Below, piece by piece: positions 1 through 64,000 of a DNA stretch of 64,000 nucleotides. Location: positions 62,001-126,000 of the forward strand of contig CACBBX010000001.1 of the NCBI GenBank assembly GCA_902537575.1, read 5' to 3'. This DNA is from an uncultured Pelagibacteraceae bacterium (GTDB lineage: Bacteria; Pseudomonadota; Alphaproteobacteria; Pelagibacterales; Pelagibacteraceae). Position 1 is the first letter of the stretch. The number at the start of each line of letters is the position of its first letter. The notes under the pieces were generated by a model. It was not told where the DNA came from, made no database searches, and saw nothing but the letters and a program-made list of their open reading frames with translations. The translations under genes were made by a program, and so were the position numbers.

Positions 1-1690
1 TGTGTTTGAAACTATCTCGTCTAAAACTGTATAGGGCTTTTGGATCCACATCAACATCAATCACTGATGGTTTGTTACATTTTATTGCTGCTCTAACTGC
101 TTCATTGATTTCAGAAATTTTTTTAACTTTAAATCCTTTTGCACCATACAATTCTGCAGCCTTATCAAATGACGGACTTTTTATATCGGCTCCCAAATAT
201 CTTTTACCGAAAAAATCTTTTTGATAAGCTTTCTCTGCTCCCCAGCTTTGGTTATTCATTACTATTGTCGTAGTATTTATTCCATATTCTACTGCCGTTC
301 CTAATTCAGATATTGTCATTCCAAATCCACCATCACCCATAAGACTAACTACGGTTTTTTTTGGTTTTGCAACTTTAACACCCAGTCCGCATGCAAATGA
401 AAATCCTACCAATCCAAAATCTAATGGAGTAAATAATGACGGAGGGTCATAATATTCTAAGGCATCAGTAGCTTGTAAACACAATGTTCCAGCGTCTAAA
501 GTTATAGCACTATTTTTTGGAAGAGCTTTTCTTAATTCTTTAAATAGGCCTTTAGGCTGTATGGGAGAATTCTTTCCTAAATTATATTTATCTCTATTAA
601 TTAAAAATTTTTTTCTTTCTTTAAGATAGGAATTAGTCCAATTTTTTATATCTAATTTAAGTTTTTGTCTTTTTATTTCCTCAAATAATTGCTTTGTAGC
701 AGTTGCTGCATCAGCATTAATTCCCAATACAATTGGAAAATATTTTCCAAGCATTTTTTTTTCTAGCTCAATTTGAATAATTTTTGCCTTTTTGTTAATG
801 TTTTCATAAGAATAAAATGTTGAATTGAAGCCCAAACGAGTGCCTATTGCTAAAATAACATCAGCTTCTTTTACTAATCTTGATGCAACAGGATTTCCTC
901 TTGGACCCATTTGTCCTGCGTTGAGTTTATAATTATATGGAATTGCATCACCATGTCCTGCTGCTGTTACAATTGGAATATTCAGCATTTCGGAGAGCTT
1001 TATTACTTCCTTATATTTAGAAGTATATTTAATCCCAGCACCTACTATTAGTACTGATTTCTTGGATCCTTGAATTATTTTGGCTGCTCTTTTTATTTTT
1101 TCTTGTTTACCTTTAACTTTGCACTCATTTTCAAATGACGTTTTTTTATAATTAATATTATAATTATTGGTTGCTGCCAGTATATTTCTAGGCAGGTTTA
1201 TACATACAGGTCCTCTTCTTGGTTTCATCGCAAGATTGAAGGCATCTCCAATTACATTTGGAATTATCTTAGAATTTTTTACCGTCCATGTTTTTTTGGT
1301 AATAGGTGTAAAAAGTGATTGTTGATCAAGACCTTGAAATGCATCTTCCATTTTGTCCTTCGTTGAGAATGATCCAGCAATAGCAACTACTGGCGAAAAA
1401 GCTGCTTTTGCTTGAGCGATACCTGTAACTAAATTTGTTGCTCCAGGACCATTTTGTCCTGCTAAAATTACCCCCGGTTTATTAGACGCTCTAGCATAAC
1501 CATCTGCCATATGAGTACCTGTTCTTTCATCTCTCACTCCAATAAATTTAATACTTTTCTCATGATAAAGAGCATCAAACATTTCCATTGTTGCAGAACC
1601 AATAAGTCCGAAGACATGTTTTACTTTTTCTTTTTTTAAAGATTGAACCGCGGCTTGACCACCGCTTATTTTTTTTCTTTTTTTTATCAA
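1..1690 (-). CDS. ThDP-dependent acetolactate-synthase-family enzyme, Xsc-like (partial, runs off the window edge)
   Basis: Not in the ORF track because its stop lies outside the window; I read it directly on the minus strand. About 563 codons are open. The N-terminal ThDP domain shows HVFGLIGSA and the catalytic-glutamate region VRDERTGTHMADGYARA; the C-terminal ThDP/Mg motif is MGDGGFGM...NNQSWGAEK near residue 450. The NNQSWGAEK and YSFRRDSFKH segments recall sulfoacetaldehyde acetyltransferase (Xsc) more than IlvB, but this is by memory of the family, not an alignment. The likely start is TTG (1688-1690), overlapping the TGA of the upstream luciferase-like gene (TTGA), so the pair is probably translationally coupled. 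Substrate unproven; other 2-oxoacid decarboxylase/carboligase roles are possible. Confidence 0.8.
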   Translation of the reverse strand, partial: MIKKRKKISGGQAAVQSLKKEKVKHVFGLIGSATMEMFDALYHEKSIKFIGVRDERTGTHMADGYARASNKPGVILAGQNGPGATNLVTGIAQAKAAFSPVVAIAGSFSTKDKMEDAFQGLDQQSLFTPITKKTWTVKNSKIIPNVIGDAFNLAMKPRRGPVCINLPRNILAATNNYNINYKKTSFENECKVKGKQEKIKRAAKIIQGSKKSVLIVGAGIKYTSKYKEVIKLSEMLNIPIVTAAGHGDAIPYNYKLNAGQMGPRGNPVASRLVKEADVILAIGTRLGFNSTFYSYENINKKAKIIQIELEKKMLGKYFPIVLGINADAATATKQLFEEIKRQKLKLDIKNWTNSYLKERKKFLINRDKYNLGKNSPIQPKGLFKELRKALPKNSAITLDAGTLCLQATDALEYYDPPSLFTPLDFGLVGFSFACGLGVKVAKPKKTVVSLMGDGGFGMTISELGTAVEYGINTTTIVMNNQSWGAEKAYQKDFFGKRYLGADIKSPSFDKAAELYGAKGFKVKKISEINEAVRAAIKCNKPSVIDVDVDPKALYSFRRDSFKH

Positions 1691-2856
1691 GAAACTTTTT
1701 TTACTTCAGTGTCAAAATCTTTTTTAAAATGAGGCATTACTTTCTCAGTAAATAATTTGATACTTCTCATACAATCCTCATGTTTAATTCCTGGAAAGTT
1801 CGACCAAACTTGTAAATTTTGTAAATTTAATTCTGATTTTAATTCATGAATTTTATCAATCACATATTCTGGTGTTCCAAAAAGCATGTTTCTCTTGTGC
1901 AAAAATTCATAATTTAACAAATCTAATTTACCTTTTGTTTCTGGAAGCTCTTCACCTGGATCCATATGATTTCCTAAACCTCTCCAATGACAAACCCACC
2001 TCATGTAATTGACCATATGCTCACCTGCTTTCTCTTTGGCTTCTTCCATAGTATCAGCAATAAACATATCTCTAACTAAAGAAATACCTTCACCCATTGG
2101 TACATTTCTTTTTTCGGCTTCTGATTTTGCATTTTTAAATGCCTCAAATTTTATTTTTAGGGCCTTAACAGTTGGTATCCACATAATAATATTCAAGCCT
2201 TGCTTAGCTGCCCATTCGATAGACCTTATTCCGTCTACAACTTGATGAATTGCTGGATAAGGTTTTTGATAAGGCTTAGGAAGAACACTTATATTTTCCA
2301 TGACATTTGTTTCAAGATTTACCAAATTTTTATCTGGTGGACTCATGTCGTGTTGCCAAACATAATCTGGTGCAGGATATGTATAAAATTCACCCTTATG
2401 GTTGAAAAATTTTTCTTTCCATGCTTTTTTTAAAATAGTTAACGTTTCTTCAAACAGTCTAAAATTTTTTGCTTGATCCTTCATATCAGCTTCTTTATTT
2501 AAATTTATGGCCTCTCGCCCATAAATTCCTCTTCCAATTCCTATTTCTACTCTTCCTTTAGATAACTGATCTAATAAAGCTATGTCTTCAGCCATTCTAA
2601 TTGGGTTGTGAAAAGTTATTACGTTACAAGCTTGTCCTATTCGGATATCTTTTGTTCTTGCAGCAGCATCTACACCCATCATCAATGGGTTTGTTAAAGA
2701 TTCCATACCTTCATGATTGAAATGATGTTCAGTATACCAAATAGAGTCCCATTTAGATTTATCGCAATACTCTGTGATCTCTCTAGTTTCGTCTAAAAGT
2801 TTGTCGTAAGGTTTGTGGGTCCAGTTAGTTGTATTACAAAAATATCCAAATTTCAT
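1687..2856 (-). CDS. LLM-class (luciferase-like) flavin-dependent monooxygenase
   Basis: A 389-residue TIM-barrel flavin oxidoreductase of the bacterial-luciferase superfamily: it begins MKFGYFCNTTNW, has WYTEHHFNHEGM near residue 56 and the GRVEIGIGRGIYGREA flavin-binding segment. The track start at 2898 is too early; the ATG at 2854-2856 has a good Shine-Dalgarno (AAGGAGG) six bases upstream, so I choose it. Enzymes of this family use reduced FMN and oxygen to oxidise small substrates such as sulfonates, aldehydes or nitrogenous compounds. It is coupled to the Xsc-like gene downstream, which makes an oxidation followed by ThDP-dependent cleavage plausible. Exact substrate unknown. Confidence 0.85.
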   Translation of the reverse strand: MKFGYFCNTTNWTHKPYDKLLDETREITEYCDKSKWDSIWYTEHHFNHEGMESLTNPLMMGVDAAARTKDIRIGQACNVITFHNPIRMAEDIALLDQLSKGRVEIGIGRGIYGREAINLNKEADMKDQAKNFRLFEETLTILKKAWKEKFFNHKGEFYTYPAPDYVWQHDMSPPDKNLVNLETNVMENISVLPKPYQKPYPAIHQVVDGIRSIEWAAKQGLNIIMWIPTVKALKIKFEAFKNAKSEAEKRNVPMGEGISLVRDMFIADTMEEAKEKAGEHMVNYMRWVCHWRGLGNHMDPGEELPETKGKLDLLNYEFLHKRNMLFGTPEYVIDKIHELKSELNLQNLQVWSNFPGIKHEDCMRSIKLFTEKVMPHFKKDFDTEVKKVS

Positions 2857-2961
2857 AAAGCCTCCTTTAAATTTTAATTTAAAGACGACCGATCCCACTT
2901 TCGTAAATCAATGAATTTAACGACGAGTTATGTATCGCTTTATAAGCAGACCTTATTATTA

Positions 2962-3757
2962 CTATCGTTGATATTCAATAAATTTTTTTAGCGATTTATT
3001 TAAAAAATTCTCATAGATCTGACCATTATTTCTCAGTTTTTTATCCTTAAAAAAAGAGTGACTCATTTTAAAATCATAAGAAGGTTCAAAAAAGAAAGGA
3101 ATCGACATTCTTTTATACCTGTTCCAAAGCACCCTATGGTTAGTGGCCTTAAATTTTCCTTTAGTCAAATATTCTAGTGCTCTTCCCGTATTTACAACAA
3201 GAGCGTTTTTATTGAATGGCACATCGTGCCATTTTTTTGTCTTTCGATTTTGAACTTGTAATCCACCTTTTTTATCTTGATATAAAACTGTAAAAATTCC
3301 ACTATCCACATGAGTTTCACATCCTAGATAAGCGCCATCTTGTTTTGAAATTTCAACAGGCCTTTTTTGATTTGGATAGAAATTAAATCTTAAAGTACTT
3401 AACGTTTTTTATTTTATTAGAATAATTTTTTGTTACTTGAAGATCACCTAAGTCTAGACCTTCTTTACCGTTAACATCATAAGGAAAATAACCTCTATAA
3501 ACATTCTTATTTAAACTATTCCATTTTTTAGGTGATAATTTTTTTTTACTTTTATTAGATAAGTTAAAAAATTTATTTCCTATTTTACAAATATTTTTAA
3601 TTTGTTTTTGATCTATTCCGTGTCCTATAATTTGAAAAAAACCAACATCAATACATGCTTTTTCAATTTTCTTTATTGTTAAATATATTTTCTTTTGATC
3701 TTGGTTCTTTTTAACAATGCTAGAGATATTAATAGTAGGTATAAAATTTTTAATCAT
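2962..3757 (-). pseudogene. Broken isopenicillin-N-synthase-like 2-oxoglutarate/Fe(II) oxygenase
   Basis: Two open frames (3383-3757 and 2962 to about 3405) are the N- and C-terminal halves of one oxygenase. The first half has the family's N-terminal GFFQIIGHGID and ends at a TAA after YRGYFPYD...GLDLGDLQ. The second resumes in another frame at LRFNFYPNQKRP and keeps the full active site: the HVD iron-binding pair (CETHVDSG), the distal histidine (KATNHRVL) and the RMS 2-oxoglutarate contact. Relative to family length, roughly 60 residues between the halves are missing, so both an internal deletion and a frameshift are implied. The upstream ATG overlaps the stop of the DMT transporter (ATGA). 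The ATG given to the second half by the track is an internal GTG and is not a real start. Confidence 0.75.
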
Positions 3758-4707
3758 CTTCTTACAGGAGTTTCAGTTGCAATATATTGATCTCTAGCTT
3801 TTTCTCTTACATAGATATAAATACCTGCTGCTATAATACATGCAACTCCCAAAAAAGTTCTTAAAGAGGGAATTTCGTTAAATAAAAAGTACCCTGGTAT
3901 CATCGACATAATTATCAAAGAATATTCAAATAAAGACACAACAGATGGGGAAGCCACAATATAAGCAGAAAATATACAAACAAATGCTATTGATGCAGCA
4001 AAGCCAAAGAATAGTATAAATTTCCAAGTATATTCAATGTTAGAAAACCATTCTCTAAATATAAATTGTGTAGTTGGATCAAAGTTAGAATTATTTAACT
4101 GTCCACTTCCCATAAAAATATAAATTATTACACAAAGTATTATAGCTATAAGATAAAAGTAAAATAATTGAGTATAAACCCCATCTTTATCAGACGTATA
4201 CTTAGTAATTGTCATTGAGGCCGCATAAAAAAATGCACACAAAACAGGAAGTAAATTTCTATATTCAAAATTTTCAAAATTTGGATTTAGAACTATGTAA
4301 ACACCCATAAAACCAAATGCTATAGCTGACCATCTTCTTATACCTATAAATTCTTTTAAAAAAAATTTTGCAAATATTGATACAAAAAATGGACATGAGA
4401 AAAATAATGCATTTGCTGTCGCTAGTGGCATATAAGTTAAAGAAATAAAAAATGCTGAAAAAGCCAAAAAATGTAATATTACTCTTACAAAAGTTAAAAT
4501 GGGGTAGTATGTTTTGAGAGAAACTTTTTCATTTTTATACTTAATGAAAAAAAATAATAAAATTGCAGCTACAAAATATCTTCCAAAAAAAATTTCATAA
4601 AGAGCTGCTTTTTCAAATATAAATTTTATAAGCGAATCCTGCATTGCGAACAAGGTCATTGCAATAATGATCAGAACAATACCTTTTGAATTGTTGTTAG
4701 CGTACAT
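3754..4707 (-). CDS. EamA/DMT-family membrane transporter
   Basis: A 317-residue, roughly ten-helix membrane protein with the two EamA repeats; the first starts GIVLIIIAMTLFAMQDSLIKF and the second begins near residue 150 (LLPVLCAFFYAASMTITKY). Short loops and a basic C-terminus (VREKARDQ) fit the drug/metabolite exporter superfamily. It lies between a ProV-like ATPase gene (53 bp upstream) and the broken oxygenase, whose ATG overlaps its stop. DMT proteins export or import metabolites such as amino acids, nucleosides or S-adenosylmethionine; nothing here fixes the substrate. Confidence 0.85.
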   Translation of the reverse strand: MYANNNSKGIVLIIIAMTLFAMQDSLIKFIFEKAALYEIFFGRYFVAAILLFFFIKYKNEKVSLKTYYPILTFVRVILHFLAFSAFFISLTYMPLATANALFFSCPFFVSIFAKFFLKEFIGIRRWSAIAFGFMGVYIVLNPNFENFEYRNLLPVLCAFFYAASMTITKYTSDKDGVYTQLFYFYLIAIILCVIIYIFMGSGQLNNSNFDPTTQFIFREWFSNIEYTWKFILFFGFAASIAFVCIFSAYIVASPSVVSLFEYSLIIMSMIPGYFLFNEIPSLRTFLGVACIIAAGIYIYVREKARDQYIATETPVRR

Positions 4708-4760
4708 TTTGCACCTATACCAAAAAAAAATTCTTTATAATATTAAATTATTTTTTAAGT

Positions 4761-5786
4761 CTATGACCTTGTCAACGAAGACTGTAATTCTTGATTAGTG
4801 ATATAGCCTTTTATATTTCCTGTTTTATCAACCACTTCACAATTTGAGTCTGAACAAACTATTTGAGGTAAAAATTCCTCAATAAATTGATCTTCATGCA
4901 CTTTGATTACGTTAGATTTATCAATATTGCTTATTTCATTTGGTTTTTTCATTATAATCTTAGCTCTAATAACCTTTGCTCTATTAACATCTTTAACAAA
5001 TGCTTTTACATAGTCATCTGCAGGTTTCATGATTATTTCCTCAGGTGTTCCAACTTGAACTAATTTTCCTGCATTTAATATTCCAATGTGGTCACCTAAT
5101 CTTAAAGACTCGTCTAGGTCATGTGTTATAAAGACTATAGTTTTTTTCAATTGTGATTGAAGATCTATTAATTGTTTCTGCATGTCACTTCTAATTAAAG
5201 GATCTAAAGCACTAAATGCTTCATCCATTAACATAATATCAGTATCAGTAGCTAAAGCTCTAGCTAAACCAACACGCTGCTGCATGCCTCCTGATAATTG
5301 AGCTGGATACTGATTTTCAAAACCAATTAAACCAACAGCATTAATTTTTTCCATAGAAATTTTATTTCTTTCTTCTTCAGCTTTTCCCTGCATTTCAAGT
5401 CCATACCCAACATTTTGAATTACTGTTTTATGAGGAAATAACCCAAACCTTTGAAAAACCATACTCATTTTGTGACGTCTAAATTCAATCAATTGTTCTT
5501 TATTTAAGTTCATCACATTCGTACCTTCTATTAAAATTTCTCCATCTGTCGGATCAATTAATCTGTTAAGATGCCTTATTAGTGTTGATTTTCCTGAACC
5601 AGATAAGCCCATACAAACAAAAGTCTCACCTTCTTCAATTTTTAGAGATACATTATCTAGACCGACTGTATGACCAGTATTTTCTAAAATTTCATCTTTA
5701 GTTGCCCCTTCTTTTACTTTGGGTAAAACAGAGTTAGGGTTACTTCCAAATATTTTATATACGTTATTAATTTCAATCTTTGACAT
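4761..5786 (-). CDS. proV: Glycine-betaine/proline-type ABC transporter ATP-binding protein (ProV/OpuAA family), stand-alone
   Basis: A 341-residue ABC ATPase of the quaternary-amine class. Walker A GLSGSGKST is at about residues 60-68, the signature QLSGGMQQRVGLARAL and Walker B DIMLMDEAFSALDP follow, and after the ITHDLDESLRLGD switch region there is a CBS-type C-terminal tail (about 285-341) as in ProV, which senses ionic strength in characterised relatives. No permease or binding-protein gene sits next to it, unlike its paralogue at 62132. Its partner must be elsewhere, or it serves the other system. It is divergent from a gamma-butyrobetaine-hydroxylase-like gene, which hints at betaine or carnitine-type substrates. 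Confidence 0.85.
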   Translation of the reverse strand: MSKIEINNVYKIFGSNPNSVLPKVKEGATKDEILENTGHTVGLDNVSLKIEEGETFVCMGLSGSGKSTLIRHLNRLIDPTDGEILIEGTNVMNLNKEQLIEFRRHKMSMVFQRFGLFPHKTVIQNVGYGLEMQGKAEEERNKISMEKINAVGLIGFENQYPAQLSGGMQQRVGLARALATDTDIMLMDEAFSALDPLIRSDMQKQLIDLQSQLKKTIVFITHDLDESLRLGDHIGILNAGKLVQVGTPEEIIMKPADDYVKAFVKDVNRAKVIRAKIIMKKPNEISNIDKSNVIKVHEDQFIEEFLPQIVCSDSNCEVVDKTGNIKGYITNQELQSSLTRS

Positions 5787-5892
5787 TTTTACATAGTTTT
5801 AACAGGACGAGTACCTAGATCAAAGAAAAGAAAAATGTATTTCAACCCTAAATTGCATTGACAATTACTTGCTAACAAATAATTATTTATAA
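5787..5892. promoter_or_regulatory. Divergent promoter region; leaderless-type plus-strand promoter
   Basis: A 106-bp gap between the divergent proV-like and oxygenase genes. On the plus strand there is a perfect -35 TTGACA (5858-5863), a 17-nt spacer and an AATTAT -10-like box (5881-5886). The expected start of transcription falls at about the ATG itself (5893), and there is no Shine-Dalgarno, so the oxygenase mRNA may be leaderless. No clear hairpin seen. Confidence 0.45.
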
Positions 5893-7017
5893 ATGGTGCA
5901 AATTGAAAAAATTGAAAAATCAAAATCAGATCTTAAAATTAAGTGGACTGATGGTGAAGAGAGTGCTTTTAATTATATGTGGCTTAGAGATAATTGTCCA
6001 ACGGCTCATGATAAAGACTCAAGGCACAGAATGTTTAATATTTTAAATGTTTCAGATAATTTAAATATAAAAAAATTTGAAATTAAAGAGTCGAGATATT
6101 TACAAGTAGAGTGGAGTGAAGGTGAACACACCAGTCAATATGACATAAATTGGTTGAGAAATAACTGTTATACTTTAAAAAATAAGACTAAATATATCTC
6201 TCCTTACAAATTATGGAACAAAGATCTTAAAAATAATTTTGATACGGTTTGTGTAGAACATGATGAAATCTTAAATTCAGATGAAGGTTTAGTTAAATGG
6301 CTTGAGCTTTTACATCACAAAGGTATTGCAATTGTAAAAAATGCTCCATTAAAAGAAAAATCTGCTTTTCCACTTCTAAACAGAATAAGCCATGTTAGAG
6401 AAACATTTTTTAAAACTCCATTTGAGGTGATAAATATACCAAAGCCAAATAACTCAGCTTATACAGCTCATGCTCTTAGAAATCACATGGATTTACCTTG
6501 GTTTGAATTACCACCAGGTTATCAATTTTTACATTGCTTAGTAAATTCTGCTAATGGGGGCGACTCCTCAGCAGTAGATGGATTTGCTGTTGGCGAATAT
6601 TTAAAAAATAATGAAAAGGAAATTTTTGATACCTTAGTAAAAGTACCATTAAAATTTAGAGATATGGATTATACACAAGAGTCCCATAGAGGTTTTCATG
6701 CTCCTGCAATTAGTCTAACTAAGGATGGAGATTTTCATGATATCAGATTTAGTATTGCAACTATGGATGTACTTGATTGTCACCCTGATTTAATGGAAAA
6801 AGTTTACAAAGCTCATCGTAGATTTGGTATTTTACTACATGACAATAAATTTCAAGTTAATTTCCGTTTAGAGCCAGGCGATATATATTCTTTTAACAAC
6901 AGAAGAGTACTGCATGGAAGAACAGCATTCGACCCAAGTTCTGGTCATAGACATCTTCAAGGTTATTATATGGATAGAGACGAAATTATTGGAAGATTAA
7001 ATTATTTAAAAAAATAA
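5893..7017 (+). CDS. Gamma-butyrobetaine-hydroxylase-like 2-oxoglutarate/Fe(II) dioxygenase (TauD superfamily)
   Basis: A 374-residue protein with the two-part layout of gamma-butyrobetaine dioxygenase: an N-terminal DUF971-like domain (residues 1-100, YMWLRDNCPTAHD) and a TauD-type double-stranded beta-helix domain. Iron ligands are visible as NHMD (H198, D200) and the distal histidine in VLHGRTAFD, with an arginine for 2-oxoglutarate a few residues on (GHRHLQGYY). Characterised members hydroxylate gamma-butyrobetaine to L-carnitine. The usual cysteine cluster binding zinc in the N-terminal domain is reduced to one cysteine here. The neighbouring ProV-like ATPase supports a quaternary-amine substrate, but trimethyllysine or another betaine remains possible. 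Confidence 0.8.
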   Translation: MVQIEKIEKSKSDLKIKWTDGEESAFNYMWLRDNCPTAHDKDSRHRMFNILNVSDNLNIKKFEIKESRYLQVEWSEGEHTSQYDINWLRNNCYTLKNKTKYISPYKLWNKDLKNNFDTVCVEHDEILNSDEGLVKWLELLHHKGIAIVKNAPLKEKSAFPLLNRISHVRETFFKTPFEVINIPKPNNSAYTAHALRNHMDLPWFELPPGYQFLHCLVNSANGGDSSAVDGFAVGEYLKNNEKEIFDTLVKVPLKFRDMDYTQESHRGFHAPAISLTKDGDFHDIRFSIATMDVLDCHPDLMEKVYKAHRRFGILLHDNKFQVNFRLEPGDIYSFNNRRVLHGRTAFDPSSGHRHLQGYYMDRDEIIGRLNYLKK

Positions 7018-7019
7018 TA

Positions 7020-7661
7020 TTATAAGTTTTCGAAGATTAAGTTATTATCTTCATGATATTTTTTAAAGTCTCTCCTTTTTTTAATTGTATAAAAAAATTT
7101 ATCAATTTTTAAATCTTGAATTTTTTTTTTGTTTAAAAAAACTTTATCTAGTACCAAAAATTTTATTTTAGGATTTTTAGACTTTTGAATAATTGTTTTA
7201 ATAGATGAATTGTTTGCAAAAGAAAGTCCAACATTTATGTTGCTTTTTATGCTGAGTAATCGATAAATATTAATATGCTTAAATGAAATAAAAATACATT
7301 TTGAATATTTTGAGGATATTTTTATTAATTTTTTAAGTAATTTACTTGAAAAAGTTGGTTTTAATTCAATTAATAAAGGATATTTGTTTTTAGAGGCAAT
7401 TAAAACATCATCTAAAAGAGGGATTGGAGATTTTTTTAGACTACTAATCTTTTTTATATTTGCATAATTCAAATTTTTTATACTTAAATTTTTTTTAAAC
7501 ATTCTATTAAAAGTAAAGTCATGAAAACAAATAAACTTTTGATCTTTAGTAGCATGAATATCAGTTTCAATTCCAAATCCTGAGTTAAACGATTTTTTAA
7601 ATGATGAAAGTAAATTTTCTTTGAATTTTTTATTCACAATACCTCTATGAATTACATGCAT
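7020..7661 (-). CDS. Glycerophosphodiester phosphodiesterase family protein
   Basis: A 213-residue GDPD-type TIM barrel. Signature residues are present in order: HRG at the N-terminus, the metal-binding GIETDIHATKD, CFHDFTFNR with its catalytic histidine, and LIELKP. Family enzymes cleave glycerophosphodiesters to glycerol-3-phosphate and an alcohol such as choline or ethanolamine. It has no signal peptide, so it acts in the cytoplasm. At 213 residues it is slightly shorter than typical (about 240-250), with a poorly conserved C-terminal third. It is convergent with the oxygenase gene (2-bp gap) and 9 bp downstream of the dehydrogenase gene, probably in the same transcript. Confidence 0.8.
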   Translation of the reverse strand: MHVIHRGIVNKKFKENLLSSFKKSFNSGFGIETDIHATKDQKFICFHDFTFNRMFKKNLSIKNLNYANIKKISSLKKSPIPLLDDVLIASKNKYPLLIELKPTFSSKLLKKLIKISSKYSKCIFISFKHINIYRLLSIKSNINVGLSFANNSSIKTIIQKSKNPKIKFLVLDKVFLNKKKIQDLKIDKFFYTIKKRRDFKKYHEDNNLIFENL

Positions 7662-7670
7662 TTTTTAAGA

Positions 7671-8612
7671 CTAAATTTCAAATCCTTTTACTTCAGACTC
7701 ATTATCAATTAATTCATTTGGAAACCCATCGGCTCTAAAATCAATATTATTTAAATCTTCCATTCTTTTAACAATCATTGAGGAGTAAGCCCGAGAACCA
7801 TATTTTTTTTGTCCATCTTTAAAAATCTCTACAATTTTTGGAGAAATTTCTAAATGAGCATTCAACTTTTTTGCTAAATCATCAAATAATCCTGTATCCT
7901 TTAAAACTAAATCCATTGTAAAATTTATATTGTATGAGCCATTTAGAATTACTTGGCTTTCCGTTTCATGAACAAAAGAATTTCCTGATGATACAGCAAT
8001 CCCTTTATACACTTTGCTTAGGTCTAAGTTTGATTTTTTTGCTACAGTCCATGCTTCGCCAAGAGCGACTAAATGAACAGAGGCTAAATAATTAGTAATA
8101 ACTTTTAGTATACTTGCACTTCCAAGACCTCCAGTGTGTAATACTTTTCTTCCCATTACGGTTAATGCAGGTAAGATTTTTTCAAAAGACTTCCTATCAC
8201 CCCCAACAAAAATTGCGATATTTCCTGTAGCTGCTCTATGACAACCACCACTCACAGGACCATCTAAAGGTATAGCTTTTTTTTCAATTACTTTTTTACC
8301 AATTCTTTTAACCTCAGCACCATCTGTAGTACTCATTTCAAGCCAAATTTTCTTTTCTGAAAGACCATTTAAAATACCATCTTCTCCTTCCATAACCTCT
8401 GCACAGATAATTGGTGAAGGAAGACAGGTAATTATAAGATCTACTTCTTCTGCTAATTCTTTAGGAGTATTTACAACTTTAGCCCCTTGATCTGCAAATG
8501 ATTTAGTTAAATTTTTATCTAGATCTCTTACAGTCAAATCGAATTTATTTCTCATCAAACTACTAGCAAGTTTGCCCCCCACATTACCCAAGCCAATAAA
8601 GCCTATTTTCAT
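7671..8612 (-). CDS. 3-hydroxyisobutyrate-dehydrogenase-like NAD(P)-dependent beta-hydroxyacid dehydrogenase
   Basis: A 313-residue enzyme with an N-terminal Rossmann fold (IGFIGLGNVGGKLASSL), the substrate-binding DGPVSGGCHRAATG loop near residue 120 and the catalytic-lysine helix (SILKVITNYLA). The family includes 3-hydroxyisobutyrate dehydrogenase, tartronate semialdehyde reductase and related enzymes that oxidise or reduce 3-hydroxyacids. The start overlaps the end of the upstream DMT transporter (ATGA), so transport and oxidation of one compound may be coupled. Substrate not determinable from sequence. Confidence 0.85.
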   Translation of the reverse strand: MKIGFIGLGNVGGKLASSLMRNKFDLTVRDLDKNLTKSFADQGAKVVNTPKELAEEVDLIITCLPSPIICAEVMEGEDGILNGLSEKKIWLEMSTTDGAEVKRIGKKVIEKKAIPLDGPVSGGCHRAATGNIAIFVGGDRKSFEKILPALTVMGRKVLHTGGLGSASILKVITNYLASVHLVALGEAWTVAKKSNLDLSKVYKGIAVSSGNSFVHETESQVILNGSYNINFTMDLVLKDTGLFDDLAKKLNAHLEISPKIVEIFKDGQKKYGSRAYSSMIVKRMEDLNNIDFRADGFPNELIDNESEVKGFEI

Positions 8613-9481
8613 TTTTCAACCTCCTCTGTTTTATTTTTTGTAAATACAATTAAAATTACCCCAACTATAATAATTGCTCCACCTATAAATAATTCTTGAG
8701 TTGGTTTTTCTCCTAAAAGAAATATTGCTGCTAATAAACCAGTTGGTGGGATACCCATAGTTACAATAGGAAGAACTTTATAAAGTGGATTATTTTTTAA
8801 AACATAATAAAAGCAACCGTAAGTAACTGGCTGCATTATAAATCCTATATAAAAAGCAATCATCCAATGATCAAATTTTGCTTCTGATAAATATTTTATA
8901 GTATCACCATCAATTATACTAGACAGTGTAATCAAAAGTGGTCCAGAAAATAAAGCAAGCCATGCAACAAGTGCAAGTGGATTTATTTCTTTGCTCAATG
9001 GTTTTACAATAACTTGACCTAACGCCCAAATCGCAGATCCAATAATTGTAAGAATTATACCAAAAAATTTTCCATCTAAGTTGGGTGACCCAGTTAAAAT
9101 ATAAACGCCAACAAAAGCAATAGCTATACCTAATAAGGCTCTAATAGTTGGTTTTTCTCTGAGCATAAAATACGCAAAAATTACACCAAATGGAACTTCA
9201 GTTTGCACCAATAAAACTGCAGCTGACGCATCAATATAATTTAGTCCTGTGTATGTAATGCTATACTGTAAAGAATTTGCAACTAGGGATGCAAAAAATA
9301 TTTTTTTTAAATAACCTTTGGGTATTGGAAACCACCAAATTAATAGTAATGCTGCAAATGTAAATCTTATACCCATTAATAAAATTGGTGGAAAAGACTC
9401 AAAAGCAGGTTTTGCTATTACGAAACCAAAACCTAAAAATATAGGAACCAAAGATGCAATAAAGGTATCTTTTAAATTCAT
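8609..9481 (-). CDS. EamA/DMT-family membrane transporter
   Basis: A 290-residue, ten-helix EamA-type permease with two repeats (first FGFVIAKPAFESFPPILLMGIRF; second IGSAIWALGQVIVKPLSKEI). The C-terminus is lysine- and glutamate-rich (KNKTEEVEK). It is the first gene of a minus-strand set (DMT, dehydrogenase, GDPD) and overlaps the dehydrogenase start by 4 bp. It is divergent from the EutA-like gene across 61 bp. Substrate unknown; it differs clearly from the other DMT protein in this window. Confidence 0.85.
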   Translation of the reverse strand: MNLKDTFIASLVPIFLGFGFVIAKPAFESFPPILLMGIRFTFAALLLIWWFPIPKGYLKKIFFASLVANSLQYSITYTGLNYIDASAAVLLVQTEVPFGVIFAYFMLREKPTIRALLGIAIAFVGVYILTGSPNLDGKFFGIILTIIGSAIWALGQVIVKPLSKEINPLALVAWLALFSGPLLITLSSIIDGDTIKYLSEAKFDHWMIAFYIGFIMQPVTYGCFYYVLKNNPLYKVLPIVTMGIPPTGLLAAIFLLGEKPTQELFIGGAIIIVGVILIVFTKNKTEEVEK

Positions 9482-9542
9482 GTCGATATTTTTTAATATT
9501 AATGATTATTAAAGAACTTGTGATATATTCACTTTTTAAAAT

Positions 9543-10289
9543 ATGAATTCAACAAAAATAGAACCAAAATATATCAGTAAATCAAATCCTAGAGTTGGTC
9601 TTATTGCTCTCGCAAGTGATTTTATGATTGAAAGAGATTTCATTAATGTAATTAAAGATCGTGATATCGATTTTTTTGTTAATCGTATTGAGTGCTACAA
9701 TCCTCTAACAAAAGAAAATCTGATCAAAATGTCAGATAAAGTAACAGAAGTAACAAAGGATATATTACCTGATCAAGAAATTGATTGTATAGTTTATGGA
9801 TGTACATCTGGCACTATTGCAGCTGGATTTAATTCTATTGAACAAAAAGTAAAAGCAGCAAAACCGATGGCAGATGTTACGACGCCAAGTACTGCTGCAA
9901 TTAAAGCACTAAAAAAAATGAAAATTAATAAAATTTCTATTTTCACTCCTTACAGCAAAATACTAAACGACGAAGTTTTAAAATATTTTAAAAGTGAAGG
10001 TTTTGTAGTTACTTCTAATTCATACTTTGATATTGAGTCAGATTATGACATTGGAAAAATTGACCAGAATTATTTATATGATGTATTATCTAGAATTGAT
10101 TTAAAAGGTGCAGAGGCTTTATTCGTCTCTTGTACAGCTTTGCCAGTTTTACCCATCATAGATAAATTAGAAAACAAATTAAATACTACTGTATTGTCAA
10201 GTAATCAGGCGTTAATTTGGGATACACTCGTTAAAATAAACAAAAATAACTCTGTAAAAGGATTTGGAAAATTATTCCAAGCCAATTGA
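9543..10289 (+). CDS. eutA: EutA-like Asp/Glu-racemase-family protein (maleate isomerase/arylmalonate decarboxylase fold)
   Basis: A 248-residue racemase-fold enzyme with the two catalytic cysteines of the maleate isomerase/EutA branch: VYGCTSGT near residue 80 and SCTALPVLPI near residue 197, plus TTPSTAAIKALK. In ectoine- and hydroxyectoine-degrading bacteria, EutA sits beside the ectoine hydrolase gene; here the very next gene is a DoeA-like hydrolase overlapping by 1 bp. That context favours EutA over a general maleate or aspartate racemase. EutB, EutC, DoeB and the regulator are not in this window. Divergent from a DMT gene. Confidence 0.7.
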   Translation: MNSTKIEPKYISKSNPRVGLIALASDFMIERDFINVIKDRDIDFFVNRIECYNPLTKENLIKMSDKVTEVTKDILPDQEIDCIVYGCTSGTIAAGFNSIEQKVKAAKPMADVTTPSTAAIKALKKMKINKISIFTPYSKILNDEVLKYFKSEGFVVTSNSYFDIESDYDIGKIDQNYLYDVLSRIDLKGAEALFVSCTALPVLPIIDKLENKLNTTVLSSNQALIWDTLVKINKNNSVKGFGKLFQAN

Positions 10290-11458
10290 TGATTTTTACC
10301 AAAGACGAATATCAACAAAGACTAAAAAAAGTTCAAAAAATGATGCTAGAAAAAGGCATCGAGCTTTTAATTTCCCATGATACAAATAATTTAAATTATT
10401 TAACAGGTTATGATGCCTGGTCTTTCTATTATGCACAATGTGCTATTGTTCATGTCAATGCAGAAGAGCCTTTGTGTTTTGTAAGAGCCCAAGATGCAGG
10501 AGGTGCATATATAAAAACATATTTAAAGAATGAAAACATACTGGTCTATGACGAAGAATACATACATACATGGCCAAGTCATCCTTATGATCGATTAGTT
10601 GAAATAATCAAAGAGAGAAAATGGGATAAATTATCGATTGGTTTAGAGATGGATGCTCATTATTTTACAGCTTATTGTTATGAGAAAATTAAACAAGGTC
10701 TACCAAATGCAAAAATCAAGGATTGTGATCGAATAGTAAATTGGGCAAGATTAGTTAAATCGGATACAGAAATTAGTTATATGAAATCTGCTGCCCAAAT
10801 TTCAGAAAAAGGAATGAGAACTGCAATGAATGTCATCAATCCAGGAGTCAGACAGTGCGATGCTGTGGGTGAAATACAAAAAACATTGTTCAGTGGAACT
10901 GAAGAGTTTGGTGGTGAATATTCAAGTATTGCAACTTTGTTGCCAACAGGAAAAGGGACTTCAGCATCTCATTTAACTGCAACTCAGGATAAGTTTGTAG
11001 AAGGGGAGGCTACAATTATAGAACTCTCTGGTGTTTATAATAGGTATCATGCACCAATGGCAAGAACCGTACTCCTGGGAAAACCTAATCAATTAAAAAT
11101 TGATACTATGAACAAAACTATTGAAGCCTTAAATACAGGTATTAAAGCAGTTAGACCTGGCAATACTGCTGACGATGTAGCTCAAGAGTTTTGGAAAATT
11201 CTAGACAAATACGGAATAGAAAAAAGATCAAGAACTGGTTATTCAATTGGCATTGGTTATCCCCCTGACTGGGGCGAGCATACTCTTAATATATATAAAG
11301 GAGATATGACAGTCCTAGAACCTAATGTTTGTTTCCACATGATTGCAGTTATGCAATTTGGAGATTGGGGTGTTGAAGCTTCAGAGGCAATTAGAGTGAC
11401 TGAGAATGGATCAGAATTGTTTTGTAATTTTCCAAAAGAGCTTCATATTAAGAACTAA
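10289..11458 (+). CDS. doeA: Ectoine hydrolase (DoeA/EutD-like, peptidase M24 family)
   Basis: A 389-residue M24 (creatinase/prolidase) fold protein: an N-terminal domain with NLNYLTGYDAWSFYYAQ and a pita-bread C-terminal domain. This resembles ectoine hydrolase DoeA/EutD, which opens the ectoine ring to N-acetyl-diaminobutyrate, more than a metal aminopeptidase; the usual metal-binding Asp residues are not evident (IELSGVYNRYHAP instead of an IDxG motif). The ATG at 10289 (TGATG overlap with eutA) is preferred over the in-frame TTG at 10286 used by the track. The pairing with EutA and the following ABC transporter supports compatible-solute catabolism. Confidence 0.75.
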   Translation: MIFTKDEYQQRLKKVQKMMLEKGIELLISHDTNNLNYLTGYDAWSFYYAQCAIVHVNAEEPLCFVRAQDAGGAYIKTYLKNENILVYDEEYIHTWPSHPYDRLVEIIKERKWDKLSIGLEMDAHYFTAYCYEKIKQGLPNAKIKDCDRIVNWARLVKSDTEISYMKSAAQISEKGMRTAMNVINPGVRQCDAVGEIQKTLFSGTEEFGGEYSSIATLLPTGKGTSASHLTATQDKFVEGEATIIELSGVYNRYHAPMARTVLLGKPNQLKIDTMNKTIEALNTGIKAVRPGNTADDVAQEFWKILDKYGIEKRSRTGYSIGIGYPPDWGEHTLNIYKGDMTVLEPNVCFHMIAVMQFGDWGVEASEAIRVTENGSELFCNFPKELHIKN

Positions 11459-11503
11459 TTAGCTATTGAAATCTATCAATACAAATGTTTTATATTTAAT
11501 TTT

Positions 11504-12589
11504 ATGTCTAAAAATCCAGAATTCGTTAAATTTGATAAAGTTGATAAAAGTTACGATGGTAAAGTTTTAGTTGTTAAAGATCTTCAATTAGATATTGCAG
11601 AAGGAGAATTTATTACTATGCTTGGACCCTCTGGATCTGGCAAAACTACCTGTTTGATGATGCTTGCTGGGTTTGAAACTCCGACGAACGGAGAGATTTT
11701 ATTAGATGGAAATATAATTTCTAATATTCCACCTCACAAAAGAGGGATTGGAATGGTATTTCAAAATTACGCATTATTTCCACACATGACAGTATATGAA
11801 AATTTAGCCTTTCCATTAAGGGTAAGAAAAATGGAAAAAGATGAAATTGATAAAAAAGTTGATAAAGCATTGTCAATGGTTTCACTAAATGGATTTGAAA
11901 CAAGAATGCCGGGTCAGCTCTCAGGTGGCCAACAACAAAGGGTTGCTGTAGCTAGAGCCTTAGTTTTTGATCCAGCAGTAGTTTTGATGGATGAACCCTT
12001 AGGCGCTCTAGATAAAAATTTAAGGGAGAGCATGCAATACGAAATCAAACATATTCATGAAAGTATTGGAGTGACAGTAGTTTATGTTACTCACGATCAA
12101 AGTGAAGCATTAACAATGTCTAATAGAATTGCAGTTTTTAACGATGGTAAAGTTCAACAGTTATCAAGTCCAGCCGAGTTATATGAAAAACCTGTAAATT
12201 CATTTGTAGCAGAATTTATAGGTGAAAATAATACATTTAATGGAGAGGTATCAGATGTTTCAGGAGATAAATGTAAAGTTAAATTGTCAAATGCTGAGAT
12301 ATTATCTAATGCTATTTCTGTTAAATCTAAAGGTGAAAAAACGACTGTATCTCTTAGACCGGAAAGAGCTTTAATAGAACCTAATGAAAAAATGGATAAT
12401 ATGTTTAGTGGTAAGATTGAAGAGGTAATCTATCATGGAGATCACACAAGAGTTCGAGTAAATTTATTAGGTAATCCAGAATTTATTTTAAAAGTGCCAA
12501 ATAGTTCATCCAATTTAGAGCTTAAAGTGAGCCAAGAAATTAAAATTGGATGGAATAGTTATGACGCTAGAGCTTTAGACCCAAAATAG
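11504..12589 (+). CDS. potA: PotA-like ABC transporter ATP-binding protein
   Basis: A 361-residue importer ATPase: Walker A GPSGSGKTT, signature QLSGGQQQRVAVARALV, Walker B VVLMDEPLGALD and the H-loop VTHDQSEALTMS, followed by a TOBE-type regulatory domain (about 285-361, SLRPERALIEP). It sits 45 bp downstream of doeA and upstream of its own binding protein and two permeases, a PotABCD-type set. The family carries spermidine/putrescine, but related systems import other cationic or zwitterionic solutes. Beside ectoine genes, ectoine or hydroxyectoine is a plausible cargo; this is inference. Confidence 0.9.
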   Translation: MSKNPEFVKFDKVDKSYDGKVLVVKDLQLDIAEGEFITMLGPSGSGKTTCLMMLAGFETPTNGEILLDGNIISNIPPHKRGIGMVFQNYALFPHMTVYENLAFPLRVRKMEKDEIDKKVDKALSMVSLNGFETRMPGQLSGGQQQRVAVARALVFDPAVVLMDEPLGALDKNLRESMQYEIKHIHESIGVTVVYVTHDQSEALTMSNRIAVFNDGKVQQLSSPAELYEKPVNSFVAEFIGENNTFNGEVSDVSGDKCKVKLSNAEILSNAISVKSKGEKTTVSLRPERALIEPNEKMDNMFSGKIEEVIYHGDHTRVRVNLLGNPEFILKVPNSSSNLELKVSQEIKIGWNSYDARALDPK

Positions 12590-12711
12590 ACGACACATCA
12601 TTCAGCTTTATCTATCAGAACTGCTCAGTTTAAGCTGTTGACTCTTAATTACCATTTTGGTGTAATTTAGTTATATAAATTAATTTATATTAAACGTTTA
12701 ACGGAGGAATA
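12590..12711 (+). promoter_or_regulatory. Promoter and dyad upstream of the PotD-like gene
   Basis: A 122-bp gap. A good sigma-70-type promoter is seen: TTGACT (12638-12643), 17-nt spacer, TGTAAT (12661-12666). Just upstream lie CAGCTT (12603-12608) and AAGCTG (12632-12637) flanking the dyad AACTGCTCAGTT, which could be an operator or a weak hairpin. A strong Shine-Dalgarno (GGAGG) precedes the ATG. The binding-protein gene therefore probably has its own promoter in addition to read-through from potA. Confidence 0.5.
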
Positions 12712-13830
12712 ATGAGAAAATTAAGTAAATTGTTACTTGCTCTTTCATTTGTTGTATCTGTAACCTCTTCAGCCTTTGCTGTTACTGTAGCATCTTGGGG
12801 TGGAGCATATACGGATTCTCAAAAACAAGGGTACGGTGATCCAACAGCTAAGAAACTTGGTATTGATATCAACTGGGTAGACTATTCTGGTGGATTATCT
12901 GAAATTAAAGCACAAAAAGAAGCAGGTGCTATAACTTGGGATATTATCGATGTATTTGCATTTGATACTATTAATGGTTGTGATGAAGGAATATTTGTTA
13001 AATTTGATTTTGATAAAGACTTTCCAGCAGCTCCAGACGGAACTCCTGCAAGTAAGGACTTTTTTGCTCCAATGCCAAGTGAGTGTGCAGTAGGTAATAT
13101 TCTGTATTCTTGGAATTACGCTTTTGATACAAGAGCATTTGGTGGCAAAGAACCAAAAACTATCAAAGACTTTTTCAATACTAAAAAATTTCCAGGTAAA
13201 AGAGCAATCTACAAAGGTGCTCTAACAAACTTAGAAATTGCCTTAGCTGCTGATGGTGTAAAAATGGGTAAAGGTGGAGAATTGCTTTACAGAAAACTAG
13301 AAGCAGATGGTGGAGTTGATAGAGCAATGAATAAAATTAAAGAACTATGTACAGATCCTAATGGTGGATGTGTATTTTGGTCTGCAGGTGCTCAACCACC
13401 AGAACTTTTAGTAGCTGGTGAAGTAGTAATGGCAACTGGTTGGAACGGAAGATTCTTTAATGCTGAAATTGGTGAAGGTGCTCCAATTAAACAAGTATGG
13501 GATGGTCAAGGTCTTGACTACGAGTATTTTGCACTTGTTAAAGGTGGACCAGACGAAGCAAACGCTAAAAAAGCTTTAGCTATGATGACTAATACAGAAA
13601 TGTTAGCTGGTAGCGCAAAGTATATAGCATATGCTCCATATAGATTATCATCCTTAGAAATTATCAAAGCTAATGAGCCTTGGTACAAAGATGGTAAAAC
13701 TGAAATGATGCCTCAAATGCCAACTGCTCCAGCAAATACTAAGAGATATTTCTTAGTTGATCCTTTTTACTGGGCTGATAATGGAACAGAGATTGGTGAA
13801 AAGTGGGAAGCAATGAAAGCAGGCCTATAA
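12712..13830 (+). CDS. potD: PotD-like periplasmic solute-binding protein
   Basis: A 372-residue binding protein with a cleavable signal peptide (MRKLSKLLLALSFVVSVTSSAFA, then VTVASWGG). The VASWGGAYTDSQ start and the VLYSWNYAFDT..KDFF region are typical of the PotD/PotF type 2 binding fold. It is preceded by its own promoter and a GGAGG ribosome site and followed directly by a strong terminator, so it is probably made in excess over the membrane parts. The binding pocket cannot be assigned by eye: polyamines are the family default, ectoine-type solutes the contextual alternative. Confidence 0.85.
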   Translation: MRKLSKLLLALSFVVSVTSSAFAVTVASWGGAYTDSQKQGYGDPTAKKLGIDINWVDYSGGLSEIKAQKEAGAITWDIIDVFAFDTINGCDEGIFVKFDFDKDFPAAPDGTPASKDFFAPMPSECAVGNILYSWNYAFDTRAFGGKEPKTIKDFFNTKKFPGKRAIYKGALTNLEIALAADGVKMGKGGELLYRKLEADGGVDRAMNKIKELCTDPNGGCVFWSAGAQPPELLVAGEVVMATGWNGRFFNAEIGEGAPIKQVWDGQGLDYEYFALVKGGPDEANAKKALAMMTNTEMLAGSAKYIAYAPYRLSSLEIIKANEPWYKDGKTEMMPQMPTAPANTKRYFLVDPFYWADNGTEIGEKWEAMKAGL

Positions 13831-13867
13831 TTTCAGTTTTAAACACTGAATTAATATAATATATTTA

Positions 13868-13897
13868 GGGCGGTTATTAACTAACCGCCCTTTTTTT
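13868..13897 (+). terminator. Intrinsic terminator between binding-protein and permease genes
   Basis: Perfect 9-bp stem GGGCGGTTA / TAACCGCCC with a 5-nt loop followed by seven T residues. The T-tract ends directly at the ATG of the next permease gene (13898), so the hairpin occupies the place of the ribosome-binding site. It likely attenuates transcription after potD. Confidence 0.9.
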
Positions 13898-15160
13898 ATG
13901 AGCTCTGAAACTAAACAAATTTTAACTACTGATGGAATACCACTAGAAGTCAGTTTAAAAAAAGCTGAAAAGAAGAATAAAATCAAAGCCTTTCTTCTTG
14001 TAGCTCCATTACTCTTATTTTTATTTATCACTTATGTTTTTCCTATTGGAGAAATGTTCACGAGAAGTATTGATGATAAAATGATAACCAACATGCTTCC
14101 AAAAACATTTAAAGCCATGGAGAAGTGGGATGGAAAAGAATTACCGCCTGAGGAAGTTTTTGCTGGTTTTTACCTCGATTTTAAAGTGTTAGTTAAAAAT
14201 CAAGAACAAGGAAAACTTGGTCAAAGATTAAATAAAGAAAAAAATGGATTTAATTCGATTGTAAAAAAACTAATGAGACAAATTAAAAGAAATAAAATTG
14301 ATGAAACCATAAGTATCAAAGAGCAAATAATGAAAATCCATAAAAGATGGAGAAATGTTGAGTACTGGCAAGCAATTAAAAGAACTGCTCCTCCATATAC
14401 TATGGCCAAGTATTTAAAAGGTATGGATATGTATTATGCTGCAGATGGAAGTATTGCACAAGTAGATGAAGATAGAAGAATTCATAGAATACTATGGTTA
14501 AGAACTTTAGAAATAGCCTTGTTTGTGACTATTTTTTGTTTCTTAATGGGTTATCCAATAGCTCATTTATTAGCGACATTGCCTATGAAATACAGCAATC
14601 TATTGATGATATGTGTCTTATTACCTTTTTGGACTTCTTTACTTGTAAGAACTGCAAGTTGGATGATTTTGTTACAGCAACAAGGAGTAGTCAATGATTT
14701 TTTTGTTATGATTGGTCTTGTCGCAGATAATAATAGACCTGAGATGATGTATAATAAAGTTGGAACCTATGTTGCGATGACTCAAATATTATTACCATTT
14801 ATGGTTCTTCCACTTTACAGTGTGATGAAAACAATATCTCCAAGTTTAATGAGAGCTGGAAAGTCTTTAGGCGGTACACCTTTTGTAGCTTTTTGGAAAG
14901 TTTATTTTCCATTAACAATTCCAGGAATTGGCGCAGGTTGTCTGTTGGTATTCATATTAGCAATAGGATATTATATTACCCCAGCACTAGTCGGAGGAGC
15001 ATCAGGAACTTTAATTAGTAACCACATTGCATATCACATGAAAGAAACATTAGACTGGAGTTTTGCATCTGCAATGGGTTTAATGTTGTTAACAGGAGTT
15101 TTGGTTGTTTATTGGATTTATAACAAATTAGTCGGAGTAGATAATATTAAATTAGGTTAA
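13898..15160 (+). CDS. potB: PotB-like ABC transporter permease
   Basis: A 420-residue inner-membrane permease. The first helix (about 30-50, AFLLVAPLLLFLFITYVFPI) is followed by an unusually long hydrophilic, lysine-rich stretch of about 150 residues before the binding-protein-dependent permease core (from about 200), where the EAA-like loop MRAGKSLGGTPFVAFWKVYFP contacts PotA. The start abuts the T-tract of the terminator and has no Shine-Dalgarno; no other ATG exists before the first helix. Two bp separate it from potC. Typical PotB proteins are about 290 residues, so the insert accounts for the extra length. Confidence 0.85.
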   Translation: MSSETKQILTTDGIPLEVSLKKAEKKNKIKAFLLVAPLLLFLFITYVFPIGEMFTRSIDDKMITNMLPKTFKAMEKWDGKELPPEEVFAGFYLDFKVLVKNQEQGKLGQRLNKEKNGFNSIVKKLMRQIKRNKIDETISIKEQIMKIHKRWRNVEYWQAIKRTAPPYTMAKYLKGMDMYYAADGSIAQVDEDRRIHRILWLRTLEIALFVTIFCFLMGYPIAHLLATLPMKYSNLLMICVLLPFWTSLLVRTASWMILLQQQGVVNDFFVMIGLVADNNRPEMMYNKVGTYVAMTQILLPFMVLPLYSVMKTISPSLMRAGKSLGGTPFVAFWKVYFPLTIPGIGAGCLLVFILAIGYYITPALVGGASGTLISNHIAYHMKETLDWSFASAMGLMLLTGVLVVYWIYNKLVGVDNIKLG

Positions 15161-15162
15161 AC

Positions 15163-16017
15163 ATGGCATTACCTACTTATACAGAGACAAGATATAGAAT
15201 TTGGCATTATTTTTATATTGGTTTTTGTACTTTTGTATTTATTTTTTTGATTGCTCCTTTATTTGTAATCTTCCCTTTATCATTTAATGCAGAAGAATTT
15301 TTAGTTTTTTCTGAAGGTATGAAAAATCTTGATCCTGATGCTTTTTCGTTAAGATGGTATCATGAAATGGTGTATGGAACCAAAAATCCATGGGGATTAG
15401 CAGCAAAAAATAGTTTTATAATTGCAATATTTGCAACTATAGGATCAATTATTTTAGGAACCTTGGCAGCTTTAGGACTTAGTAGCAGACATATGCCATA
15501 CAAAGGTTTAATTATGGCAGTTTTAATTTCACCTATGATAGTTCCATTGATTATATCAGGTGTTGCAATTTTCTTTTTTATGGCAAAAGTTGGTTTAGCA
15601 GCGACACATACAGGAATAATTTTAGCTCACATTATACTAGGGACTCCATTTGTTGTTATCACAGTAACAGCTACACTTTCAGGCTTCGATCACAGTGTAA
15701 CCAGGGCTGCCTCAAGCTTAGGAAGTAATCCTGTAAATACATTTATGAAAATCACGTTACCTTTAATATTGCCAGGAGTGATTTCAGGTGGTTTATTTGC
15801 TTTTGTAACTTCGTTCGACGAGGTGGTAGTAGTATTATTCTTGGCAGGATTAGATAATACAACAATCCCAGTTCAAATGTGGACTGGATTAAGAGAACAA
15901 CTAAGCCCAACAATACTAGCAGTAGCTACCTGTCTTATTATTTTATCTACTCTAATTTTAGTAACTGCTGAATTGCTTAGAAGAAGATCAGAAAGATTGA
16001 GGGGAATTAGTAGATAA
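15163..16017 (+). CDS. potC: PotC-like ABC transporter permease
   Basis: A 284-residue permease with six predicted helices and the cytoplasmic coupling loop TRAASSLGSNPVNTFMKITLP, the normal length for PotC. It is the last gene of the transporter set, 2 bp after potB, and ends 14 bp before the convergent ilvE-like gene. Together with PotB it forms the heterodimeric channel. The C-terminus RRRSERLRGISR is basic, as is usual for the cytoplasmic tail. Confidence 0.88.
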   Translation: MALPTYTETRYRIWHYFYIGFCTFVFIFLIAPLFVIFPLSFNAEEFLVFSEGMKNLDPDAFSLRWYHEMVYGTKNPWGLAAKNSFIIAIFATIGSIILGTLAALGLSSRHMPYKGLIMAVLISPMIVPLIISGVAIFFFMAKVGLAATHTGIILAHIILGTPFVVITVTATLSGFDHSVTRAASSLGSNPVNTFMKITLPLILPGVISGGLFAFVTSFDEVVVVLFLAGLDNTTIPVQMWTGLREQLSPTILAVATCLIILSTLILVTAELLRRRSERLRGISR

Positions 16018-16031
16018 TTAAAATTTATATA

Positions 16032-16910
16032 TTAATTTTTTCCAACTAATTTATCGTACGTTGAAGCTAAATCTAAAATTAAATCACATACTGTAAATTT
16101 ATTTTCTAATATATTTGCAACAGGTGTAATTTCTGCAGCTGTACCTGTTATAAAACATCCAGAAAAATTTGGTAACTCTTTAGGAGATATTTTTCTCTCA
16201 TTTACTTTTATATTTTTTGATTTTGCTAAATCTATTACTGTTTTTCTTGTTATACCATCCAAGAAAGAATCTGGGATAGGAGTATTTAATTCATTATTCT
16301 TATCTTTAAAAAAAATGTTAGCACTAGTTGCTTCAGCAATATTACCTTCATGATCAAGCATGAGGGAGTCGGTAAAACCGTTCTTCTCTGCCTCGTGTTT
16401 AGAAAGTGTACAAATCATATACAAACCTGCAGCTTTACTATTCCATGGAGATGAATTTTGAGGAGGTCTTTGCCATTTTGAAATATTAAGCTTGATTCCT
16501 TTTAATTTTAATTTTGGATCAAAATATGCAGGCCAATCCCATATAGCTATAGCAACATTAATTTTTGTTTTTTGGGCAGACACCCCCATCATTTCACTAC
16601 CTCTCCACACGAAGGGCCTGATGTATCCATTTTCTATACCTTGATCTTTAACAAGTTTTATTGTTGCTGTGTTTATTTCATTTTCAGAGTATGGAATCTT
16701 CATATCCATAATTTTTGCAGAATGAAATAATCTTTTTGTATGTTCCTCTAGCTTGAATATTTTTTTATTATAAACCCTCAAACCCTCAAAGACTAAGCTT
16801 GCATAGTGCATTCCATGACTAATGACATGAACTTTTGTATCTTGCCATTCGACCAATTCATTATTAAACCAAATTTTTCCAGATCTTTTATCAAAAGGTA
16901 TTTGTTCCAT
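16032..16910 (-). CDS. ilvE: Branched-chain-amino-acid aminotransferase-like (class IV PLP transaminase)
   Basis: A 292-residue fold type IV PLP enzyme. The catalytic lysine is K159 in PWNSKAAGLY; HYASLVFEGLRVY and SFLDGITRKTVIDLA are family hallmarks. IlvE moves the amino group between glutamate and branched-chain 2-oxoacids; D-amino-acid aminotransferases and related enzymes share the fold. It is the last gene of an eight-gene minus-strand run, 9 bp after the thiolase, so it may feed a 2-oxoacid into that pathway rather than serve only biosynthesis. Confidence 0.82.
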   Translation of the reverse strand: MEQIPFDKRSGKIWFNNELVEWQDTKVHVISHGMHYASLVFEGLRVYNKKIFKLEEHTKRLFHSAKIMDMKIPYSENEINTATIKLVKDQGIENGYIRPFVWRGSEMMGVSAQKTKINVAIAIWDWPAYFDPKLKLKGIKLNISKWQRPPQNSSPWNSKAAGLYMICTLSKHEAEKNGFTDSLMLDHEGNIAEATSANIFFKDKNNELNTPIPDSFLDGITRKTVIDLAKSKNIKVNERKISPKELPNFSGCFITGTAAEITPVANILENKFTVCDLILDLASTYDKLVGKN

Positions 16911-16919
16911 TTATAAATC

Positions 16920-18041
16920 TTAAATAGACTCTATTATAGTGGCAATACCCATTCCTAAACCTATACATTGAGTTGCCAAAGCATACTTTTTATTTTCTCT
17001 TTTTAAGAGTTGGGCTGCTTTACCCGTAATTCTTGCACCTGTAGCACCTAGGGGGTGACCTAAAGCTAATGCACCGCCATCTATGTTAACTTTATTTTGG
17101 TCAATCTTAAGATCTTTTATGCAAGCTAAAGACTGGGAAGCAAAAGCCTCATTTAACTCTATTATATCAATATCATTAATAGTTAGATTTGCTCTTTCTA
17201 AAGCTTTTTGAGAAGCTCCTATTGGACCCAACCCCATTGTTTCTGGCTTACATCCTTGAACTGATGTAGAAACAATTTTTGCTAAAATTTCTAAATTATT
17301 ATCTTTAGCATATTGCTCCTCACAAATTAAAGTTGCAGCAGCTCCATCCGTTAAAGGAGAAGATGTTGCAGCAGTAACAGTTCCATTCTGATCAAATGCT
17401 AATTTTAATCCATCTAACTTTTCTTGATTACTGTTAGGTCTTATGTTGCTATCTTTAGAACAATTTCCAATTGAAACAATTTCATTATTAAAATTTCCTT
17501 TAGCCTGTGCTTCGAAAGCTTTTTTGTGACTAGAAATTGCAAATTCTTGTTGTTCATTTCTTGATATAGAATATTGCTTTGCAACATTTTCTGCAGTTGT
17601 TCCCATCGTAAAATATACATTTGGATTTTCTTTTTTAGAATAAGGATATGGCATTGATTCAAAACCAGTATTTACTCTTGTCATACTTTCGACACCACCA
17701 CACACAAAAACTTTCCCAGATCCCATTGCAATTTTTCCTGCAGCAACGTGTATTCCTTCCATAGATGATCCACACCATCTATCCACAGTCATGCCAGATG
17801 TTTTTATGTCCATATTAGTTAAAAATGTTACTAATTTTCCAATATTAAAAGATTGTTCACCCGTTTGAAAAGCACAACCTACGACTATGTCCTCAATATC
17901 TTCACGTTTAATTCTAGATTTTGTAACGAGATTATTAATCACTTCAGCCAGTAAATTAACTGGCTTAACATCTATTAATTCACCTTTTCTTGCCATTGTA
18001 AAAGGAGATCTAGAATAACCTGCTATGACTGCTTTAAACAT
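16920..18041 (-). CDS. Acetyl-CoA C-acyltransferase (thiolase)
   Basis: A 373-residue thiolase with the acyl-accepting cysteine C90 (DRWCGSSMEGIH), the NEAFASQ loop, the GGALALGHPLGATGARI histidine motif and the second cysteine in QCIGLGMG. Family members cleave 3-oxoacyl-CoA with CoA or condense acetyl-CoA. At 373 residues it is a little shorter than FadA (about 390). A FadN-type hydroxyacyl-CoA dehydrogenase/hydratase lies on the other side of the same locus (30069), and the two could act in one beta-oxidation sequence. It is within the GcvT/ThDP/FMN operon, 27 bp after the DmdA-like gene. Confidence 0.88.
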   Translation of the reverse strand: MFKAVIAGYSRSPFTMARKGELIDVKPVNLLAEVINNLVTKSRIKREDIEDIVVGCAFQTGEQSFNIGKLVTFLTNMDIKTSGMTVDRWCGSSMEGIHVAAGKIAMGSGKVFVCGGVESMTRVNTGFESMPYPYSKKENPNVYFTMGTTAENVAKQYSISRNEQQEFAISSHKKAFEAQAKGNFNNEIVSIGNCSKDSNIRPNSNQEKLDGLKLAFDQNGTVTAATSSPLTDGAAATLICEEQYAKDNNLEILAKIVSTSVQGCKPETMGLGPIGASQKALERANLTINDIDIIELNEAFASQSLACIKDLKIDQNKVNIDGGALALGHPLGATGARITGKAAQLLKRENKKYALATQCIGLGMGIATIIESI

Positions 18042-18068
18042 TTTATAATAAAACTCTTGTATATATTT

Positions 18069-19214
18069 TTATTCAGGAAATGGCAAAGTGGTAATAATTC
18101 CTTTTCTTTTCTTTCCATCTAACATTTGAACAGTTACATTTTCTCCAACTTCCCAAAAGTCTCTCAAAATCATTGACAAACCAATATTATTTTTAATTCT
18201 TGGAGAATAAATACCTGATGTTATTTGACCAATTTTTTTGTTTTTATCTGATAAAACTGGCAGGGGTTGGCCAATTCCCGAACAAGCTTCTCCATCAAAA
18301 ATTATTCCTCTGATTTTTTGAATTATTCCATTTTTTTGAACTGATTTTAACGCCTCTTTTCCTATAAAATGGTGATCGACATCAGGGCTGCAATATTTTT
18401 CTAAATTACATTCGAAGGGATTATTTTCATTTGTGAAATCATTCCCATAAGACATAAGTCCACCTTCAATTCTATCAATTAAATTAGGGCAGCCAGGTGA
18501 AATATTAAACTCTTGTCCAGCATCCCAAATTATTTTCCACAGTTTTTCTCCCATCTCAATACTATCAAAATGACTATCATGAACTTTAAAATATATTTCA
18601 AATCCATCTTGCTTACTATAACCTGATCTAGCAACAACTTGTTTTGTACCCATAAAATCCATAATTCTAAAATTGAAAAATTTAATTTTTTTTACATCTT
18701 CTCCAAAAACTTTAGTCATAAGTTCTTCCGACTTTGGACCTTGTATTGCAAGTGGATATACATCAGGCTCTTCAATATTCACATTAAGATCTAAGCCTAA
18801 TGCAAATCCTTTGGCCCACAATAGAATATCTGAATCCGCAATCGATATCCAAAACATATCGTCATCTAATTTCAGTAATACAGGATCATTTATCATACCA
18901 GCTTTTTCATTAAGTATCGGAATATAAAAACACTTTCCTGTTTCCATTTTTTTAATTGATCGAGGTGTTAATTTTTGAACAAGTTTAGAGGCGTCAGGTC
19001 CACTAATTTGGACTTGCCTTTGACAAGAAACATCCCAAATCTGTACATCTTTACTTAAATGCCAATAATCAGTTTCAACAGAATTTTTGAAACCTTTTGG
19101 AAGAAGCATGTGGTTTACAACTGTAAAATCAGAAACACCATGCTTTTCAACCATACTGGTATAAGGTGTTCTTCTAATTCTTCGAGACATATTCAATTTA
19201 ATATTTTTTGTCAT
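18069..19214 (-). CDS. dmdA: DmdA-like tetrahydrofolate-dependent demethylase (GcvT family)
   Basis: A 381-residue aminomethyltransferase-fold protein. Its N-terminus (SRRIRRTPYTSMVEKHGV), NHMLLP and KDVQIWDVSCQRQVQI segments resemble the DMSP demethylase DmdA more than glycine-cleavage GcvT. DmdA moves a methyl group from dimethylsulfoniopropionate to tetrahydrofolate, giving methylmercaptopropionate. The assignment rests on remembered family motifs and not on an alignment, and GcvT-fold enzymes with other methyl donors cannot be excluded. Downstream DMSP genes (dmdB, dmdC, dmdD) are not adjacent; instead it sits with a TTR-like protein, ThDP enzyme and thiolase. Confidence 0.65.
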   Translation of the reverse strand: MTKNIKLNMSRRIRRTPYTSMVEKHGVSDFTVVNHMLLPKGFKNSVETDYWHLSKDVQIWDVSCQRQVQISGPDASKLVQKLTPRSIKKMETGKCFYIPILNEKAGMINDPVLLKLDDDMFWISIADSDILLWAKGFALGLDLNVNIEEPDVYPLAIQGPKSEELMTKVFGEDVKKIKFFNFRIMDFMGTKQVVARSGYSKQDGFEIYFKVHDSHFDSIEMGEKLWKIIWDAGQEFNISPGCPNLIDRIEGGLMSYGNDFTNENNPFECNLEKYCSPDVDHHFIGKEALKSVQKNGIIQKIRGIIFDGEACSGIGQPLPVLSDKNKKIGQITSGIYSPRIKNNIGLSMILRDFWEVGENVTVQMLDGKKRKGIITTLPFPE

Positions 19215-19233
19215 AGAAATTTATTTATTATTA

Positions 19234-19569
19234 TTATTTAGACCACCAAATAGAATATCCATTTGGCGAAATGATAATTGGTAAATGATACTTTTTTTTA
19301 GGATCTTCCATTTTGAATTTAATAGTTATTTCTGAAACAATCTTTTTTTCCGAAAAATATTCAGCAGTTTTGCAAATCATTTCATATTCGCAAGCACAAT
19401 CATTTTCAGATAGTTCAAAATTTTTTATAATTCTTCCCTCTTCATCTGTTTCTGTTTCATAAAATGTTTTTTTTAATCCAGATCGATTAATTTGATTAAT
19501 TATTACCTTTACTCCACTTGCATGGCTCCCATTGCTAGAATTTAGAAGATGAGATGATAAAGTTGCCAT
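19234..19569 (-). CDS. Transthyretin/5-hydroxyisourate-hydrolase-like protein with an altered C-terminal signature
   Basis: A 111-residue protein matching the HIUase/transthyretin-like fold over its full length: LSSHLLNSSNGSHASGV at the N-terminus, an arginine in DEEGRI, and YHLPIIISPNGYS at the C-terminus. In true HIU hydrolases the protein ends in YRGS, part of the active site; here it ends WWSK, and this is not a frameshift (no YRGS in other frames). The histidines (H7 and the YH near residue 94) and the arginine remain. The function may therefore differ from uric-acid catabolism; no uricase or OHCU decarboxylase is nearby. It sits 3 bp after the ThDP enzyme gene. Confidence 0.75.
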   Translation of the reverse strand: MATLSSHLLNSSNGSHASGVKVIINQINRSGLKKTFYETETDEEGRIIKNFELSENDCACEYEMICKTAEYFSEKKIVSEITIKFKMEDPKKKYHLPIIISPNGYSIWWSK

Positions 19570-19572
19570 ATT

Positions 19573-21315
19573 TTATTCTATTGAAGCCTTATCTCTTTTA
19601 TCACTAACCGCAGCAACTATTGGACTAATAACGCCTTTAGCTTTCACGTTGATACACGCAGTTTTACCACTCTCTATTGCTCTTTTTAAAGCTGGAGCAA
19701 GTTGTTCTCTTTTTGTCACAAGTTCACCATGACCTCCAAAGCCTTCAAAAATTTTGTGAAATGGTATATCTCTAAAATCTGTTGCAAAGTGTTTTCCATT
19801 ATCAAATAACCTTTCTTGTTGCTGAGATATGCAATCTAATCCACCGTTATTATCAATTACTACTACTATAGGTTTATTTTCTTGGAAAGCAGCTTCAATT
19901 GACAATCCTCCTGAAAGAAAAGCGCCATCACCACTAATTAGAACTACATTTGAATTAGGATTTAAGTTTTTCGCAGAAAGAGCAAAAGGTACACCAACTC
20001 CCAACATACTAAAAGTACCTGGATGGAGAATTCCTCCAATTTTTTTTCCTTTAGATCCTGCAATATTTATTGCAATTTCAGACCAAAAATGTGTGTTACC
20101 CCCATCAATTACTAACCAATCTTTTTCTCCAATGGCATCTTGAACATCTAAGGCTAATTGAAGAGGATGCATTTTTCCTCCATTCATTTCAGCTTCTTTT
20201 GTTTCTTTGCTTAAATTGTTTAAAGTTTTATCAACCCACTCCATTTTTTTTGATTTGTTAAGATCAAACCACTTTTTATCTAAATTCCATTTATTACTAA
20301 TTTTAAGTTTGTTTAAAGTATCAAAAAATACACCTGGATCACATAGGAGGTTAATATCTGCAGCCCTATTAAGCTCTATTTCTTCATGAGATCCATTGAT
20401 ACAAATAAGCCTAGTTGTTTTTGGAAAAAGTGGAGGGTTTCCAAAATTCATCTGATTATCTAATCTTGCCCCAACCATTAAAACTAAGTCAGATTCGTTT
20501 AATGCAAACTTAGATGGAGGATATTGATGTATATCAGCTAAACCCATATAAGCATTAGCTTCTTCGCCCAGTAACTTTTGGTGATAAGGAATATTAAATA
20601 TGGGAATATTTAAAGTATTTCCTACTTCCTCTAATTTTTTTTCAGACTCAGACCACCAAACTCCGTGACCACCAATTAAAACTGGTTTTTTTGAATTACA
20701 AGCAAGTTCTAATATTTCAGACATTTGTAATGGGTCAGGCCATGCTTTAACTATAGGTTTTTTTTGATGTGAAAATGGTCTCTCTTCAAGACCAACATCT
20801 TCAGAAAATGATGAAAACATAATATCAACAGGCAAACTTAAATGAACAGCTCCTGGATATCCATTGGTTGCTATTCTGTATGCTTTGTCTACAAATTCCC
20901 TTATTCTAGTGCCATCTGTTATACTCGCGCTATACTTAGTTAGCGGTGCAGCAATAGCGACATCATCAATTTCCTTAAACCCACCTGAACCCTGTCTTTT
21001 CAAACTACTGGAACCAGTTATAAATATTACAGGTGATCTTTCACCCCAAGCTTCCATCATTGAAGGTACTGCATTTGCAAATCCTTCTGGACCTACAAGA
21101 CAAACTGTAGGTTTTCTGGTAATTCTAGTATGTCCGTCGGCAATATGTCCTGCTATTTGTTCATGGGGACAGTTTATTACTTCCATCTGACACTCCATAA
21201 ATCCTTCAAGTGCTGGATTACAAAAACCTCCGGACAAAGTAAACACATGTTTTATACCCTTGTCTTTTAAGGCTCTAGCAATTAATGACCCACCTCTGAT
21301 TTTTTTTTCTGACAT
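19573..21315 (-). CDS. ThDP-dependent enzyme (2-hydroxyacyl-CoA lyase / oxalyl-CoA decarboxylase / acetolactate-synthase family)
   Basis: A 580-residue ThDP enzyme with three domains: an N-terminal domain with the catalytic glutamate in NCPHEQIAGHIADG (about residue 53), a central Rossmann-like domain (KKPVLIGGHGVWW), and the C-terminal ThDP/Mg motif ISGDGAFLSGGLSIEAAF...DNNGG. The family splits or joins carbon-carbon bonds next to a carbonyl. Its gene ends 3 bp before the TTR-like gene and directly abuts the FMN 2-hydroxyacid dehydrogenase gene, so oxidation of a 2-hydroxyacid and cleavage of the 2-oxo product could be sequential. Substrate unknown; a second, different ThDP enzyme starts this window. 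Confidence 0.85.
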   Translation of the reverse strand: MSEKKIRGGSLIARALKDKGIKHVFTLSGGFCNPALEGFMECQMEVINCPHEQIAGHIADGHTRITRKPTVCLVGPEGFANAVPSMMEAWGERSPVIFITGSSSLKRQGSGGFKEIDDVAIAAPLTKYSASITDGTRIREFVDKAYRIATNGYPGAVHLSLPVDIMFSSFSEDVGLEERPFSHQKKPIVKAWPDPLQMSEILELACNSKKPVLIGGHGVWWSESEKKLEEVGNTLNIPIFNIPYHQKLLGEEANAYMGLADIHQYPPSKFALNESDLVLMVGARLDNQMNFGNPPLFPKTTRLICINGSHEEIELNRAADINLLCDPGVFFDTLNKLKISNKWNLDKKWFDLNKSKKMEWVDKTLNNLSKETKEAEMNGGKMHPLQLALDVQDAIGEKDWLVIDGGNTHFWSEIAINIAGSKGKKIGGILHPGTFSMLGVGVPFALSAKNLNPNSNVVLISGDGAFLSGGLSIEAAFQENKPIVVVIDNNGGLDCISQQQERLFDNGKHFATDFRDIPFHKIFEGFGGHGELVTKREQLAPALKRAIESGKTACINVKAKGVISPIVAAVSDKRDKASIE

Positions 21316-22473
21316 CTAATATTTAAAGTCTCTTATAAACCTTTCTGAAATTATATCTGAAGAAATATCTTTTATATCAGTTAAACCAACTAATCCCAAT
21401 GCAGTACTTATTTCATCTTTTATTATATCTACAACACGTTTTAGTCCGTTGGCACCATCTGCGCCAATTCCATACATTAAAGGTCTACCAATCATTGTAA
21501 AATCAGCACCCATTGCTAAAGCTCTAACCACATCACTTCCACCTCTAATTCCACTATCGAAAATAATTGGAAAATCATTTCCTAATGCATTTCTTATTAA
21601 AGGTAATGCCTCAATTGATGTTAAAGCACTATCCAATTGTCTTCCACCATGATTTGATACTTGTATTGCATCAGCACCTTCAGATTTGATTTTGATTGCA
21701 TCTTTAGATGACATCACTCCTTTAATTATTAACTTACCTTTCCATTTTTCTCTAATCCTTTTTAGTGTATCCCAATCTGTAGCACCTCTACTCTCACTTC
21801 TTACAAATTTGTTACCCTTCTTGGATGTTTCGTAATTCATTGGTTTTGGTATACCATTAAGCAAAGTACTAATTGACCAATTTGGATGAGTTGCAAAGTC
21901 AACAAATTGTTTTAATCCAAGGTTAAAAGGTACATTAAAACCGTTTCGATTATCTTTAGCTCTACGAAATTGTATTGGCACATCTACAGTTAAAATTGCA
22001 ACCTTATAACCAGTTCTCTCGGCTCTATCTAATAACTCCATAACAAATTCTTCATCTTGAAAATTATAAAGTTGTAGCCAAACATTTCCATTAGAAAATT
22101 CATACATATTTTCTAGAGAGGTTGAGGAAGCCATTGACACACACATAGGCACATTACTTGAAAGACTTTCTTCAGCTAACATTTTATCAGCACCTGGCCA
22201 AGTTAAATTACACATACCCATCGGCGCAAAACCAAATGGTTGGTTATATTCAAATCCAAGAATATCTTTTTTTATAATTCTTTTTTCTACATTTCGTAAA
22301 ACTTTTGGCTGTAATCTTATTTGGTCTAATGATTTACTATTGTTCTCACATAATCGTTCGTCACCTGAGGCACCATCAACAAAATCAAACATTAATTTTG
22401 GAACACGTTTTTTTGCAACAATTCTTGCTTCTTCAACGCTATGAATTTTTTCACTTGCTACTACGTTATTCAT
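21316..22473 (-). CDS. FMN-dependent alpha-hydroxyacid dehydrogenase/oxidase (LldD/glycolate-oxidase family)
   Basis: A 385-residue TIM barrel with the family signature SNHGGRQLD (about 272-280, containing the catalytic histidine), the FDFVDGASGDE N-terminal flavin segment, and the FDSGIRGGSDVVRALAMGAD phosphate-binding region. Members oxidise L-lactate, glycolate, mandelate or long-chain 2-hydroxyacids to 2-oxoacids. The gene starts within the stop of the S51 peptidase (ATGA) and ends directly against the ThDP enzyme gene, which argues for a joint pathway. No membrane anchor is evident. Confidence 0.88.
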   Translation of the reverse strand: MNNVVASEKIHSVEEARIVAKKRVPKLMFDFVDGASGDERLCENNSKSLDQIRLQPKVLRNVEKRIIKKDILGFEYNQPFGFAPMGMCNLTWPGADKMLAEESLSSNVPMCVSMASSTSLENMYEFSNGNVWLQLYNFQDEEFVMELLDRAERTGYKVAILTVDVPIQFRRAKDNRNGFNVPFNLGLKQFVDFATHPNWSISTLLNGIPKPMNYETSKKGNKFVRSESRGATDWDTLKRIREKWKGKLIIKGVMSSKDAIKIKSEGADAIQVSNHGGRQLDSALTSIEALPLIRNALGNDFPIIFDSGIRGGSDVVRALAMGADFTMIGRPLMYGIGADGANGLKRVVDIIKDEISTALGLVGLTDIKDISSDIISERFIRDFKY

Positions 22474-23159
22474 AATTTATTTATATACTCTTTTAGACTA
22501 ATTTTATTATTTTTATCAACAAAATATGCATCACAATTTTCCCTAGCAGAATAAACTTCTTTAGCAACTCCATTAACAAAAAGTACAGCAACACCATCAT
22601 CTATAGCAACTCCTGGAGGCAACTTGTTTTTTTTAATTTCTGATTGATATTGAGACATTCTATTATTTTCTAATGAGTGTGGCGTACAACTCCCTGATAT
22701 CAAGTTGATACCTTTTAAAACCTTATATCCCGAACCTAAAGAGTATGACAAAATCCAATCAAACCAACACACACCACCAGCACTAACACCTGATAATATT
22801 ATTCCTTTTTCATAAGCATTTTTAAAAATATTAATTAAATTACAATTTTTCCAAAGTTCTAACATATAGGCAGTATTTCCTCCTCCTATATAAATTACAT
22901 GTTTATCAAAAATCCATTGAGAAAAACCAACGATATTAGATGTAAGGTTAAAATGAGATAATTCTGAAGTTTTATTTTCAAATCTTTTATAAAATAGATC
23001 AATTTTTGTATTATCATCCTTACTAGCTGTAGCTAAAAAACCAATTTTTTTATTTTTATTTGTAGATTGGTTAATAACAAAATCATCTAAGCCTTCATCA
23101 GATTGATGAGTAAATCCGCCTCCACCTATTGCAATTATTTTTTTTTCTAATTTAGACAT
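22470..23159 (-). CDS. Peptidase S51 family (dipeptidase E / cyanophycinase-like)
   Basis: A 229-residue serine peptidase of family S51; the nucleophile is S126 in GVSAGGVCWFDW, with YIGGGNTAYMLE upstream. Dipeptidase E hydrolyses Asp-X dipeptides and the cyanophycinase branch hydrolyses isoaspartyl bonds. No signal peptide is present, so it acts in the cytoplasm on imported material. It lies between the GcvT-type gene (26 bp upstream) and the FMN dehydrogenase (4-bp overlap), opposite a Dpp-type peptide transporter, which suits the import and opening of a small peptide-like substrate. Confidence 0.82.
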   Translation of the reverse strand: MSKLEKKIIAIGGGGFTHQSDEGLDDFVINQSTNKNKKIGFLATASKDDNTKIDLFYKRFENKTSELSHFNLTSNIVGFSQWIFDKHVIYIGGGNTAYMLELWKNCNLINIFKNAYEKGIILSGVSAGGVCWFDWILSYSLGSGYKVLKGINLISGSCTPHSLENNRMSQYQSEIKKNKLPPGVAIDDGVAVLFVNGVAKEVYSARENCDAYFVDKNNKISLKEYINKL

Positions 23160-23185
23160 TAAATTAATTAAAGTTATAAAATTAA

Positions 23186-24409
23186 TTAATTTCTAATACC
23201 TGCCCACGGTGCAGGTTTTTGAGGTATATCTTTTTTGATACCTCTCACTATTTCACCTTTGGCATCATACATTGGTAATTTACAAAGTTCTGCTTTATGA
23301 ATTTTATTATCTATACACTCTACATCTATCACTGTTCCAGGACCAATTTCTGAATTGTCCAGTAGTGCTATCCCAACACCACAAACTTGATAAGGAGACC
23401 ATGTACTTGATGTCACTTTACCAACAATTTTCCCATTTAATTTTAAAGACCTTCCTTTTTTTGCAATACCATCTACAACTCTAATACCCCAACTTCGGCA
23501 TTCTTTATTTGCATCAAGTAATGCTTTTTTTCCAATAAAATTATCTTTTTTGAAGTCAACAAAATGTCCTAAACCTACGGAAAAAGGAGTCGTTTCAATT
23601 GAAAAATCTTGACCGGCAGAAAGTAGTCCTGCCTCTATTCTCCTGCCTCTAAATGCAGGAGTCCCTGTAATAATCATTCCCATTTTTGAACCTTCGTTCA
23701 GAATTAAATCTCCTAATTTTTCTGAATTATTTTCGGGCCTAAAATATATTTCCCATCCAAGCTCATTTGTAAATCCAGTACGACTTACTATAACTTTCTC
23801 TTTAGCCATAGTCACTTCAACCCAATCAAAATAATTCCAAGATTTTGCTATTGGTTCATCAATCAAGTTATCAAGAAGATCCATAGACTTTGGACCTTGT
23901 ACTTGACTAACAAAAACATTTGGCTCCAGAATTTCTACATCTAACCCCTCAGAATGGGCATTATACCACGAAAACATTTCTCCATCTGCTTGAGCAAACC
24001 AATATCTTTCATCATCAATTCTTAAAAGTAATCCATCGGTAATTATTCCACCATTGTGATAGCAAGCAAACTGATAAGAACATCTTCCTTTTTTAACTTT
24101 TGAAATATCTCGAGGAAAAATTTTTTGTAGTAACTTAAGTGCATCTGGGCCTTTAATTTCATAAGGATGTTCTCCAGTATGCCTAAAAATAACTTCCTGT
24201 TTCGTTTTCCAATATTGTTCATCTGCAGTAGCATTTGATAATTTTTCGGTTGTCAGTCTTCCAGCATATTGAGAATATTCAGGATCATATGGAAGCTCTT
24301 GATATGTTAATGGATGAACACTTAATGTTCGAGCCATCTCTAACGGTCTTTCAGTTTCCTGTAATTGAGGTTTGATAGAAAACCTCAGATTTTGTAAAGA
24401 CTTATGCAT
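23186..24409 (-). CDS. GcvT-family tetrahydrofolate-dependent aminomethyltransferase/demethylase
   Basis: A 407-residue protein of the GcvT fold: IKGPDALKLLQKIFPRDIS near residue 83, the folate/substrate region SRTGFTNELGWEIYF near residue 210, GRRIEAGLLSAGQD near 255, and a C-terminal barrel (KVTSSTWSPYQVCGVGIA). It is a full-length single-domain enzyme unlike the fused DMGDH type. It differs strongly from the DmdA-like gene in the same operon, so it probably handles another methyl or aminomethyl donor. It is the promoter-proximal gene of the eight-gene minus-strand operon. Confidence 0.82.
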   Translation of the reverse strand: MHKSLQNLRFSIKPQLQETERPLEMARTLSVHPLTYQELPYDPEYSQYAGRLTTEKLSNATADEQYWKTKQEVIFRHTGEHPYEIKGPDALKLLQKIFPRDISKVKKGRCSYQFACYHNGGIITDGLLLRIDDERYWFAQADGEMFSWYNAHSEGLDVEILEPNVFVSQVQGPKSMDLLDNLIDEPIAKSWNYFDWVEVTMAKEKVIVSRTGFTNELGWEIYFRPENNSEKLGDLILNEGSKMGMIITGTPAFRGRRIEAGLLSAGQDFSIETTPFSVGLGHFVDFKKDNFIGKKALLDANKECRSWGIRVVDGIAKKGRSLKLNGKIVGKVTSSTWSPYQVCGVGIALLDNSEIGPGTVIDVECIDNKIHKAELCKLPMYDAKGEIVRGIKKDIPQKPAPWAGIRN

Positions 24410-24566
24410 ATTTTTTAATAAATTAAATTAGTATTTTTATCCACTAAATATCCTAAATAATCACACCCACATTACGTTACAACTCTTAATTGTACTATTA
24501 ATTATCATTGTTCTAAAATTTGTAAGATGTTAGCTTTTAAATAAATAATTAAAGAGAGGAAGAATT
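24410..24566. promoter_or_regulatory. Divergent promoter region between the demethylase operon and the Dpp-type transporter
   Basis: The longest gap in the window (157 bp). On the plus strand TTGTAC (24490-24495), an 18-nt spacer and TAAAAT (24514-24519) form a plausible promoter, with a GAGAGGAAG ribosome site before the dppA-like ATG. The minus-strand promoter is not obvious. No tRNA, hairpin or long repeat seen. Confidence 0.4.
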
Positions 24567-26054
24567 ATGAAAAACATTTTTAAACTGATATCAGTTGTAT
24601 TGATATCATCTTTATTTTCTTTTTCAGCTGCAAATGCCTCAAGTGGAGTATTTAAAATTTCACATGACCTTGGATTTGGAAAAGATACAAATCTAGATGC
24701 AATTACTAAAGGAAGATTATTTCAAGTAGTAATTATGACTCAAAACCGTCTAGTAAGAAAAGATCTTAAAGGAGTTACATCAGCCGAACTAGCTACTGAT
24801 TGGTCAGCTAATGCCGATGCTACAGAATGGACATTTAAACTTAGAAAAGGTGTAAAATTTCACGATGGATCTGACTTTGATGCAGAGGATGTAAAATATT
24901 CTTTGATGCGTGTTCAAGATCCAGAAATAGGTTCCCCTGCAAAAAAAAGTATGAGTACAGTAACAGCTATTGAAGTTGTGGACTCCCATACTATTAAAAT
25001 GAAATTAAATACATCTTTTGCAGATTTTCCATTATTACTTACTGATTACAGATTAAGAATGATTCCATCAGGCTCAGGAGATACTATTGGGCAAACTGGA
25101 ATTGGTACTGGTCCTTTTATAGTGGATAAATTTGATCCAGAAGGAACAACAGTTCTTAAAGCAAATGCAGATTATTGGGAGGGTGCACCTGGTTTAGCAG
25201 AAGTACATGTTATTGCTATTCCTGATGGTGAAGCTAGAGTTCAAGCACTTTTAACTGGTCAGATACATATGAACAGATATGTTCCGTTCAGTCAAAAAAA
25301 AATCTTTGATGGAAACTCTAAGTTTAATGTTTCGGTTGTGCCCACAGGAAACTGGAGAGGAATGGTTATGAGAACAGATACAGCACCATTTGACAATGCA
25401 AAGGTTAGAAAAGCTGTAAGATTAGCTGTAGACAGACAAGAACTTGTAGATTTGGTTATGGGAGGAGCTGCAACCGTATCTTGTGATACACCTGTTGCAC
25501 CATCAGACCAATATCGTCTTAAAATGAAGTGTCCACAGGATATCAAAAAAGCTAAAAAGCTTTTAGCTGAAGCAGGTTATCCAAATGGGATTGATATGGT
25601 AATTCATGTTTCTACTAAAGAACCTACATGGCCAACAATAGGAGAAGTTTTGCAGCAGCAATTTGCTGAAGCTGGTATTAAGGCTGAGGTTAAAATGACT
25701 CCTTCAAAAAGTTATTGGAATGAAACTTGGATGAAAAAACCAGTCGCAATGACCCGTTGGAATGAAAGACCCGCTGATAGTGCATTGCATGAAATTTATC
25801 ATAGTGGAGCAAAATGGAATGAGTCTTATTTCAAAAATCCAGATTTTGATAAAAACTTAGCTGATGCAAGAGGTGAGCTTAAATTTGGCAAAAGAAAAAA
25901 AGCTTATCAGAATGCCCAAAAAACATTATGGGAAGAATCTGGAACTTTGATTCCTTACCATGTATCTAAATTAATTGTAACTTCTTCTGCAGTCAAAAAT
26001 TTAGATGAAGTAGAGGTATTTTCTGTTCGTTGGCACAAAATCAAAATAAAGTAA
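24567..26054 (+). CDS. dppA: DppA-like peptide/opine/nickel-type ABC transporter substrate-binding protein
   Basis: A 495-residue class C (cluster C, SBP_bac_5) periplasmic binding protein with a signal peptide ending at about residue 25 (SFSAANASS). The WTFKLRKGVKFHDGSDFDAEDVKYSL segment is the classic family motif. Typical ligands are di- and oligopeptides but also opines and other small molecules. A near-perfect terminator follows, before the permease genes, so the protein is likely overproduced relative to them. It is divergent from the GcvT/S51/FMN/ThDP operon and probably brings in that operon's substrate (inference). Confidence 0.88.
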   Translation: MKNIFKLISVVLISSLFSFSAANASSGVFKISHDLGFGKDTNLDAITKGRLFQVVIMTQNRLVRKDLKGVTSAELATDWSANADATEWTFKLRKGVKFHDGSDFDAEDVKYSLMRVQDPEIGSPAKKSMSTVTAIEVVDSHTIKMKLNTSFADFPLLLTDYRLRMIPSGSGDTIGQTGIGTGPFIVDKFDPEGTTVLKANADYWEGAPGLAEVHVIAIPDGEARVQALLTGQIHMNRYVPFSQKKIFDGNSKFNVSVVPTGNWRGMVMRTDTAPFDNAKVRKAVRLAVDRQELVDLVMGGAATVSCDTPVAPSDQYRLKMKCPQDIKKAKKLLAEAGYPNGIDMVIHVSTKEPTWPTIGEVLQQQFAEAGIKAEVKMTPSKSYWNETWMKKPVAMTRWNERPADSALHEIYHSGAKWNESYFKNPDFDKNLADARGELKFGKRKKAYQNAQKTLWEESGTLIPYHVSKLIVTSSAVKNLDEVEVFSVRWHKIKIK

Positions 26055-26066
26055 ATTAATCTTGTA

Positions 26067-26100
26067 TTTACAGGCCTTATTTTAAGGCCTGTAAATTTTT
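26067..26100 (+). terminator. Intrinsic terminator between dppA-like and dppB-like genes
   Basis: A perfect 13-bp stem (TTTACAGGCCTTA / TAAGGCCTGTAAA) with a 3-nt TTT loop followed by five T residues. It separates the binding-protein gene from the permease/ATPase genes. Confidence 0.92.
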
Positions 26101-26140
26101 CACCTTTAAAATTATTTTTAAATTTTATAAATATTTAAAT

Positions 26141-27097
26141 ATGTTTTTTTTAGTAATAAAAAGAATTCTATTAGGTTTAATCACTTTATTTATAGTATCA
26201 CTAATCACATTTGCCGGAGTTGAGGTGTTACCTGGTGATGCCTGTACAACTTATCTTGAAAGACAGGCTTTTGGGGAAGCTTTAGAAGCTTGTTATCAGA
26301 GGCTCGGGCTTAATGTTCCCGCATATGAAAGATATATATCTTGGGCATGGGGAGTTCTTCAATGGGATTTTGGATATTCTCTAAGTGGAGAAATGAAAAT
26401 AAATGAGGTTTTAGGACCCAAAGTTAAAAATTCTTTAGTTCTTGCCTCGGCATCCATATTGATTGGGATACCCATTGCTTTATTATTAGGAATTGTAACT
26501 GCTTTATGGAGAGATAGACTTCCTGATATTATTATTTCCACTGTAACAATATTTTCTATGACAATTCCAGAATTTATAAGTGCAACATTATTAATTCTCA
26601 TTGTTGCTATTTGGCTTGAGTGGTTACCTGGTATTGTAATTGTTCCTACTGACGCAACTGTATCGGAATTACTGCCAAATATAATTTTACCAGTCATTGC
26701 AATCTCCATGATCATGACAGCTCATATGGCTAGGATGGTTAGATCTAGTGTAATTCAAGTAATGGCAAGTGATTACGTCCAAATGGCAATCTTAAAGGGA
26801 GTTCCTTATTGGAAAATGGTATTTAGACACGTTTTACCAAATGCTTTACTGCCAGCAATAAACGTTGTTGCTCTTACAATCGCATGGTTATTAGGTGGTG
26901 TTGTGGTAACTGAGGTTGTTTTTAATTACCCTGGCTTAGGGAGATTAGTAATTGAGTCTATCTCAAATAGAGATTTGCCCGTAGTTCAAGCTTTAGCAAT
27001 TATTCTTGCATCAATATATGTGGGTATCAATTTGATTGCTGATCTAACAACTTTAATGTTGAACCCTAGGTTAAAATCTCTTCAAATAAAAAAGTAA
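26141..27097 (+). CDS. dppB: DppB-like ABC transporter permease
   Basis: A 318-residue permease with six predicted helices; N-terminal KRILLGLITLFIVSLITFAG and the coupling segment ASDYVQMAILKGVPYWKMVFRHVLPNALLPA are hallmarks of the oligopeptide DppB/OppB class. It is normal length. It lies 86 bp after dppA beyond the terminator, and 1 bp before dppC. It forms the channel with the next gene product. Confidence 0.9.
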   Translation: MFFLVIKRILLGLITLFIVSLITFAGVEVLPGDACTTYLERQAFGEALEACYQRLGLNVPAYERYISWAWGVLQWDFGYSLSGEMKINEVLGPKVKNSLVLASASILIGIPIALLLGIVTALWRDRLPDIIISTVTIFSMTIPEFISATLLILIVAIWLEWLPGIVIVPTDATVSELLPNIILPVIAISMIMTAHMARMVRSSVIQVMASDYVQMAILKGVPYWKMVFRHVLPNALLPAINVVALTIAWLLGGVVVTEVVFNYPGLGRLVIESISNRDLPVVQALAIILASIYVGINLIADLTTLMLNPRLKSLQIKK

Positions 27098-27098
27098 A

Positions 27099-27983
27099 AT
27101 GACCAAAAAAAAAGAAAAACAAAAAAATACTTTCGAAAAAATATGTGAAGTAATTAAAACTATGGCTTCTAAGCCATCGGGTTTAATAGGTTTAACAATA
27201 CTTATTTTCCATGTCATCTTAGCGATTACAAGTCCATTGTATGTACCATATGATTACAAAGCTATTGATCCAACATTAATGTTGACCCCACCATCGTCTG
27301 AATTTTGGTTTGGTACTGACAGTTTAGGAAGAGATGTTTTTACTAGAACAATCTTAGGAGGCAGAACAGCTTTAACAGTTACATTTTTTGGTTCTTTAAT
27401 TGCATTACTTTGGGGTGGTGCATTGGGAATATTTTGTGGACTTGTTGGTGGAAAAATAGATGACGTTGTTATGAGAATTATAGATGCGTTTTTATCTATT
27501 CCATGGATCTTAGCAATGCTTTTAATTGTTTCTTTATTAGGAACTACAACACTTGTTTTAATTCCAGCGCTCGGTTTCTTTTATGGTAAAGGTATTGTTA
27601 GAGTAGCAAGGGCAGCAACACATGATGTGATTGCTAAGGATTTTATAGTTTCAGCAAGAGCAAGAGGTCATAGCAACTTATCAATAATCTGGAATGAAAT
27701 TTTACCAAATGTAAGAGATGCAATTATGGTCGAAGGAGCTATGAGATGGTCATGGATGTTACTTGGATTTAGTTCATTATCTTTTTTAGGATTTGGAGTA
27801 AGTCCTCCAACACCAGATTGGGGTTTAATGATTTCAAATGCGAGAGGATTAATGTCTTTTGCGTACTGGGCAGTGTTAGCTCCAATATTTGGATTAAGTT
27901 CATTAATCATTGGAATTAATTTGACAGCCGATGCATTTGCAAAAGCACTTGGAATAGACAGATCAACAAAGGCACCTGTTTAA
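27099..27983 (+). CDS. dppC: DppC-like ABC transporter permease
   Basis: A 294-residue permease of the DppC/OppC type: an N-terminal cytoplasmic lysine-rich tail (TKKKEKQKN), first helix from about residue 28, the FGTDSLGRDVFTRTILGGRTAL periplasmic-membrane motif, and the coupling loop DFIVSARARGHSNLSIIWNEILP. Length and motifs are standard. One bp separates it from the fused ATPase gene. Confidence 0.9.
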   Translation: MTKKKEKQKNTFEKICEVIKTMASKPSGLIGLTILIFHVILAITSPLYVPYDYKAIDPTLMLTPPSSEFWFGTDSLGRDVFTRTILGGRTALTVTFFGSLIALLWGGALGIFCGLVGGKIDDVVMRIIDAFLSIPWILAMLLIVSLLGTTTLVLIPALGFFYGKGIVRVARAATHDVIAKDFIVSARARGHSNLSIIWNEILPNVRDAIMVEGAMRWSWMLLGFSSLSFLGFGVSPPTPDWGLMISNARGLMSFAYWAVLAPIFGLSSLIIGINLTADAFAKALGIDRSTKAPV

Positions 27984-27984
27984 A

Positions 27985-30018
27985 ATGGATAGTGCGGTTC
28001 AAACAATAAATAATCTTACAATTGGATTTACAAGTCAAAAAGGGAAACAGATTTCCATTCTAAAAAATATTTCAACCACTATTAAAAAAGGTGAGACAGT
28101 TGGGATTGTTGGAGAGTCTGGCTCAGGAAAAAGTACTCTAGCTCTAGCTATGATGGGCTATGTAAAACACGGCCTTTATACCATTTCTGGAGAGTGCTTA
28201 TTTCATTCAAACAATCTTCTAAAAATGAAAAATAAAGATCTAGAAAATATAAGGGGCAGAAAAATAGCAATGATCCCACAAAATGCGGGTCAATCACTTA
28301 CTCCTAATCTTAAAATTGGATATCAAATTGATGAGGCTTTAAAATTACATACAGATTTAAAAAAAGAAGAAAGAGATAAAAAAATATCAGGATTACTGAA
28401 TAAAGTTAGATTGCCTTCGCCAGAGATAATGGCGCAAAGATATCCGCATGAATTATCAGGGGGACAGCAACAAAGGGTAGCTGTTGCAATGGCTTTAGCA
28501 GGTAATCCCGAACTTCTGTTATTAGATGAACCAACTACGGGATTAGATGTAACAACACAGGCACATGTGTTAGAATTATTAAATTTTATTGCAAAAGATA
28601 CAGGAACCTCAATGGTTTATGTAAGTCATGATCTTGGAGCAATAGCACAAGTTAGCGATAGAGTAATTGTTATGTATTCTGGTGAAATTGTTTTAGATGG
28701 TCCAGTAAGAAGTATATTAAAAAACCCAATTCATCCTTATACATTTGGATTATTAAAGTCTATTCCAAAACTAACCTCTCCAGGTTTACCAGACTCTATG
28801 TCAGGAAGCCAACCTCAGCCAGGAACAATTAAAACAGGGTGTAGTTTTTATGAGAGATGTAATCTTGCAGAAGATAACTGTAAAAATAATTCACCAACTT
28901 TAGAATACATTGATGGTTTAAATACCAGCGTTAGATGTTTTAAATATAAAGAATTAATCAACGTAAAAGAAACAAATCTAGACACTGTAAAATCAATAAA
29001 CAATCATGTTTTACAAAACGAAATTTTAGATATTTCAAAAGTTTCAATTAGCTATGCTAAACAAAAGTTTATCGATCAGTTGTTAAATAAAATTGATGAT
29101 AGCAATCCAACAGTCCAAGATATTAATATTAATATCAATAAAGGAGAAACTCTTGCGCTAGTAGGGGAGTCTGGCAGTGGGAAATCAACAATATTAAAAT
29201 CAATTGCAGGATTATTAAAAACAAAAGATGGCATGATAAAGTTTGATAAAGATAAAGTTTTATCAAATGATTTAAAAATGAGAGATCCAGGTTTTTTAAG
29301 AGCAATTCAATTGATATTTCAAAATCCAGATGAGTCTTTAAATCCAAATCATACTGTTGAAGAAATAGTATCACAGCCTTTAAGATTATATTTTGGATTA
29401 AAGGGAGACGAACTAAAACAAAAAATTATAGAAGTGCTTGAAAAAGTTAGACTTGGGGAATTTTACTTAACAAGATATCCAAGACAATTATCAGGAGGTG
29501 AAAAACAAAGAGTTGCTGTTGCAAGAGCATTTGCTGCGAAACCAGATATTATTCTTTGTGATGAAGTAACCTCTGCACTTGATGTTTCAGTTCAAGCAGC
29601 TGTGTTAAACTTACTTCAAGAATTAAAAGAGGATTTTGGTACAACTTATATATTTGTATCTCACGATCTAGCAGTTGTAAGAGCTATTAGTGACAGAGTT
29701 GCAGTTCTATATCAAGGAAGATTATGTGAAATTGGTCCTTCAAAAAATGTTTATCAACTACCATCACATCCGTATACAGAAGTTTTATTGGGTGCAGTTT
29801 TAGAGCCTGACCCGGATTTAAAACCCAAATTAGTTGCCGAAGATATAGTTGAAGAAAAGCCACCCGAAAAAGGCTGTTCTTTTCAAGGCAGATGTCCTAG
29901 AATTCTTGGTGATATTTGTAAAAACGAGGTTCCACCATGGCAAATTGGTGAAAATGGAAACTCAATACGTTGCCATATAAAAGTAGAGGATTTAAAAAAA
30001 CAACAAAATATCAATTAG
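27985..30018 (+). CDS. Fused DppD-DppF-type double ABC ATPase
   Basis: A 677-residue protein holding two complete ABC ATPases in tandem. The first (about 1-310) has Walker A GESGSGKST, LSGGQQQRVAVAMAL and LLLDEPTTGLD; the second (about 345-677) has GESGSGKST, LSGGEKQRVAVARAF and ILCDEVTSALD. Each half ends with the oligopeptide-type cysteine-rich C-terminal region (GCSFYERCNLAEDNC and GCSFQGRCPRILGDIC) that often holds an iron-sulfur site. Fusion of DppD and DppF is common in compact genomes. The gene ends 50 bp before the FadN-like gene. Confidence 0.92.
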   Translation: MDSAVQTINNLTIGFTSQKGKQISILKNISTTIKKGETVGIVGESGSGKSTLALAMMGYVKHGLYTISGECLFHSNNLLKMKNKDLENIRGRKIAMIPQNAGQSLTPNLKIGYQIDEALKLHTDLKKEERDKKISGLLNKVRLPSPEIMAQRYPHELSGGQQQRVAVAMALAGNPELLLLDEPTTGLDVTTQAHVLELLNFIAKDTGTSMVYVSHDLGAIAQVSDRVIVMYSGEIVLDGPVRSILKNPIHPYTFGLLKSIPKLTSPGLPDSMSGSQPQPGTIKTGCSFYERCNLAEDNCKNNSPTLEYIDGLNTSVRCFKYKELINVKETNLDTVKSINNHVLQNEILDISKVSISYAKQKFIDQLLNKIDDSNPTVQDINININKGETLALVGESGSGKSTILKSIAGLLKTKDGMIKFDKDKVLSNDLKMRDPGFLRAIQLIFQNPDESLNPNHTVEEIVSQPLRLYFGLKGDELKQKIIEVLEKVRLGEFYLTRYPRQLSGGEKQRVAVARAFAAKPDIILCDEVTSALDVSVQAAVLNLLQELKEDFGTTYIFVSHDLAVVRAISDRVAVLYQGRLCEIGPSKNVYQLPSHPYTEVLLGAVLEPDPDLKPKLVAEDIVEEKPPEKGCSFQGRCPRILGDICKNEVPPWQIGENGNSIRCHIKVEDLKKQQNIN

Positions 30019-30068
30019 GACAATTTTTTTGTTACACACAAAATTAAATCTTATATAAAAGTTTTTTT

Positions 30069-32291
30069 ATGAAAATAAATAATGTAGTTGTCATTGGCTC
30101 AGGAACCATGGGCAGCGGAATAGCGGCGCAACTATGTAATGCAAATATTCCAGTAACTTTATTAGATTTAAAAACAGAGATCAGTCAAAAAGCCAAAGAG
30201 AGAATAGAAAAATCAAGACCCCCACTATTAATTGATAAATCAAAAATAGATGGGATTAAAGTTGGAAATATTAATGATGATTTTAATATTGTATCAGAGG
30301 CTGATTGGATTGTTGAGGCAGTTGTAGAACGTATTGATATTAAACATGATATCTATGACAAAATTTTTAAGCAAAGAAAGAAAGGCTCTATAGTTTCATC
30401 AAATACTTCTTCAATTCCAATAAGCGTTTTATCTGAAAAATTGACAGAGGATGATAAAAAAGATTTTTGTATCACTCACTTCTTCAATCCTGTTCGATAT
30501 ATGGATTTACTCGAAATTGTAAAAAACGAGAATACTGATTTAGATAAAATTCAAAAACTCAAACTATTTTGCGAAGAAGATTTAGGAAAAGGAGCCATTG
30601 TTTGTAATGATACTCCAGGTTTTTTAGGGAATAGAATTGGCGTTTATGCAATGCAAATTGCAATGACAGAAGCATTTAAAATGAAGCTTACTATAGAAGA
30701 AGCAGATGCAGTTTTTGGTAGACCTATGGGAATACCAAAGACAGGAGTTTTTGGTCTTTATGATTTAATTGGTATTGATCTAATGGCAGACGTATTAAAA
30801 AGTTTCATCAAAGAGCTTCCAGAAAATGATAACTTTCAAGATGTAGCTAAAGAAATTCCTTTAATAAGAAAACTAATTGATACTGGATATACAGGTCGAA
30901 AAGGCAAAGGTGGTTTCTATAGAATGAACAAAGTTGATAATACAAAAATTCTAGAGGCTATAAATTTAGAAACAGGAGAATATTCACCATCACAAAAAAT
31001 AGATATTAAATCAGAAAAAGTTGATTTATTAAAATTGATTAATAGAGGTGATAAATACGGAGATTATGCATGGTCGGTTATTTCAAAGATTATTAAATAT
31101 GCATCTTCTTTAGTTCCAGGAATTACAGATAAGTTTAACGATATAGATGAAGCTATGCGTTTAGGATTCAATTGGTCAAGAGGACCTTTTGAAATGTTAA
31201 AAGAAATTGGTGTCAGTAACTTTTTTGAAAAACTAGATGGTTTTAAAAACAACAAATTTTTAGAGGAACTTTCAAAATCTAAAGATGAAAATTTTTATGG
31301 AGAAAGACAAAAATATACTGAAATAGAAACTTTAGGAAAAATAAAACCCAAAGCAATAAAGTTAGATAGAAACAATTCTGCAGAGATTTATAGATTTAAT
31401 GATTTTAATATAGTTGAGTTCACAACCAAAGCTAACGCATTAGATTATGACTCGATGGATGCATTAAAGAAAGCAACTGATAAACCTTTAATTATTATTA
31501 ATGAAAGTATGCAATTTTCTGCAGGTGTAAATTTAACTTACACAATGAATTTTGCAGAAAAGGGTGATTACAGTTCGATTGAAAAGTTTGTTAAATACTT
31601 CCAAGATACCTGCAAAGAACTTAAATATTCAAAATATCCAGTTGTTTCAGCTCCTTCAGGACTAACATTAGGAGGTGGATTTGAAGTTCTGGTGCAAAGT
31701 AATTTTGTGGCTTCCCATACTAATATTGTTGTTGGACTTGTTGAAACTATGGTTGGTTTAGTTCCAGCAGGGGGAGGATGTAAAGAAATGTTATGGAGAT
31801 GGTCGCAAACTGAAGAAGCAAAAAATGATCCAGATTATGCACCGTTAAAAGTTTTTGATATTATAGGTTATGGTAAAACAGCAACATCACCAGTTGAGGC
31901 AGAACCTCTTAAATACTTGCTTCCTGAAAATAAAAAAATCATGAGTAGAAATAGTTTATTGAATGTTTCAAGATCTATCTTGGAGGAGAATAAAGATTTT
32001 ACCCCGCCAGCTGAAGCAACTTTTAAATTAACAGGGAGACCATTAAAGGAAAAAATGGTTAAATTGTTAGAAAAATTATACAACGACAAAGTAATTTTAG
32101 ATCATGGAATGGTTGTTGGTAGTGAGCTTGCAAACGTATTAAGTGGAGGGGACACTACAATTGATAAAACTTTGTCAGAGGATGATTTATATAAGCTAGA
32201 ATTAAATTCTTTTATGAATTTAATTGAAACTCAAAAAACTAAAGACAGAATTAAGCACACACTTTCTAAAGGTAAACCTTTAGTTAATTAG
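30069..32291 (+). CDS. FadN-type 3-hydroxyacyl-CoA dehydrogenase / enoyl-CoA hydratase
   Basis: A 740-residue bifunctional beta-oxidation enzyme. The dehydrogenase part is N-terminal (NAD-binding VIGSGTMGSGIAAQLC at residues 8-23, then a second helical domain with GLYDLIGIDLMADV), and the crotonase part is C-terminal (about 430-640, GLTLGGGFEVLVQSNFV and GLVETMVGLVPAGGG). This order is reversed from FadB/FadJ and matches Bacillus FadN. It oxidises 3-hydroxyacyl-CoA to 3-oxoacyl-CoA for a thiolase; a thiolase gene lies 12 kb away in the divergent operon. It overlaps the convergent cyclophilin gene by 8 bp. Confidence 0.85.
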   Translation: MKINNVVVIGSGTMGSGIAAQLCNANIPVTLLDLKTEISQKAKERIEKSRPPLLIDKSKIDGIKVGNINDDFNIVSEADWIVEAVVERIDIKHDIYDKIFKQRKKGSIVSSNTSSIPISVLSEKLTEDDKKDFCITHFFNPVRYMDLLEIVKNENTDLDKIQKLKLFCEEDLGKGAIVCNDTPGFLGNRIGVYAMQIAMTEAFKMKLTIEEADAVFGRPMGIPKTGVFGLYDLIGIDLMADVLKSFIKELPENDNFQDVAKEIPLIRKLIDTGYTGRKGKGGFYRMNKVDNTKILEAINLETGEYSPSQKIDIKSEKVDLLKLINRGDKYGDYAWSVISKIIKYASSLVPGITDKFNDIDEAMRLGFNWSRGPFEMLKEIGVSNFFEKLDGFKNNKFLEELSKSKDENFYGERQKYTEIETLGKIKPKAIKLDRNNSAEIYRFNDFNIVEFTTKANALDYDSMDALKKATDKPLIIINESMQFSAGVNLTYTMNFAEKGDYSSIEKFVKYFQDTCKELKYSKYPVVSAPSGLTLGGGFEVLVQSNFVASHTNIVVGLVETMVGLVPAGGGCKEMLWRWSQTEEAKNDPDYAPLKVFDIIGYGKTATSPVEAEPLKYLLPENKKIMSRNSLLNVSRSILEENKDFTPPAEATFKLTGRPLKEKMVKLLEKLYNDKVILDHGMVVGSELANVLSGGDTTIDKTLSEDDLYKLELNSFMNLIETQKTKDRIKHTLSKGKPLVN

Positions 32292-32934
32292 CATTTAACA
32301 TTTTAAAAGAGTTAATAAAATCAGGCCTAAGCACGTATATTGCTTTATTGCCTGTTTTTATTCTCTCTAAAATATCTAAACCATATATTACTTTACCAAG
32401 TGGAGTATATTCACCTTGATAGATGGGTATTTCTCTTAGTGTAATAAAAAACTCGCTATCCTCTGTATTAAATTCTGTTGATCTTGCAAATCCAACACTA
32501 CCTTCCGTAAACTCAAAATCATCATTTAGTTCCGATTTAAGGGTCCCAAGTTTTGATTTACCACTTCCTATTTTTGAATAATCCAAATATTCTTTTTTTC
32601 CATATTCTAAATCTCCTGCCTGTACTAAAGTATTTTTAATAACTTTATAAAAAGCTGATCCATCATATAGGCCTTTGTTAATTAAGGTTTTAAATCTTTC
32701 AACAGAGTTAGGTGAAATTTCAGGATATAATTCTATCACTATATTTCCACACTCAACATTCATAATTGCTATATTTTCAGGATCAGGAAAATTTACTTTT
32801 TCTAAATTTACTTCTTTAACTGACAAACATTTATTTTTAAGTAAAAAAAAAGATGTAAAAGCAAAAATGCCAAGACAAATTAAAAATATAAATAATATTT
32901 TTTCTGAAAGTGATGCCTTAACTGCTTTGATCAT
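32284..32934 (-). CDS. Membrane-anchored cyclophilin-type peptidyl-prolyl isomerase
   Basis: A 216-residue protein with one N-terminal helix (about 13-32) and a cyclophilin domain: NIVIELYPEISPNSVERF, then FYKVIKNTLVQAGD in place of the usual FHRVI..MIQGGD, and NTEDSEFFITL. The catalytic arginine of the FHRV motif is replaced by lysine, so isomerase activity may be weak; the protein could act as a chaperone facing the periplasm. Its start overlaps the stop of the upstream gene by 4 bp. The 3' end overlaps the convergent FadN gene. Confidence 0.78.
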   Translation of the reverse strand: MIKAVKASLSEKILFIFLICLGIFAFTSFFLLKNKCLSVKEVNLEKVNFPDPENIAIMNVECGNIVIELYPEISPNSVERFKTLINKGLYDGSAFYKVIKNTLVQAGDLEYGKKEYLDYSKIGSGKSKLGTLKSELNDDFEFTEGSVGFARSTEFNTEDSEFFITLREIPIYQGEYTPLGKVIYGLDILERIKTGNKAIYVLRPDFINSFKMLNAN

Positions 32935-33659
32935 AAAATATTGTTATCAATTTTAGATAATCCAGACTTAATTAGTTCAACTTTATTTTTTAAAATATTA
33001 TCCTTTTGAATTATTTCGTTCATCTTAGATTTATTGGTCATTAAGAAAGAAAAAATTTCTGCCATATCCTCAGATGGAATTGATTTTGAATATTCAGTTA
33101 AAAATCCCTTTGTATTTTCATATAAATCTAAATTAAGTCTATTGGAACAAGTAGAGCATTCAGCATAAATGAAGTTTGGTTCATTAAAATTTGAAAATAA
33201 TTCTTCATCAAAGTAATTTCGGTGACTGCTTTGGATCATATGAAAAATTTCATGATGGATCATTCTTTCAAAATACTTTTGATTGAAATTTATATCCAAA
33301 ATAAGTGTTCTTTTCTGAGTATCAGGTATTCCGCCAGTATTTATCTCTGAAATAAATAGATCCTCACATAAAACTATATACTTTAGCTGAATTTTTTTTA
33401 GAAAATTTGAATTATATAAACTAAGATTTTTTTCAATAACTGGAAATTTTTTATTTAAATTAATTTTTTTTGTTTTTTTACAAGTAATATTGTCATCTAC
33501 ACCTATTTTAAAATCATTATTTGTATTTAAATATCGAATATTATTTTTACTTTTTAATTTAAAAATTTCTAAATTTGGTATCTTAAGTAAGTTATAAATT
33601 TCATCAGCTTTTACGCAAGTAATATTTAAGCAAAATAACAATAATATTAAAATTCTCAT
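32931..33659 (-). CDS. Secreted putative zinc metallopeptidase (HExxH protein), function unknown
   Basis: A 242-residue protein with a signal peptide (MRILILLLFCLNITCVKA). I do not recognise a named gene. The central segment contains the zinc-binding motif HEIFH within MIHHEIFHMIQS, followed about 50 residues later by SEDMAEIFSFLM, whose glutamate could be the third ligand as in gluzincins with an xEDxAE helix. One CSTC pair (ECSTCSNR) is present. It overlaps the downstream cyclophilin gene by 4 bp, suggesting a shared periplasmic role. Divergent from the ureohydrolase gene. Confidence 0.6.
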   Translation of the reverse strand: MRILILLLFCLNITCVKADEIYNLLKIPNLEIFKLKSKNNIRYLNTNNDFKIGVDDNITCKKTKKINLNKKFPVIEKNLSLYNSNFLKKIQLKYIVLCEDLFISEINTGGIPDTQKRTLILDINFNQKYFERMIHHEIFHMIQSSHRNYFDEELFSNFNEPNFIYAECSTCSNRLNLDLYENTKGFLTEYSKSIPSEDMAEIFSFLMTNKSKMNEIIQKDNILKNKVELIKSGLSKIDNNIL

Positions 33660-33712
33660 TAATTAATTATAGACGAATTAGATAAGATAATATTATCTTA
33701 GATTTTTAAAAA
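33660..33712. promoter_or_regulatory. Divergent intergenic region with an 18-bp perfect palindrome
   Basis: The 53-bp gap holds TAAGATAATATTATCTTA (33683-33700), a perfect 18-bp palindrome. It is AT-only in the core with no T-tract, so it is not a terminator. It could be an operator, or two overlapping divergent -10 boxes (TATTAT on each strand). Confidence 0.4.
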
Positions 33713-34672
33713 ATGAAAAAAGAAAGAAATAAAAATCCAGTTCAACCAGTTAGTGGAACAAAAGTTCCAAGGTATGCAGGACCAAGCACATTTGCAAGAT
33801 TGCCAGAATTAAGAGATGTTGAAAGTTGTGATGTTGCAATTGTTGGAATTCCGTTTGATAGTGGAACAAGTTACAGACCGGGCGCAAGATTTGGACCCCA
33901 AAGTATTCGACAAGCCTCAAGACATTTAAGAACTAATTATCATCCAAGTTATGATGTTGAGCCGTTTAAGGTTCAACAAGTTGCAGATGCAGGAGATATA
34001 GCTTGTAACCCATTTAATATTGATGAAGCCATTAGACAAATTGAGTTAGGCGCAACAGATTTATTAAATAAGGTAGGTGGAATTATTAGTCTTGGCGGTG
34101 ATCATACAATTGCAGTGCCACTATTAAGAGCTGCAAATAAAAAAAATAACGGCCCAGTATCTTTGGTCCATTTTGATGCTCATTTAGATACTTGGGATAC
34201 TTATTTTGGTGCACCCTATACACATGGAACTCCTTTTAGAAGAGCCCGAGAAGAAAATTTATTTCTAGATGATGCTTCTATGCATGTTGGTATAAGAGGA
34301 CCTTTATACAGTAGAGATGACATAAAGAACGATGAAAGTTTTGGATTTAAAATTATTCATTGTGATGAATTTCAAACAGAGGGAACAGATAAAATTGCAG
34401 AAAGAATTAAAAAAAGAGTTGGAGATAATGCTTTGTACTTATCTATTGATATTGACGTGCTTGATCCAGCTTTTGCACCAGGAACAGGAACACCTGAAAT
34501 AGCAGGGATGACCACTAGAGAAATGGTTAATGTCCTAAGAGGATTGTCAGGTTTAAATTTGATCTCGGCAGACGTCGTAGAAGTTGCACCTGCATATGAT
34601 CATGCTGAAGTTACTTCTCTTGCAGCTGCTACAATTGTTTACGAATTAACAAATTTATTTGCAAAATCATAA
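33713..34672 (+). CDS. speB: Agmatinase-like ureohydrolase (SpeB family)
   Basis: A 319-residue ureohydrolase. The binuclear manganese ligands are in GGDHT, HFDAHLDTWD and SIDIDVLDPAFAPGTGTPE. The family removes urea from agmatine, guanidinobutyrate, guanidinopropionate or, in newer members, guanidine itself; the sequence alone does not separate these. The next gene, 20 bp on, is an aldehyde dehydrogenase, as in routes that go from a guanidino compound to GABA-type products. The gene begins with a lysine-rich MKKERNKNPVQP tail upstream of the fold. Confidence 0.82.
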   Translation: MKKERNKNPVQPVSGTKVPRYAGPSTFARLPELRDVESCDVAIVGIPFDSGTSYRPGARFGPQSIRQASRHLRTNYHPSYDVEPFKVQQVADAGDIACNPFNIDEAIRQIELGATDLLNKVGGIISLGGDHTIAVPLLRAANKKNNGPVSLVHFDAHLDTWDTYFGAPYTHGTPFRRAREENLFLDDASMHVGIRGPLYSRDDIKNDESFGFKIIHCDEFQTEGTDKIAERIKKRVGDNALYLSIDIDVLDPAFAPGTGTPEIAGMTTREMVNVLRGLSGLNLISADVVEVAPAYDHAEVTSLAAATIVYELTNLFAKS

Positions 34673-34692
34673 AGAAAGGATAATTTGCGCGC

Positions 34693-36126
34693 ATGATTGA
34701 AAAGAAAAATTTTTATATTAATGGTTCGTGGGTTGCACCAAAAAATCTAAAAGAAATTCAAGTTATAAATCCTGCAACTGAAAAAAGTTGTGCAGTTATT
34801 TCCTTAGGTGGAAAAGAAGATGTTAACGATGCGGTGTTAGCTGCTAAAGAAGCTTTTAAAACTTGGGGATTTTCTTCAAAAGAGGAGCGATTAAGTTTGT
34901 TAGAAAACTTTTACGCACTTTATAAAAAAAGATGGAACGATATTACTGATGCAATTATTCAGGAAATGGGAGCACCAAAAGATTTTGCATTAAAACTTCA
35001 AACAGGAACTGGCGCTAGTCATACAAAATCATTCATCCGTTATTTAAAAGAATTTGATTTTGAAAAACCACTTGGAGAACACGCAAAAAATCAAAGATTG
35101 ATATATGAACCAAAAGGTGTTTGTGCGTTAATTACTCCTTGGAACTGGCCAATTAACCAAGTTACATTGAAAGTTATTCCAGCTTTAGCATCGGGATGCA
35201 CAATGGTTTTAAAACCATCAGAATTAGCACCTTTATCTGCAATGATTATTGCAGAATTAATAGATGAAGCAAAATTTCCAAAAGGTGTATTTAATTTAGT
35301 AAACGGAGACGGCGCAACTACAGGTGATGCCTTAACAAGTCATCCAGATGTAAATATGATTTCATTTACAGGCTCAACAAGAGCGGGAGCTTTAATTTCA
35401 CAAAATGCAGCAAAAGATTTTAAAAGAGTAAGTTTAGAATTAGGTGGAAAAGGTGCGAACATTATATTTAAAGATGCAGATGCCGAGGCTATTGAAAGAG
35501 GTGCTTTAAGATGTTTTAGAAACTCAGGACAATCTTGTAATGCTCCAACAAGAATGTTGGTTGAAAAATCTATGTATGATGAAGCAGTAGAAAGACTAAA
35601 AAAATATGCAAATGAATTTAAAGTGGATGATCCAAAAAAAGAAGGCGAGCACATAGGCCCTGTGATCTCTGAAACACAATTTAACAAAATCCAAACATTG
35701 ATTCAAAAAGGTATAGATGAAGGTGCAAAATTAGTTGCTGGCGGCCCAGGAAAACCAGAAGGTATGAATGATGGTTATTATGTAAAACCAACTGTATTTG
35801 CAGATGTAAACAACCAAATGGAAATTGCTAGAACTGAAATATTTGGTCCAGTTTTATCTGTGATACCATTTGAAACTGAGGAAGAAGCAATAGAAATTGC
35901 TAATGATACTGATTATGGTTTAACAAATTATATTCAAAGTCAAGACATTGAAAAAATCAGAAGACTTGCTAGAAAACTAAGATCTGGAATGGTTGATGTA
36001 AATGGTGCGGGTATAGCAGTTGATGCACCTTTTGGTGGCTTTAAACATTCTGGTATTGGAAGAGAAGCAGGTAAAGAGGGTTTGCTTGAGTTCTTAGAAG
36101 TAAAATCAGTTGGTGGTTGGAGTTAA
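34693..36126 (+). CDS. NAD(P)-dependent aldehyde dehydrogenase
   Basis: A 477-residue ALDH with the oxyanion asparagine region TPWNWPINQ, the catalytic glutamate in LELGGKGANI and the nucleophilic cysteine in NSGQSCNAPTRM, and a C-terminal GGFKHSGIGREAG. It is a full-length standard member. Adjacent to the ureohydrolase, it may oxidise an aminoaldehyde or guanidino-aldehyde; the exact substrate is not readable. Tail-to-tail overlap of 4 bp with argE-like. Confidence 0.87.
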   Translation: MIEKKNFYINGSWVAPKNLKEIQVINPATEKSCAVISLGGKEDVNDAVLAAKEAFKTWGFSSKEERLSLLENFYALYKKRWNDITDAIIQEMGAPKDFALKLQTGTGASHTKSFIRYLKEFDFEKPLGEHAKNQRLIYEPKGVCALITPWNWPINQVTLKVIPALASGCTMVLKPSELAPLSAMIIAELIDEAKFPKGVFNLVNGDGATTGDALTSHPDVNMISFTGSTRAGALISQNAAKDFKRVSLELGGKGANIIFKDADAEAIERGALRCFRNSGQSCNAPTRMLVEKSMYDEAVERLKKYANEFKVDDPKKEGEHIGPVISETQFNKIQTLIQKGIDEGAKLVAGGPGKPEGMNDGYYVKPTVFADVNNQMEIARTEIFGPVLSVIPFETEEEAIEIANDTDYGLTNYIQSQDIEKIRRLARKLRSGMVDVNGAGIAVDAPFGGFKHSGIGREAGKEGLLEFLEVKSVGGWS

Positions 36127-37313
36127 TTTAAAGAAGATTTTTCTTTAATTCCGTCAAGTAATTTCAAACATTTCTTTAGTTCATCTAATATTATAAATTC
36201 ATCAACTTTGTGCGCTTGTTCAATAGAACCTGGACCACAAACTACTGTACTAATTCCTATTTCTTGAAACAAACCTGCTTCCGTTCCAAAAGATACTACT
36301 TGTCTTGAGTTATCACCAGTTAAACTTGAAATTAACTCACAAGCATCAGATTTATCTTTTCGGTCAAATCCAATTATTTCTCCGATAACTTTTTTTTCAA
36401 TAGAAGAACTAGAAAAAACATTTTTCATTTCTGGTAATAAAATTTCATTTGCATATTTATCCAATTCTTGGTTTAAAAATATCGCGTCTTCTTTAATCAC
36501 TGGTCTTGTTTCCCAATTGACATGACATTTATCTGCAATCACGTTATGAGCAATTCCTCCAAAAATCCCACCTATTGATAGAGTTGAATGAGGAGGATCA
36601 AAGATTGAGTCTTTTGGAGCTCTTTCCTTAAGTTCATTTCTTAATTCAATTAATTTATTTACATATTTTGAAGCGTATTCAACAGCACTTACACCTTTAT
36701 GTGGTGCAGAACTATGACCTGCTAAACCTTTAAAATAAGTCGTGTATTCATAACATCCTTTGTGAGCATCAATAATTTTCATATTTGTTGGTTCGCCAAC
36801 AATGCAAATTCCATCTTTAATTTCTCTTTTTTTTAATTCCTCTATTAAAATAGGGGCTCCTTGACATGCAGTTTCCTCGTCAAAAGTGAAAGAAAAATGA
36901 ATATCTCTATCAAGGTTAGATTTTGAGTAAATTGGTGCAAAAGCCAAGGTACACGCAATGAACCCTTTCATATCACAAGATCCTCTTCCATAAAGTTTAT
37001 CCCCTTTAATAGTTGCCTTAAACGGATCTGTAGACCAATCTTTAGACACAGGCACAACATCTGTATGTCCAGACAAGATTATAGGTTTTTTACCGCTGTG
37101 TTTTTTTGATTTTATTGTTGCAAATAAATTAACCCTTTTTTTATCTTCATCAAAAGTTCTAAAAGAAGTAGCACCAAGTTTTTTTAATATATTATCGCAG
37201 TAATCAATTAGAGAATTATTGTCTTCCCCTGAAATTGTTTTAAAGGCTATTAAGTCAGTTAATATTTTTACTGAGTTATCAAATAAAACATCTAAATTAT
37301 TTTCTGTACTCAT
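36123..37313 (-). CDS. argE: Acetylornithine-deacetylase-like M20 amidohydrolase (ArgE)
   Basis: A 396-residue M20 metallohydrolase: first metal motif SGHTDVVPV, GRGSCDMKGFIACTLA, catalytic glutamate pair in FDEETACQGA, and a lid domain. The arrangement matches ArgE (acetylornithine to ornithine). M20 relatives also act on succinyl-diaminopimelate and other N-acyl amino acids; here the lineage's DoeB-type deacetylase (N-acetyl-diaminobutyrate) is an alternative given the ectoine genes elsewhere. It is alone on its strand, divergent from CsaA-like by 27 bp. Confidence 0.75.
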   Translation of the reverse strand: MSTENNLDVLFDNSVKILTDLIAFKTISGEDNNSLIDYCDNILKKLGATSFRTFDEDKKRVNLFATIKSKKHSGKKPIILSGHTDVVPVSKDWSTDPFKATIKGDKLYGRGSCDMKGFIACTLAFAPIYSKSNLDRDIHFSFTFDEETACQGAPILIEELKKREIKDGICIVGEPTNMKIIDAHKGCYEYTTYFKGLAGHSSAPHKGVSAVEYASKYVNKLIELRNELKERAPKDSIFDPPHSTLSIGGIFGGIAHNVIADKCHVNWETRPVIKEDAIFLNQELDKYANEILLPEMKNVFSSSSIEKKVIGEIIGFDRKDKSDACELISSLTGDNSRQVVSFGTEAGLFQEIGISTVVCGPGSIEQAHKVDEFIILDELKKCLKLLDGIKEKSSLN

Positions 37314-37340
37314 ATTTAGATTTTATTATATATTAATTAT

Positions 37341-37682
37341 ATGAAAGAACAAATAACCTACAGTGATTTTGACAAAGTTGACATTAGAGTTGGGACAGTA
37401 ATCTCAGTTCAAAAAAATGAAAAAGCAAGAAAACCATCATTAGTTGTTAAAGTTAATTTTGGTGATGAGATTGGAATTAAACAATCTTCTGCTCAAATAA
37501 CACATTATTATAATGAGGAAAATTTAATAGGAAAACAAGTTATTGGAGTTTGTAATTTTCCAGAAAAAAATATTGCTGGTGTGGTTTCTCAAGTTCTTAT
37601 TCTTGGATCAATCGATAAAGAAGGAAAAGTAATATTAGTTCACCCTTCTCAAAAATCGGAAAATGGACTTCCAATAGCATAA
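37341..37682 (+). CDS. csaA: tRNA-binding-domain protein (CsaA-like)
   Basis: A 113-residue OB-fold protein matching CsaA/YtpR tRNA-binding domains: DFDKVDIRVGTVISVQ at the start, IKQSSAQITHYYN, and GVCNFPEKNIAGVVSQVLILG. CsaA-like proteins bind tRNA and show chaperone-like behaviour in some bacteria. It is complete and followed 3 bp later by a LysE gene. The protein is cytoplasmic with no other domain. Confidence 0.85.
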   Translation: MKEQITYSDFDKVDIRVGTVISVQKNEKARKPSLVVKVNFGDEIGIKQSSAQITHYYNEENLIGKQVIGVCNFPEKNIAGVVSQVLILGSIDKEGKVILVHPSQKSENGLPIA

Positions 37683-37685
37683 AAA

Positions 37686-38279
37686 ATGCATCCAGAAATA
37701 TTATCTATTACATTATTTGGAATTGTGGCCGCGTTCACTCCTGGACCAAATAATTTTATAGCATTTTATTCTGGTTTTAACTTTGGATTAAAAAGAACAA
37801 TCCCTCTTATAATGGGAGTTACTTTAGGCTTCCCATTTCTTTTATTATGTGTTGCTTTAGGATTGATAAATATATTTAAAGTTTATCCATTAATTCAAGA
37901 GATTTTAAAATATTTAGGAACATTATTTTTAATTTATTTAGCTTATAAGATTTCTTTTTCAAAATCTACAAATATAGAAAATGAAGATAAAAACCCTGTA
38001 AAATTTATAGCAACTTTTATTTTTCAATTTTTAAACCCGAAGGGTGTAATCGCATCAGTGATTATTGTATCAACTTATATAGATCCAGGTGAAAATTTTG
38101 TGAATTTTACGACTCAAATTTTAATCCTAGCTTTAATAATTTCAGTTACAAGTATCACTCTTTGGACATTTATAGGCAAATTTACTAGGAAATTTGCGAC
38201 AAATCAGAAATTTATTAATTATTTTAATTATGTTATGTCACTGCTTCTTTTAATGAGCATAATAACTTTTTATTTCTAA
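37686..38279 (+). CDS. LysE/RhtB-family amino-acid exporter
   Basis: A 197-residue protein with six predicted membrane helices. FGIVAAFTPGPNNFIAFYSGFNFGLKR is the family signature at the N-terminus, and FQFLNPKGVIASV is the second conserved stretch. Such permeases export basic or other amino acids to avoid intracellular overload, which suits a cell importing many nitrogenous solutes. It lies 3 bp after csaA and 3 bp before aconitase, likely cotranscribed. Exported substrate unknown. Confidence 0.85.
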   Translation: MHPEILSITLFGIVAAFTPGPNNFIAFYSGFNFGLKRTIPLIMGVTLGFPFLLLCVALGLINIFKVYPLIQEILKYLGTLFLIYLAYKISFSKSTNIENEDKNPVKFIATFIFQFLNPKGVIASVIIVSTYIDPGENFVNFTTQILILALIISVTSITLWTFIGKFTRKFATNQKFINYFNYVMSLLLLMSIITFYF

Positions 38280-38282
38280 ACT

Positions 38283-40952
38283 ATGAAACCTGGGACAAAA
38301 AACTCTTATAATTCTTTATCTAAAATAAAAATAAGTTCAAAAAATTACAAATATTATTCTCTTCGTGAAGCTGAGGCCAATGGATTAGATGGTATTTCTA
38401 AATTACCTAAATCGTTGAAGGTTCTTCTTGAAAATTTATTAAGGTATGAGGATGATTTATCAGTAACAAAATCTCAAATTGTTGCTTTAAAAGACTGGTT
38501 AAATAACAAAAAATCCTCAACAGAAATAGCTTACAGACCTGCAAGAGTATTATTACAAGATTATACAGGAATACCAGCAGTAGCAGATTTAGCTGCAATG
38601 AGAGAAGCTGTTAAAAAAAAAAATATTGATCCTAACACAATCAATCCACTGTCAACAGTCGACTTAGTGATTGATCATTCAGTACAAGTTGATCAATCAT
38701 CTAAAGCAGATTCTTTTGAAAAAAATGTAAACATTGAGTTTAAAAGAAATGCTGAAAGATATTCATTTTTAAAATGGGGTCAGGACGCATTTAATAATTT
38801 TAGGATTGTTCCTCCAGGAACGGGAATATGTCATCAAGTGAATTTAGAATATTTATCTAAAGTTGTGTGGTGTGAAAAATTTAAAGATGATGATTATTTA
38901 TTTCCAGATACTTTGGTTGGTACAGACAGTCATACAACCATGGTCAACGGATTGTCAGTTTTAGGCTGGGGTGTAGGCGGCATAGAAGCTGAAGCAGGAA
39001 TGCTAGGACAGCCAATATCAATGCTTATTCCTGAAGTTGTTGGTTTTGAGGTAAAAAATAAAATGCCAGAGGGAACCACTGCTACAGATTTAGTTCTTAC
39101 AATAGTTAAAATGCTTAGAGATAAAGGAGTTGTTGGAAAATTTGTTGAATTTTATGGAGAAGGTTTAAAAAATTTAACTTTAGCGGACAGAGCAACCATT
39201 GCGAATATGGCTCCTGAATATGGGGCAACTTGTGGATTTTTTCCAATTGATAATGAAACCTTAAAGTATCTTCAATTTTCAGGTAGAGATAAAGATGCAA
39301 TTACATTGGTTGAAAAATATGCAAAAGAACAAGGGCTATGGGCAAGCGAGGACATTGAGTTTACCGACACCGTGAGCTTAGACATGTCTACAATAGTACC
39401 AACAATCTCAGGGCCTAAAAGACCACAGGATAAAGTTCTATTGACAGATGCTAAAAATAGTTTTTTTAAGGCTTTCCGAGAGGCAACAAGTAAAACTCAA
39501 TTTGAATCTTCTAACGTAAAAGGAGAAGAATACAAAATTAAAGATGGATCCGTTTTAATTGCTGCAATTACCTCTTGTACAAACACTTCAAATCCTAATG
39601 TTTTGATAGGTGCTGGTTTGTTAGCTAAGAAGGCTGTTGAATTTGGATTAGATGTTAAGCCATGGGTAAAAACATCATTAGCACCTGGATCTCAAGTGGT
39701 TACAGATTATCTTAAAAAAGCAGGATTGAACGAATATTTAGATAAATTAGGCTTCAACCTGGTGGGCTATGGTTGTACAACATGCATAGGAAACACAGGT
39801 CCATTACCTGAAAATATAGTTGAAGCAGTTCAAAATAATAAACTTTATGGTGTATCTGTATTATCTGGAAATCGAAATTTTGAGGGAAGGATTTCACCAC
39901 ATGTTAAAGCAAATTATTTAGCTTCTCCTCCACTTGTTGTTGCGTACGCACTAGCTGGTCATATGGAATTTGATTTATATAAAGACTCATTTGGAAAAGA
40001 CCAAGCTGGAAAAGAAATTTATTTAAAAGATATTTGGCCTTCGAATAAAGAAATAGAAGATACTTTGAAAAAATCGTTAAATGCAAAAATGTTTACAGAC
40101 AGATATTCAAATATCGCAGAGGGTCCAAAGCAATGGCAAGATATTAAAAGTGAAAAGAGCAGTATCTATAATTGGGACTCTGGTTCAACATATGTAAAAA
40201 AACCACCTTTCTTTGACAACTTACCAGATGAACCCGAAGGTTTTAAGCCAATTAAAGAAGCAAGACCTTTATTAATACTTGGCGATATGATCACAACTGA
40301 TCATATCTCACCAGCTGGAAATATACAAAAAGATAGCCCCACTGGAGAATATTTTATGAAACATCAAATATTACCACAAGATTATAATTCATATGGTGCC
40401 AGAAGAGGAAATCATGAAGTTATGATGAGAGGTACTTTTGCAAATATTAGAATTAGAAACGAAATGGTATCAGGCACAGAGGGTGGTTTCACTAAACTGT
40501 ATCCAGAGAACAAAATAGTGCCAGTTTATGATGCGGTAGTTGAATACAAAAAAAGAGGAACTGACCTAGTTGTGATTGGTGGTAAAGAATATGGTACAGG
40601 ATCCTCAAGAGATTGGGCTGCAAAAGGTACTAAATTGCTAGGTATTACACTTGTGATAGCTGAAAGTTTTGAGAGAATCCATAGATCTAACTTAATTGGT
40701 ATGGGTGTATTACCACTTCAATTTATTGATGGTATGGATAGAAAAACCCTAAAACTAACTGGATCAGAGCTAATAAGTGTTCTGAATCTTGAAGAAGGAA
40801 TAAATCCTTCAGATCATGTTGATGTAGAAATTAAATATATTTCAGGTGAAATAAAAAAAATAAAATCACTTTGCAGAATAGACACAAAAAATGAACTTGA
40901 GTATTACAGAAATGGTGGAATACTTCAGTATGTATTACGAAATATGATCTAA
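38283..40952 (+). CDS. acnA: Aconitate hydratase (AcnA-type)
   Basis: An 889-residue [4Fe-4S] aconitase interconverting citrate and isocitrate in the TCA cycle. The iron-sulfur cysteines are visible in AITSCTNTSNP and GYGCTTCIGNTG; GTDSHTTMVNGL and the C-terminal swivel-domain GTGSSRDWAAKG carry the substrate-binding residues. Length fits bacterial AcnA/IRP-type enzymes. Two bp separate it from the YfgM-like gene, an unusual pairing that may reflect packing rather than function. Confidence 0.97.
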   Translation: MKPGTKNSYNSLSKIKISSKNYKYYSLREAEANGLDGISKLPKSLKVLLENLLRYEDDLSVTKSQIVALKDWLNNKKSSTEIAYRPARVLLQDYTGIPAVADLAAMREAVKKKNIDPNTINPLSTVDLVIDHSVQVDQSSKADSFEKNVNIEFKRNAERYSFLKWGQDAFNNFRIVPPGTGICHQVNLEYLSKVVWCEKFKDDDYLFPDTLVGTDSHTTMVNGLSVLGWGVGGIEAEAGMLGQPISMLIPEVVGFEVKNKMPEGTTATDLVLTIVKMLRDKGVVGKFVEFYGEGLKNLTLADRATIANMAPEYGATCGFFPIDNETLKYLQFSGRDKDAITLVEKYAKEQGLWASEDIEFTDTVSLDMSTIVPTISGPKRPQDKVLLTDAKNSFFKAFREATSKTQFESSNVKGEEYKIKDGSVLIAAITSCTNTSNPNVLIGAGLLAKKAVEFGLDVKPWVKTSLAPGSQVVTDYLKKAGLNEYLDKLGFNLVGYGCTTCIGNTGPLPENIVEAVQNNKLYGVSVLSGNRNFEGRISPHVKANYLASPPLVVAYALAGHMEFDLYKDSFGKDQAGKEIYLKDIWPSNKEIEDTLKKSLNAKMFTDRYSNIAEGPKQWQDIKSEKSSIYNWDSGSTYVKKPPFFDNLPDEPEGFKPIKEARPLLILGDMITTDHISPAGNIQKDSPTGEYFMKHQILPQDYNSYGARRGNHEVMMRGTFANIRIRNEMVSGTEGGFTKLYPENKIVPVYDAVVEYKKRGTDLVVIGGKEYGTGSSRDWAAKGTKLLGITLVIAESFERIHRSNLIGMGVLPLQFIDGMDRKTLKLTGSELISVLNLEEGINPSDHVDVEIKYISGEIKKIKSLCRIDTKNELEYYRNGGILQYVLRNMI

Positions 40953-40954
40953 TT

Positions 40955-41599
40955 ATGGATGAGGAAATATCAATAATAAATTCTAGAAATAGAAGTGATA
41001 AAATTAAAAATTTTTTAATTAATAATCGAAATAAAATTATAGGAATATTTTTTATTCTTTTAATAATTGTTTTATGTTTTTATATTTTTGAAAATTATAA
41101 AATTAATAAAAAAGTAAGAATTTCCGATAATTACAATTCACTTACTATGCAATATTCAGATAATCAAAATAAAGATATTGGAAATAAATTAATAGAAATA
41201 ATTAATGAAAAGGATCCAACATATTCACCTTTGTCACTTTATTTTATTATCGATAATGAAATTATAAAAGATCGAACAAAGATTAATGGACTATTTGATA
41301 TTTTGATTAACAAAACCTCTCTGGATAGTGAGATTAAAAATCTGGTAATATACAAAAAAGCTCTATTTAATGCAGATAATTCCTCAGAAGGCGATCTTTT
41401 AAGTATGCTGAAACCAATAATTAACTCAAATAGTATATGGAAATCTCATGCTTTGTACTTAATAGCAGAATATTTTTATGCTCAAAATCAAAATCAAAAA
41501 GCTAAAGAGTTTTTTAATCAAATAATAAGTTTAGAGCATCCCAATCCAAATATAAAGTTTGAAGTAGAGAAAAGATTGAATAGAGACTTGAGTGAATAA
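40955..41599 (+). CDS. YfgM-like membrane-anchored TPR-type protein
   Basis: A 214-residue protein with a short cytoplasmic N-terminus, one helix (about 26-46, IIGIFFILLIIVLCFYIF) and a periplasmic helical domain with tetratricopeptide-like spacing (SHALYLIAEYFYAQNQNQKAKEFFNQII). In many proteobacteria yfgM precedes bamB; here the next gene is BamB-like and overlaps by 8 bp, which supports this call. YfgM is implicated in envelope protein handling with SecYEG. Sequence identity is low by eye, so the call relies on layout. Confidence 0.7.
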   Translation: MDEEISIINSRNRSDKIKNFLINNRNKIIGIFFILLIIVLCFYIFENYKINKKVRISDNYNSLTMQYSDNQNKDIGNKLIEIINEKDPTYSPLSLYFIIDNEIIKDRTKINGLFDILINKTSLDSEIKNLVIYKKALFNADNSSEGDLLSMLKPIINSNSIWKSHALYLIAEYFYAQNQNQKAKEFFNQIISLEHPNPNIKFEVEKRLNRDLSE

Positions 41600-42890
41600 G
41601 TTAATAGTATTATTTTTTTTTTTTATTTTAATAAATAATTGCTCTTTAAATGAAAATTCAAAACTTTGGAAAGATAAACAAAAAAAATTAAGCTCTGAAA
41701 ATAATACAAAGGAAGTATTGTCGAGTCAAAAGACGATCATTTCAGAATTTAACCAAAATTTAAAATTAAACTTATCTTTTATATCATCAAATAATAATAC
41801 TAATATTAATTATAATAATGATGGTTCACAAAAATATGAAGGGGAACTAAAAAAAACTGGTAACTATAAATTCTCAAAATTTGAGAGAGTAAAACAAATT
41901 GATTTTAAACCTATTTTTTTTAATAAAAATATTATTTATTTTGATAAAAAAGGCTCAATTATAAAATATAACGATAATCAAAAAGTAATTTGGAAAAAAA
42001 ATTACTATACAAAACAAGAAAAAAAACTTAATCCAAAATTAAATATTCTTTTAGACAAAGAAAATATTTTAATAACTGATAATATTGCTAAATATTACTC
42101 AATTAATGCTGTAACTGGAAAATTAAATTGGTCAAAAAGAAATAAATATCCATTCAATTCTGATATTAAAAAACATAAAAATCAATTTTTTGCATTAGAT
42201 TATAAGAATACATTGAGATGTTATGAAATTAAAGATGGATCTGAATGTTGGAATTTTCAAACTGAAAATTCTTTTACAATATCTAATTCTAAAAATTCAT
42301 TGATCATAATTAAAGATATGATCATTTTTAGCAATTCAATTGGTGATATTACAGCTGTGGATATACAAACAGGATTAATAAATTGGCAACTACCAACCCA
42401 AAGAAGCAATATAATTAATGAAACATATAATTTTAAAACTTCAAAAATAATATCTGATGGCAACTCTATTTTTATTTCTAACAATAAAAATGAATTTTAT
42501 TCTATAGATGTAACATCTGGCACAACCAATTGGATTAATAAAATTGATTCAAATATAACCTCTTCTATAATTGGAAAATTAATATTTGCAGTATCTAACG
42601 ATGGATTTTTATATGTGATAGAAAAAAATGATGGAAACATAATTAGAATAACCGATCTTTTCAAAAATTATAAAATAAAGAAAAGAAAAGATATTTATCC
42701 AATAGGTTTTGCTATAGGAAATAAAAATTTATATTTAACAAACTCAGACGGCAATATGTTTGTAGTAGATTTACAAAAAGGTACTATTACCAGAAATGAA
42801 AAAGTGTCTTCTAATTTGGTTTCAAAGCCATTCATATCAAATAATAATTTATTTGTAGTAAGAAATGGATCTATCATTCAGTATAATTAA
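41592..42890 (+). CDS. bamB: BamB-like PQQ-type beta-propeller outer-membrane assembly lipoprotein
   Basis: A 432-residue protein starting at GTG inside the previous gene's end (GTGAATAA), with a hydrophobic leader and a cysteine in FFILINNCSLNE that could be a lipobox, although the residues before it are atypical. The rest forms repeated beta-propeller blades with G.LNW-type repeats (VTGKLNWSKRN, KDGSECWNF, QTGLINWQL, TSGTTNWI). BamB supports beta-barrel assembly in the outer membrane. The der gene that usually follows is absent, and a cupin-like gene takes its place. Confidence 0.75.
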   Translation: MNKLIVLFFFFILINNCSLNENSKLWKDKQKKLSSENNTKEVLSSQKTIISEFNQNLKLNLSFISSNNNTNINYNNDGSQKYEGELKKTGNYKFSKFERVKQIDFKPIFFNKNIIYFDKKGSIIKYNDNQKVIWKKNYYTKQEKKLNPKLNILLDKENILITDNIAKYYSINAVTGKLNWSKRNKYPFNSDIKKHKNQFFALDYKNTLRCYEIKDGSECWNFQTENSFTISNSKNSLIIIKDMIIFSNSIGDITAVDIQTGLINWQLPTQRSNIINETYNFKTSKIISDGNSIFISNNKNEFYSIDVTSGTTNWINKIDSNITSSIIGKLIFAVSNDGFLYVIEKNDGNIIRITDLFKNYKIKKRKDIYPIGFAIGNKNLYLTNSDGNMFVVDLQKGTITRNEKVSSNLVSKPFISNNNLFVVRNGSIIQYN

Positions 42891-42892
42891 AT

Positions 42893-43321
42893 ATGATCTT
42901 AAAATTTTTAGATAAGATCGGTAGAAAAAAAGTTGTATTAGATAGAGGACCTTCTCATCCTAAATTTCATGAAGCAAAGCCATGGATGAACAGATATTAT
43001 GTTCTTATGAGAAACAGACCCAGGTGGTTTCCTTTTAATATATTAATTCATGAAATGCTTGCTGACGATCATGGCGATGGCGTTCACAATCACACTTTTC
43101 CTTATATAACAATAGTTTTACGAGGAGGTTATTGGGAAACTTTAAGCTCAGGAAAATTCTGGAGACCACCAGGCTATATTGGCTTTAGATCAGCTAATAA
43201 TTTACATAGAGTAGATCTTAAGCCAGGAACAAGACCTTTAACTATATTTATTTCAGGCCCATTTGGTTTACGAAAAGGACCCAGATCTGAATATGGTATT
43301 GATTTTAAAACAAAGAAATGA
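42893..43321 (+). CDS. Cupin-fold protein, function unknown
   Basis: A 142-residue protein with a cupin-like core: DHGDGVHNHTFPYITIVLRGGYWET, a candidate metal site with paired histidines and a glutamate, and a second strand motif ending LHRVDLKPGTRPLT, supplying another histidine. Such proteins occur widely as small uncharacterised cupins. It has no signal peptide. It sits 2 bp after bamB-like and overlaps zapE by 4 bp (ATGA), so is likely in the same transcript. No reaction can be assigned. Confidence 0.65.
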   Translation: MILKFLDKIGRKKVVLDRGPSHPKFHEAKPWMNRYYVLMRNRPRWFPFNILIHEMLADDHGDGVHNHTFPYITIVLRGGYWETLSSGKFWRPPGYIGFRSANNLHRVDLKPGTRPLTIFISGPFGLRKGPRSEYGIDFKTKK

Positions 43322-44370
43322 ATTTAAATAGTCTATTTAAAAATTTTTGCAAAAAAAAAAATTTAGAAATAAATTCTTATCAATTAAAAATAATTGATGA
43401 ATTAAAAAATTACTATAAATTAAATTTTAATAAATCATTTTTAAATAAATTTTTCTCTAAAAATAATTCTAAATCAGTTTTTTATTTACATGGAGGTGTT
43501 GGTGTTGGAAAAACAATGATTTTAAATTTTTTTTTTGATTTAGTTGAAGAAAAAAAATTAAGACAGCACTTTAATGAGTTCATGCTTGGATTTCATAATT
43601 TTGTACACGAAAGAAAAGAAAAAAATGAAGAAAATGTAGTTAACTACTTTGTAAAAAACTTAAAATTACGAACTAAATTAATTTATTTTGATGAGTTTCA
43701 AGTAACCAATATTGTTGATGCAATGATTTTAGGAAAACTATTTGAGCAAATACTTAAAGAAGATATTAAAATAATTTTAACATCTAATACAAAAATATCT
43801 AAACTTTATAAAGATGGTCTTCAAAGGGATCAGTTTAAACCCTTTATAAAAATTATGGAGGAACAATCTATTGAGCTTGAACTTAAAATTGAGGATGATT
43901 ACAGAAAATCAAATGAAAACCAAAAACAAAGATATTTTTATCCACTTAATCAAGAGACTAATTTTAAAATAAATAAATTTTTCAGAACTATTACAAAAAA
44001 AAAAAATTATTTATCAAAAATAATTAAAGTAAAGGGGAGAGATTATAAAATTGAAAATTTTTATGAAGGAGTGGCTAGATTTAATTTTGATGATTTATGT
44101 AGTCGAAATCTTGGTGCAGAAGATTATTTAGAGATAATTAAAAGTTGTAAATTTATTATACTTGATAACATTCCACAATTTGATGATATTAATTCTAATC
44201 AACAACAGCGATTTATAACTTTAATTGATGTCATATATGATAAAAATATTCCTCTAGCAGTAACAGCTGAACAAAATATTAACCAGTTTACATCATCAAG
44301 ATTATTAGAAAACCCATTTAAACGTACTATTAGTCGATTATATGAATTAACATCTGTGGAAAAAAATTAA
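43318..44370 (+). CDS. zapE: ZapE/AFG1-family ATPase
   Basis: A 350-residue P-loop ATPase of the AFG1/ZapE family: Walker A in YLHGGVGVGKTMILNFFFD, the FHNFVHERK motif after it, Walker B in LIYFDEFQVTNIVDAM, and sensor segment IILTSNTKISKLYKDGLQRDQFKPFI. ZapE associates with the division site and AFG1 with turnover of mitochondrial proteins. The protein is lysine-rich, as is usual in this AT-rich genome. It overlaps the cupin gene by 4 bp and YjbQ by 1 bp. Confidence 0.9.
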   Translation: MNLNSLFKNFCKKKNLEINSYQLKIIDELKNYYKLNFNKSFLNKFFSKNNSKSVFYLHGGVGVGKTMILNFFFDLVEEKKLRQHFNEFMLGFHNFVHERKEKNEENVVNYFVKNLKLRTKLIYFDEFQVTNIVDAMILGKLFEQILKEDIKIILTSNTKISKLYKDGLQRDQFKPFIKIMEEQSIELELKIEDDYRKSNENQKQRYFYPLNQETNFKINKFFRTITKKKNYLSKIIKVKGRDYKIENFYEGVARFNFDDLCSRNLGAEDYLEIIKSCKFIILDNIPQFDDINSNQQQRFITLIDVIYDKNIPLAVTAEQNINQFTSSRLLENPFKRTISRLYELTSVEKN

Positions 44371-44789
44371 TGAAGCAACAGTTCTTTAATCTTAAAATAA
44401 GTACTACTGGTCAAAGCTTGTATGAATTCACTGATCAGACAATTCAGTGGATTAACGATAATAATTTTAAAGATGGGATGCTTAATTTAAGTATTCAACA
44501 TACTAGTGCATCCCTAATTGTTCAAGAAAATGCTGATCCAGATGTTCAAACAGATTTAATAAATTATTTTGATAAAATAGTACCTATGAACAATAAATTG
44601 TACATACACACCACTGAGGGTAAAGATGATATGCCTGCACATATAAAATCTGCATTAACAAACAACCAAATTTCTCTTAGTATTAAAGATACTGAATTAT
44701 TGCTTGGAACTTGGCAGGGGTTATATTTATTTGAACATCGTTTAGAGCCACAAAATAGAACAATTATTCACCATTTCATTGGTGAATAA
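44370..44789 (+). CDS. yjbQ: YjbQ/UPF0047-family protein (secondary thiamine-phosphate synthase-like)
   Basis: A 139-residue small beta-rich protein with the UPF0047 signature: LNLSIQHTSASLIVQENADPDV, HTTEGKDDMPAHIKSAL, and GTWQGLYLFEHR. In E. coli YjbQ is reported to have low thiamine-phosphate-synthase activity and members form trimers with a conserved histidine-rich pocket. It starts at the stop of zapE (TAATG), so is likely translated in coupling. It is convergent with the photolyase gene across 5 bp. Confidence 0.85.
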   Translation: MKQQFFNLKISTTGQSLYEFTDQTIQWINDNNFKDGMLNLSIQHTSASLIVQENADPDVQTDLINYFDKIVPMNNKLYIHTTEGKDDMPAHIKSALTNNQISLSIKDTELLLGTWQGLYLFEHRLEPQNRTIIHHFIGE

Positions 44790-44794
44790 AGCAT

Positions 44795-46213
44795 TTATTT
44801 CTTAAGTGATTGAAAAGCTTCTAGAGCAGCAGCTCTTGCTTTTTCGTGGATTACAATAGGTTTAGGATAATCTTTCCCTATTATAGTCTTTATTGCTTCT
44901 TGATATTTGTGTTCCATTTCCCAAGGTTTATGGATGAACTTATTAGGCACTTTATTTAATTCAGGAACCCATTTCTTCACATACAAACCTTCTTTATCAA
45001 ATTTTTCACCCTGCAAAATTGGATTAAATATTCTAAAATAAGGTGCAGCATCAGCTCCACAACCAGCAACCCATTGCCATTGAGCTACGTTATTTGCTTT
45101 ATTAAAATCTAATAAACAATTTCTGAAATGTTTTTCACCCTCAGTCCAATTAATTCTCAAATGCTTAACCAAAAAAGAACCAACTACCATTCTAATTCTG
45201 TTATGCATCCATCCAGTTTCGTATAACTCTCTCATTCCAGCATCTACAATAGGATAGCCTGTCATTCCTGATTTCCATGCTTTTAGAAACTTTTCGTTTT
45301 TTACCCAAGGAAATCGATCAAATTCTTTTCTATAATTACCTTTTAAAAATTCTGGAAAATAATTAATTAAACTATGTGAAAACTCACGCCAACCTAATTC
45401 ATTGATATATTTTCTGTATCCAATACCTTTAGATTTAATTTCATTACACTTTTGCCAAATAGTGCTTACATGAATTTGGCCATGTTTAATATAGGGAGAC
45501 AATTTTGATGTGCCTTCAACCGATGGATAATCTCTAGCCGTTCCATAATCTTTAATCCTTTTTTCAATTAAATTATTAAGAACTTTTTTTGAGTCACTTT
45601 CTGAAACTTTCCAATATTCTTCAAATTTTTTATACCAATTCTTTTTAGGCAAAATATCTTTAGGCTCAATACAATTCTTGAAAACTGTGATTGACTTTGT
45701 CTTTTTTTTTACAATATAATTTTTACTAGGAGTTAAGCTTAAATATTTTTGTTCAGCATTTCTCCAAAATGGACTAAACACTTTAAAGGGTGTTCCATCG
45801 TTTTTAGTTACTTCTTGAAATTCGTTTAAAATATTTCCTTTAAAATATTTAAACTGGACTTCATTTTTTAAAAAGGTATCTCTAATTTTTTTACCTTTAG
45901 CAATTACATCTGGTTCGTATATTTTATTCCAATAAACTGAAATGTTGTCTTTTTTTTTTATCTTTGATAAAACATCAAGCTCATCTCCCTCTAATATTTG
46001 AAGATTTATTTTATATTTAGATAATTCTGATTTAAATTCTTCTAAAGATTTATAAAGCCACCATTTTTGTGCTTCTCGTTTTTTATCAAAATCAGCTTTA
46101 TTATAAATAAATAATCCAATAACATTATCATGATTTTGACTAGCAAAAGAAAGTGCTGGATTCTGTTCAATTCTAAAATCTTCTCTGATCCAAAATATTG
46201 CATTTTTTGTCAT
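44795..46213 (-). CDS. phrB: Class I deoxyribodipyrimidine photolyase
   Basis: A 472-residue light-driven DNA repair enzyme binding FAD: antenna domain (NAIFWIREDFRIEQNPALSF, residues 3-20), then the FAD domain with YINELGWREF, MHNRIRMVVGSFLVK, and NNVAQWQWVAGCGADAAPYFRIFNP that holds part of the tryptophan electron chain. I choose ATG at 46211-46213 (MTKNAIFW); the track start at 46270 lies inside the upstream gene and precedes the fold. Repair of UV lesions fits a surface-ocean lifestyle. Confidence 0.93.
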   Translation of the reverse strand: MTKNAIFWIREDFRIEQNPALSFASQNHDNVIGLFIYNKADFDKKREAQKWWLYKSLEEFKSELSKYKINLQILEGDELDVLSKIKKKDNISVYWNKIYEPDVIAKGKKIRDTFLKNEVQFKYFKGNILNEFQEVTKNDGTPFKVFSPFWRNAEQKYLSLTPSKNYIVKKKTKSITVFKNCIEPKDILPKKNWYKKFEEYWKVSESDSKKVLNNLIEKRIKDYGTARDYPSVEGTSKLSPYIKHGQIHVSTIWQKCNEIKSKGIGYRKYINELGWREFSHSLINYFPEFLKGNYRKEFDRFPWVKNEKFLKAWKSGMTGYPIVDAGMRELYETGWMHNRIRMVVGSFLVKHLRINWTEGEKHFRNCLLDFNKANNVAQWQWVAGCGADAAPYFRIFNPILQGEKFDKEGLYVKKWVPELNKVPNKFIHKPWEMEHKYQEAIKTIIGKDYPKPIVIHEKARAAALEAFQSLKK

Positions 46214-46220
46214 GTGAATT

Positions 46221-47354
46221 TTATTTTCTTCCTTTAGATAGCAGTTGTTTGTAAAGTTTAACATCTGCATTACCTTCGCATCCTATTACTAAAACATTAG
46301 ATTTTTCGTTTAGTTCAATGAGTTTTTTAGTCTTATTATTATTACAAACACCAATTAGGCTTATAATTCCAGGTGTAGAGCACTCTCCACCAATTATTGA
46401 ATTTTTGCTGAGCTTTTTGTCTTTAAGCATAGCTACAGTTTTGGCAACATTCCGATCACTTACAGATACACAACAATTGCTTGCTTTTTTTAATATTTGC
46501 CAAGGAATATATGACATTTCATTACATGACATACCACCCATGATACTTTCTTTTTTAATCTTAATTTTTTTAAGTCTATTAATTTTAATGCTCTGAAGTA
46601 CACAATCAGCTCTATCAGGCTCAACGATTATAATTTTTGGAATTCTTTTAAAATATTTTGCGACTCCAGCAACAACACCGGCAGCCATGCCCCCGACACC
46701 TGCTTGTAAAAAAATATGAGTTATATATTGATTAGTTTGTTTAGATATTTCTCTTATCATTATGGAATATCCTGCCATTGTTAGTTGAGGGACAAATTTG
46801 TAATCTCTTGTCGCAACATCTTGCACAACTTTCCAATTATTTTTTTTCGATAAATTTTTACATTCATTAAGTGAGTTTTCGTAATCTCCTTTAACTCTTA
46901 TAACTTCAGCTCCAAATTTTTTAATTTCATTAACCCTTGAATCACTTACGTATTGACTAACAAAGATTTTACATTTTAAACCTAATCTTTTTGCACCCCA
47001 TGCAACAGATCTTCCATGGTTTCCAGCAGTCGCTGAGGAAATAATTATATTTTTTTTTCCTTTAGATATTCTTTCTACAGCATACGCTCCTCCTAATGCT
47101 TTGAAGGATTTTAAATGAAATCTTTTGGACTCATCTTTATAAAAAACATTATTAACTTTTAAATTTTTTTGCAATCCATCAAGTTTAATTAAGGGTGTAG
47201 GCTTATAATTTTTCCATCTAGAAATTGATTTGAAAGCATTTGTTAACAAAAAAGAAGGGACAAATCTTAAAACATATTTTCTTTTAAAACTAAAATTATT
47301 ATTTTTTAAAGATTTTGTTAGCGTCCAGTTTTTAATAATTTTTAAACTCTTCAC
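46221..47354 (-). CDS. Diaminopropionate ammonia-lyase-like PLP enzyme
   Basis: A 377-residue fold type II PLP enzyme. The Schiff-base lysine is in RFHLKSFKALGGAYA (about residue 82), the substrate/phosphate region is SSATAGNHGRSVAWGAKRLG, and AGVGGMAAGVVAG contacts PLP phosphate. The ESKRFHLKSFKALGG motif favours the DpaL/YgeX class, which converts 2,3-diaminopropionate to pyruvate and two ammonia, over general threonine dehydratase; an EutB-type dehydratase is an alternative given the ectoine genes. It begins 1 bp after the type III glutamine synthetase gene. Confidence 0.75.
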   Translation of the reverse strand: MKSLKIIKNWTLTKSLKNNNFSFKRKYVLRFVPSFLLTNAFKSISRWKNYKPTPLIKLDGLQKNLKVNNVFYKDESKRFHLKSFKALGGAYAVERISKGKKNIIISSATAGNHGRSVAWGAKRLGLKCKIFVSQYVSDSRVNEIKKFGAEVIRVKGDYENSLNECKNLSKKNNWKVVQDVATRDYKFVPQLTMAGYSIMIREISKQTNQYITHIFLQAGVGGMAAGVVAGVAKYFKRIPKIIIVEPDRADCVLQSIKINRLKKIKIKKESIMGGMSCNEMSYIPWQILKKASNCCVSVSDRNVAKTVAMLKDKKLSKNSIIGGECSTPGIISLIGVCNNNKTKKLIELNEKSNVLVIGCEGNADVKLYKQLLSKGRK

Positions 47355-47355
47355 T

Positions 47356-48681
47356 TTAACAGTCTAAAGTATTTTGTCTTTCCCATTGCGTTACAGGTTT
47401 GGACTTATCGAAGTTTTCTTTATTATCAAATTCATTAATTTCAGATTTTCTAAGTTTTATATAACTATTAATTGTTTCTTTTCCAAAAGCATCATTCATT
47501 TCCTTATTATTTTTTAAAAGTTCTAGTGAGTCTTGAAGTTCATTTGGTAATTTAGGTAAATTAGGATATTTTTTGTAATCTGTGTACATATTACAAGTAA
47601 GAGGCTCTCCTGGATCAATTTTATTTTTTAATCCATGTAGCCCAGCAGCTAATACACTTGCTTGTAATAAATATGGATTTGCAGATCCATCCATCAATCT
47701 TAGTTCAAATCTACCAGGATCTGGAATTCTTATCATATGTGTTCTGTTATTTCCTGTATAAGATATGCTGCTCGGTGACCATGATGCCCCAGATTTTGTT
47801 GGAGGTGCATTAATTCTTCTATAGCTATTAATTGTTGGATTAAAGAAAGCAGATAGGGATGAGGCGTTTTTCATTATTCCACCTAAAAAATTATAAGCCA
47901 TTTTACTAAGTCCAAACTTGTCAGATTTATCTAAAAATTTATTTTTCTTTCCATCCCAAACTGATACGTGGGCATGACAGCCATTACCTGTGAGGTTTTC
48001 AAATGGTTTAGGCATAAAGGTTGCTCTCAAACCATGTTTTTCAGCTATGGTTTTTACCATATATTTGAAAAATGTGTGTCTATCAGCTGTTTTTAGACAA
48101 TCATCATAGTCCCAATTCATTTCAAATTGTCCATTAGCGTCTTCATGATCATTTTGATAAGGACTCCATCCCATCTCAATCATGCAGTCACAAATTTCTT
48201 TAATTAAATCATATCTTCTCATCAACGCTGATTGGTCATAACAAGGTTTAGATTGAGTATCTCTTACATCAGCAATAGAATTTCCATCAGGTGAAATTAA
48301 AAAGTATTCACACTCAACACCTGATTTCATTTTTAAATTTTGTTTTTTTAATTTCTTAATTTGATTCTTTAACATTACTCTTGGAGAGGCTTCTACAGGT
48401 TTGCCATCCATCCATAAGTCTGATGCAAGCCATCCCACCTCTTTATTCCAAGGTAATTGAATAAGACTGTCTGAATCTGGAATACCAAACATATCGCTAT
48501 CTGCGGGAGACATATCTAGCCAAGCTGCAAAACCAGCAAATCCTGCACCTGTAATCTGCATTTCTTTAATAGCATGTGCTGGAACTAGTTTTGATCTGAG
48601 TACGCCAAAAAGATCAACAAAGCTTATTAAGAAATATTTTATTTTTTTTTGCTTTGCTATTTTGAATAAGTTTTTAGCCAT
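47356..48681 (-). CDS. glnT: Type III glutamine-synthetase-family enzyme (GlnT/GmaS-like)
   Basis: A 441-residue glutamine synthetase superfamily ligase. Conserved elements: GFAAWLDMSPADSDMFGIPD at the start, metal/glutamate site GVECEYFLISPDG and NDHEDANGQFEMNWDYDD, ATFMPKPF, GNGCHAHVSVWD, and the ATP/arginine region NNRTHMIRIPDPGRFELR. Its length matches rhizobial GlnT and characterised gamma-glutamylmethylamide synthetases (about 440), so it could ligate methylamine instead of ammonia to glutamate. A second, longer family member (54321) sits directly with mgsABC. It follows the Amt block and precedes the ammonia-lyase gene by 1 bp. Confidence 0.82.
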   Translation of the reverse strand: MAKNLFKIAKQKKIKYFLISFVDLFGVLRSKLVPAHAIKEMQITGAGFAGFAAWLDMSPADSDMFGIPDSDSLIQLPWNKEVGWLASDLWMDGKPVEASPRVMLKNQIKKLKKQNLKMKSGVECEYFLISPDGNSIADVRDTQSKPCYDQSALMRRYDLIKEICDCMIEMGWSPYQNDHEDANGQFEMNWDYDDCLKTADRHTFFKYMVKTIAEKHGLRATFMPKPFENLTGNGCHAHVSVWDGKKNKFLDKSDKFGLSKMAYNFLGGIMKNASSLSAFFNPTINSYRRINAPPTKSGASWSPSSISYTGNNRTHMIRIPDPGRFELRLMDGSANPYLLQASVLAAGLHGLKNKIDPGEPLTCNMYTDYKKYPNLPKLPNELQDSLELLKNNKEMNDAFGKETINSYIKLRKSEINEFDNKENFDKSKPVTQWERQNTLDC

Positions 48682-48698
48682 TACCTAGGCTATCACAA

Positions 48699-48851
48699 TT
48701 ATTTAAAAAATGAAAAGATAGTTTCCTTATATAAAATAAAATTTACAACAACTATTAAGATAATTGCGATAATTACACCATACTTTGCTTTTGGAAAAGC
48801 AACCCCTCTCATTTTCGTTGGTCTTAGCTCTTCGTTTTTATCTTCACTCAT
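48699..48851 (-). CDS. 50-residue single-helix membrane protein, unknown
   Basis: I choose ATG at 48849-48851 (MSEDKNEELRPTK); the track's earlier start lies across a terminator and is not credible. About 50 residues: a charged N-terminus, then one helix (VIIAIILIVVVNFILYK) ending near the C-terminus. It lies just after the terminator that follows the 76-residue gene, and 17 bp before glnT. I recognise no family. Its place between amt and glnT suggests a role linked to ammonium or amine handling, but nothing proves it. Confidence 0.55.
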   Translation of the reverse strand: MSEDKNEELRPTKMRGVAFPKAKYGVIIAIILIVVVNFILYKETIFSFFK

Positions 48852-48865
48852 TATAATAAGGTTAT

Positions 48866-48896
48866 AAAAAAAGGGCGCTACATTCAAGTAGCGCCC
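48866..48896 (-). terminator. Intrinsic terminator downstream of the amt gene pair
   Basis: Read on the minus strand: GGGCGCTAC, a 6-nt loop TTGAAT, GTAGCGCCC and seven T residues. A 9-bp GC-rich perfect stem, ending 14 bases before the ATG of the next small membrane protein. Confidence 0.92.
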
Positions 48897-48910
48897 AAAT
48901 TTTCTTTTAA

Positions 48911-49141
48911 TTACCAATCTGTAATATTGCTCTTATGATCGTTTGCACCGTGTCTTTTTCTAGATAATCTGTCTAGTTCTTCCCTCTCAGATTTATCTGT
49001 GATGACACTCCATCCAATCCATACAGCAATTAACAATAGGACTAGTATAAATTCACTAGATCCTGCTCCAGGATAAACCGATCCAGCAACCTCTTCTGCA
49101 GGTTTATTTAGATGATCTATCCAGTTTGATACTGTAGCCAT
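48911..49141 (-). CDS. 76-residue single-helix membrane protein behind amt, unknown
   Basis: A small protein beginning MATVSNWIDHLNKPAEEVAG, one membrane helix in the middle (EFILVLLLIAVWIGWSVI) and a highly charged tail (SEREELDRLSRKRHG). It starts 11 bp after the amt stop with a GGAG ribosome site upstream and is followed at once by a strong terminator, so it is made together with Amt. I do not recognise the family. Position suggests a modulator or assembly partner of Amt, distinct from the GlnK-type PII regulator, which is absent here. Confidence 0.65.
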   Translation of the reverse strand: MATVSNWIDHLNKPAEEVAGSVYPGAGSSEFILVLLLIAVWIGWSVITDKSEREELDRLSRKRHGANDHKSNITDW

Positions 49142-49152
49142 ATTTTTCTCCT

Positions 49153-50553
49153 TTACCTGGTTGCCGATGCGACTGCTTTTTCATCATCTTTTGCAGTCTC
49201 CATCATTTCATAGTCTAGTCCTGCTATCTCAACTTCACGTGGGATTCTTAATTTACCCATTCCGTTAAGAACTCTAGCAATTATATATCCTGGTATAAGC
49301 CCAAGAACTACGAACATTATTATTGCTCCTATGAATTGACCCAATGGATTAATTGTTGCATAGGTTGATCCATCAAACATAGCTCCAACGCTATAACCAG
49401 ATGAAGGATAACCATTTAAAACAAAGCCACAGATTACAAGACCAATAAAGCCAGCATAACCATGTACAGCTACTGCCCCAACTGCATCATCAATTTTGAA
49501 TTTTCGTTCAACCCAATAATGAAGTTTGTAGGAAATCACAACACCAATCATACCAATAATTAAAGCTTGAATAGGATGATATAAGTCATTTCCAGCTGAT
49601 GCACATATTATACCTGCTAGTCCACTTGAGTAAGTCCAGAAAGGATCACCTTTTGCAATAACATATCCAGCTAACAATCCACCTGATAATGACATTAAGA
49701 AGTTCATAGTTATTCCACTTAATGTAGTAGGCGTTAAATAGATGTTAGTTGCAGTCCAGAATGTTACTCCTTCCATTCCATACTCTGGCCCAAGGTCATA
49801 AATTGGAACATTACATGCCGCATAAAATCCCCAGAAACCAGTATAAATTAGAAATAATCCAATAGTAACCAGCCAAGGATTTCTAGGTCCTATGTTTCTT
49901 GGTTCACCACTTGATGAGAACTTTCCAATTCTTGGTCCTAGAACCATTAGAACACCCAGTGCAAATCCACCTGCTATAGCATGAATAACACCTGACGCAT
50001 AAGCATCATGATATCCTAATAGTTTTAACATCCACCCGTCAAAGTGCCATCCCCATGAAGCATCTATCGACCAGAAAACAGATCCAATCGCAATTGCTAA
50101 AACTCCAAATGCAAAAGTTGTTATCCTTTCAATGATAGCCCCTGAAACGATAGAAGCAGCAGTCCATGAAAATAATAAGAACGCCGCCCAGAAAACACCC
50201 ATAATATGATCGTTTAGATTTACTGCCATAAGAGCATTAGTTGGATTAGCAAGATCATTTCCTCCAAATCCACCACCTAAAACAAGTCCAGTGCTTTCTG
50301 TCATTATTGAAGGAGCTAGTCCAGGTCCTGTTGGAAAAGCCCAATAAATCCACCAACCAAATAAAAACCATGTTACTGTTACCAAAGGTATAAGCATTGT
50401 GTTTTTCATTAAGGTATGTTGGTGGTGTTTGTATCTTGATGCTCCAACTTCGTACATACAGAAACCGACGTGAATTAAAAACATCAGTACTACTGTTACC
50501 CAGTAGTAAAATTCTGTAAATATAGTCGTAAGAGCACCTAACTGATCAGTCAT
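49153..50553 (-). CDS. amt: Ammonium transporter (Amt family)
   Basis: A 466-residue Amt/Rh-type channel with about eleven helices. The pore twin histidines lie in GVIHAIAGGFALG and VAVHGYAGFIGL, and the aromatic/periplasmic gate in the N-terminal half (FLFGWWIYWAFPTGPG). It imports ammonium, or in some settings methylammonium. A promoter (TTGTAA-N17-TAAGAT) precedes it, and the downstream 76-residue protein is likely co-translated. No GlnK gene sits beside it, which is unusual for a bacterial amt. It lies at the downstream end of the mgs/gmaS set. Confidence 0.95.
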   Translation of the reverse strand: MTDQLGALTTIFTEFYYWVTVVLMFLIHVGFCMYEVGASRYKHHQHTLMKNTMLIPLVTVTWFLFGWWIYWAFPTGPGLAPSIMTESTGLVLGGGFGGNDLANPTNALMAVNLNDHIMGVFWAAFLLFSWTAASIVSGAIIERITTFAFGVLAIAIGSVFWSIDASWGWHFDGWMLKLLGYHDAYASGVIHAIAGGFALGVLMVLGPRIGKFSSSGEPRNIGPRNPWLVTIGLFLIYTGFWGFYAACNVPIYDLGPEYGMEGVTFWTATNIYLTPTTLSGITMNFLMSLSGGLLAGYVIAKGDPFWTYSSGLAGIICASAGNDLYHPIQALIIGMIGVVISYKLHYWVERKFKIDDAVGAVAVHGYAGFIGLVICGFVLNGYPSSGYSVGAMFDGSTYATINPLGQFIGAIIMFVVLGLIPGYIIARVLNGMGKLRIPREVEIAGLDYEMMETAKDDEKAVASATR

Positions 50554-50677
50554 TTTTTACCCCCATATTTGTTTAAGAAATCTTATGAAATTTTTAAAGG
50601 TGTTACAAATAAAACAATATTTAAAAACCTACTATGGACAATAGATTTTAAAATAAAATCAACTCTTGATTGTGATC
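50554..50677 (-). promoter_or_regulatory. amt: amt promoter region
   Basis: 124 bp upstream of amt. On the minus strand TTGTAA (plus coordinates 50603-50608), a 17-nt spacer and TAAGAT (50580-50585) form a sigma-70-like promoter, with GGGGGT before the ATG as ribosome site. No GG-N10-GC sigma-54 element was found, so classic NtrC control is not evident. Confidence 0.45.
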
Positions 50678-51088
50678 TTAAAATTTTAAATAGGCTTTTT
50701 TAAGATCAACTAGCGGGTGTTTAGGAGACATTTGAAACTTAACTAAGAGCTCTCTAGCTATCATATCTCTGTCTTGTTGATTGTTAGGTAGTTTAATAGA
50801 TTTTGGAATAGTAACCCACCCGTTTGCATTCCTACAAAATACAGCAGGTCTATCATCTTCATAACCCATGTGAACATCCTCAAGCCAATTCAAATCATCC
50901 CATCCCATAGCCTCAATGTATTTTTTTAAAAAAGGAGTTATCTTTGTATAATCAGGTAAAAGATTAACATCATATCGATAACCAATTGTTTGGCCAATCA
51001 TCTTTTCTCTTGCAGTTTCTTTTTTCTTACCTAACTGACCGACTACTTGTTTTTTGGTAGATGTTTTTTTTCCTTTTTTCTTAGCCAT
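50678..51088 (-). CDS. 136-residue conserved-looking protein in the mgs operon, unknown
   Basis: Begins with a lysine-rich stretch (MAKKKGKKTSTKKQ), then a soluble domain with YRYDVNLLPDYTKITPFLKKYIEAMGWDDLNW and a tail with PKHPLVDLKKAYLKF. I do not recognise it. It follows the FMN glutamate-synthase-type gene by 8 bp in the same direction, so it is almost surely cotranscribed with mgsABC. It has no signal peptide or helices. It could be an accessory or electron-transfer partner of the N-methylglutamate synthase; this is speculation. Confidence 0.6.
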   Translation of the reverse strand: MAKKKGKKTSTKKQVVGQLGKKKETAREKMIGQTIGYRYDVNLLPDYTKITPFLKKYIEAMGWDDLNWLEDVHMGYEDDRPAVFCRNANGWVTIPKSIKLPNNQQDRDMIARELLVKFQMSPKHPLVDLKKAYLKF

Positions 51089-51096
51089 ATTTAATT

Positions 51097-52509
51097 TTAG
51101 ATTTTATGATAATTGTCAACTCCAACTGTATAATTAGTTCCAGCTAACGGAACTTTTGCAAGAGCGGATGCCTCAGATGTTAGTGCAGCTAAATCTTCTG
51201 GCTCAAGTGAGTGAATATTTGTTTTACCACAAGCTCTTGCCAATAATTGAGCTTCTAAAGTCATTGAATGTAAATAATTATAAACTCTTAAAGCAGCATC
51301 ATCAGGATTTAATCTTGCTCTTAGTTTTGGATCTTGCGTAGCAACTCCTACTGGGCAACGACCTGTGTGACAGTGGTAGCATTCTCCCGCTTTTACCCCT
51401 ATTTCTTTTTCAAAATTAGCTTCAGGTATGTCTTTGTTACAATTTAATGCAATCATTGATCCAGTGCCAATAGCAATCGCGTCAGCTCCTAAAGCTAAAG
51501 CTTTTGCCATATCTGCACCATCTCTTACCCCACCAGCATAAATCAGAGTAACTTTTCCAGTTTTACCAACATCATCTATTGCTCTTCTTGCTTCTCTTAT
51601 AGCAGCAATTCCAGGTATTCCAGTGTTTGCAGCAGCGATGTGTGGACCAGCTCCAGTAGATCCTTCCATTCCATCTAGGTAAATTGAGTCAGGATCACAT
51701 TTTGCAGCCATACGCACATCGTCGTAAACTTTTGAGGCTCCTAATTTTAATTGAATTGGAACTTTATTTTTTGTTAATTGTCTTAATTCTTCAACCTTTA
51801 AAGCTAAATCGTCCGGACCTAACCAATCAGGATGTCTCGCAGGAGATCTTTGATCAATACCTGAAGGTAGTGATCTCATTTCTGCAACTTGGTCAGTTAC
51901 TTTCTGTCCCATAAGGTGACCACCCATTCCAACTTTTTGACCTTGTCCAATAAAAACTTCTATTCCATCAGCTAACTGAGCATGATGAGGATTAAAACCA
52001 TATCTTGATTGAATACATTGATAGTACCATTTTTCTGAATATCTTCTTTCATCTGGTATCATTCCACCTTCACCTGAGCAAGTAGCACTACCAGCCATAG
52101 TTGCTCCTCTTGCTAAAGCAGTTTTTGCTTCATAAGAAAGTGCACCAAAACTCATTCCTGTAATATAAACTGGAATATCTAACTCAATTGGGTTTTCACA
52201 TCTTGGACCAATAACTGTTTTGGTCTCACATTTTTCTCTGTAACCTTCGATTACAAATCTAGTTAATGTTCCTGGTAAGAAAACTAAATCATCGAATGTT
52301 GGAATTTTTTTCATTAATGCCATTCCACGCATTCTGTATCTTCCTAATTGAGCTTTAATATGAATATCGTCTATTACTTCAGGAGTAAAAATTGCGTTAT
52401 GTCCTAATAAACTTTTATTTCTTTTTCCTTCTTCATGTGCGTGAACATCAGCTTTTCCACCAACACCTTTTACGTTCTTTTTAATTTTTTTACTTTTTTT
52501 CTTAGGCAT
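51097..52509 (-). CDS. mgsC: Glutamate-synthase FMN domain protein; N-methylglutamate synthase subunit C (MgsC-like)
   Basis: A 470-residue protein equal to the FMN/[3Fe-4S] domain of GltB: substrate/FMN region SGEGGMIPDERRYS, IQLKLGASKVYDDVRMAAK, GSTGAGPHIAA, LIYAGGVRDGADMAKALALGADAIAIG, and the cysteine cluster CYHCHTGRCPVGVATQ. In methylotrophs, MgsABC is a three-piece glutamate-synthase-like enzyme that makes N-methylglutamate from methylamine carried on gamma-glutamylmethylamide. MgsC carries out the reductive step. Order A, B, C in one operon with a GS-like gene upstream supports this over true GltB. It overlaps mgsB by one base. Confidence 0.82.
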   Translation of the reverse strand: MPKKKSKKIKKNVKGVGGKADVHAHEEGKRNKSLLGHNAIFTPEVIDDIHIKAQLGRYRMRGMALMKKIPTFDDLVFLPGTLTRFVIEGYREKCETKTVIGPRCENPIELDIPVYITGMSFGALSYEAKTALARGATMAGSATCSGEGGMIPDERRYSEKWYYQCIQSRYGFNPHHAQLADGIEVFIGQGQKVGMGGHLMGQKVTDQVAEMRSLPSGIDQRSPARHPDWLGPDDLALKVEELRQLTKNKVPIQLKLGASKVYDDVRMAAKCDPDSIYLDGMEGSTGAGPHIAAANTGIPGIAAIREARRAIDDVGKTGKVTLIYAGGVRDGADMAKALALGADAIAIGTGSMIALNCNKDIPEANFEKEIGVKAGECYHCHTGRCPVGVATQDPKLRARLNPDDAALRVYNYLHSMTLEAQLLARACGKTNIHSLEPEDLAALTSEASALAKVPLAGTNYTVGVDNYHKI

Positions 52510-53363
52510 TAAATTGCTCCCTTCTTCTCTGTAGGTTCTAAATTGTCATAATTCCAAAGTTTTTTACCAGCTACAATTTTTTTCATTTTACTAACGTCAA
52601 AATCTTCACCTATTTCTGCAACCTTTAGTTTTCGTCTTAACCAATCTTGGTCACTAGATGTTAATTCTGCATCTACAGCATCACTACCATACGACCCAAT
52701 TTCTCCACCTACGAAAATTGTCCCATCATACATAGAATCACCTAGATTTATTCCAACATCTCCAAGAATAATTATTCTTCCTCTTTGCATCATAAAACCA
52801 GTAAATGCTCCAGCATCTCCACCAATAATAATAGTACCACCTTTCATATCGATTCCAGTTCTTGCTCCAACACTACCTTTGCAAATTAAATCTCCACCTC
52901 TAATAGCAGCTCCGAAACAAGAACCTGCATTTTTTTCAATAACAACTTTTCCAGCCATCAAATTTTCCGCACATGACCAACCAACTCTTCCATTAATTCT
53001 CACGATTGGACCATCACATGATCCCATTCCAAAATACCCTAAACTCCCCTCAAAAATTAAGTTTAATTTATTTAAAATACCAACACCTAAACTATGTTTC
53101 CCTTGTGGATTTTTAATTACAATCGTCCCATATCCTTGGCTCATTAAATTATCTATTTCCTTATTAGCTTCAGGTGCAGACATATTCATTACGTCTAAGT
53201 CTGTTCTTTTATTAAAATCAACATCGTATGTCCCAAAATAGTAAAAGTTTTCAGCTTCATCTGGATTAAAAAACTTTTGCTGAGTTCTTCCTGTAAGAAC
53301 CTCAGTATGCATACCCATTGACTGGGCTTTGGACTTTTTATCGACAGTTTTTATATTTGCCAT
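52509..53363 (-). CDS. mgsB: GXGXG glutamate-synthase domain protein (MgsB-like)
   Basis: A 284-residue right-handed beta-helix protein matching the C-terminal GXGXG domain of glutamate synthase. The repeats NAGSCFGAAIRGGDLICKGSVGARTGIDMKGGTIIIGGDAGAFTGFMMQ are easy to see. In GltB this part is structural and helps channel ammonia; as a stand-alone subunit it is typical of MgsB and of GlxC. It overlaps both neighbours: 13 bp with mgsA and one base with mgsC, so the three are tightly coupled. Confidence 0.82.
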   Translation of the reverse strand: MANIKTVDKKSKAQSMGMHTEVLTGRTQQKFFNPDEAENFYYFGTYDVDFNKRTDLDVMNMSAPEANKEIDNLMSQGYGTIVIKNPQGKHSLGVGILNKLNLIFEGSLGYFGMGSCDGPIVRINGRVGWSCAENLMAGKVVIEKNAGSCFGAAIRGGDLICKGSVGARTGIDMKGGTIIIGGDAGAFTGFMMQRGRIIILGDVGINLGDSMYDGTIFVGGEIGSYGSDAVDAELTSSDQDWLRRKLKVAEIGEDFDVSKMKKIVAGKKLWNYDNLEPTEKKGAI

Positions 53364-54295
53364 ACTTTTACCTCCCCATCAAAAGGATCATAAGTATCAA
53401 TTTCATGCGGTAAGACTGATCTTATCGCTATCTCTTCTGATCCCATTGCAACTAAATCATCCGATTCATAAAGCACTAGTGGTTTTGCCGCCATAGTGTC
53501 TTTTGCCATACCTAAAGAGTCTTTGGTTGCTACAAAATAAGTAAATACTCCATCAAGCCCGGACAGAGAGTCTTTCATACCTTCCTCAAGACTTGCTCCT
53601 TCTCTCATTTTTTGAGCTATATAAACCGCAATCAATTCCGAGTCGCATTCTGACATAAACCTCATTCCTTTATTCTCTAAAACTCTTCTGTTGTTCCAAT
53701 AGTTTGTAAGTTGTCCGTTATGCACAACTGATACATCACTAAAAGGATAACCCCAGAAAGGGTGGGCTGACTTAATATCTACACCGGACTCAGTAGCCAT
53801 TCTTGCATGACCAATAGCATGTGTTCCAACAAGTTTATCTAAACTATATCTATCACATACCATTTTTGCATTTCCCAAGTCTTTAATTACTTCTAAAGAT
53901 TTTCCCATTGATAATATTTCTACTCCAGGGATACTTTCAATTCTCTGAGAAAAATCTAATAAATCTTTTGTTTCAAAATCAATTTCATATCTTAATGAGT
54001 AAGCGAGAGTTCTTTCTTCTTTGACAATTTTTGCGCCCATCTCAGCTAAAGTTTGATCAACAATTTTTTTTCTTTCATCGTAGACAGAAATATCTTCCAT
54101 AATTGAAGAACTACCTTCTCCAACATTTTCTCCAACTTTAAAACGCATGATAAAATTTTTACCATCCGTATCTCCGTATAAAGCATAACCTGTTGAATCT
54201 TCACCTCTGTGTTTTAATGCTTGAAGCATACCCTGGAGTTCACTTCCAACATTTGAGGATTTACCTCTATGAATTAAACCTGCTATACCACACAT
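53351..54295 (-). CDS. mgsA: Class II glutamine amidotransferase (MgsA-like)
   Basis: A 314-residue Ntn-type amidotransferase: nucleophile Cys2 (MCGIAGLIHRG), RHGED-like KHRGEDSTG, GHARMATES, and HNGQLTNY plus CDSELIAVYIAQ, as in the amidotransferase domains of PurF, GltB and MgsA. It would release methylamine or ammonia from gamma-glutamylmethylamide or glutamine to feed MgsC. Start at ATG with Cys2 exposed after methionine removal. It ends 13 bp inside mgsB and follows the GS-type gene by 25 bp. Confidence 0.82.
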   Translation of the reverse strand: MCGIAGLIHRGKSSNVGSELQGMLQALKHRGEDSTGYALYGDTDGKNFIMRFKVGENVGEGSSSIMEDISVYDERKKIVDQTLAEMGAKIVKEERTLAYSLRYEIDFETKDLLDFSQRIESIPGVEILSMGKSLEVIKDLGNAKMVCDRYSLDKLVGTHAIGHARMATESGVDIKSAHPFWGYPFSDVSVVHNGQLTNYWNNRRVLENKGMRFMSECDSELIAVYIAQKMREGASLEEGMKDSLSGLDGVFTYFVATKDSLGMAKDTMAAKPLVLYESDDLVAMGSEEIAIRSVLPHEIDTYDPFDGEVKVWQI

Positions 54296-54320
54296 ATTTT
54301 ACCCTTCTTTTATTTATGAA

Positions 54321-55790
54321 CTATGGAAGACAATCAAGATAAGTATCCAGATCCCATTGAGTTGTTGCACCTAAAAATCTTTCCCATTCATCATTTTTAT
54401 ACCAATGGAAAACTTTATACATTTCATCTGGCATTGCTGATTTAATTACATCATCCTCAGCCAATCTATCCAAAGCTTCTCCTAAACTTAAAGGAAGTTT
54501 CTTGACATCTTTACCAGCTTTTTGTGCCTCGTAAATATTTCTAGATTCTGGTGCAGCTGGCTTCATTTTTTTTGATATACCTTCATCACAAGCTTTTAAT
54601 AGTGCTGCTCCAAGTAAGTAAGGATTATGCATTGAGTCTACAGATCTATATTCAAATCTTCCAGGCGCAGAAACTCTTAAACCACAAGTTCTATTTTGGT
54701 AACCCCAATCTGCATAAACAGGTGCCCAAAATCCCTGGTCCCATAGTCTTCGATAAGAATTTACTGTTGAAGATCCTAAAGCAGTTAAGGCAGGCAAATG
54801 TTTCATAATTCCAGCAATTGATTGTAATCCTACTTTTCCTGGTAGCTGCATATCTTTAGTATCTGGCATAAAAGTGTTGGTTCCACCTTCTACATAGCTA
54901 AAAACTTCTTCTACACCTGGTAATTTTTTATTTCCAAGTTTGTTAACCTTTATTTTTCCACCTTTCCAAAGAGACATATTTGTATGGCATCCACTTGCTG
55001 ATACTCCCATAAACGGTTTAGTCATAAAGCAAGCTATTAAACCATGTTCTCTTGCAACTTGTGCACAAATTTGCCTGTAGGTGGATAACCTATCAGCATT
55101 TCTTAAAACGTTATCATATGTCCAATTAAGCTCTAATTGACCTGGTGCATCTTCATGGTCACCTTGAATCATATCAAGACCCATAGCCTTAGCATATTCG
55201 ATTACTTTCATAAATACAGGTCTTAAAGATTCAAACTGATCAATGTGGTAGCAGAAAGGTTTTGAAAATCCTTTTCCTGTAGGTGTGCCGTCTTCATTTT
55301 TTGTCAACCACATCATTTCTGGTTCAGTCCCAACTCTTAACTCAAGACCATGTTTCTTTTTAAACTCATCAGCAAATATTCGTAAATTTCCTCTACAGTC
55401 AGAAGTTAAATGACCTCCAGGATTTTTTCTTTCTTCTCTATTTCTAAAACAAGTAACAAATACTCTTCCAACTCTTTTATCCCATGGTAATTGAACAAAA
55501 GTTTCTGGATCAGGAATTCCAACCAACTCCATTGCCTCAGGTCCATATCCAATGTAGTTATTGTGACGATCTAAAAATAAATTTGCTGTTGCTCCATAAA
55601 CTAATTGAAAGCCTTTTTCCGCAGTCCTTTCCCAATGGTCAGCAGGTATACCTTTTCCAACAACTCTTCCGGTAACAGAGATAAATTGGTAATAAATATA
55701 TGTAATTCCTAATTCATTAATTTTTTCTCTTACATTTTTAACTAATTTTGCTCTACCTGGCTGGTTTACATGTTTTTCTAGATCAGTCAT
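54321..55790 (-). CDS. gmaS: Glutamine-synthetase-family ligase; probable gamma-glutamylmethylamide synthetase (GmaS)
   Basis: A 489-residue GS-superfamily enzyme with the metal/glutamate motif RVGTEPEMMW, GDHEDAPGQLELNWTYDN, CFMTKPF, SGCHTNMSLWKGG and NRTCGLRVSAPGRFEYR. It is longer than known GmaS (about 440 residues), with an N-terminal extension and an insert. The call as GmaS rests on context: it leads the mgsABC set, which needs gamma-glutamylmethylamide. The other family member (47356) has the length and motif order of known GmaS, so which of the two acts on methylamine is open. Confidence 0.65.
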   Translation of the reverse strand: MTDLEKHVNQPGRAKLVKNVREKINELGITYIYYQFISVTGRVVGKGIPADHWERTAEKGFQLVYGATANLFLDRHNNYIGYGPEAMELVGIPDPETFVQLPWDKRVGRVFVTCFRNREERKNPGGHLTSDCRGNLRIFADEFKKKHGLELRVGTEPEMMWLTKNEDGTPTGKGFSKPFCYHIDQFESLRPVFMKVIEYAKAMGLDMIQGDHEDAPGQLELNWTYDNVLRNADRLSTYRQICAQVAREHGLIACFMTKPFMGVSASGCHTNMSLWKGGKIKVNKLGNKKLPGVEEVFSYVEGGTNTFMPDTKDMQLPGKVGLQSIAGIMKHLPALTALGSSTVNSYRRLWDQGFWAPVYADWGYQNRTCGLRVSAPGRFEYRSVDSMHNPYLLGAALLKACDEGISKKMKPAAPESRNIYEAQKAGKDVKKLPLSLGEALDRLAEDDVIKSAMPDEMYKVFHWYKNDEWERFLGATTQWDLDTYLDCLP

Positions 55791-55860
55791 TTTTCCCCTT
55801 AATCAATTATAAATTTTCTAAAACGTAGCTGAAAAATTTATTTGTGTCTAGGCTTGAAGT
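55791..55860 (-). promoter_or_regulatory. Possible promoter of the gmaS/mgs operon
   Basis: A 70-bp gap. On the minus strand a perfect TATAAT (plus 55806-55811) lies 15 nt before the ATG, with GGGGAAAA as ribosome site; the -35 (TTTCAG, 17-nt spacing) is weak. A very short leader is implied. Confidence 0.35.
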
Positions 55861-57186
55861 TTAACTCCAAGGGAACGGACTGTTCGAAGTAGGGTGAAGT
55901 TCTCCCTTCTCGTAACGGTTGTATCTAAACGGTTTTAATAAATCACTCTCAGTACCAAGAATTTCTTTTGCAACGAGCTCTCCTACACCAATCATTTTAT
56001 AGCCGTGATTAGCGTCTGCTATCATATAAACATTTTCTAAAAATCTATCAAATATTGGGAAAGAGTCTGGTGTCATACATCCAAGTCCACCTGATGGACC
56101 TTTTCTATATAAGTCAGATTTACCCTCAAATCTTTTTTGACAATGGGCTAAAGCTGAACACCACATTTCATTAAACGCCTCAGTAGTTTGGTATTCAGGT
56201 GACTCTATTCCATATGGATCTACATTAACCTCGTCAAAATGTTTATCCACAATATAAGGAGAAGTTCCCCCTTGAACTCCTAAACCTTCAATATCTGGTT
56301 TATAATAAATTCCCCAAATTTTATCTGTTAATAATTTTTTTGTTTTATCTGAATATAATGGTGCTGTTGAGTCTACGTGAACCACTGGTGGTTGCCTACC
56401 ATCATTAGTTCTTAAAAAATCAGGCTCAACTCCAATCACCCCTTCTTGAAGCATCCAATATTTCCACATATCGGTTTCGTGAAGCTTACCATCTTTACCT
56501 TTTATTTTTGCTATCTTAGGAAGCTCTAACATATTCCAAAAATCTCTTGCCCATGGACCTGCACCAACAACTACTTGTTCACATTCAATTGTACCTTTAT
56601 TGGTCTCAACACCAGTGACTGCTTTACTATTACTGCCTCTTTTAAAACCTGTTACCTTAACACCTTTCATTACCTGTACACCATTGCTCGTAGATTTATT
56701 TTCTAGAGCTTTAATAGAGTCTTTATTAAAAGCATATCCACCTTTTTTTTCGTGTAGAACTGAAGTAATACTTTGAGCCTGCCAGTCATCAAATATACCT
56801 TTCATATATTTCATGCAATCTTTCTCACCCTCAATAAATTCTGATTCATAACCTATAGCTTTTTGTTGTTCATAAATACTTGAAACATCTCTATGCATAA
56901 CCTCAGGTGAAATTTGTAAATATCCTACGGCATTATACTTAAAAGCCTTGGGATCGCTTTCCCAAACTGAAACGGAGTGAGCCATTAATTCTCTCATTGC
57001 TGGCTGAAAATAATTATTTCTTACAACACCACATGCAATTCCACTTGCACCTGCAGCAGTGTCTTTTTTTTCTAAAACAACAATATCTCCAGGATTTTTA
57101 TAAGTTTCTGATAGTTTCCAAGCAGTGCTCAAACCATGTATACCACCACCAATAATGACCACTTTTGCTTTTGTAGGTAATAACAT
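55861..57186 (-). CDS. FAD-dependent amine oxidoreductase (DadA / sarcosine-oxidase beta-like)
   Basis: A 441-residue flavoprotein with an N-terminal dinucleotide-binding fold (KVVIIGGGIHGLSTAW, residues 8-23), the GASGIACGVVRNNYFQ flavin-attachment region, VVVGAGPWARDFW, and a C-terminal GCMTPDSFPIFDRF..ANHGYKMIG. Such enzymes oxidise N-methyl or D-amino groups: sarcosine, dimethylglycine, N-methylglutamate. Its place between tdm and gmaS suggests oxidation of dimethylamine or N-methylglutamate. The multi-subunit DmmABC and MgdABCD enzymes are absent here, so this protein may replace one of them. Upstream lies a candidate MarR-type operator. Confidence 0.75.
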   Translation of the reverse strand: MLLPTKAKVVIIGGGIHGLSTAWKLSETYKNPGDIVVLEKKDTAAGASGIACGVVRNNYFQPAMRELMAHSVSVWESDPKAFKYNAVGYLQISPEVMHRDVSSIYEQQKAIGYESEFIEGEKDCMKYMKGIFDDWQAQSITSVLHEKKGGYAFNKDSIKALENKSTSNGVQVMKGVKVTGFKRGSNSKAVTGVETNKGTIECEQVVVGAGPWARDFWNMLELPKIAKIKGKDGKLHETDMWKYWMLQEGVIGVEPDFLRTNDGRQPPVVHVDSTAPLYSDKTKKLLTDKIWGIYYKPDIEGLGVQGGTSPYIVDKHFDEVNVDPYGIESPEYQTTEAFNEMWCSALAHCQKRFEGKSDLYRKGPSGGLGCMTPDSFPIFDRFLENVYMIADANHGYKMIGVGELVAKEILGTESDLLKPFRYNRYEKGELHPTSNSPFPWS

Positions 57187-57288
57187 AGAAAAATCTTATT
57201 TTTTACAAATCATAATTGATATAATTATTTTTAGAACTAAAAAGTATATATATAAAATATACACTTCAAACTTAGCCAAAATAAGTCC
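57187..57288 (-). promoter_or_regulatory. Candidate regulator-binding site upstream of the FAD oxidoreductase gene
   Basis: Within the 102-bp gap, AAGTATATAT (57242-57251) and ATATACACTT (57257-57266) form an inverted repeat with 9 of 10 arm matches and a 5-nt spacer. The gene just upstream encodes a small MarR/winged-helix-like protein that could bind it. Confidence 0.4.
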
Positions 57289-57639
57289 CTAATAGCTTAT
57301 ATTTTTAAGAGTAGTTAAGTATTCATTGAACTCCTTAATAAAAGAGTCGCTTGGCTTAATATTCTTAATTCTTTGATCTTTTGAAGTTTTCTCCAAATGA
57401 AAGAATCCTTTTTCGCAAGCTTCATTAATAATCATCGCTGATTTTGGTCTGGATGTTTTAAATAGTTTAGTTTTTAGCTGTTCAACAGATAATTTCTTAT
57501 TTTCTTTATAGGCAGACATTACTAATAACATCATATGATAATGAGAAGGTGATTTTCTAAAAAAATAATTACTTGAAGTATGAGATTCTCTCATTTGATC
57601 TTCCCAAAAATTTAAAAGAGTTTTTTTATCTTTTGGCAT
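57289..57639 (-). CDS. Small winged-helix/MarR-like regulator, putative
   Basis: A 116-residue protein. The middle and C-terminal part reads like a winged helix: KLSVEQLKTKLFKTSRPKSAMIINEACEKGFFHLEKTSKDQRIKNIKPSD, where the DQRIKNIKPSD wing resembles the MarR D-x-R-x-x-x-L-S pattern. It is shorter than classical MarR (about 140). It lies 5 bp after tdm and 102 bp upstream of the FAD oxidoreductase gene, so it may tune this island. Function inferred from fold features only. Confidence 0.6.
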   Translation of the reverse strand: MPKDKKTLLNFWEDQMRESHTSSNYFFRKSPSHYHMMLLVMSAYKENKKLSVEQLKTKLFKTSRPKSAMIINEACEKGFFHLEKTSKDQRIKNIKPSDSFIKEFNEYLTTLKNISY

Positions 57640-57644
57640 TAAAT

Positions 57645-59984
57645 TTATGATTTTACTCTGGACTTAGTAGGATCATAAAAAGGAAATCCAACTACTTTTG
57701 CGCTAATTCTTTTTTGGTGACCGTCAATTTTTCCCACTTCAACTTTTGTTCCAATTTCTGAATATTGAATATCCATTCTACACAAAGCTATATTTTTATT
57801 TAATGTTGATGATAGACATCCACTTGTAACTATTCCAATTTGAGATCTACCAATATGAACACAGTCACCATGACTTGCAATTTCTTTACCATCCAACTCA
57901 AGCCCAACAAGTTTTTTTTGAGGATTATTTTTTCTTTTTATTAATTCATCTTTACCAACAAAATTTTCTTTTTTTGTTTTTAATGGAACTGCAAAACCAA
58001 TACCTGCTTCAAAAGGATCTTGTTGACCATCAAACTCATTACCAAATAAAATTAATCCTGCTTCAATTCTAAGTTTGTCTAAAGCTCCAAATCCTGCAGG
58101 TATCAAACCATCTTGTTTTCCTGCCTCCATTAATTTATCCCAGACTTCAGGTGCATTTTTAGGGTGACACCAAATTTCATATCCTAATTCTCCAGTGTAT
58201 CCAGTTCTAGAAACAATCAATGGTATTCCTTGCAACTCTTCTATTCTACATATGCTAAATCTAAACCAACCAAGCTCATCTATAGAGGGTTGAGTAGGAG
58301 GTGTAAAAATTATTTTTTTTAAAATTTCTCTACTTTTTGGACCTTGTAATGAAACATTACTTATTTGGTCTGTTGAATTTTTTATATTTGCATTGAAATT
58401 TTTCTTTTTTGCAATTTCTTTTAACCATTCGCCGCCATATTCGTCTCCACAAATCCATCTAAAACCAGTCTCACTTAATCTTAAAAGAGTACCGTCGTCA
58501 AACATCATTCCATTTTCATAGCACATGGCAGAATATACAACTTGACCTACCGATAATTTTTTAATGTTTCTTGTAAGTGTATAATTTAATAATTCTTCAG
58601 CATCAGGACCAATAATTTCGAATTTTCTTAATGAAGATAAATCAATCAAAACTGCATCATTTCTACAAGCGTTGTACTCATTAACAAGTCCATGTTTTGT
58701 GTAATCATTTGGAAGCCAAAAACCTCTAGCATCTATAAAGTTTCTTGTTAGTTTTGAAGTTCTTTCATAAAAGCCAGAATTTCTTGTAAGTTTTTTTTCA
58801 GAGTCTGTTTTCATCCTGAATGCAAATGATTTAGTAAATTCTTTTTTCTTGTCATATGTTCTAACAAAAATATTAGTTGGATTCCACGAATTACAAGCAT
58901 CTATATCACTAGGACATGCTGTTGTTCCAATAGTTAAATCTTTTAAGGCTCTAAACATGACATAATCACCAGGACGCGAATATGATTCATCTGAAACAAC
59001 TGAGTTTAATCCACCTTCAGATGTATTAAAAAATAAATTGATCGCGTGCCACCCTTTTTGTTTTTGAAGACCATACTTTGACATACTTTCTGTAAGATTA
59101 TCAGAGCAATTTGCATGGCCAAAATAACCAGCATCTTCATAGTACTTTGAAGTACAGGCAAGATTAAAAGTATCATGTTTACCAACGGTATCTCTAATTA
59201 CTTCTACTAAAGGTTCATGGTCTGTATCATAAAATTTAGAAAATAATCCTGGACCTGGAAATGTATTTCCCATGAAAGTTCTAGTTGTTTGCCAATCCAA
59301 ACCTTTCTCAATTCCTTTTTCTAATTTCCTTGTATCAAATGCCACAAAGTCTGAACATTGTCTTCCAGTAGGACTTATTACTTGGATATAATCACCTTCT
59401 TTAACTTCATAAGATATGCTACTTGCTCTATTTATATTCTCCTCGTGCGAAGGTTCAAAGACAGGGTTTGGAATAACATTTAATTCTTTGTCATTAATAA
59501 TATTTGCTCTTTTAATAAAAATAATTAAATCTGTAGGAGGATTTTGCTTTGTAACATCCATGTCTTGTCCAGGCGCAGCAAATATTGCAAAACATTTATC
59601 ATTAGACTTTAAATTAATTTTTTCACCAACTGGGGTATCAATATCAAATATTATTGAAGATTTTGATTCTAAAATATTTAAGTTTAGTTTTTTAAGTTGA
59701 TAATTGGTCGCTAGAATACTTTCATCTTTTTTAATTAAGATATCTCTAATAAAATTTTTATTATTATTATCTTTAAGGTTTAAAATACTTACATCTGATT
59801 TTCCGTCTTTATTAAAACATATAATTTCACAAATTTGATTTCCTTCGTCATTGATAATCTCTATTTCATCATCAGGGAAAATATGAAAAGCAGTAAGACC
59901 ACCACCATTTACAACATGCCTTTCAACTCCTGGTGGTAAAATATTAAGTCCTGGATATTTTATTTCTTTACTGGTTCCTAACAT
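57645..59984 (-). CDS. tdm: Trimethylamine N-oxide demethylase (Tdm-like; DUF1989 + GcvT fusion)
   Basis: A 779-residue fusion. The N-terminal half (to about 390) is DUF1989-like with cysteine-rich segments (GHANCSDN, TTACPSDIDACN) that could bind zinc; the second half (about 410-779) is a GcvT-type folate domain (SRTGYTGELGYEIWCHP, GALDKLRIEAGLILFGNEF). This architecture is that of Tdm, which turns TMAO into dimethylamine and formaldehyde, the folate domain capturing the one-carbon unit. The ATG at 59982-59984 is preferred to the TTG two codons earlier. Divergent from the TMAO-type transporter, which strongly supports the call. Confidence 0.85.
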   Translation of the reverse strand: MLGTSKEIKYPGLNILPPGVERHVVNGGGLTAFHIFPDDEIEIINDEGNQICEIICFNKDGKSDVSILNLKDNNNKNFIRDILIKKDESILATNYQLKKLNLNILESKSSIIFDIDTPVGEKINLKSNDKCFAIFAAPGQDMDVTKQNPPTDLIIFIKRANIINDKELNVIPNPVFEPSHEENINRASSISYEVKEGDYIQVISPTGRQCSDFVAFDTRKLEKGIEKGLDWQTTRTFMGNTFPGPGLFSKFYDTDHEPLVEVIRDTVGKHDTFNLACTSKYYEDAGYFGHANCSDNLTESMSKYGLQKQKGWHAINLFFNTSEGGLNSVVSDESYSRPGDYVMFRALKDLTIGTTACPSDIDACNSWNPTNIFVRTYDKKKEFTKSFAFRMKTDSEKKLTRNSGFYERTSKLTRNFIDARGFWLPNDYTKHGLVNEYNACRNDAVLIDLSSLRKFEIIGPDAEELLNYTLTRNIKKLSVGQVVYSAMCYENGMMFDDGTLLRLSETGFRWICGDEYGGEWLKEIAKKKNFNANIKNSTDQISNVSLQGPKSREILKKIIFTPPTQPSIDELGWFRFSICRIEELQGIPLIVSRTGYTGELGYEIWCHPKNAPEVWDKLMEAGKQDGLIPAGFGALDKLRIEAGLILFGNEFDGQQDPFEAGIGFAVPLKTKKENFVGKDELIKRKNNPQKKLVGLELDGKEIASHGDCVHIGRSQIGIVTSGCLSSTLNKNIALCRMDIQYSEIGTKVEVGKIDGHQKRISAKVVGFPFYDPTKSRVKS

Positions 59985-60098
59985 GATCAATGTTTTATTA
60001 TAATTTTTATTGTGACCATATTATACTGAAAACGAGTTGACTATACCTTTAAATCAGAACATAATTTAAAATTAATATTAATAATCGAGGGGAAAAAA
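59985..60098. promoter_or_regulatory. Divergent promoters of tdm and the TMAO-type transporter
   Basis: Plus strand: TTGACT (60037-60042), 17-nt spacer, CATAAT (60060-60065), then a GAGGGG ribosome site before the ATG. Minus strand: a perfect TATAAT -10 (plus 60020-60025) but no good -35. Back-to-back promoters suit joint induction of uptake and demethylation. Confidence 0.5.
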
Positions 60099-61052
60099 AT
60101 GAAAAAAATAATATCATTATTATCTGCTCTTGTAATTTCTGTGGTAAGTTTTGCAGGAATTTCTAACGCTGCAGATAGCAAAAAACCCATCGTAATCCCA
60201 ACTCATAACTGGTCAAGTCAAATTGTAATGGCTTATGTTATTGGTGGAATTTTCGAAAGCATGGGTAACAATGTTAAATATGTAAATGCTGACTCACAAG
60301 CAGTTTACGAGTCAATTAGAATTGGAGATGTAACTATATCTCACGAAGTATGGGAATCTGCATTTGGAAAATCATTCACAACTGCTTTAGATAAAGGTGG
60401 TTTAATAGATATGGGTGATCATGAAGCAAGAACACTTGAAGATATGGGTTACCCAAACTGGGTCACAGATAAAGGATTATGCCCTGGTCTACCAGACTGG
60501 ACTGCTTTAAAAAATCCTGACTGTGCTAAAAACTTTACAACACCTGACTCTCCTAATGGAAAAGGAAGAATGTTGGAAGGTCCACAAACTTGGCATGGTG
60601 ATTTAATACCTCAAAGGGTTGACGCTTTAGGTTTAGGTGACCTTTGGTGGGTTAAATTTGCTGGAAGTGCTGATGCACTTTGGGCTGAATTAGCAGCTGC
60701 TGAAAAAGAAGGAAGAGGAACAATAATTTTCAATTGGACACCTAACTTTACTGATGGTGCTGGTTTTACATTTATTGATTTTCCTCCATACACTGCAGGT
60801 TGTAGACCAGAAGATGGTGGAGATGGAAAATGTGGTTCTCCAGATGGCTATCTGAAAAAAGCAGCACATGAGGATTTTCCAAAAACTCATCCAAATGCAG
60901 CTAAAGTATTTAAAAAAATGTCATTTTCTACAAGTCAAATTGGAGCAATGGCAGCTTTAGTTGATCTGGATAAGATGACTCATGAAGATGCAGCTAAAAA
61001 ATGGTTAGCCGATAATAAGAAAGTGTGGGAAGAATTTACACACGATCATTAA
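60099..61052 (+). CDS. tmoX: TMAO/glycine-betaine-type periplasmic binding protein (TmoX/OpuAC-like)
   Basis: A 317-residue OpuAC-fold binding protein with a signal peptide ending near ISNAADS (residues 1-25). Several tryptophans suited to an aromatic cage for a quaternary or N-oxide group are seen (PTHNWSSQ, HEVWESAF, GDLWWVKFAGSADALWAEL, FNWTPNF), and a CRPEDGGDGKC loop near residue 230. TmoX is the TMAO-specific member of this family; divergence from a Tdm gene supports TMAO over glycine betaine. It has its own promoter and a terminator directly after it. Confidence 0.82.
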   Translation: MKKIISLLSALVISVVSFAGISNAADSKKPIVIPTHNWSSQIVMAYVIGGIFESMGNNVKYVNADSQAVYESIRIGDVTISHEVWESAFGKSFTTALDKGGLIDMGDHEARTLEDMGYPNWVTDKGLCPGLPDWTALKNPDCAKNFTTPDSPNGKGRMLEGPQTWHGDLIPQRVDALGLGDLWWVKFAGSADALWAELAAAEKEGRGTIIFNWTPNFTDGAGFTFIDFPPYTAGCRPEDGGDGKCGSPDGYLKKAAHEDFPKTHPNAAKVFKKMSFSTSQIGAMAALVDLDKMTHEDAAKKWLADNKKVWEEFTHDH

Positions 61053-61074
61053 GGTTAAAAATATAAAACTTATA

Positions 61075-61111
61075 AATCTCTCCCAACTGTGTTGGGGGGG
61101 ATTTTTTTTTA
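61075..61111 (+). terminator. Intrinsic terminator after the TmoX-like gene
   Basis: A 13-bp stem with two G-U pairs (AATCTCTCCCAAC / GTTGGGGGGGATT), TGT loop and a T-tract of about eight. It separates the binding-protein gene from the rest of the transporter genes. Confidence 0.88.
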
Positions 61112-61136
61112 ATTAATTTTTGTATAAAATAAACTC

Positions 61137-61514
61137 ATGAAAAAAATTTTTTTATTTTTAATTTTAACTTTTTTTATCATTTCATCAGCTTTTGCTAGAA
61201 GTACTGGATGTAAAGAGGGAAATTGTGAAAATGGATATGGCAAATGGGTTTATACAGATAAAACAACTTATGAAGGAGAGTGGGTTGCAACAAAAAAGGA
61301 AGGTAAGGGAGTAGAAACTTGGCCTAATGGATATATCTATAAAGGTGAATTTAAAAATAGTGTGTGGAGTGGACAGGGCATCTTGATATTCCCTGATGGT
61401 TCTACTTACGATGGTGAGTGGGCCAATGGTTTTATGAATGGTCAAGGAACATTTACTTGGGCGAATGGAAAACAAAAGTCAGGTAATTGGAAAAATGGAA
61501 AATTACAAGAATAA
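61137..61514 (+). CDS. Exported MORN-repeat protein, unknown
   Basis: A 125-residue protein with a signal peptide (MKKIFLFLILTFFIISSAFA) and about four MORN repeats (TYEGEWVATKKEGKGVETWPNG, YKGEFKNSVWSGQGI, TYDGEWANGFMNGQGTFTWANG). A CKEGNCENGYG pair of cysteines precedes them. MORN repeats mediate lipid or protein contacts. Its position between the binding protein and the ATPase of the transporter is unusual; it may act at the periplasmic face of the membrane, but no transporter link is shown. One-base overlap with the next gene. Confidence 0.75.
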   Translation: MKKIFLFLILTFFIISSAFARSTGCKEGNCENGYGKWVYTDKTTYEGEWVATKKEGKGVETWPNGYIYKGEFKNSVWSGQGILIFPDGSTYDGEWANGFMNGQGTFTWANGKQKSGNWKNGKLQE

Positions 61515-62065
61515 TGTCTCAAGAAAATTATTTTAATAAATTTAAAGAATTACCAGAGTCGGTTAGACAGTTTTGTGGATTGATAATAATTACTTTAATC
61601 ATCATTTTATCTTTTTTTATTTTAAATAATATTTTTGGAGAAGGTGATGATTTAGTAAAAAGAATGAAAATAGAAGAAGAGAGAATTGCAGAAGAAAGAA
61701 AATTAAACGAATTAATATCCAGTCTACCTTCTGGAATTTTAGTTGCTTTTGATGGAACTGATCATCATAGACTATCCATTGATGTTTATGAGAAAGTCTG
61801 TAAAGCAACAAAACTTATTCCTCAAAGAGCGATAATGGGGGCCAATTTCCTCAATTTTAGAGCGCATGAAATTTATACAATTAATGGCAACAAAATTGAT
61901 GAAACATTTGTTGAATGGGACGAAGAAAAAAATAAATGTTTTGCAGGTTTCACAGTTAGTGGGAATAATGTTGGAGTAAATGAAGAAATTAAAGTAAGTG
62001 GGGAGGCATTAAGTTTTTTAAGCACTGGTATTGATACTAGAATTTATTATATCAAAAATTTTTAA
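61514..62065 (+). CDS. Single-helix membrane protein with a periplasmic domain, unknown
   Basis: The ATG at 61514-61516 overlaps the MORN gene's TAA (TAATG); the track's earlier start is inside that gene. About 183 residues: a short N-terminus, one helix (FCGLIIITLIIILSFFIL), a charged coiled segment (MKIEEERIAEERKLNELI), then a small domain with two cysteines (EKVCKATK, KNKCFAGF). I recognise no family. With the MORN gene it forms a pair inserted in the transporter locus. Confidence 0.6.
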   Translation: MSQENYFNKFKELPESVRQFCGLIIITLIIILSFFILNNIFGEGDDLVKRMKIEEERIAEERKLNELISSLPSGILVAFDGTDHHRLSIDVYEKVCKATKLIPQRAIMGANFLNFRAHEIYTINGNKIDETFVEWDEEKNKCFAGFTVSGNNVGVNEEIKVSGEALSFLSTGIDTRIYYIKNF

Positions 62066-62131
62066 TTAGGGAGAAACGATTATTATATACATATTAATTC
62101 AACAAAATTTCGTATAACTTAATAATAATTT

Positions 62132-63163
62132 ATGTCTGATACAGTTATTAAATGTGAATCTGTTTATAAAATTTTTGGAGAAAATGCCAAAAAAATGCTT
62201 CAAGAAGCCAATGGGAACGTAGATGCAAAAACTTTTCAAGAAAATGGATGTATAGTTGGAGTTAATAATGCTTCCTTTGAAGTAGCAAAGGGGGAAATGT
62301 TGGTTGTTATGGGTTTATCTGGATCAGGTAAATCAACATTACTTAGATGTATTTCAAGATTAACAGATGCAACAGGAGGAAAAATTTTTATAGAGGGTCA
62401 AGATTTATTGGAGCTAAACAACAAAGAACTTATTGATCTTAGAAGAAATAAAATGGGAATGGTTTTTCAAAGCTTTGCGTTGTTACCGCACAAAACTGTA
62501 GTTGAAAATATAGCATTTCCACTACAGATTAAGGGAATTAATACCGACGATAGCATTAGCAAGGCAATGGATATGGTCAAGTTAGTTGGTTTACATGGAA
62601 GGGAAAACTATTTTCCAAGAGAACTTTCAGGCGGACAACAGCAAAGAGTAGGTATTGCAAGATCTTTAGCCGTTGAACCAGATATTTGGTTTTTAGATGA
62701 ACCTTTTTCAGCATTAGATCCCTTGATCCGAAAAGAAATGCAGGATGAATTTTTAAGACTTCAAGATAAATTACAAAAAACCATAATGTTCATTACTCAT
62801 GATTTTGATGAAGCTTTAAAGCTAGCTGATCGAATAGCAATTATGAAGGATGGTATAATTGAACAGTTAGATACACCCGCTAAAATAGTTTTAAATCCTG
62901 CAACTGAATATGTAAGAAAATTTACTGAAGAAGTCCCAAGGGAAAAAGTTTTGTTAATTGAAGATGTAATGGACCAAACTACAAGTAATAATTTAGGAGA
63001 TTTAAGAGTTTCAAAAGATGAGATTATAGAGAATGTTGCTGAAAAAATTCTTACTCAGGAAAAAACCGTAGGAGTAATAGATAAGAACAATAACATTGTT
63101 GGCTCTATTAATCCTACAAAGATAATCAATACAGTCTTTGGTGGAAGGAAAAATGAAAATTAA
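62132..63163 (+). CDS. tmoW: Quaternary-amine/TMAO ABC transporter ATP-binding protein (TmoW/ProV-like)
   Basis: A 343-residue ABC ATPase: Walker A MGLSGSGKST, signature ELSGGQQQRVGIARSLA, Walker B DIWFLDEPFSALDP, then a CBS-type C-terminal tail (about 280-343). It is paralogous to the stand-alone ProV-type gene at 4761 (similar N-terminal extension and domain order). It sits 3 bp before the permease gene, so it powers the TmoV-like channel. Confidence 0.87.
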   Translation: MSDTVIKCESVYKIFGENAKKMLQEANGNVDAKTFQENGCIVGVNNASFEVAKGEMLVVMGLSGSGKSTLLRCISRLTDATGGKIFIEGQDLLELNNKELIDLRRNKMGMVFQSFALLPHKTVVENIAFPLQIKGINTDDSISKAMDMVKLVGLHGRENYFPRELSGGQQQRVGIARSLAVEPDIWFLDEPFSALDPLIRKEMQDEFLRLQDKLQKTIMFITHDFDEALKLADRIAIMKDGIIEQLDTPAKIVLNPATEYVRKFTEEVPREKVLLIEDVMDQTTSNNLGDLRVSKDEIIENVAEKILTQEKTVGVIDKNNNIVGSINPTKIINTVFGGRKNEN

Positions 63164-63166
63164 GTT

Positions 63167-64000
63167 ATGGAATTTTTAAAAAAAAACCCGAAGATATTTC
63201 AATGGTTGTTTTTATTAATTGTTTTTTTTGCTTTATGTTTTGCAATCGAAGTCCCAGAAACATATAAATTTATAAGAGGTCAGGCAGAGTTTGTTAAAGA
63301 CCCCAATCAAAGCACCTTTGTTTTTGCTGGCAAGGAGGTAAGGTATTATGCTTTTGACGTCTTTTGGAGATTACCCCCATTACTTGGATGGTTGCCTATA
63401 TGGATAAATGACTCACTATTTTTCTTAATGAACGACTGGATGCCTATGGAGTTTTGGAATGAAGACACACAAGAATTTAAAACTAGACCTCTACTCTTAC
63501 AAATAAGTAGAAATTTAACTGCATTTATGACATTTATAATTGAGTTAATTAGAGAGATTTTATTAGGCGGACTAGAAACTATTGTTGCATTTACAAGTTG
63601 GGATTTTATTGACGCTAATCCATGGGCAGAATTACCAGGTTTACCATGGACTATTGTTGCTGCGGGAGCAACAATATTATCTTATAAATTAAGTGGTAAA
63701 GGTTTAGCGATTTTCGCTGGATTAACAATGGTTTACATTTCTATTTTTGGTCAGTGGAAACCGTCTATGCAAACTTTATCATTTATTTTAGTTGCAGCGC
63801 CATTGTCTTTTATATTTGGACTTGGTCTAGGTATATCTGCATTTAAAAGTAAACGAGTTGAAAAAGCTCTATATCCAATTCTCTTAGTTATGCAAACCAT
63901 GCCACAATATGCAGTGCTTGTGCCTGCGCTAGTTTTATTTGGAGTTGGCGATCATGCGGCAGTGATTATAACTATGATAGTTGCAATTCCACCAATGATA
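63167..64000 (+). CDS. tmoV: Quaternary-amine/TMAO ABC transporter permease (TmoV/ProW-like), partial
   Basis: Not in the track because its stop lies outside the window; I translated it directly. 278 codons are present, beginning MEFLKKNPKIFQWLFLLIVFF. The first helix is followed by a hydrophilic stretch with FAGKEVRYYAFDVFWRLPPLLGWLPIW, then the helices and the PAPLSFIFGLGLGISAF-like core near the edge, typical of the ProW family. The gene starts 3 bp after tmoW. Completes an uptake system with the TmoX-like protein. Confidence 0.85.
   Translation, partial: MEFLKKNPKIFQWLFLLIVFFALCFAIEVPETYKFIRGQAEFVKDPNQSTFVFAGKEVRYYAFDVFWRLPPLLGWLPIWINDSLFFLMNDWMPMEFWNEDTQEFKTRPLLLQISRNLTAFMTFIIELIREILLGGLETIVAFTSWDFIDANPWAELPGLPWTIVAAGATILSYKLSGKGLAIFAGLTMVYISIFGQWKPSMQTLSFILVAAPLSFIFGLGLGISAFKSKRVEKALYPILLVMQTMPQYAVLVPALVLFGVGDHAAVIITMIVAIPPMI

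Follow-up and report, generated by a model that had tools for sequence, protein, structure and literature searches.

A ~14-kb cassette of certain SAR11 and further marine bacteria that looks like an uncharacterised route for import of a methylated compound other than DMSP, methyl transfer to folate and breakdown

The window, the whole 64-kb stretch of uncultured Pelagibacteraceae DNA analysed here, carries at 16032-24409 eight minus-strand open reading frames of the families aminotransferase class IV, thiolase, DmdA/GcvT, TTR, ThDP, FMN_dh, S51 and GcvT, and, divergent from this operon, a DppABCDF importer at 24567-30018:

15163..16017, plus strand: PotC, left flank of the insertion, outside the cassette
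16032..16910, minus strand: IlvE-type branched-chain aminotransferase, an extra paralogue in a SAR11 subset
16920..18041, minus strand: thiolase (acetyl-CoA acyltransferase family), a SAR11-specific neighbour of the core
18069..19214, minus strand: DmdA', a DmdA-family demethylase and paralogue of the canonical copy (profiles, alignment, tree)
19234..19569, minus strand: TTR/HIUase-fold protein (profiles; His7, Arg46, His93)
19573..21315, minus strand: ThDP-dependent enzyme (family profiles, nearest solved relatives)
21316..22473, minus strand: enzyme of the FMN-dependent 2-hydroxyacid oxidase/dehydrogenase family (family profiles, SNHGGRQ motif)
22470..23159, minus strand: S51-family serine hydrolase (family profiles, GVSAG motif)
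23186..24409, minus strand: GcvT1, a GcvT-fold demethylase (family profile matches, below all curated cut-offs)
24567..26054, plus strand: DppA-like solute-binding protein, transcribed away from the operon
26141..30018, plus strand: DppB, DppC and a fused DppDF of a peptide-type ABC importer
30069..32291, plus strand: FadB-like 3-hydroxyacyl-CoA dehydrogenase/hydratase, right flank; the gene is general in the genus

The operon is tightly packed, with 26 bp between GcvT1 and S51, a 4-bp overlap between S51 and the FMN gene, 0 bp from FMN to ThDP, 3 bp from ThDP to TTR, 19 bp from TTR to DmdA', 27 bp from DmdA' to thiolase and 9 bp from thiolase to IlvE. Terminator-like sites are no commoner than in shuffled sequence (4 vs. 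3.1 +/- 1.7): the sole one on the minus strand lies within the ThDP gene, and none is found at any junction of the eight genes. Coordinates and terminator scan thus agree with a preliminary description of this DNA, which had reported a one-strand set with spacing from a 4-bp overlap to 27 bp and no internal terminator, an FMN oxidase gene abutting a ThDP gene, and a divergent Dpp-type transporter. Rfam and tRNA scans of the 64-kb window returned nothing.

Nine SAR11 relatives have FadB immediately after PotC, at a distance of 3-33 bp by ORF calls, so that operon and importer together are an insertion of 14 kb between 16017 and 30069, at a site that is conserved; their joint presence there speaks for the import and breakdown proposed below. 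The extent first proposed, 16032-24409, holds the genes as described, but the unit runs past that end to take in the importer, while IlvE and the thiolase are peripheral to it. In two SAR11 genomes the thiolase stands alone between PotC and FadB and the rest of the cassette is absent, and in other SAR11 loci (L066, L071 and L072) the operon sits elsewhere. In the incomplete genome G010, Dpp adjoins FadB at a contig start and the ThDP gene was not detected, so the importer may occur without the operon. FadB itself was considered as part of the pathway and rejected because it is present in 18 of the 23 genus members searched, many of them lacking the cassette. The neighbours on the IlvE side are a Pot-type importer and genes similar to those for ectoine hydrolase DoeA and for EutA, both under their cut-offs.

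Searching whole genomes and scanning named ones yielded ~110 distinct neighbourhoods, and the loci were tallied after three duplicates had been taken out; since many contigs stop inside the cassette, the resulting counts are lower bounds. The gene order recurs in SAR11 relatives and its core in other lineages, far beyond chance. ThDP identity of 92-97% and a common gene order with named Pelagibacteraceae records place the window within SAR11. The core, composed of the FMN oxidase, ThDP, TTR-like and DmdA-like genes, co-occurs in SAR11, in a second lineage of uncultured Alphaproteobacteria, in the order of genome G441 (SAR116-like, at a guess) and in a few other alphaproteobacteria. Among 41 SAR11 loci we count DmdA in 41, thiolase and TTR in 40 each, FMN in 39, GcvT1 and S51 in 35 each, Dpp in 32 and IlvE in 19. 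The 46 loci of the second lineage hold TTR (46), FMN and DmdA (45 each), OsmC (42), GcvT1 (41), enoyl-CoA hydratase (40), a BHMT-like gene (37) and Dpp (34), and the 16 from the order of G441 hold FMN, TTR and DmdA (16 each), Dpp (14), S51 (13) and an MttB-like gene (6). A ThDP gene was found in 29 of 101 genomes in this last order and in 4 of 246 in the order of G732, where one of the four is a distant match. GcvT1, S51 and the Dpp importer are the usual partners of the core. In two small sets, f82 and f241, ThDP-TTR is retained but DmdA' and FMN are mostly absent, the partners being an asparaginase-like gene and PhyH oxygenases, respectively; demethylation is therefore not tied to this innermost pair, which speaks against the pathway proposed below.

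These data bear directly on whether the genes form a single pathway, as the preliminary description had supposed. It is unlikely, in our judgement, that the locus is instead a loose island of unrelated catabolic genes gathered at a variable site: the cassette is indeed inserted at such a site, thiolase, IlvE, GcvT1, S51, MttB, OsmC and ECH vary in presence, and in 11 SAR11 loci an oppositely oriented gene splits GcvT1 off from the rest of the operon, but in several lineages FMN-ThDP-TTR-DmdA is an unbroken block with short spacing, and the ThDP and DmdA' trees share groupings. The order of the core shared across lineages and the like grouping of the two trees support a single pathway, and separation of the genes in most relatives, which would have spoken against one pathway, is not seen for the core. 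What stands is a co-inherited catabolic unit with an importer, THF-type demethylases, an FMN oxidase and a ThDP enzyme; a pathway made up of all eight genes is not supported. IlvE, which passes the NCBIfam PRK07544 cut-off (462 bits against 396) and has a 71% identical second copy in the genome, is a paralogue that fewer than half of the loci from SAR11 carry. The thiolase, which passes its own curated cut-off, was found at 70% identity or above in SAR11 loci only and, as described above, can occupy the site by itself.

The ThDP and DmdA' trees also speak to the history of the unit. Lineages group alike in both, and f24, G1062 and G812 cluster together in each despite belonging to different families, which suggests that the unit moved among them by transfer. 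For an exchange of the unit with the second lineage there is no more than a hint: in the ThDP tree that lineage is nested inside SAR11, but the AU test does not reject SAR11 as one clade (p 0.206). Plasmid records contained no close ThDP relative, with a best match of 27%.

The preliminary description spoke of two GcvT-type demethylases of different clades. Both are GcvT-fold proteins, but more precisely the one at 18069-19214 belongs to the DmdA family, while GcvT1 passes no curated cut-off. The genome search identified a second, canonical DmdA elsewhere in the genome, about 48% identical to DmdA', and canonical DmdA is likewise present in most relatives. In the tree, the solved DMSP demethylase and the SAR11 canonical copies form one clade (100/99) and a third DmdA-like group forms a separate one (95/99), while the 26 cassette copies are also grouped, though less firmly (85/42). 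Cassette and canonical proteins differ at 15 positions, each fixed at 90% or above in its group; at two of these, which we take to lie at the DMSP pocket, Tyr32 is replaced by Val and Trp197 by Tyr in 26 of 26 cassette copies, while Asp108, Glu204 and Tyr206 (3TFH numbering) are invariant in the same 26. DmdA' is accordingly an enzyme other than the cell's usual DMSP demethylase. That it is nonetheless a second DMSP demethylase, and the cassette an alternative DMSP route, strikes us as improbable: DmdA' does pass the NCBIfam DMSP demethylase equivalog cut-off (PRK12486, 524.3 bits against 410), retains nearly half sequence identity to the canonical SAR11 copies and keeps the three invariant residues, but the genome and most of its relatives already encode the canonical enzyme, the fixed differences include positions 32 and 197, and to our knowledge the DMSP demethylation pathway has no place for FMN, ThDP, TTR and S51 enzymes. 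A pathway for a substrate other than DMSP is supported by the position of DmdA' outside the solved DMSP demethylase clade, by the canonical copy elsewhere in the genome and by the catalytic motifs kept in the cassette enzymes.

Those motifs are found throughout the core and its partners. The ThDP enzyme keeps the catalytic Glu52 and the GDG...NN motif, and its nearest solved relatives are 2-hydroxyacyl-CoA lyase, oxalyl-CoA decarboxylase and benzaldehyde lyase; it stays below the curated equivalogs, with the best NCBIfam score shown being 259 against a cut-off of 587. The FMN enzyme matches Pfam PF01070 with 394.5 bits and carries SNHGGRQ, an active-site His/Arg motif, in 17 of 18 aligned copies. 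Near the N-terminus, where 2-hydroxyacid oxidases usually carry a substrate-binding Tyr, most copies have Phe and one has Tyr; because Phe prevails there, the substrate of the enzyme may be something other than a plain 2-hydroxyacid. The S51 protein matches Pfam PF03575 and has G[VI]SAG in 15 of 15 aligned sequences, falls below the PepE and cyanophycinase cut-offs, and shows no signal peptide evident by eye. Among solved proteins, GcvT, TMAO demethylase and DmdA come closest to GcvT1, and copies of at least 60% identity occur solely in cassette genomes among the 37 searched. According to a published study of one-carbon metabolism in SAR11, HTCC1062 has four GcvT-like aminomethyltransferases, of which two are without a known substrate.

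GcvT1 is also weakly similar to vanillate and syringate O-demethylases, which raises the question of what kind of methyl group is removed. In one scheme the substrate would be a methoxylated, amide-like ring compound, for example a mycosporine-like amino acid, whose O-methyl groups the GcvT-type enzymes would take, whose cyclic diketone the ThDP enzyme would open and whose amide-like bonds S51 and TTR would cut; amino-acid conjugates would be in keeping with the peptide-type importer and with two families of hydrolases. We nevertheless regard this as a long shot: the ThDP enzyme has its closest relatives in 2-hydroxyacyl-CoA lyase and benzaldehyde lyase, no ring hydrolase appears among the matches listed, and in other lineages the core is accompanied by MttB-like or BHMT-like methyltransferases, of the quaternary-amine and homocysteine kinds. 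Because of these partners we prefer onium methyl groups to O-methyl groups. The second lineage's enoyl-CoA hydratase was considered for a DmdD-like role as well, which its nearest solved relatives do not support.

The TTR-like protein retains His7, Arg46 and His93 in 13 of 13 aligned sequences, all of which end in W-[W/L/Y]-S in place of YRGS, and scores 73.5 bits against TIGR02962 (HIUase), below the cut-off of 87.45. Its fold and His/Arg/His residues could point to a hydroxyisourate-type hydrolase in a route for methylated ureides or purines, but the YRGS end is lost, the HIUase cut-off is not reached and the cassette is devoid of urate oxidase and OHCU decarboxylase genes, making such a route very improbable.

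In light of these results, we propose, at slightly better than even confidence, that the cassette imports and degrades a methylated zwitterion distinct from DMSP, with sulfonium and quaternary-ammonium compounds the likeliest candidates; the peptide-like or 2-hydroxyacid character first given to the substrate is inferred from family membership. The Dpp importer would take up the compound, an amide or related bond would be cleaved by S51 (in another lineage by an asparaginase-like enzyme), and DmdA' would pass a methyl group to tetrahydrofolate, with GcvT1, or MttB-like and BHMT-like enzymes elsewhere, serving further methyl removal or other acceptors. Oxidation of a 2-hydroxyacid by the FMN enzyme would then give a 2-oxoacid, the ThDP enzyme would cleave the bond adjoining the carbonyl and the TTR-like enzyme would hydrolyse a product, while the SAR11 thiolase, plus IlvE in some strains, may feed products to acyl-CoA or amino-acid pools. 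As a chemically fitting example rather than a claim, and one to which we give a low probability, 4-dimethylsulfonio-2-hydroxybutyrate (DMSHB) could be converted by DmdA' to methylthio-hydroxybutyrate and by the FMN enzyme to methylthio-oxobutyrate, followed by IlvE action to methionine or by ThDP decarboxylation. The DMSHB example gives no role to S51, GcvT1 or TTR. The broader proposition, that this is a novel marine onium (non-DMSP) pathway in which a TTR/HIUase subfamily and a DmdA clade, both new, are working parts, spread partly horizontally among SAR11 and other ocean alphaproteobacteria, is one we hold tentatively, at a little under an even chance.

We found no description of the cassette in the literature searched, which covered few subscription journals and no preprints, and searches there for a matching SAR11 operon, homarine genes and TTR/ThDP combinations likewise found none. 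The catabolism of gonyol is stated as unknown in published work, and DmdA reportedly does not recognise DMSA; both statements speak in favour of the proposal. The cassette, which is conserved, insertable and equipped with a DmdA paralogue, supplies genes with which a missing route of that kind can be tested. It matters for gene counts as well: tallies of 'dmdA' made with the curated model would take in the cassette clade as DMSP demethylase.

Several known systems invite comparison. DmdA' shares with the DmdA of Pelagibacter ubique (PDB 3TFH) its fold, catalytic residues and curated family, but stands apart in the tree, with the 15 fixed changes including Y32V/W197Y, a different gene context and a canonical counterpart elsewhere in the genome. 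The TTR-like protein has the fold and His/Arg/His residues of HIUase (5-hydroxyisourate hydrolase), but lacks the YRGS end, scores below the curated cut-off and is encoded beside a ThDP enzyme instead of purine genes. The ThDP enzyme resembles 2-hydroxyacyl-CoA lyase, oxalyl-CoA decarboxylase and benzaldehyde lyase over its full length, in its catalytic Glu and in GDG...NN, but is distant from them, with their cut-offs far off, and the cassette carries no CoA transferase. Finally, like glycine betaine demethylation in SAR11 (BHMT, DMGDH, SARDH), the cassette would transfer an onium methyl group to homocysteine or THF, but it uses other enzyme families and is without an FAD dimethylglycine or sarcosine oxidase.

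Among the cassette neighbourhoods compared, further genes lie between or beside the core genes and their usual partners:

L054:7370-8098, opposite orientation, family-3 solute-binding-like gene between GcvT1 and S51
L194:1646-3243, two PhyH-family genes upstream of ThDP-TTR
L195:10730-13564, two PhyH-family genes upstream of ThDP-TTR
L046:13521-14456 and L186:12751-13734, cassette-adjoining proteins of two lineages

The solute-binding-like gene parts GcvT1 from S51 in 10 further SAR11 loci as well, and the PhyH-family genes, with a thiolase gene between the two in L195, occupy the place held in other lineages by methyltransferases and the FMN enzyme. The two cassette-adjoining proteins are similar by eye; a family scan, of the L046 protein only, returned a fatty acid hydroxylase match.

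The osmolyte-rich stretch of the window holds both of the following, each scoring below curated cut-offs:

5893-7017, gamma-butyrobetaine dioxygenase-like gene
9543-11458, EutA-like and DoeA/EutD-like genes adjoining a Pot-type importer

The latter genes, next to the importer, could possibly serve an ectoine or related route.

SAR11 also carries a third DmdA-like group:

G012:C1:412134-413219 and similar genes

Its identity to the cassette DmdA copy is about 42%.
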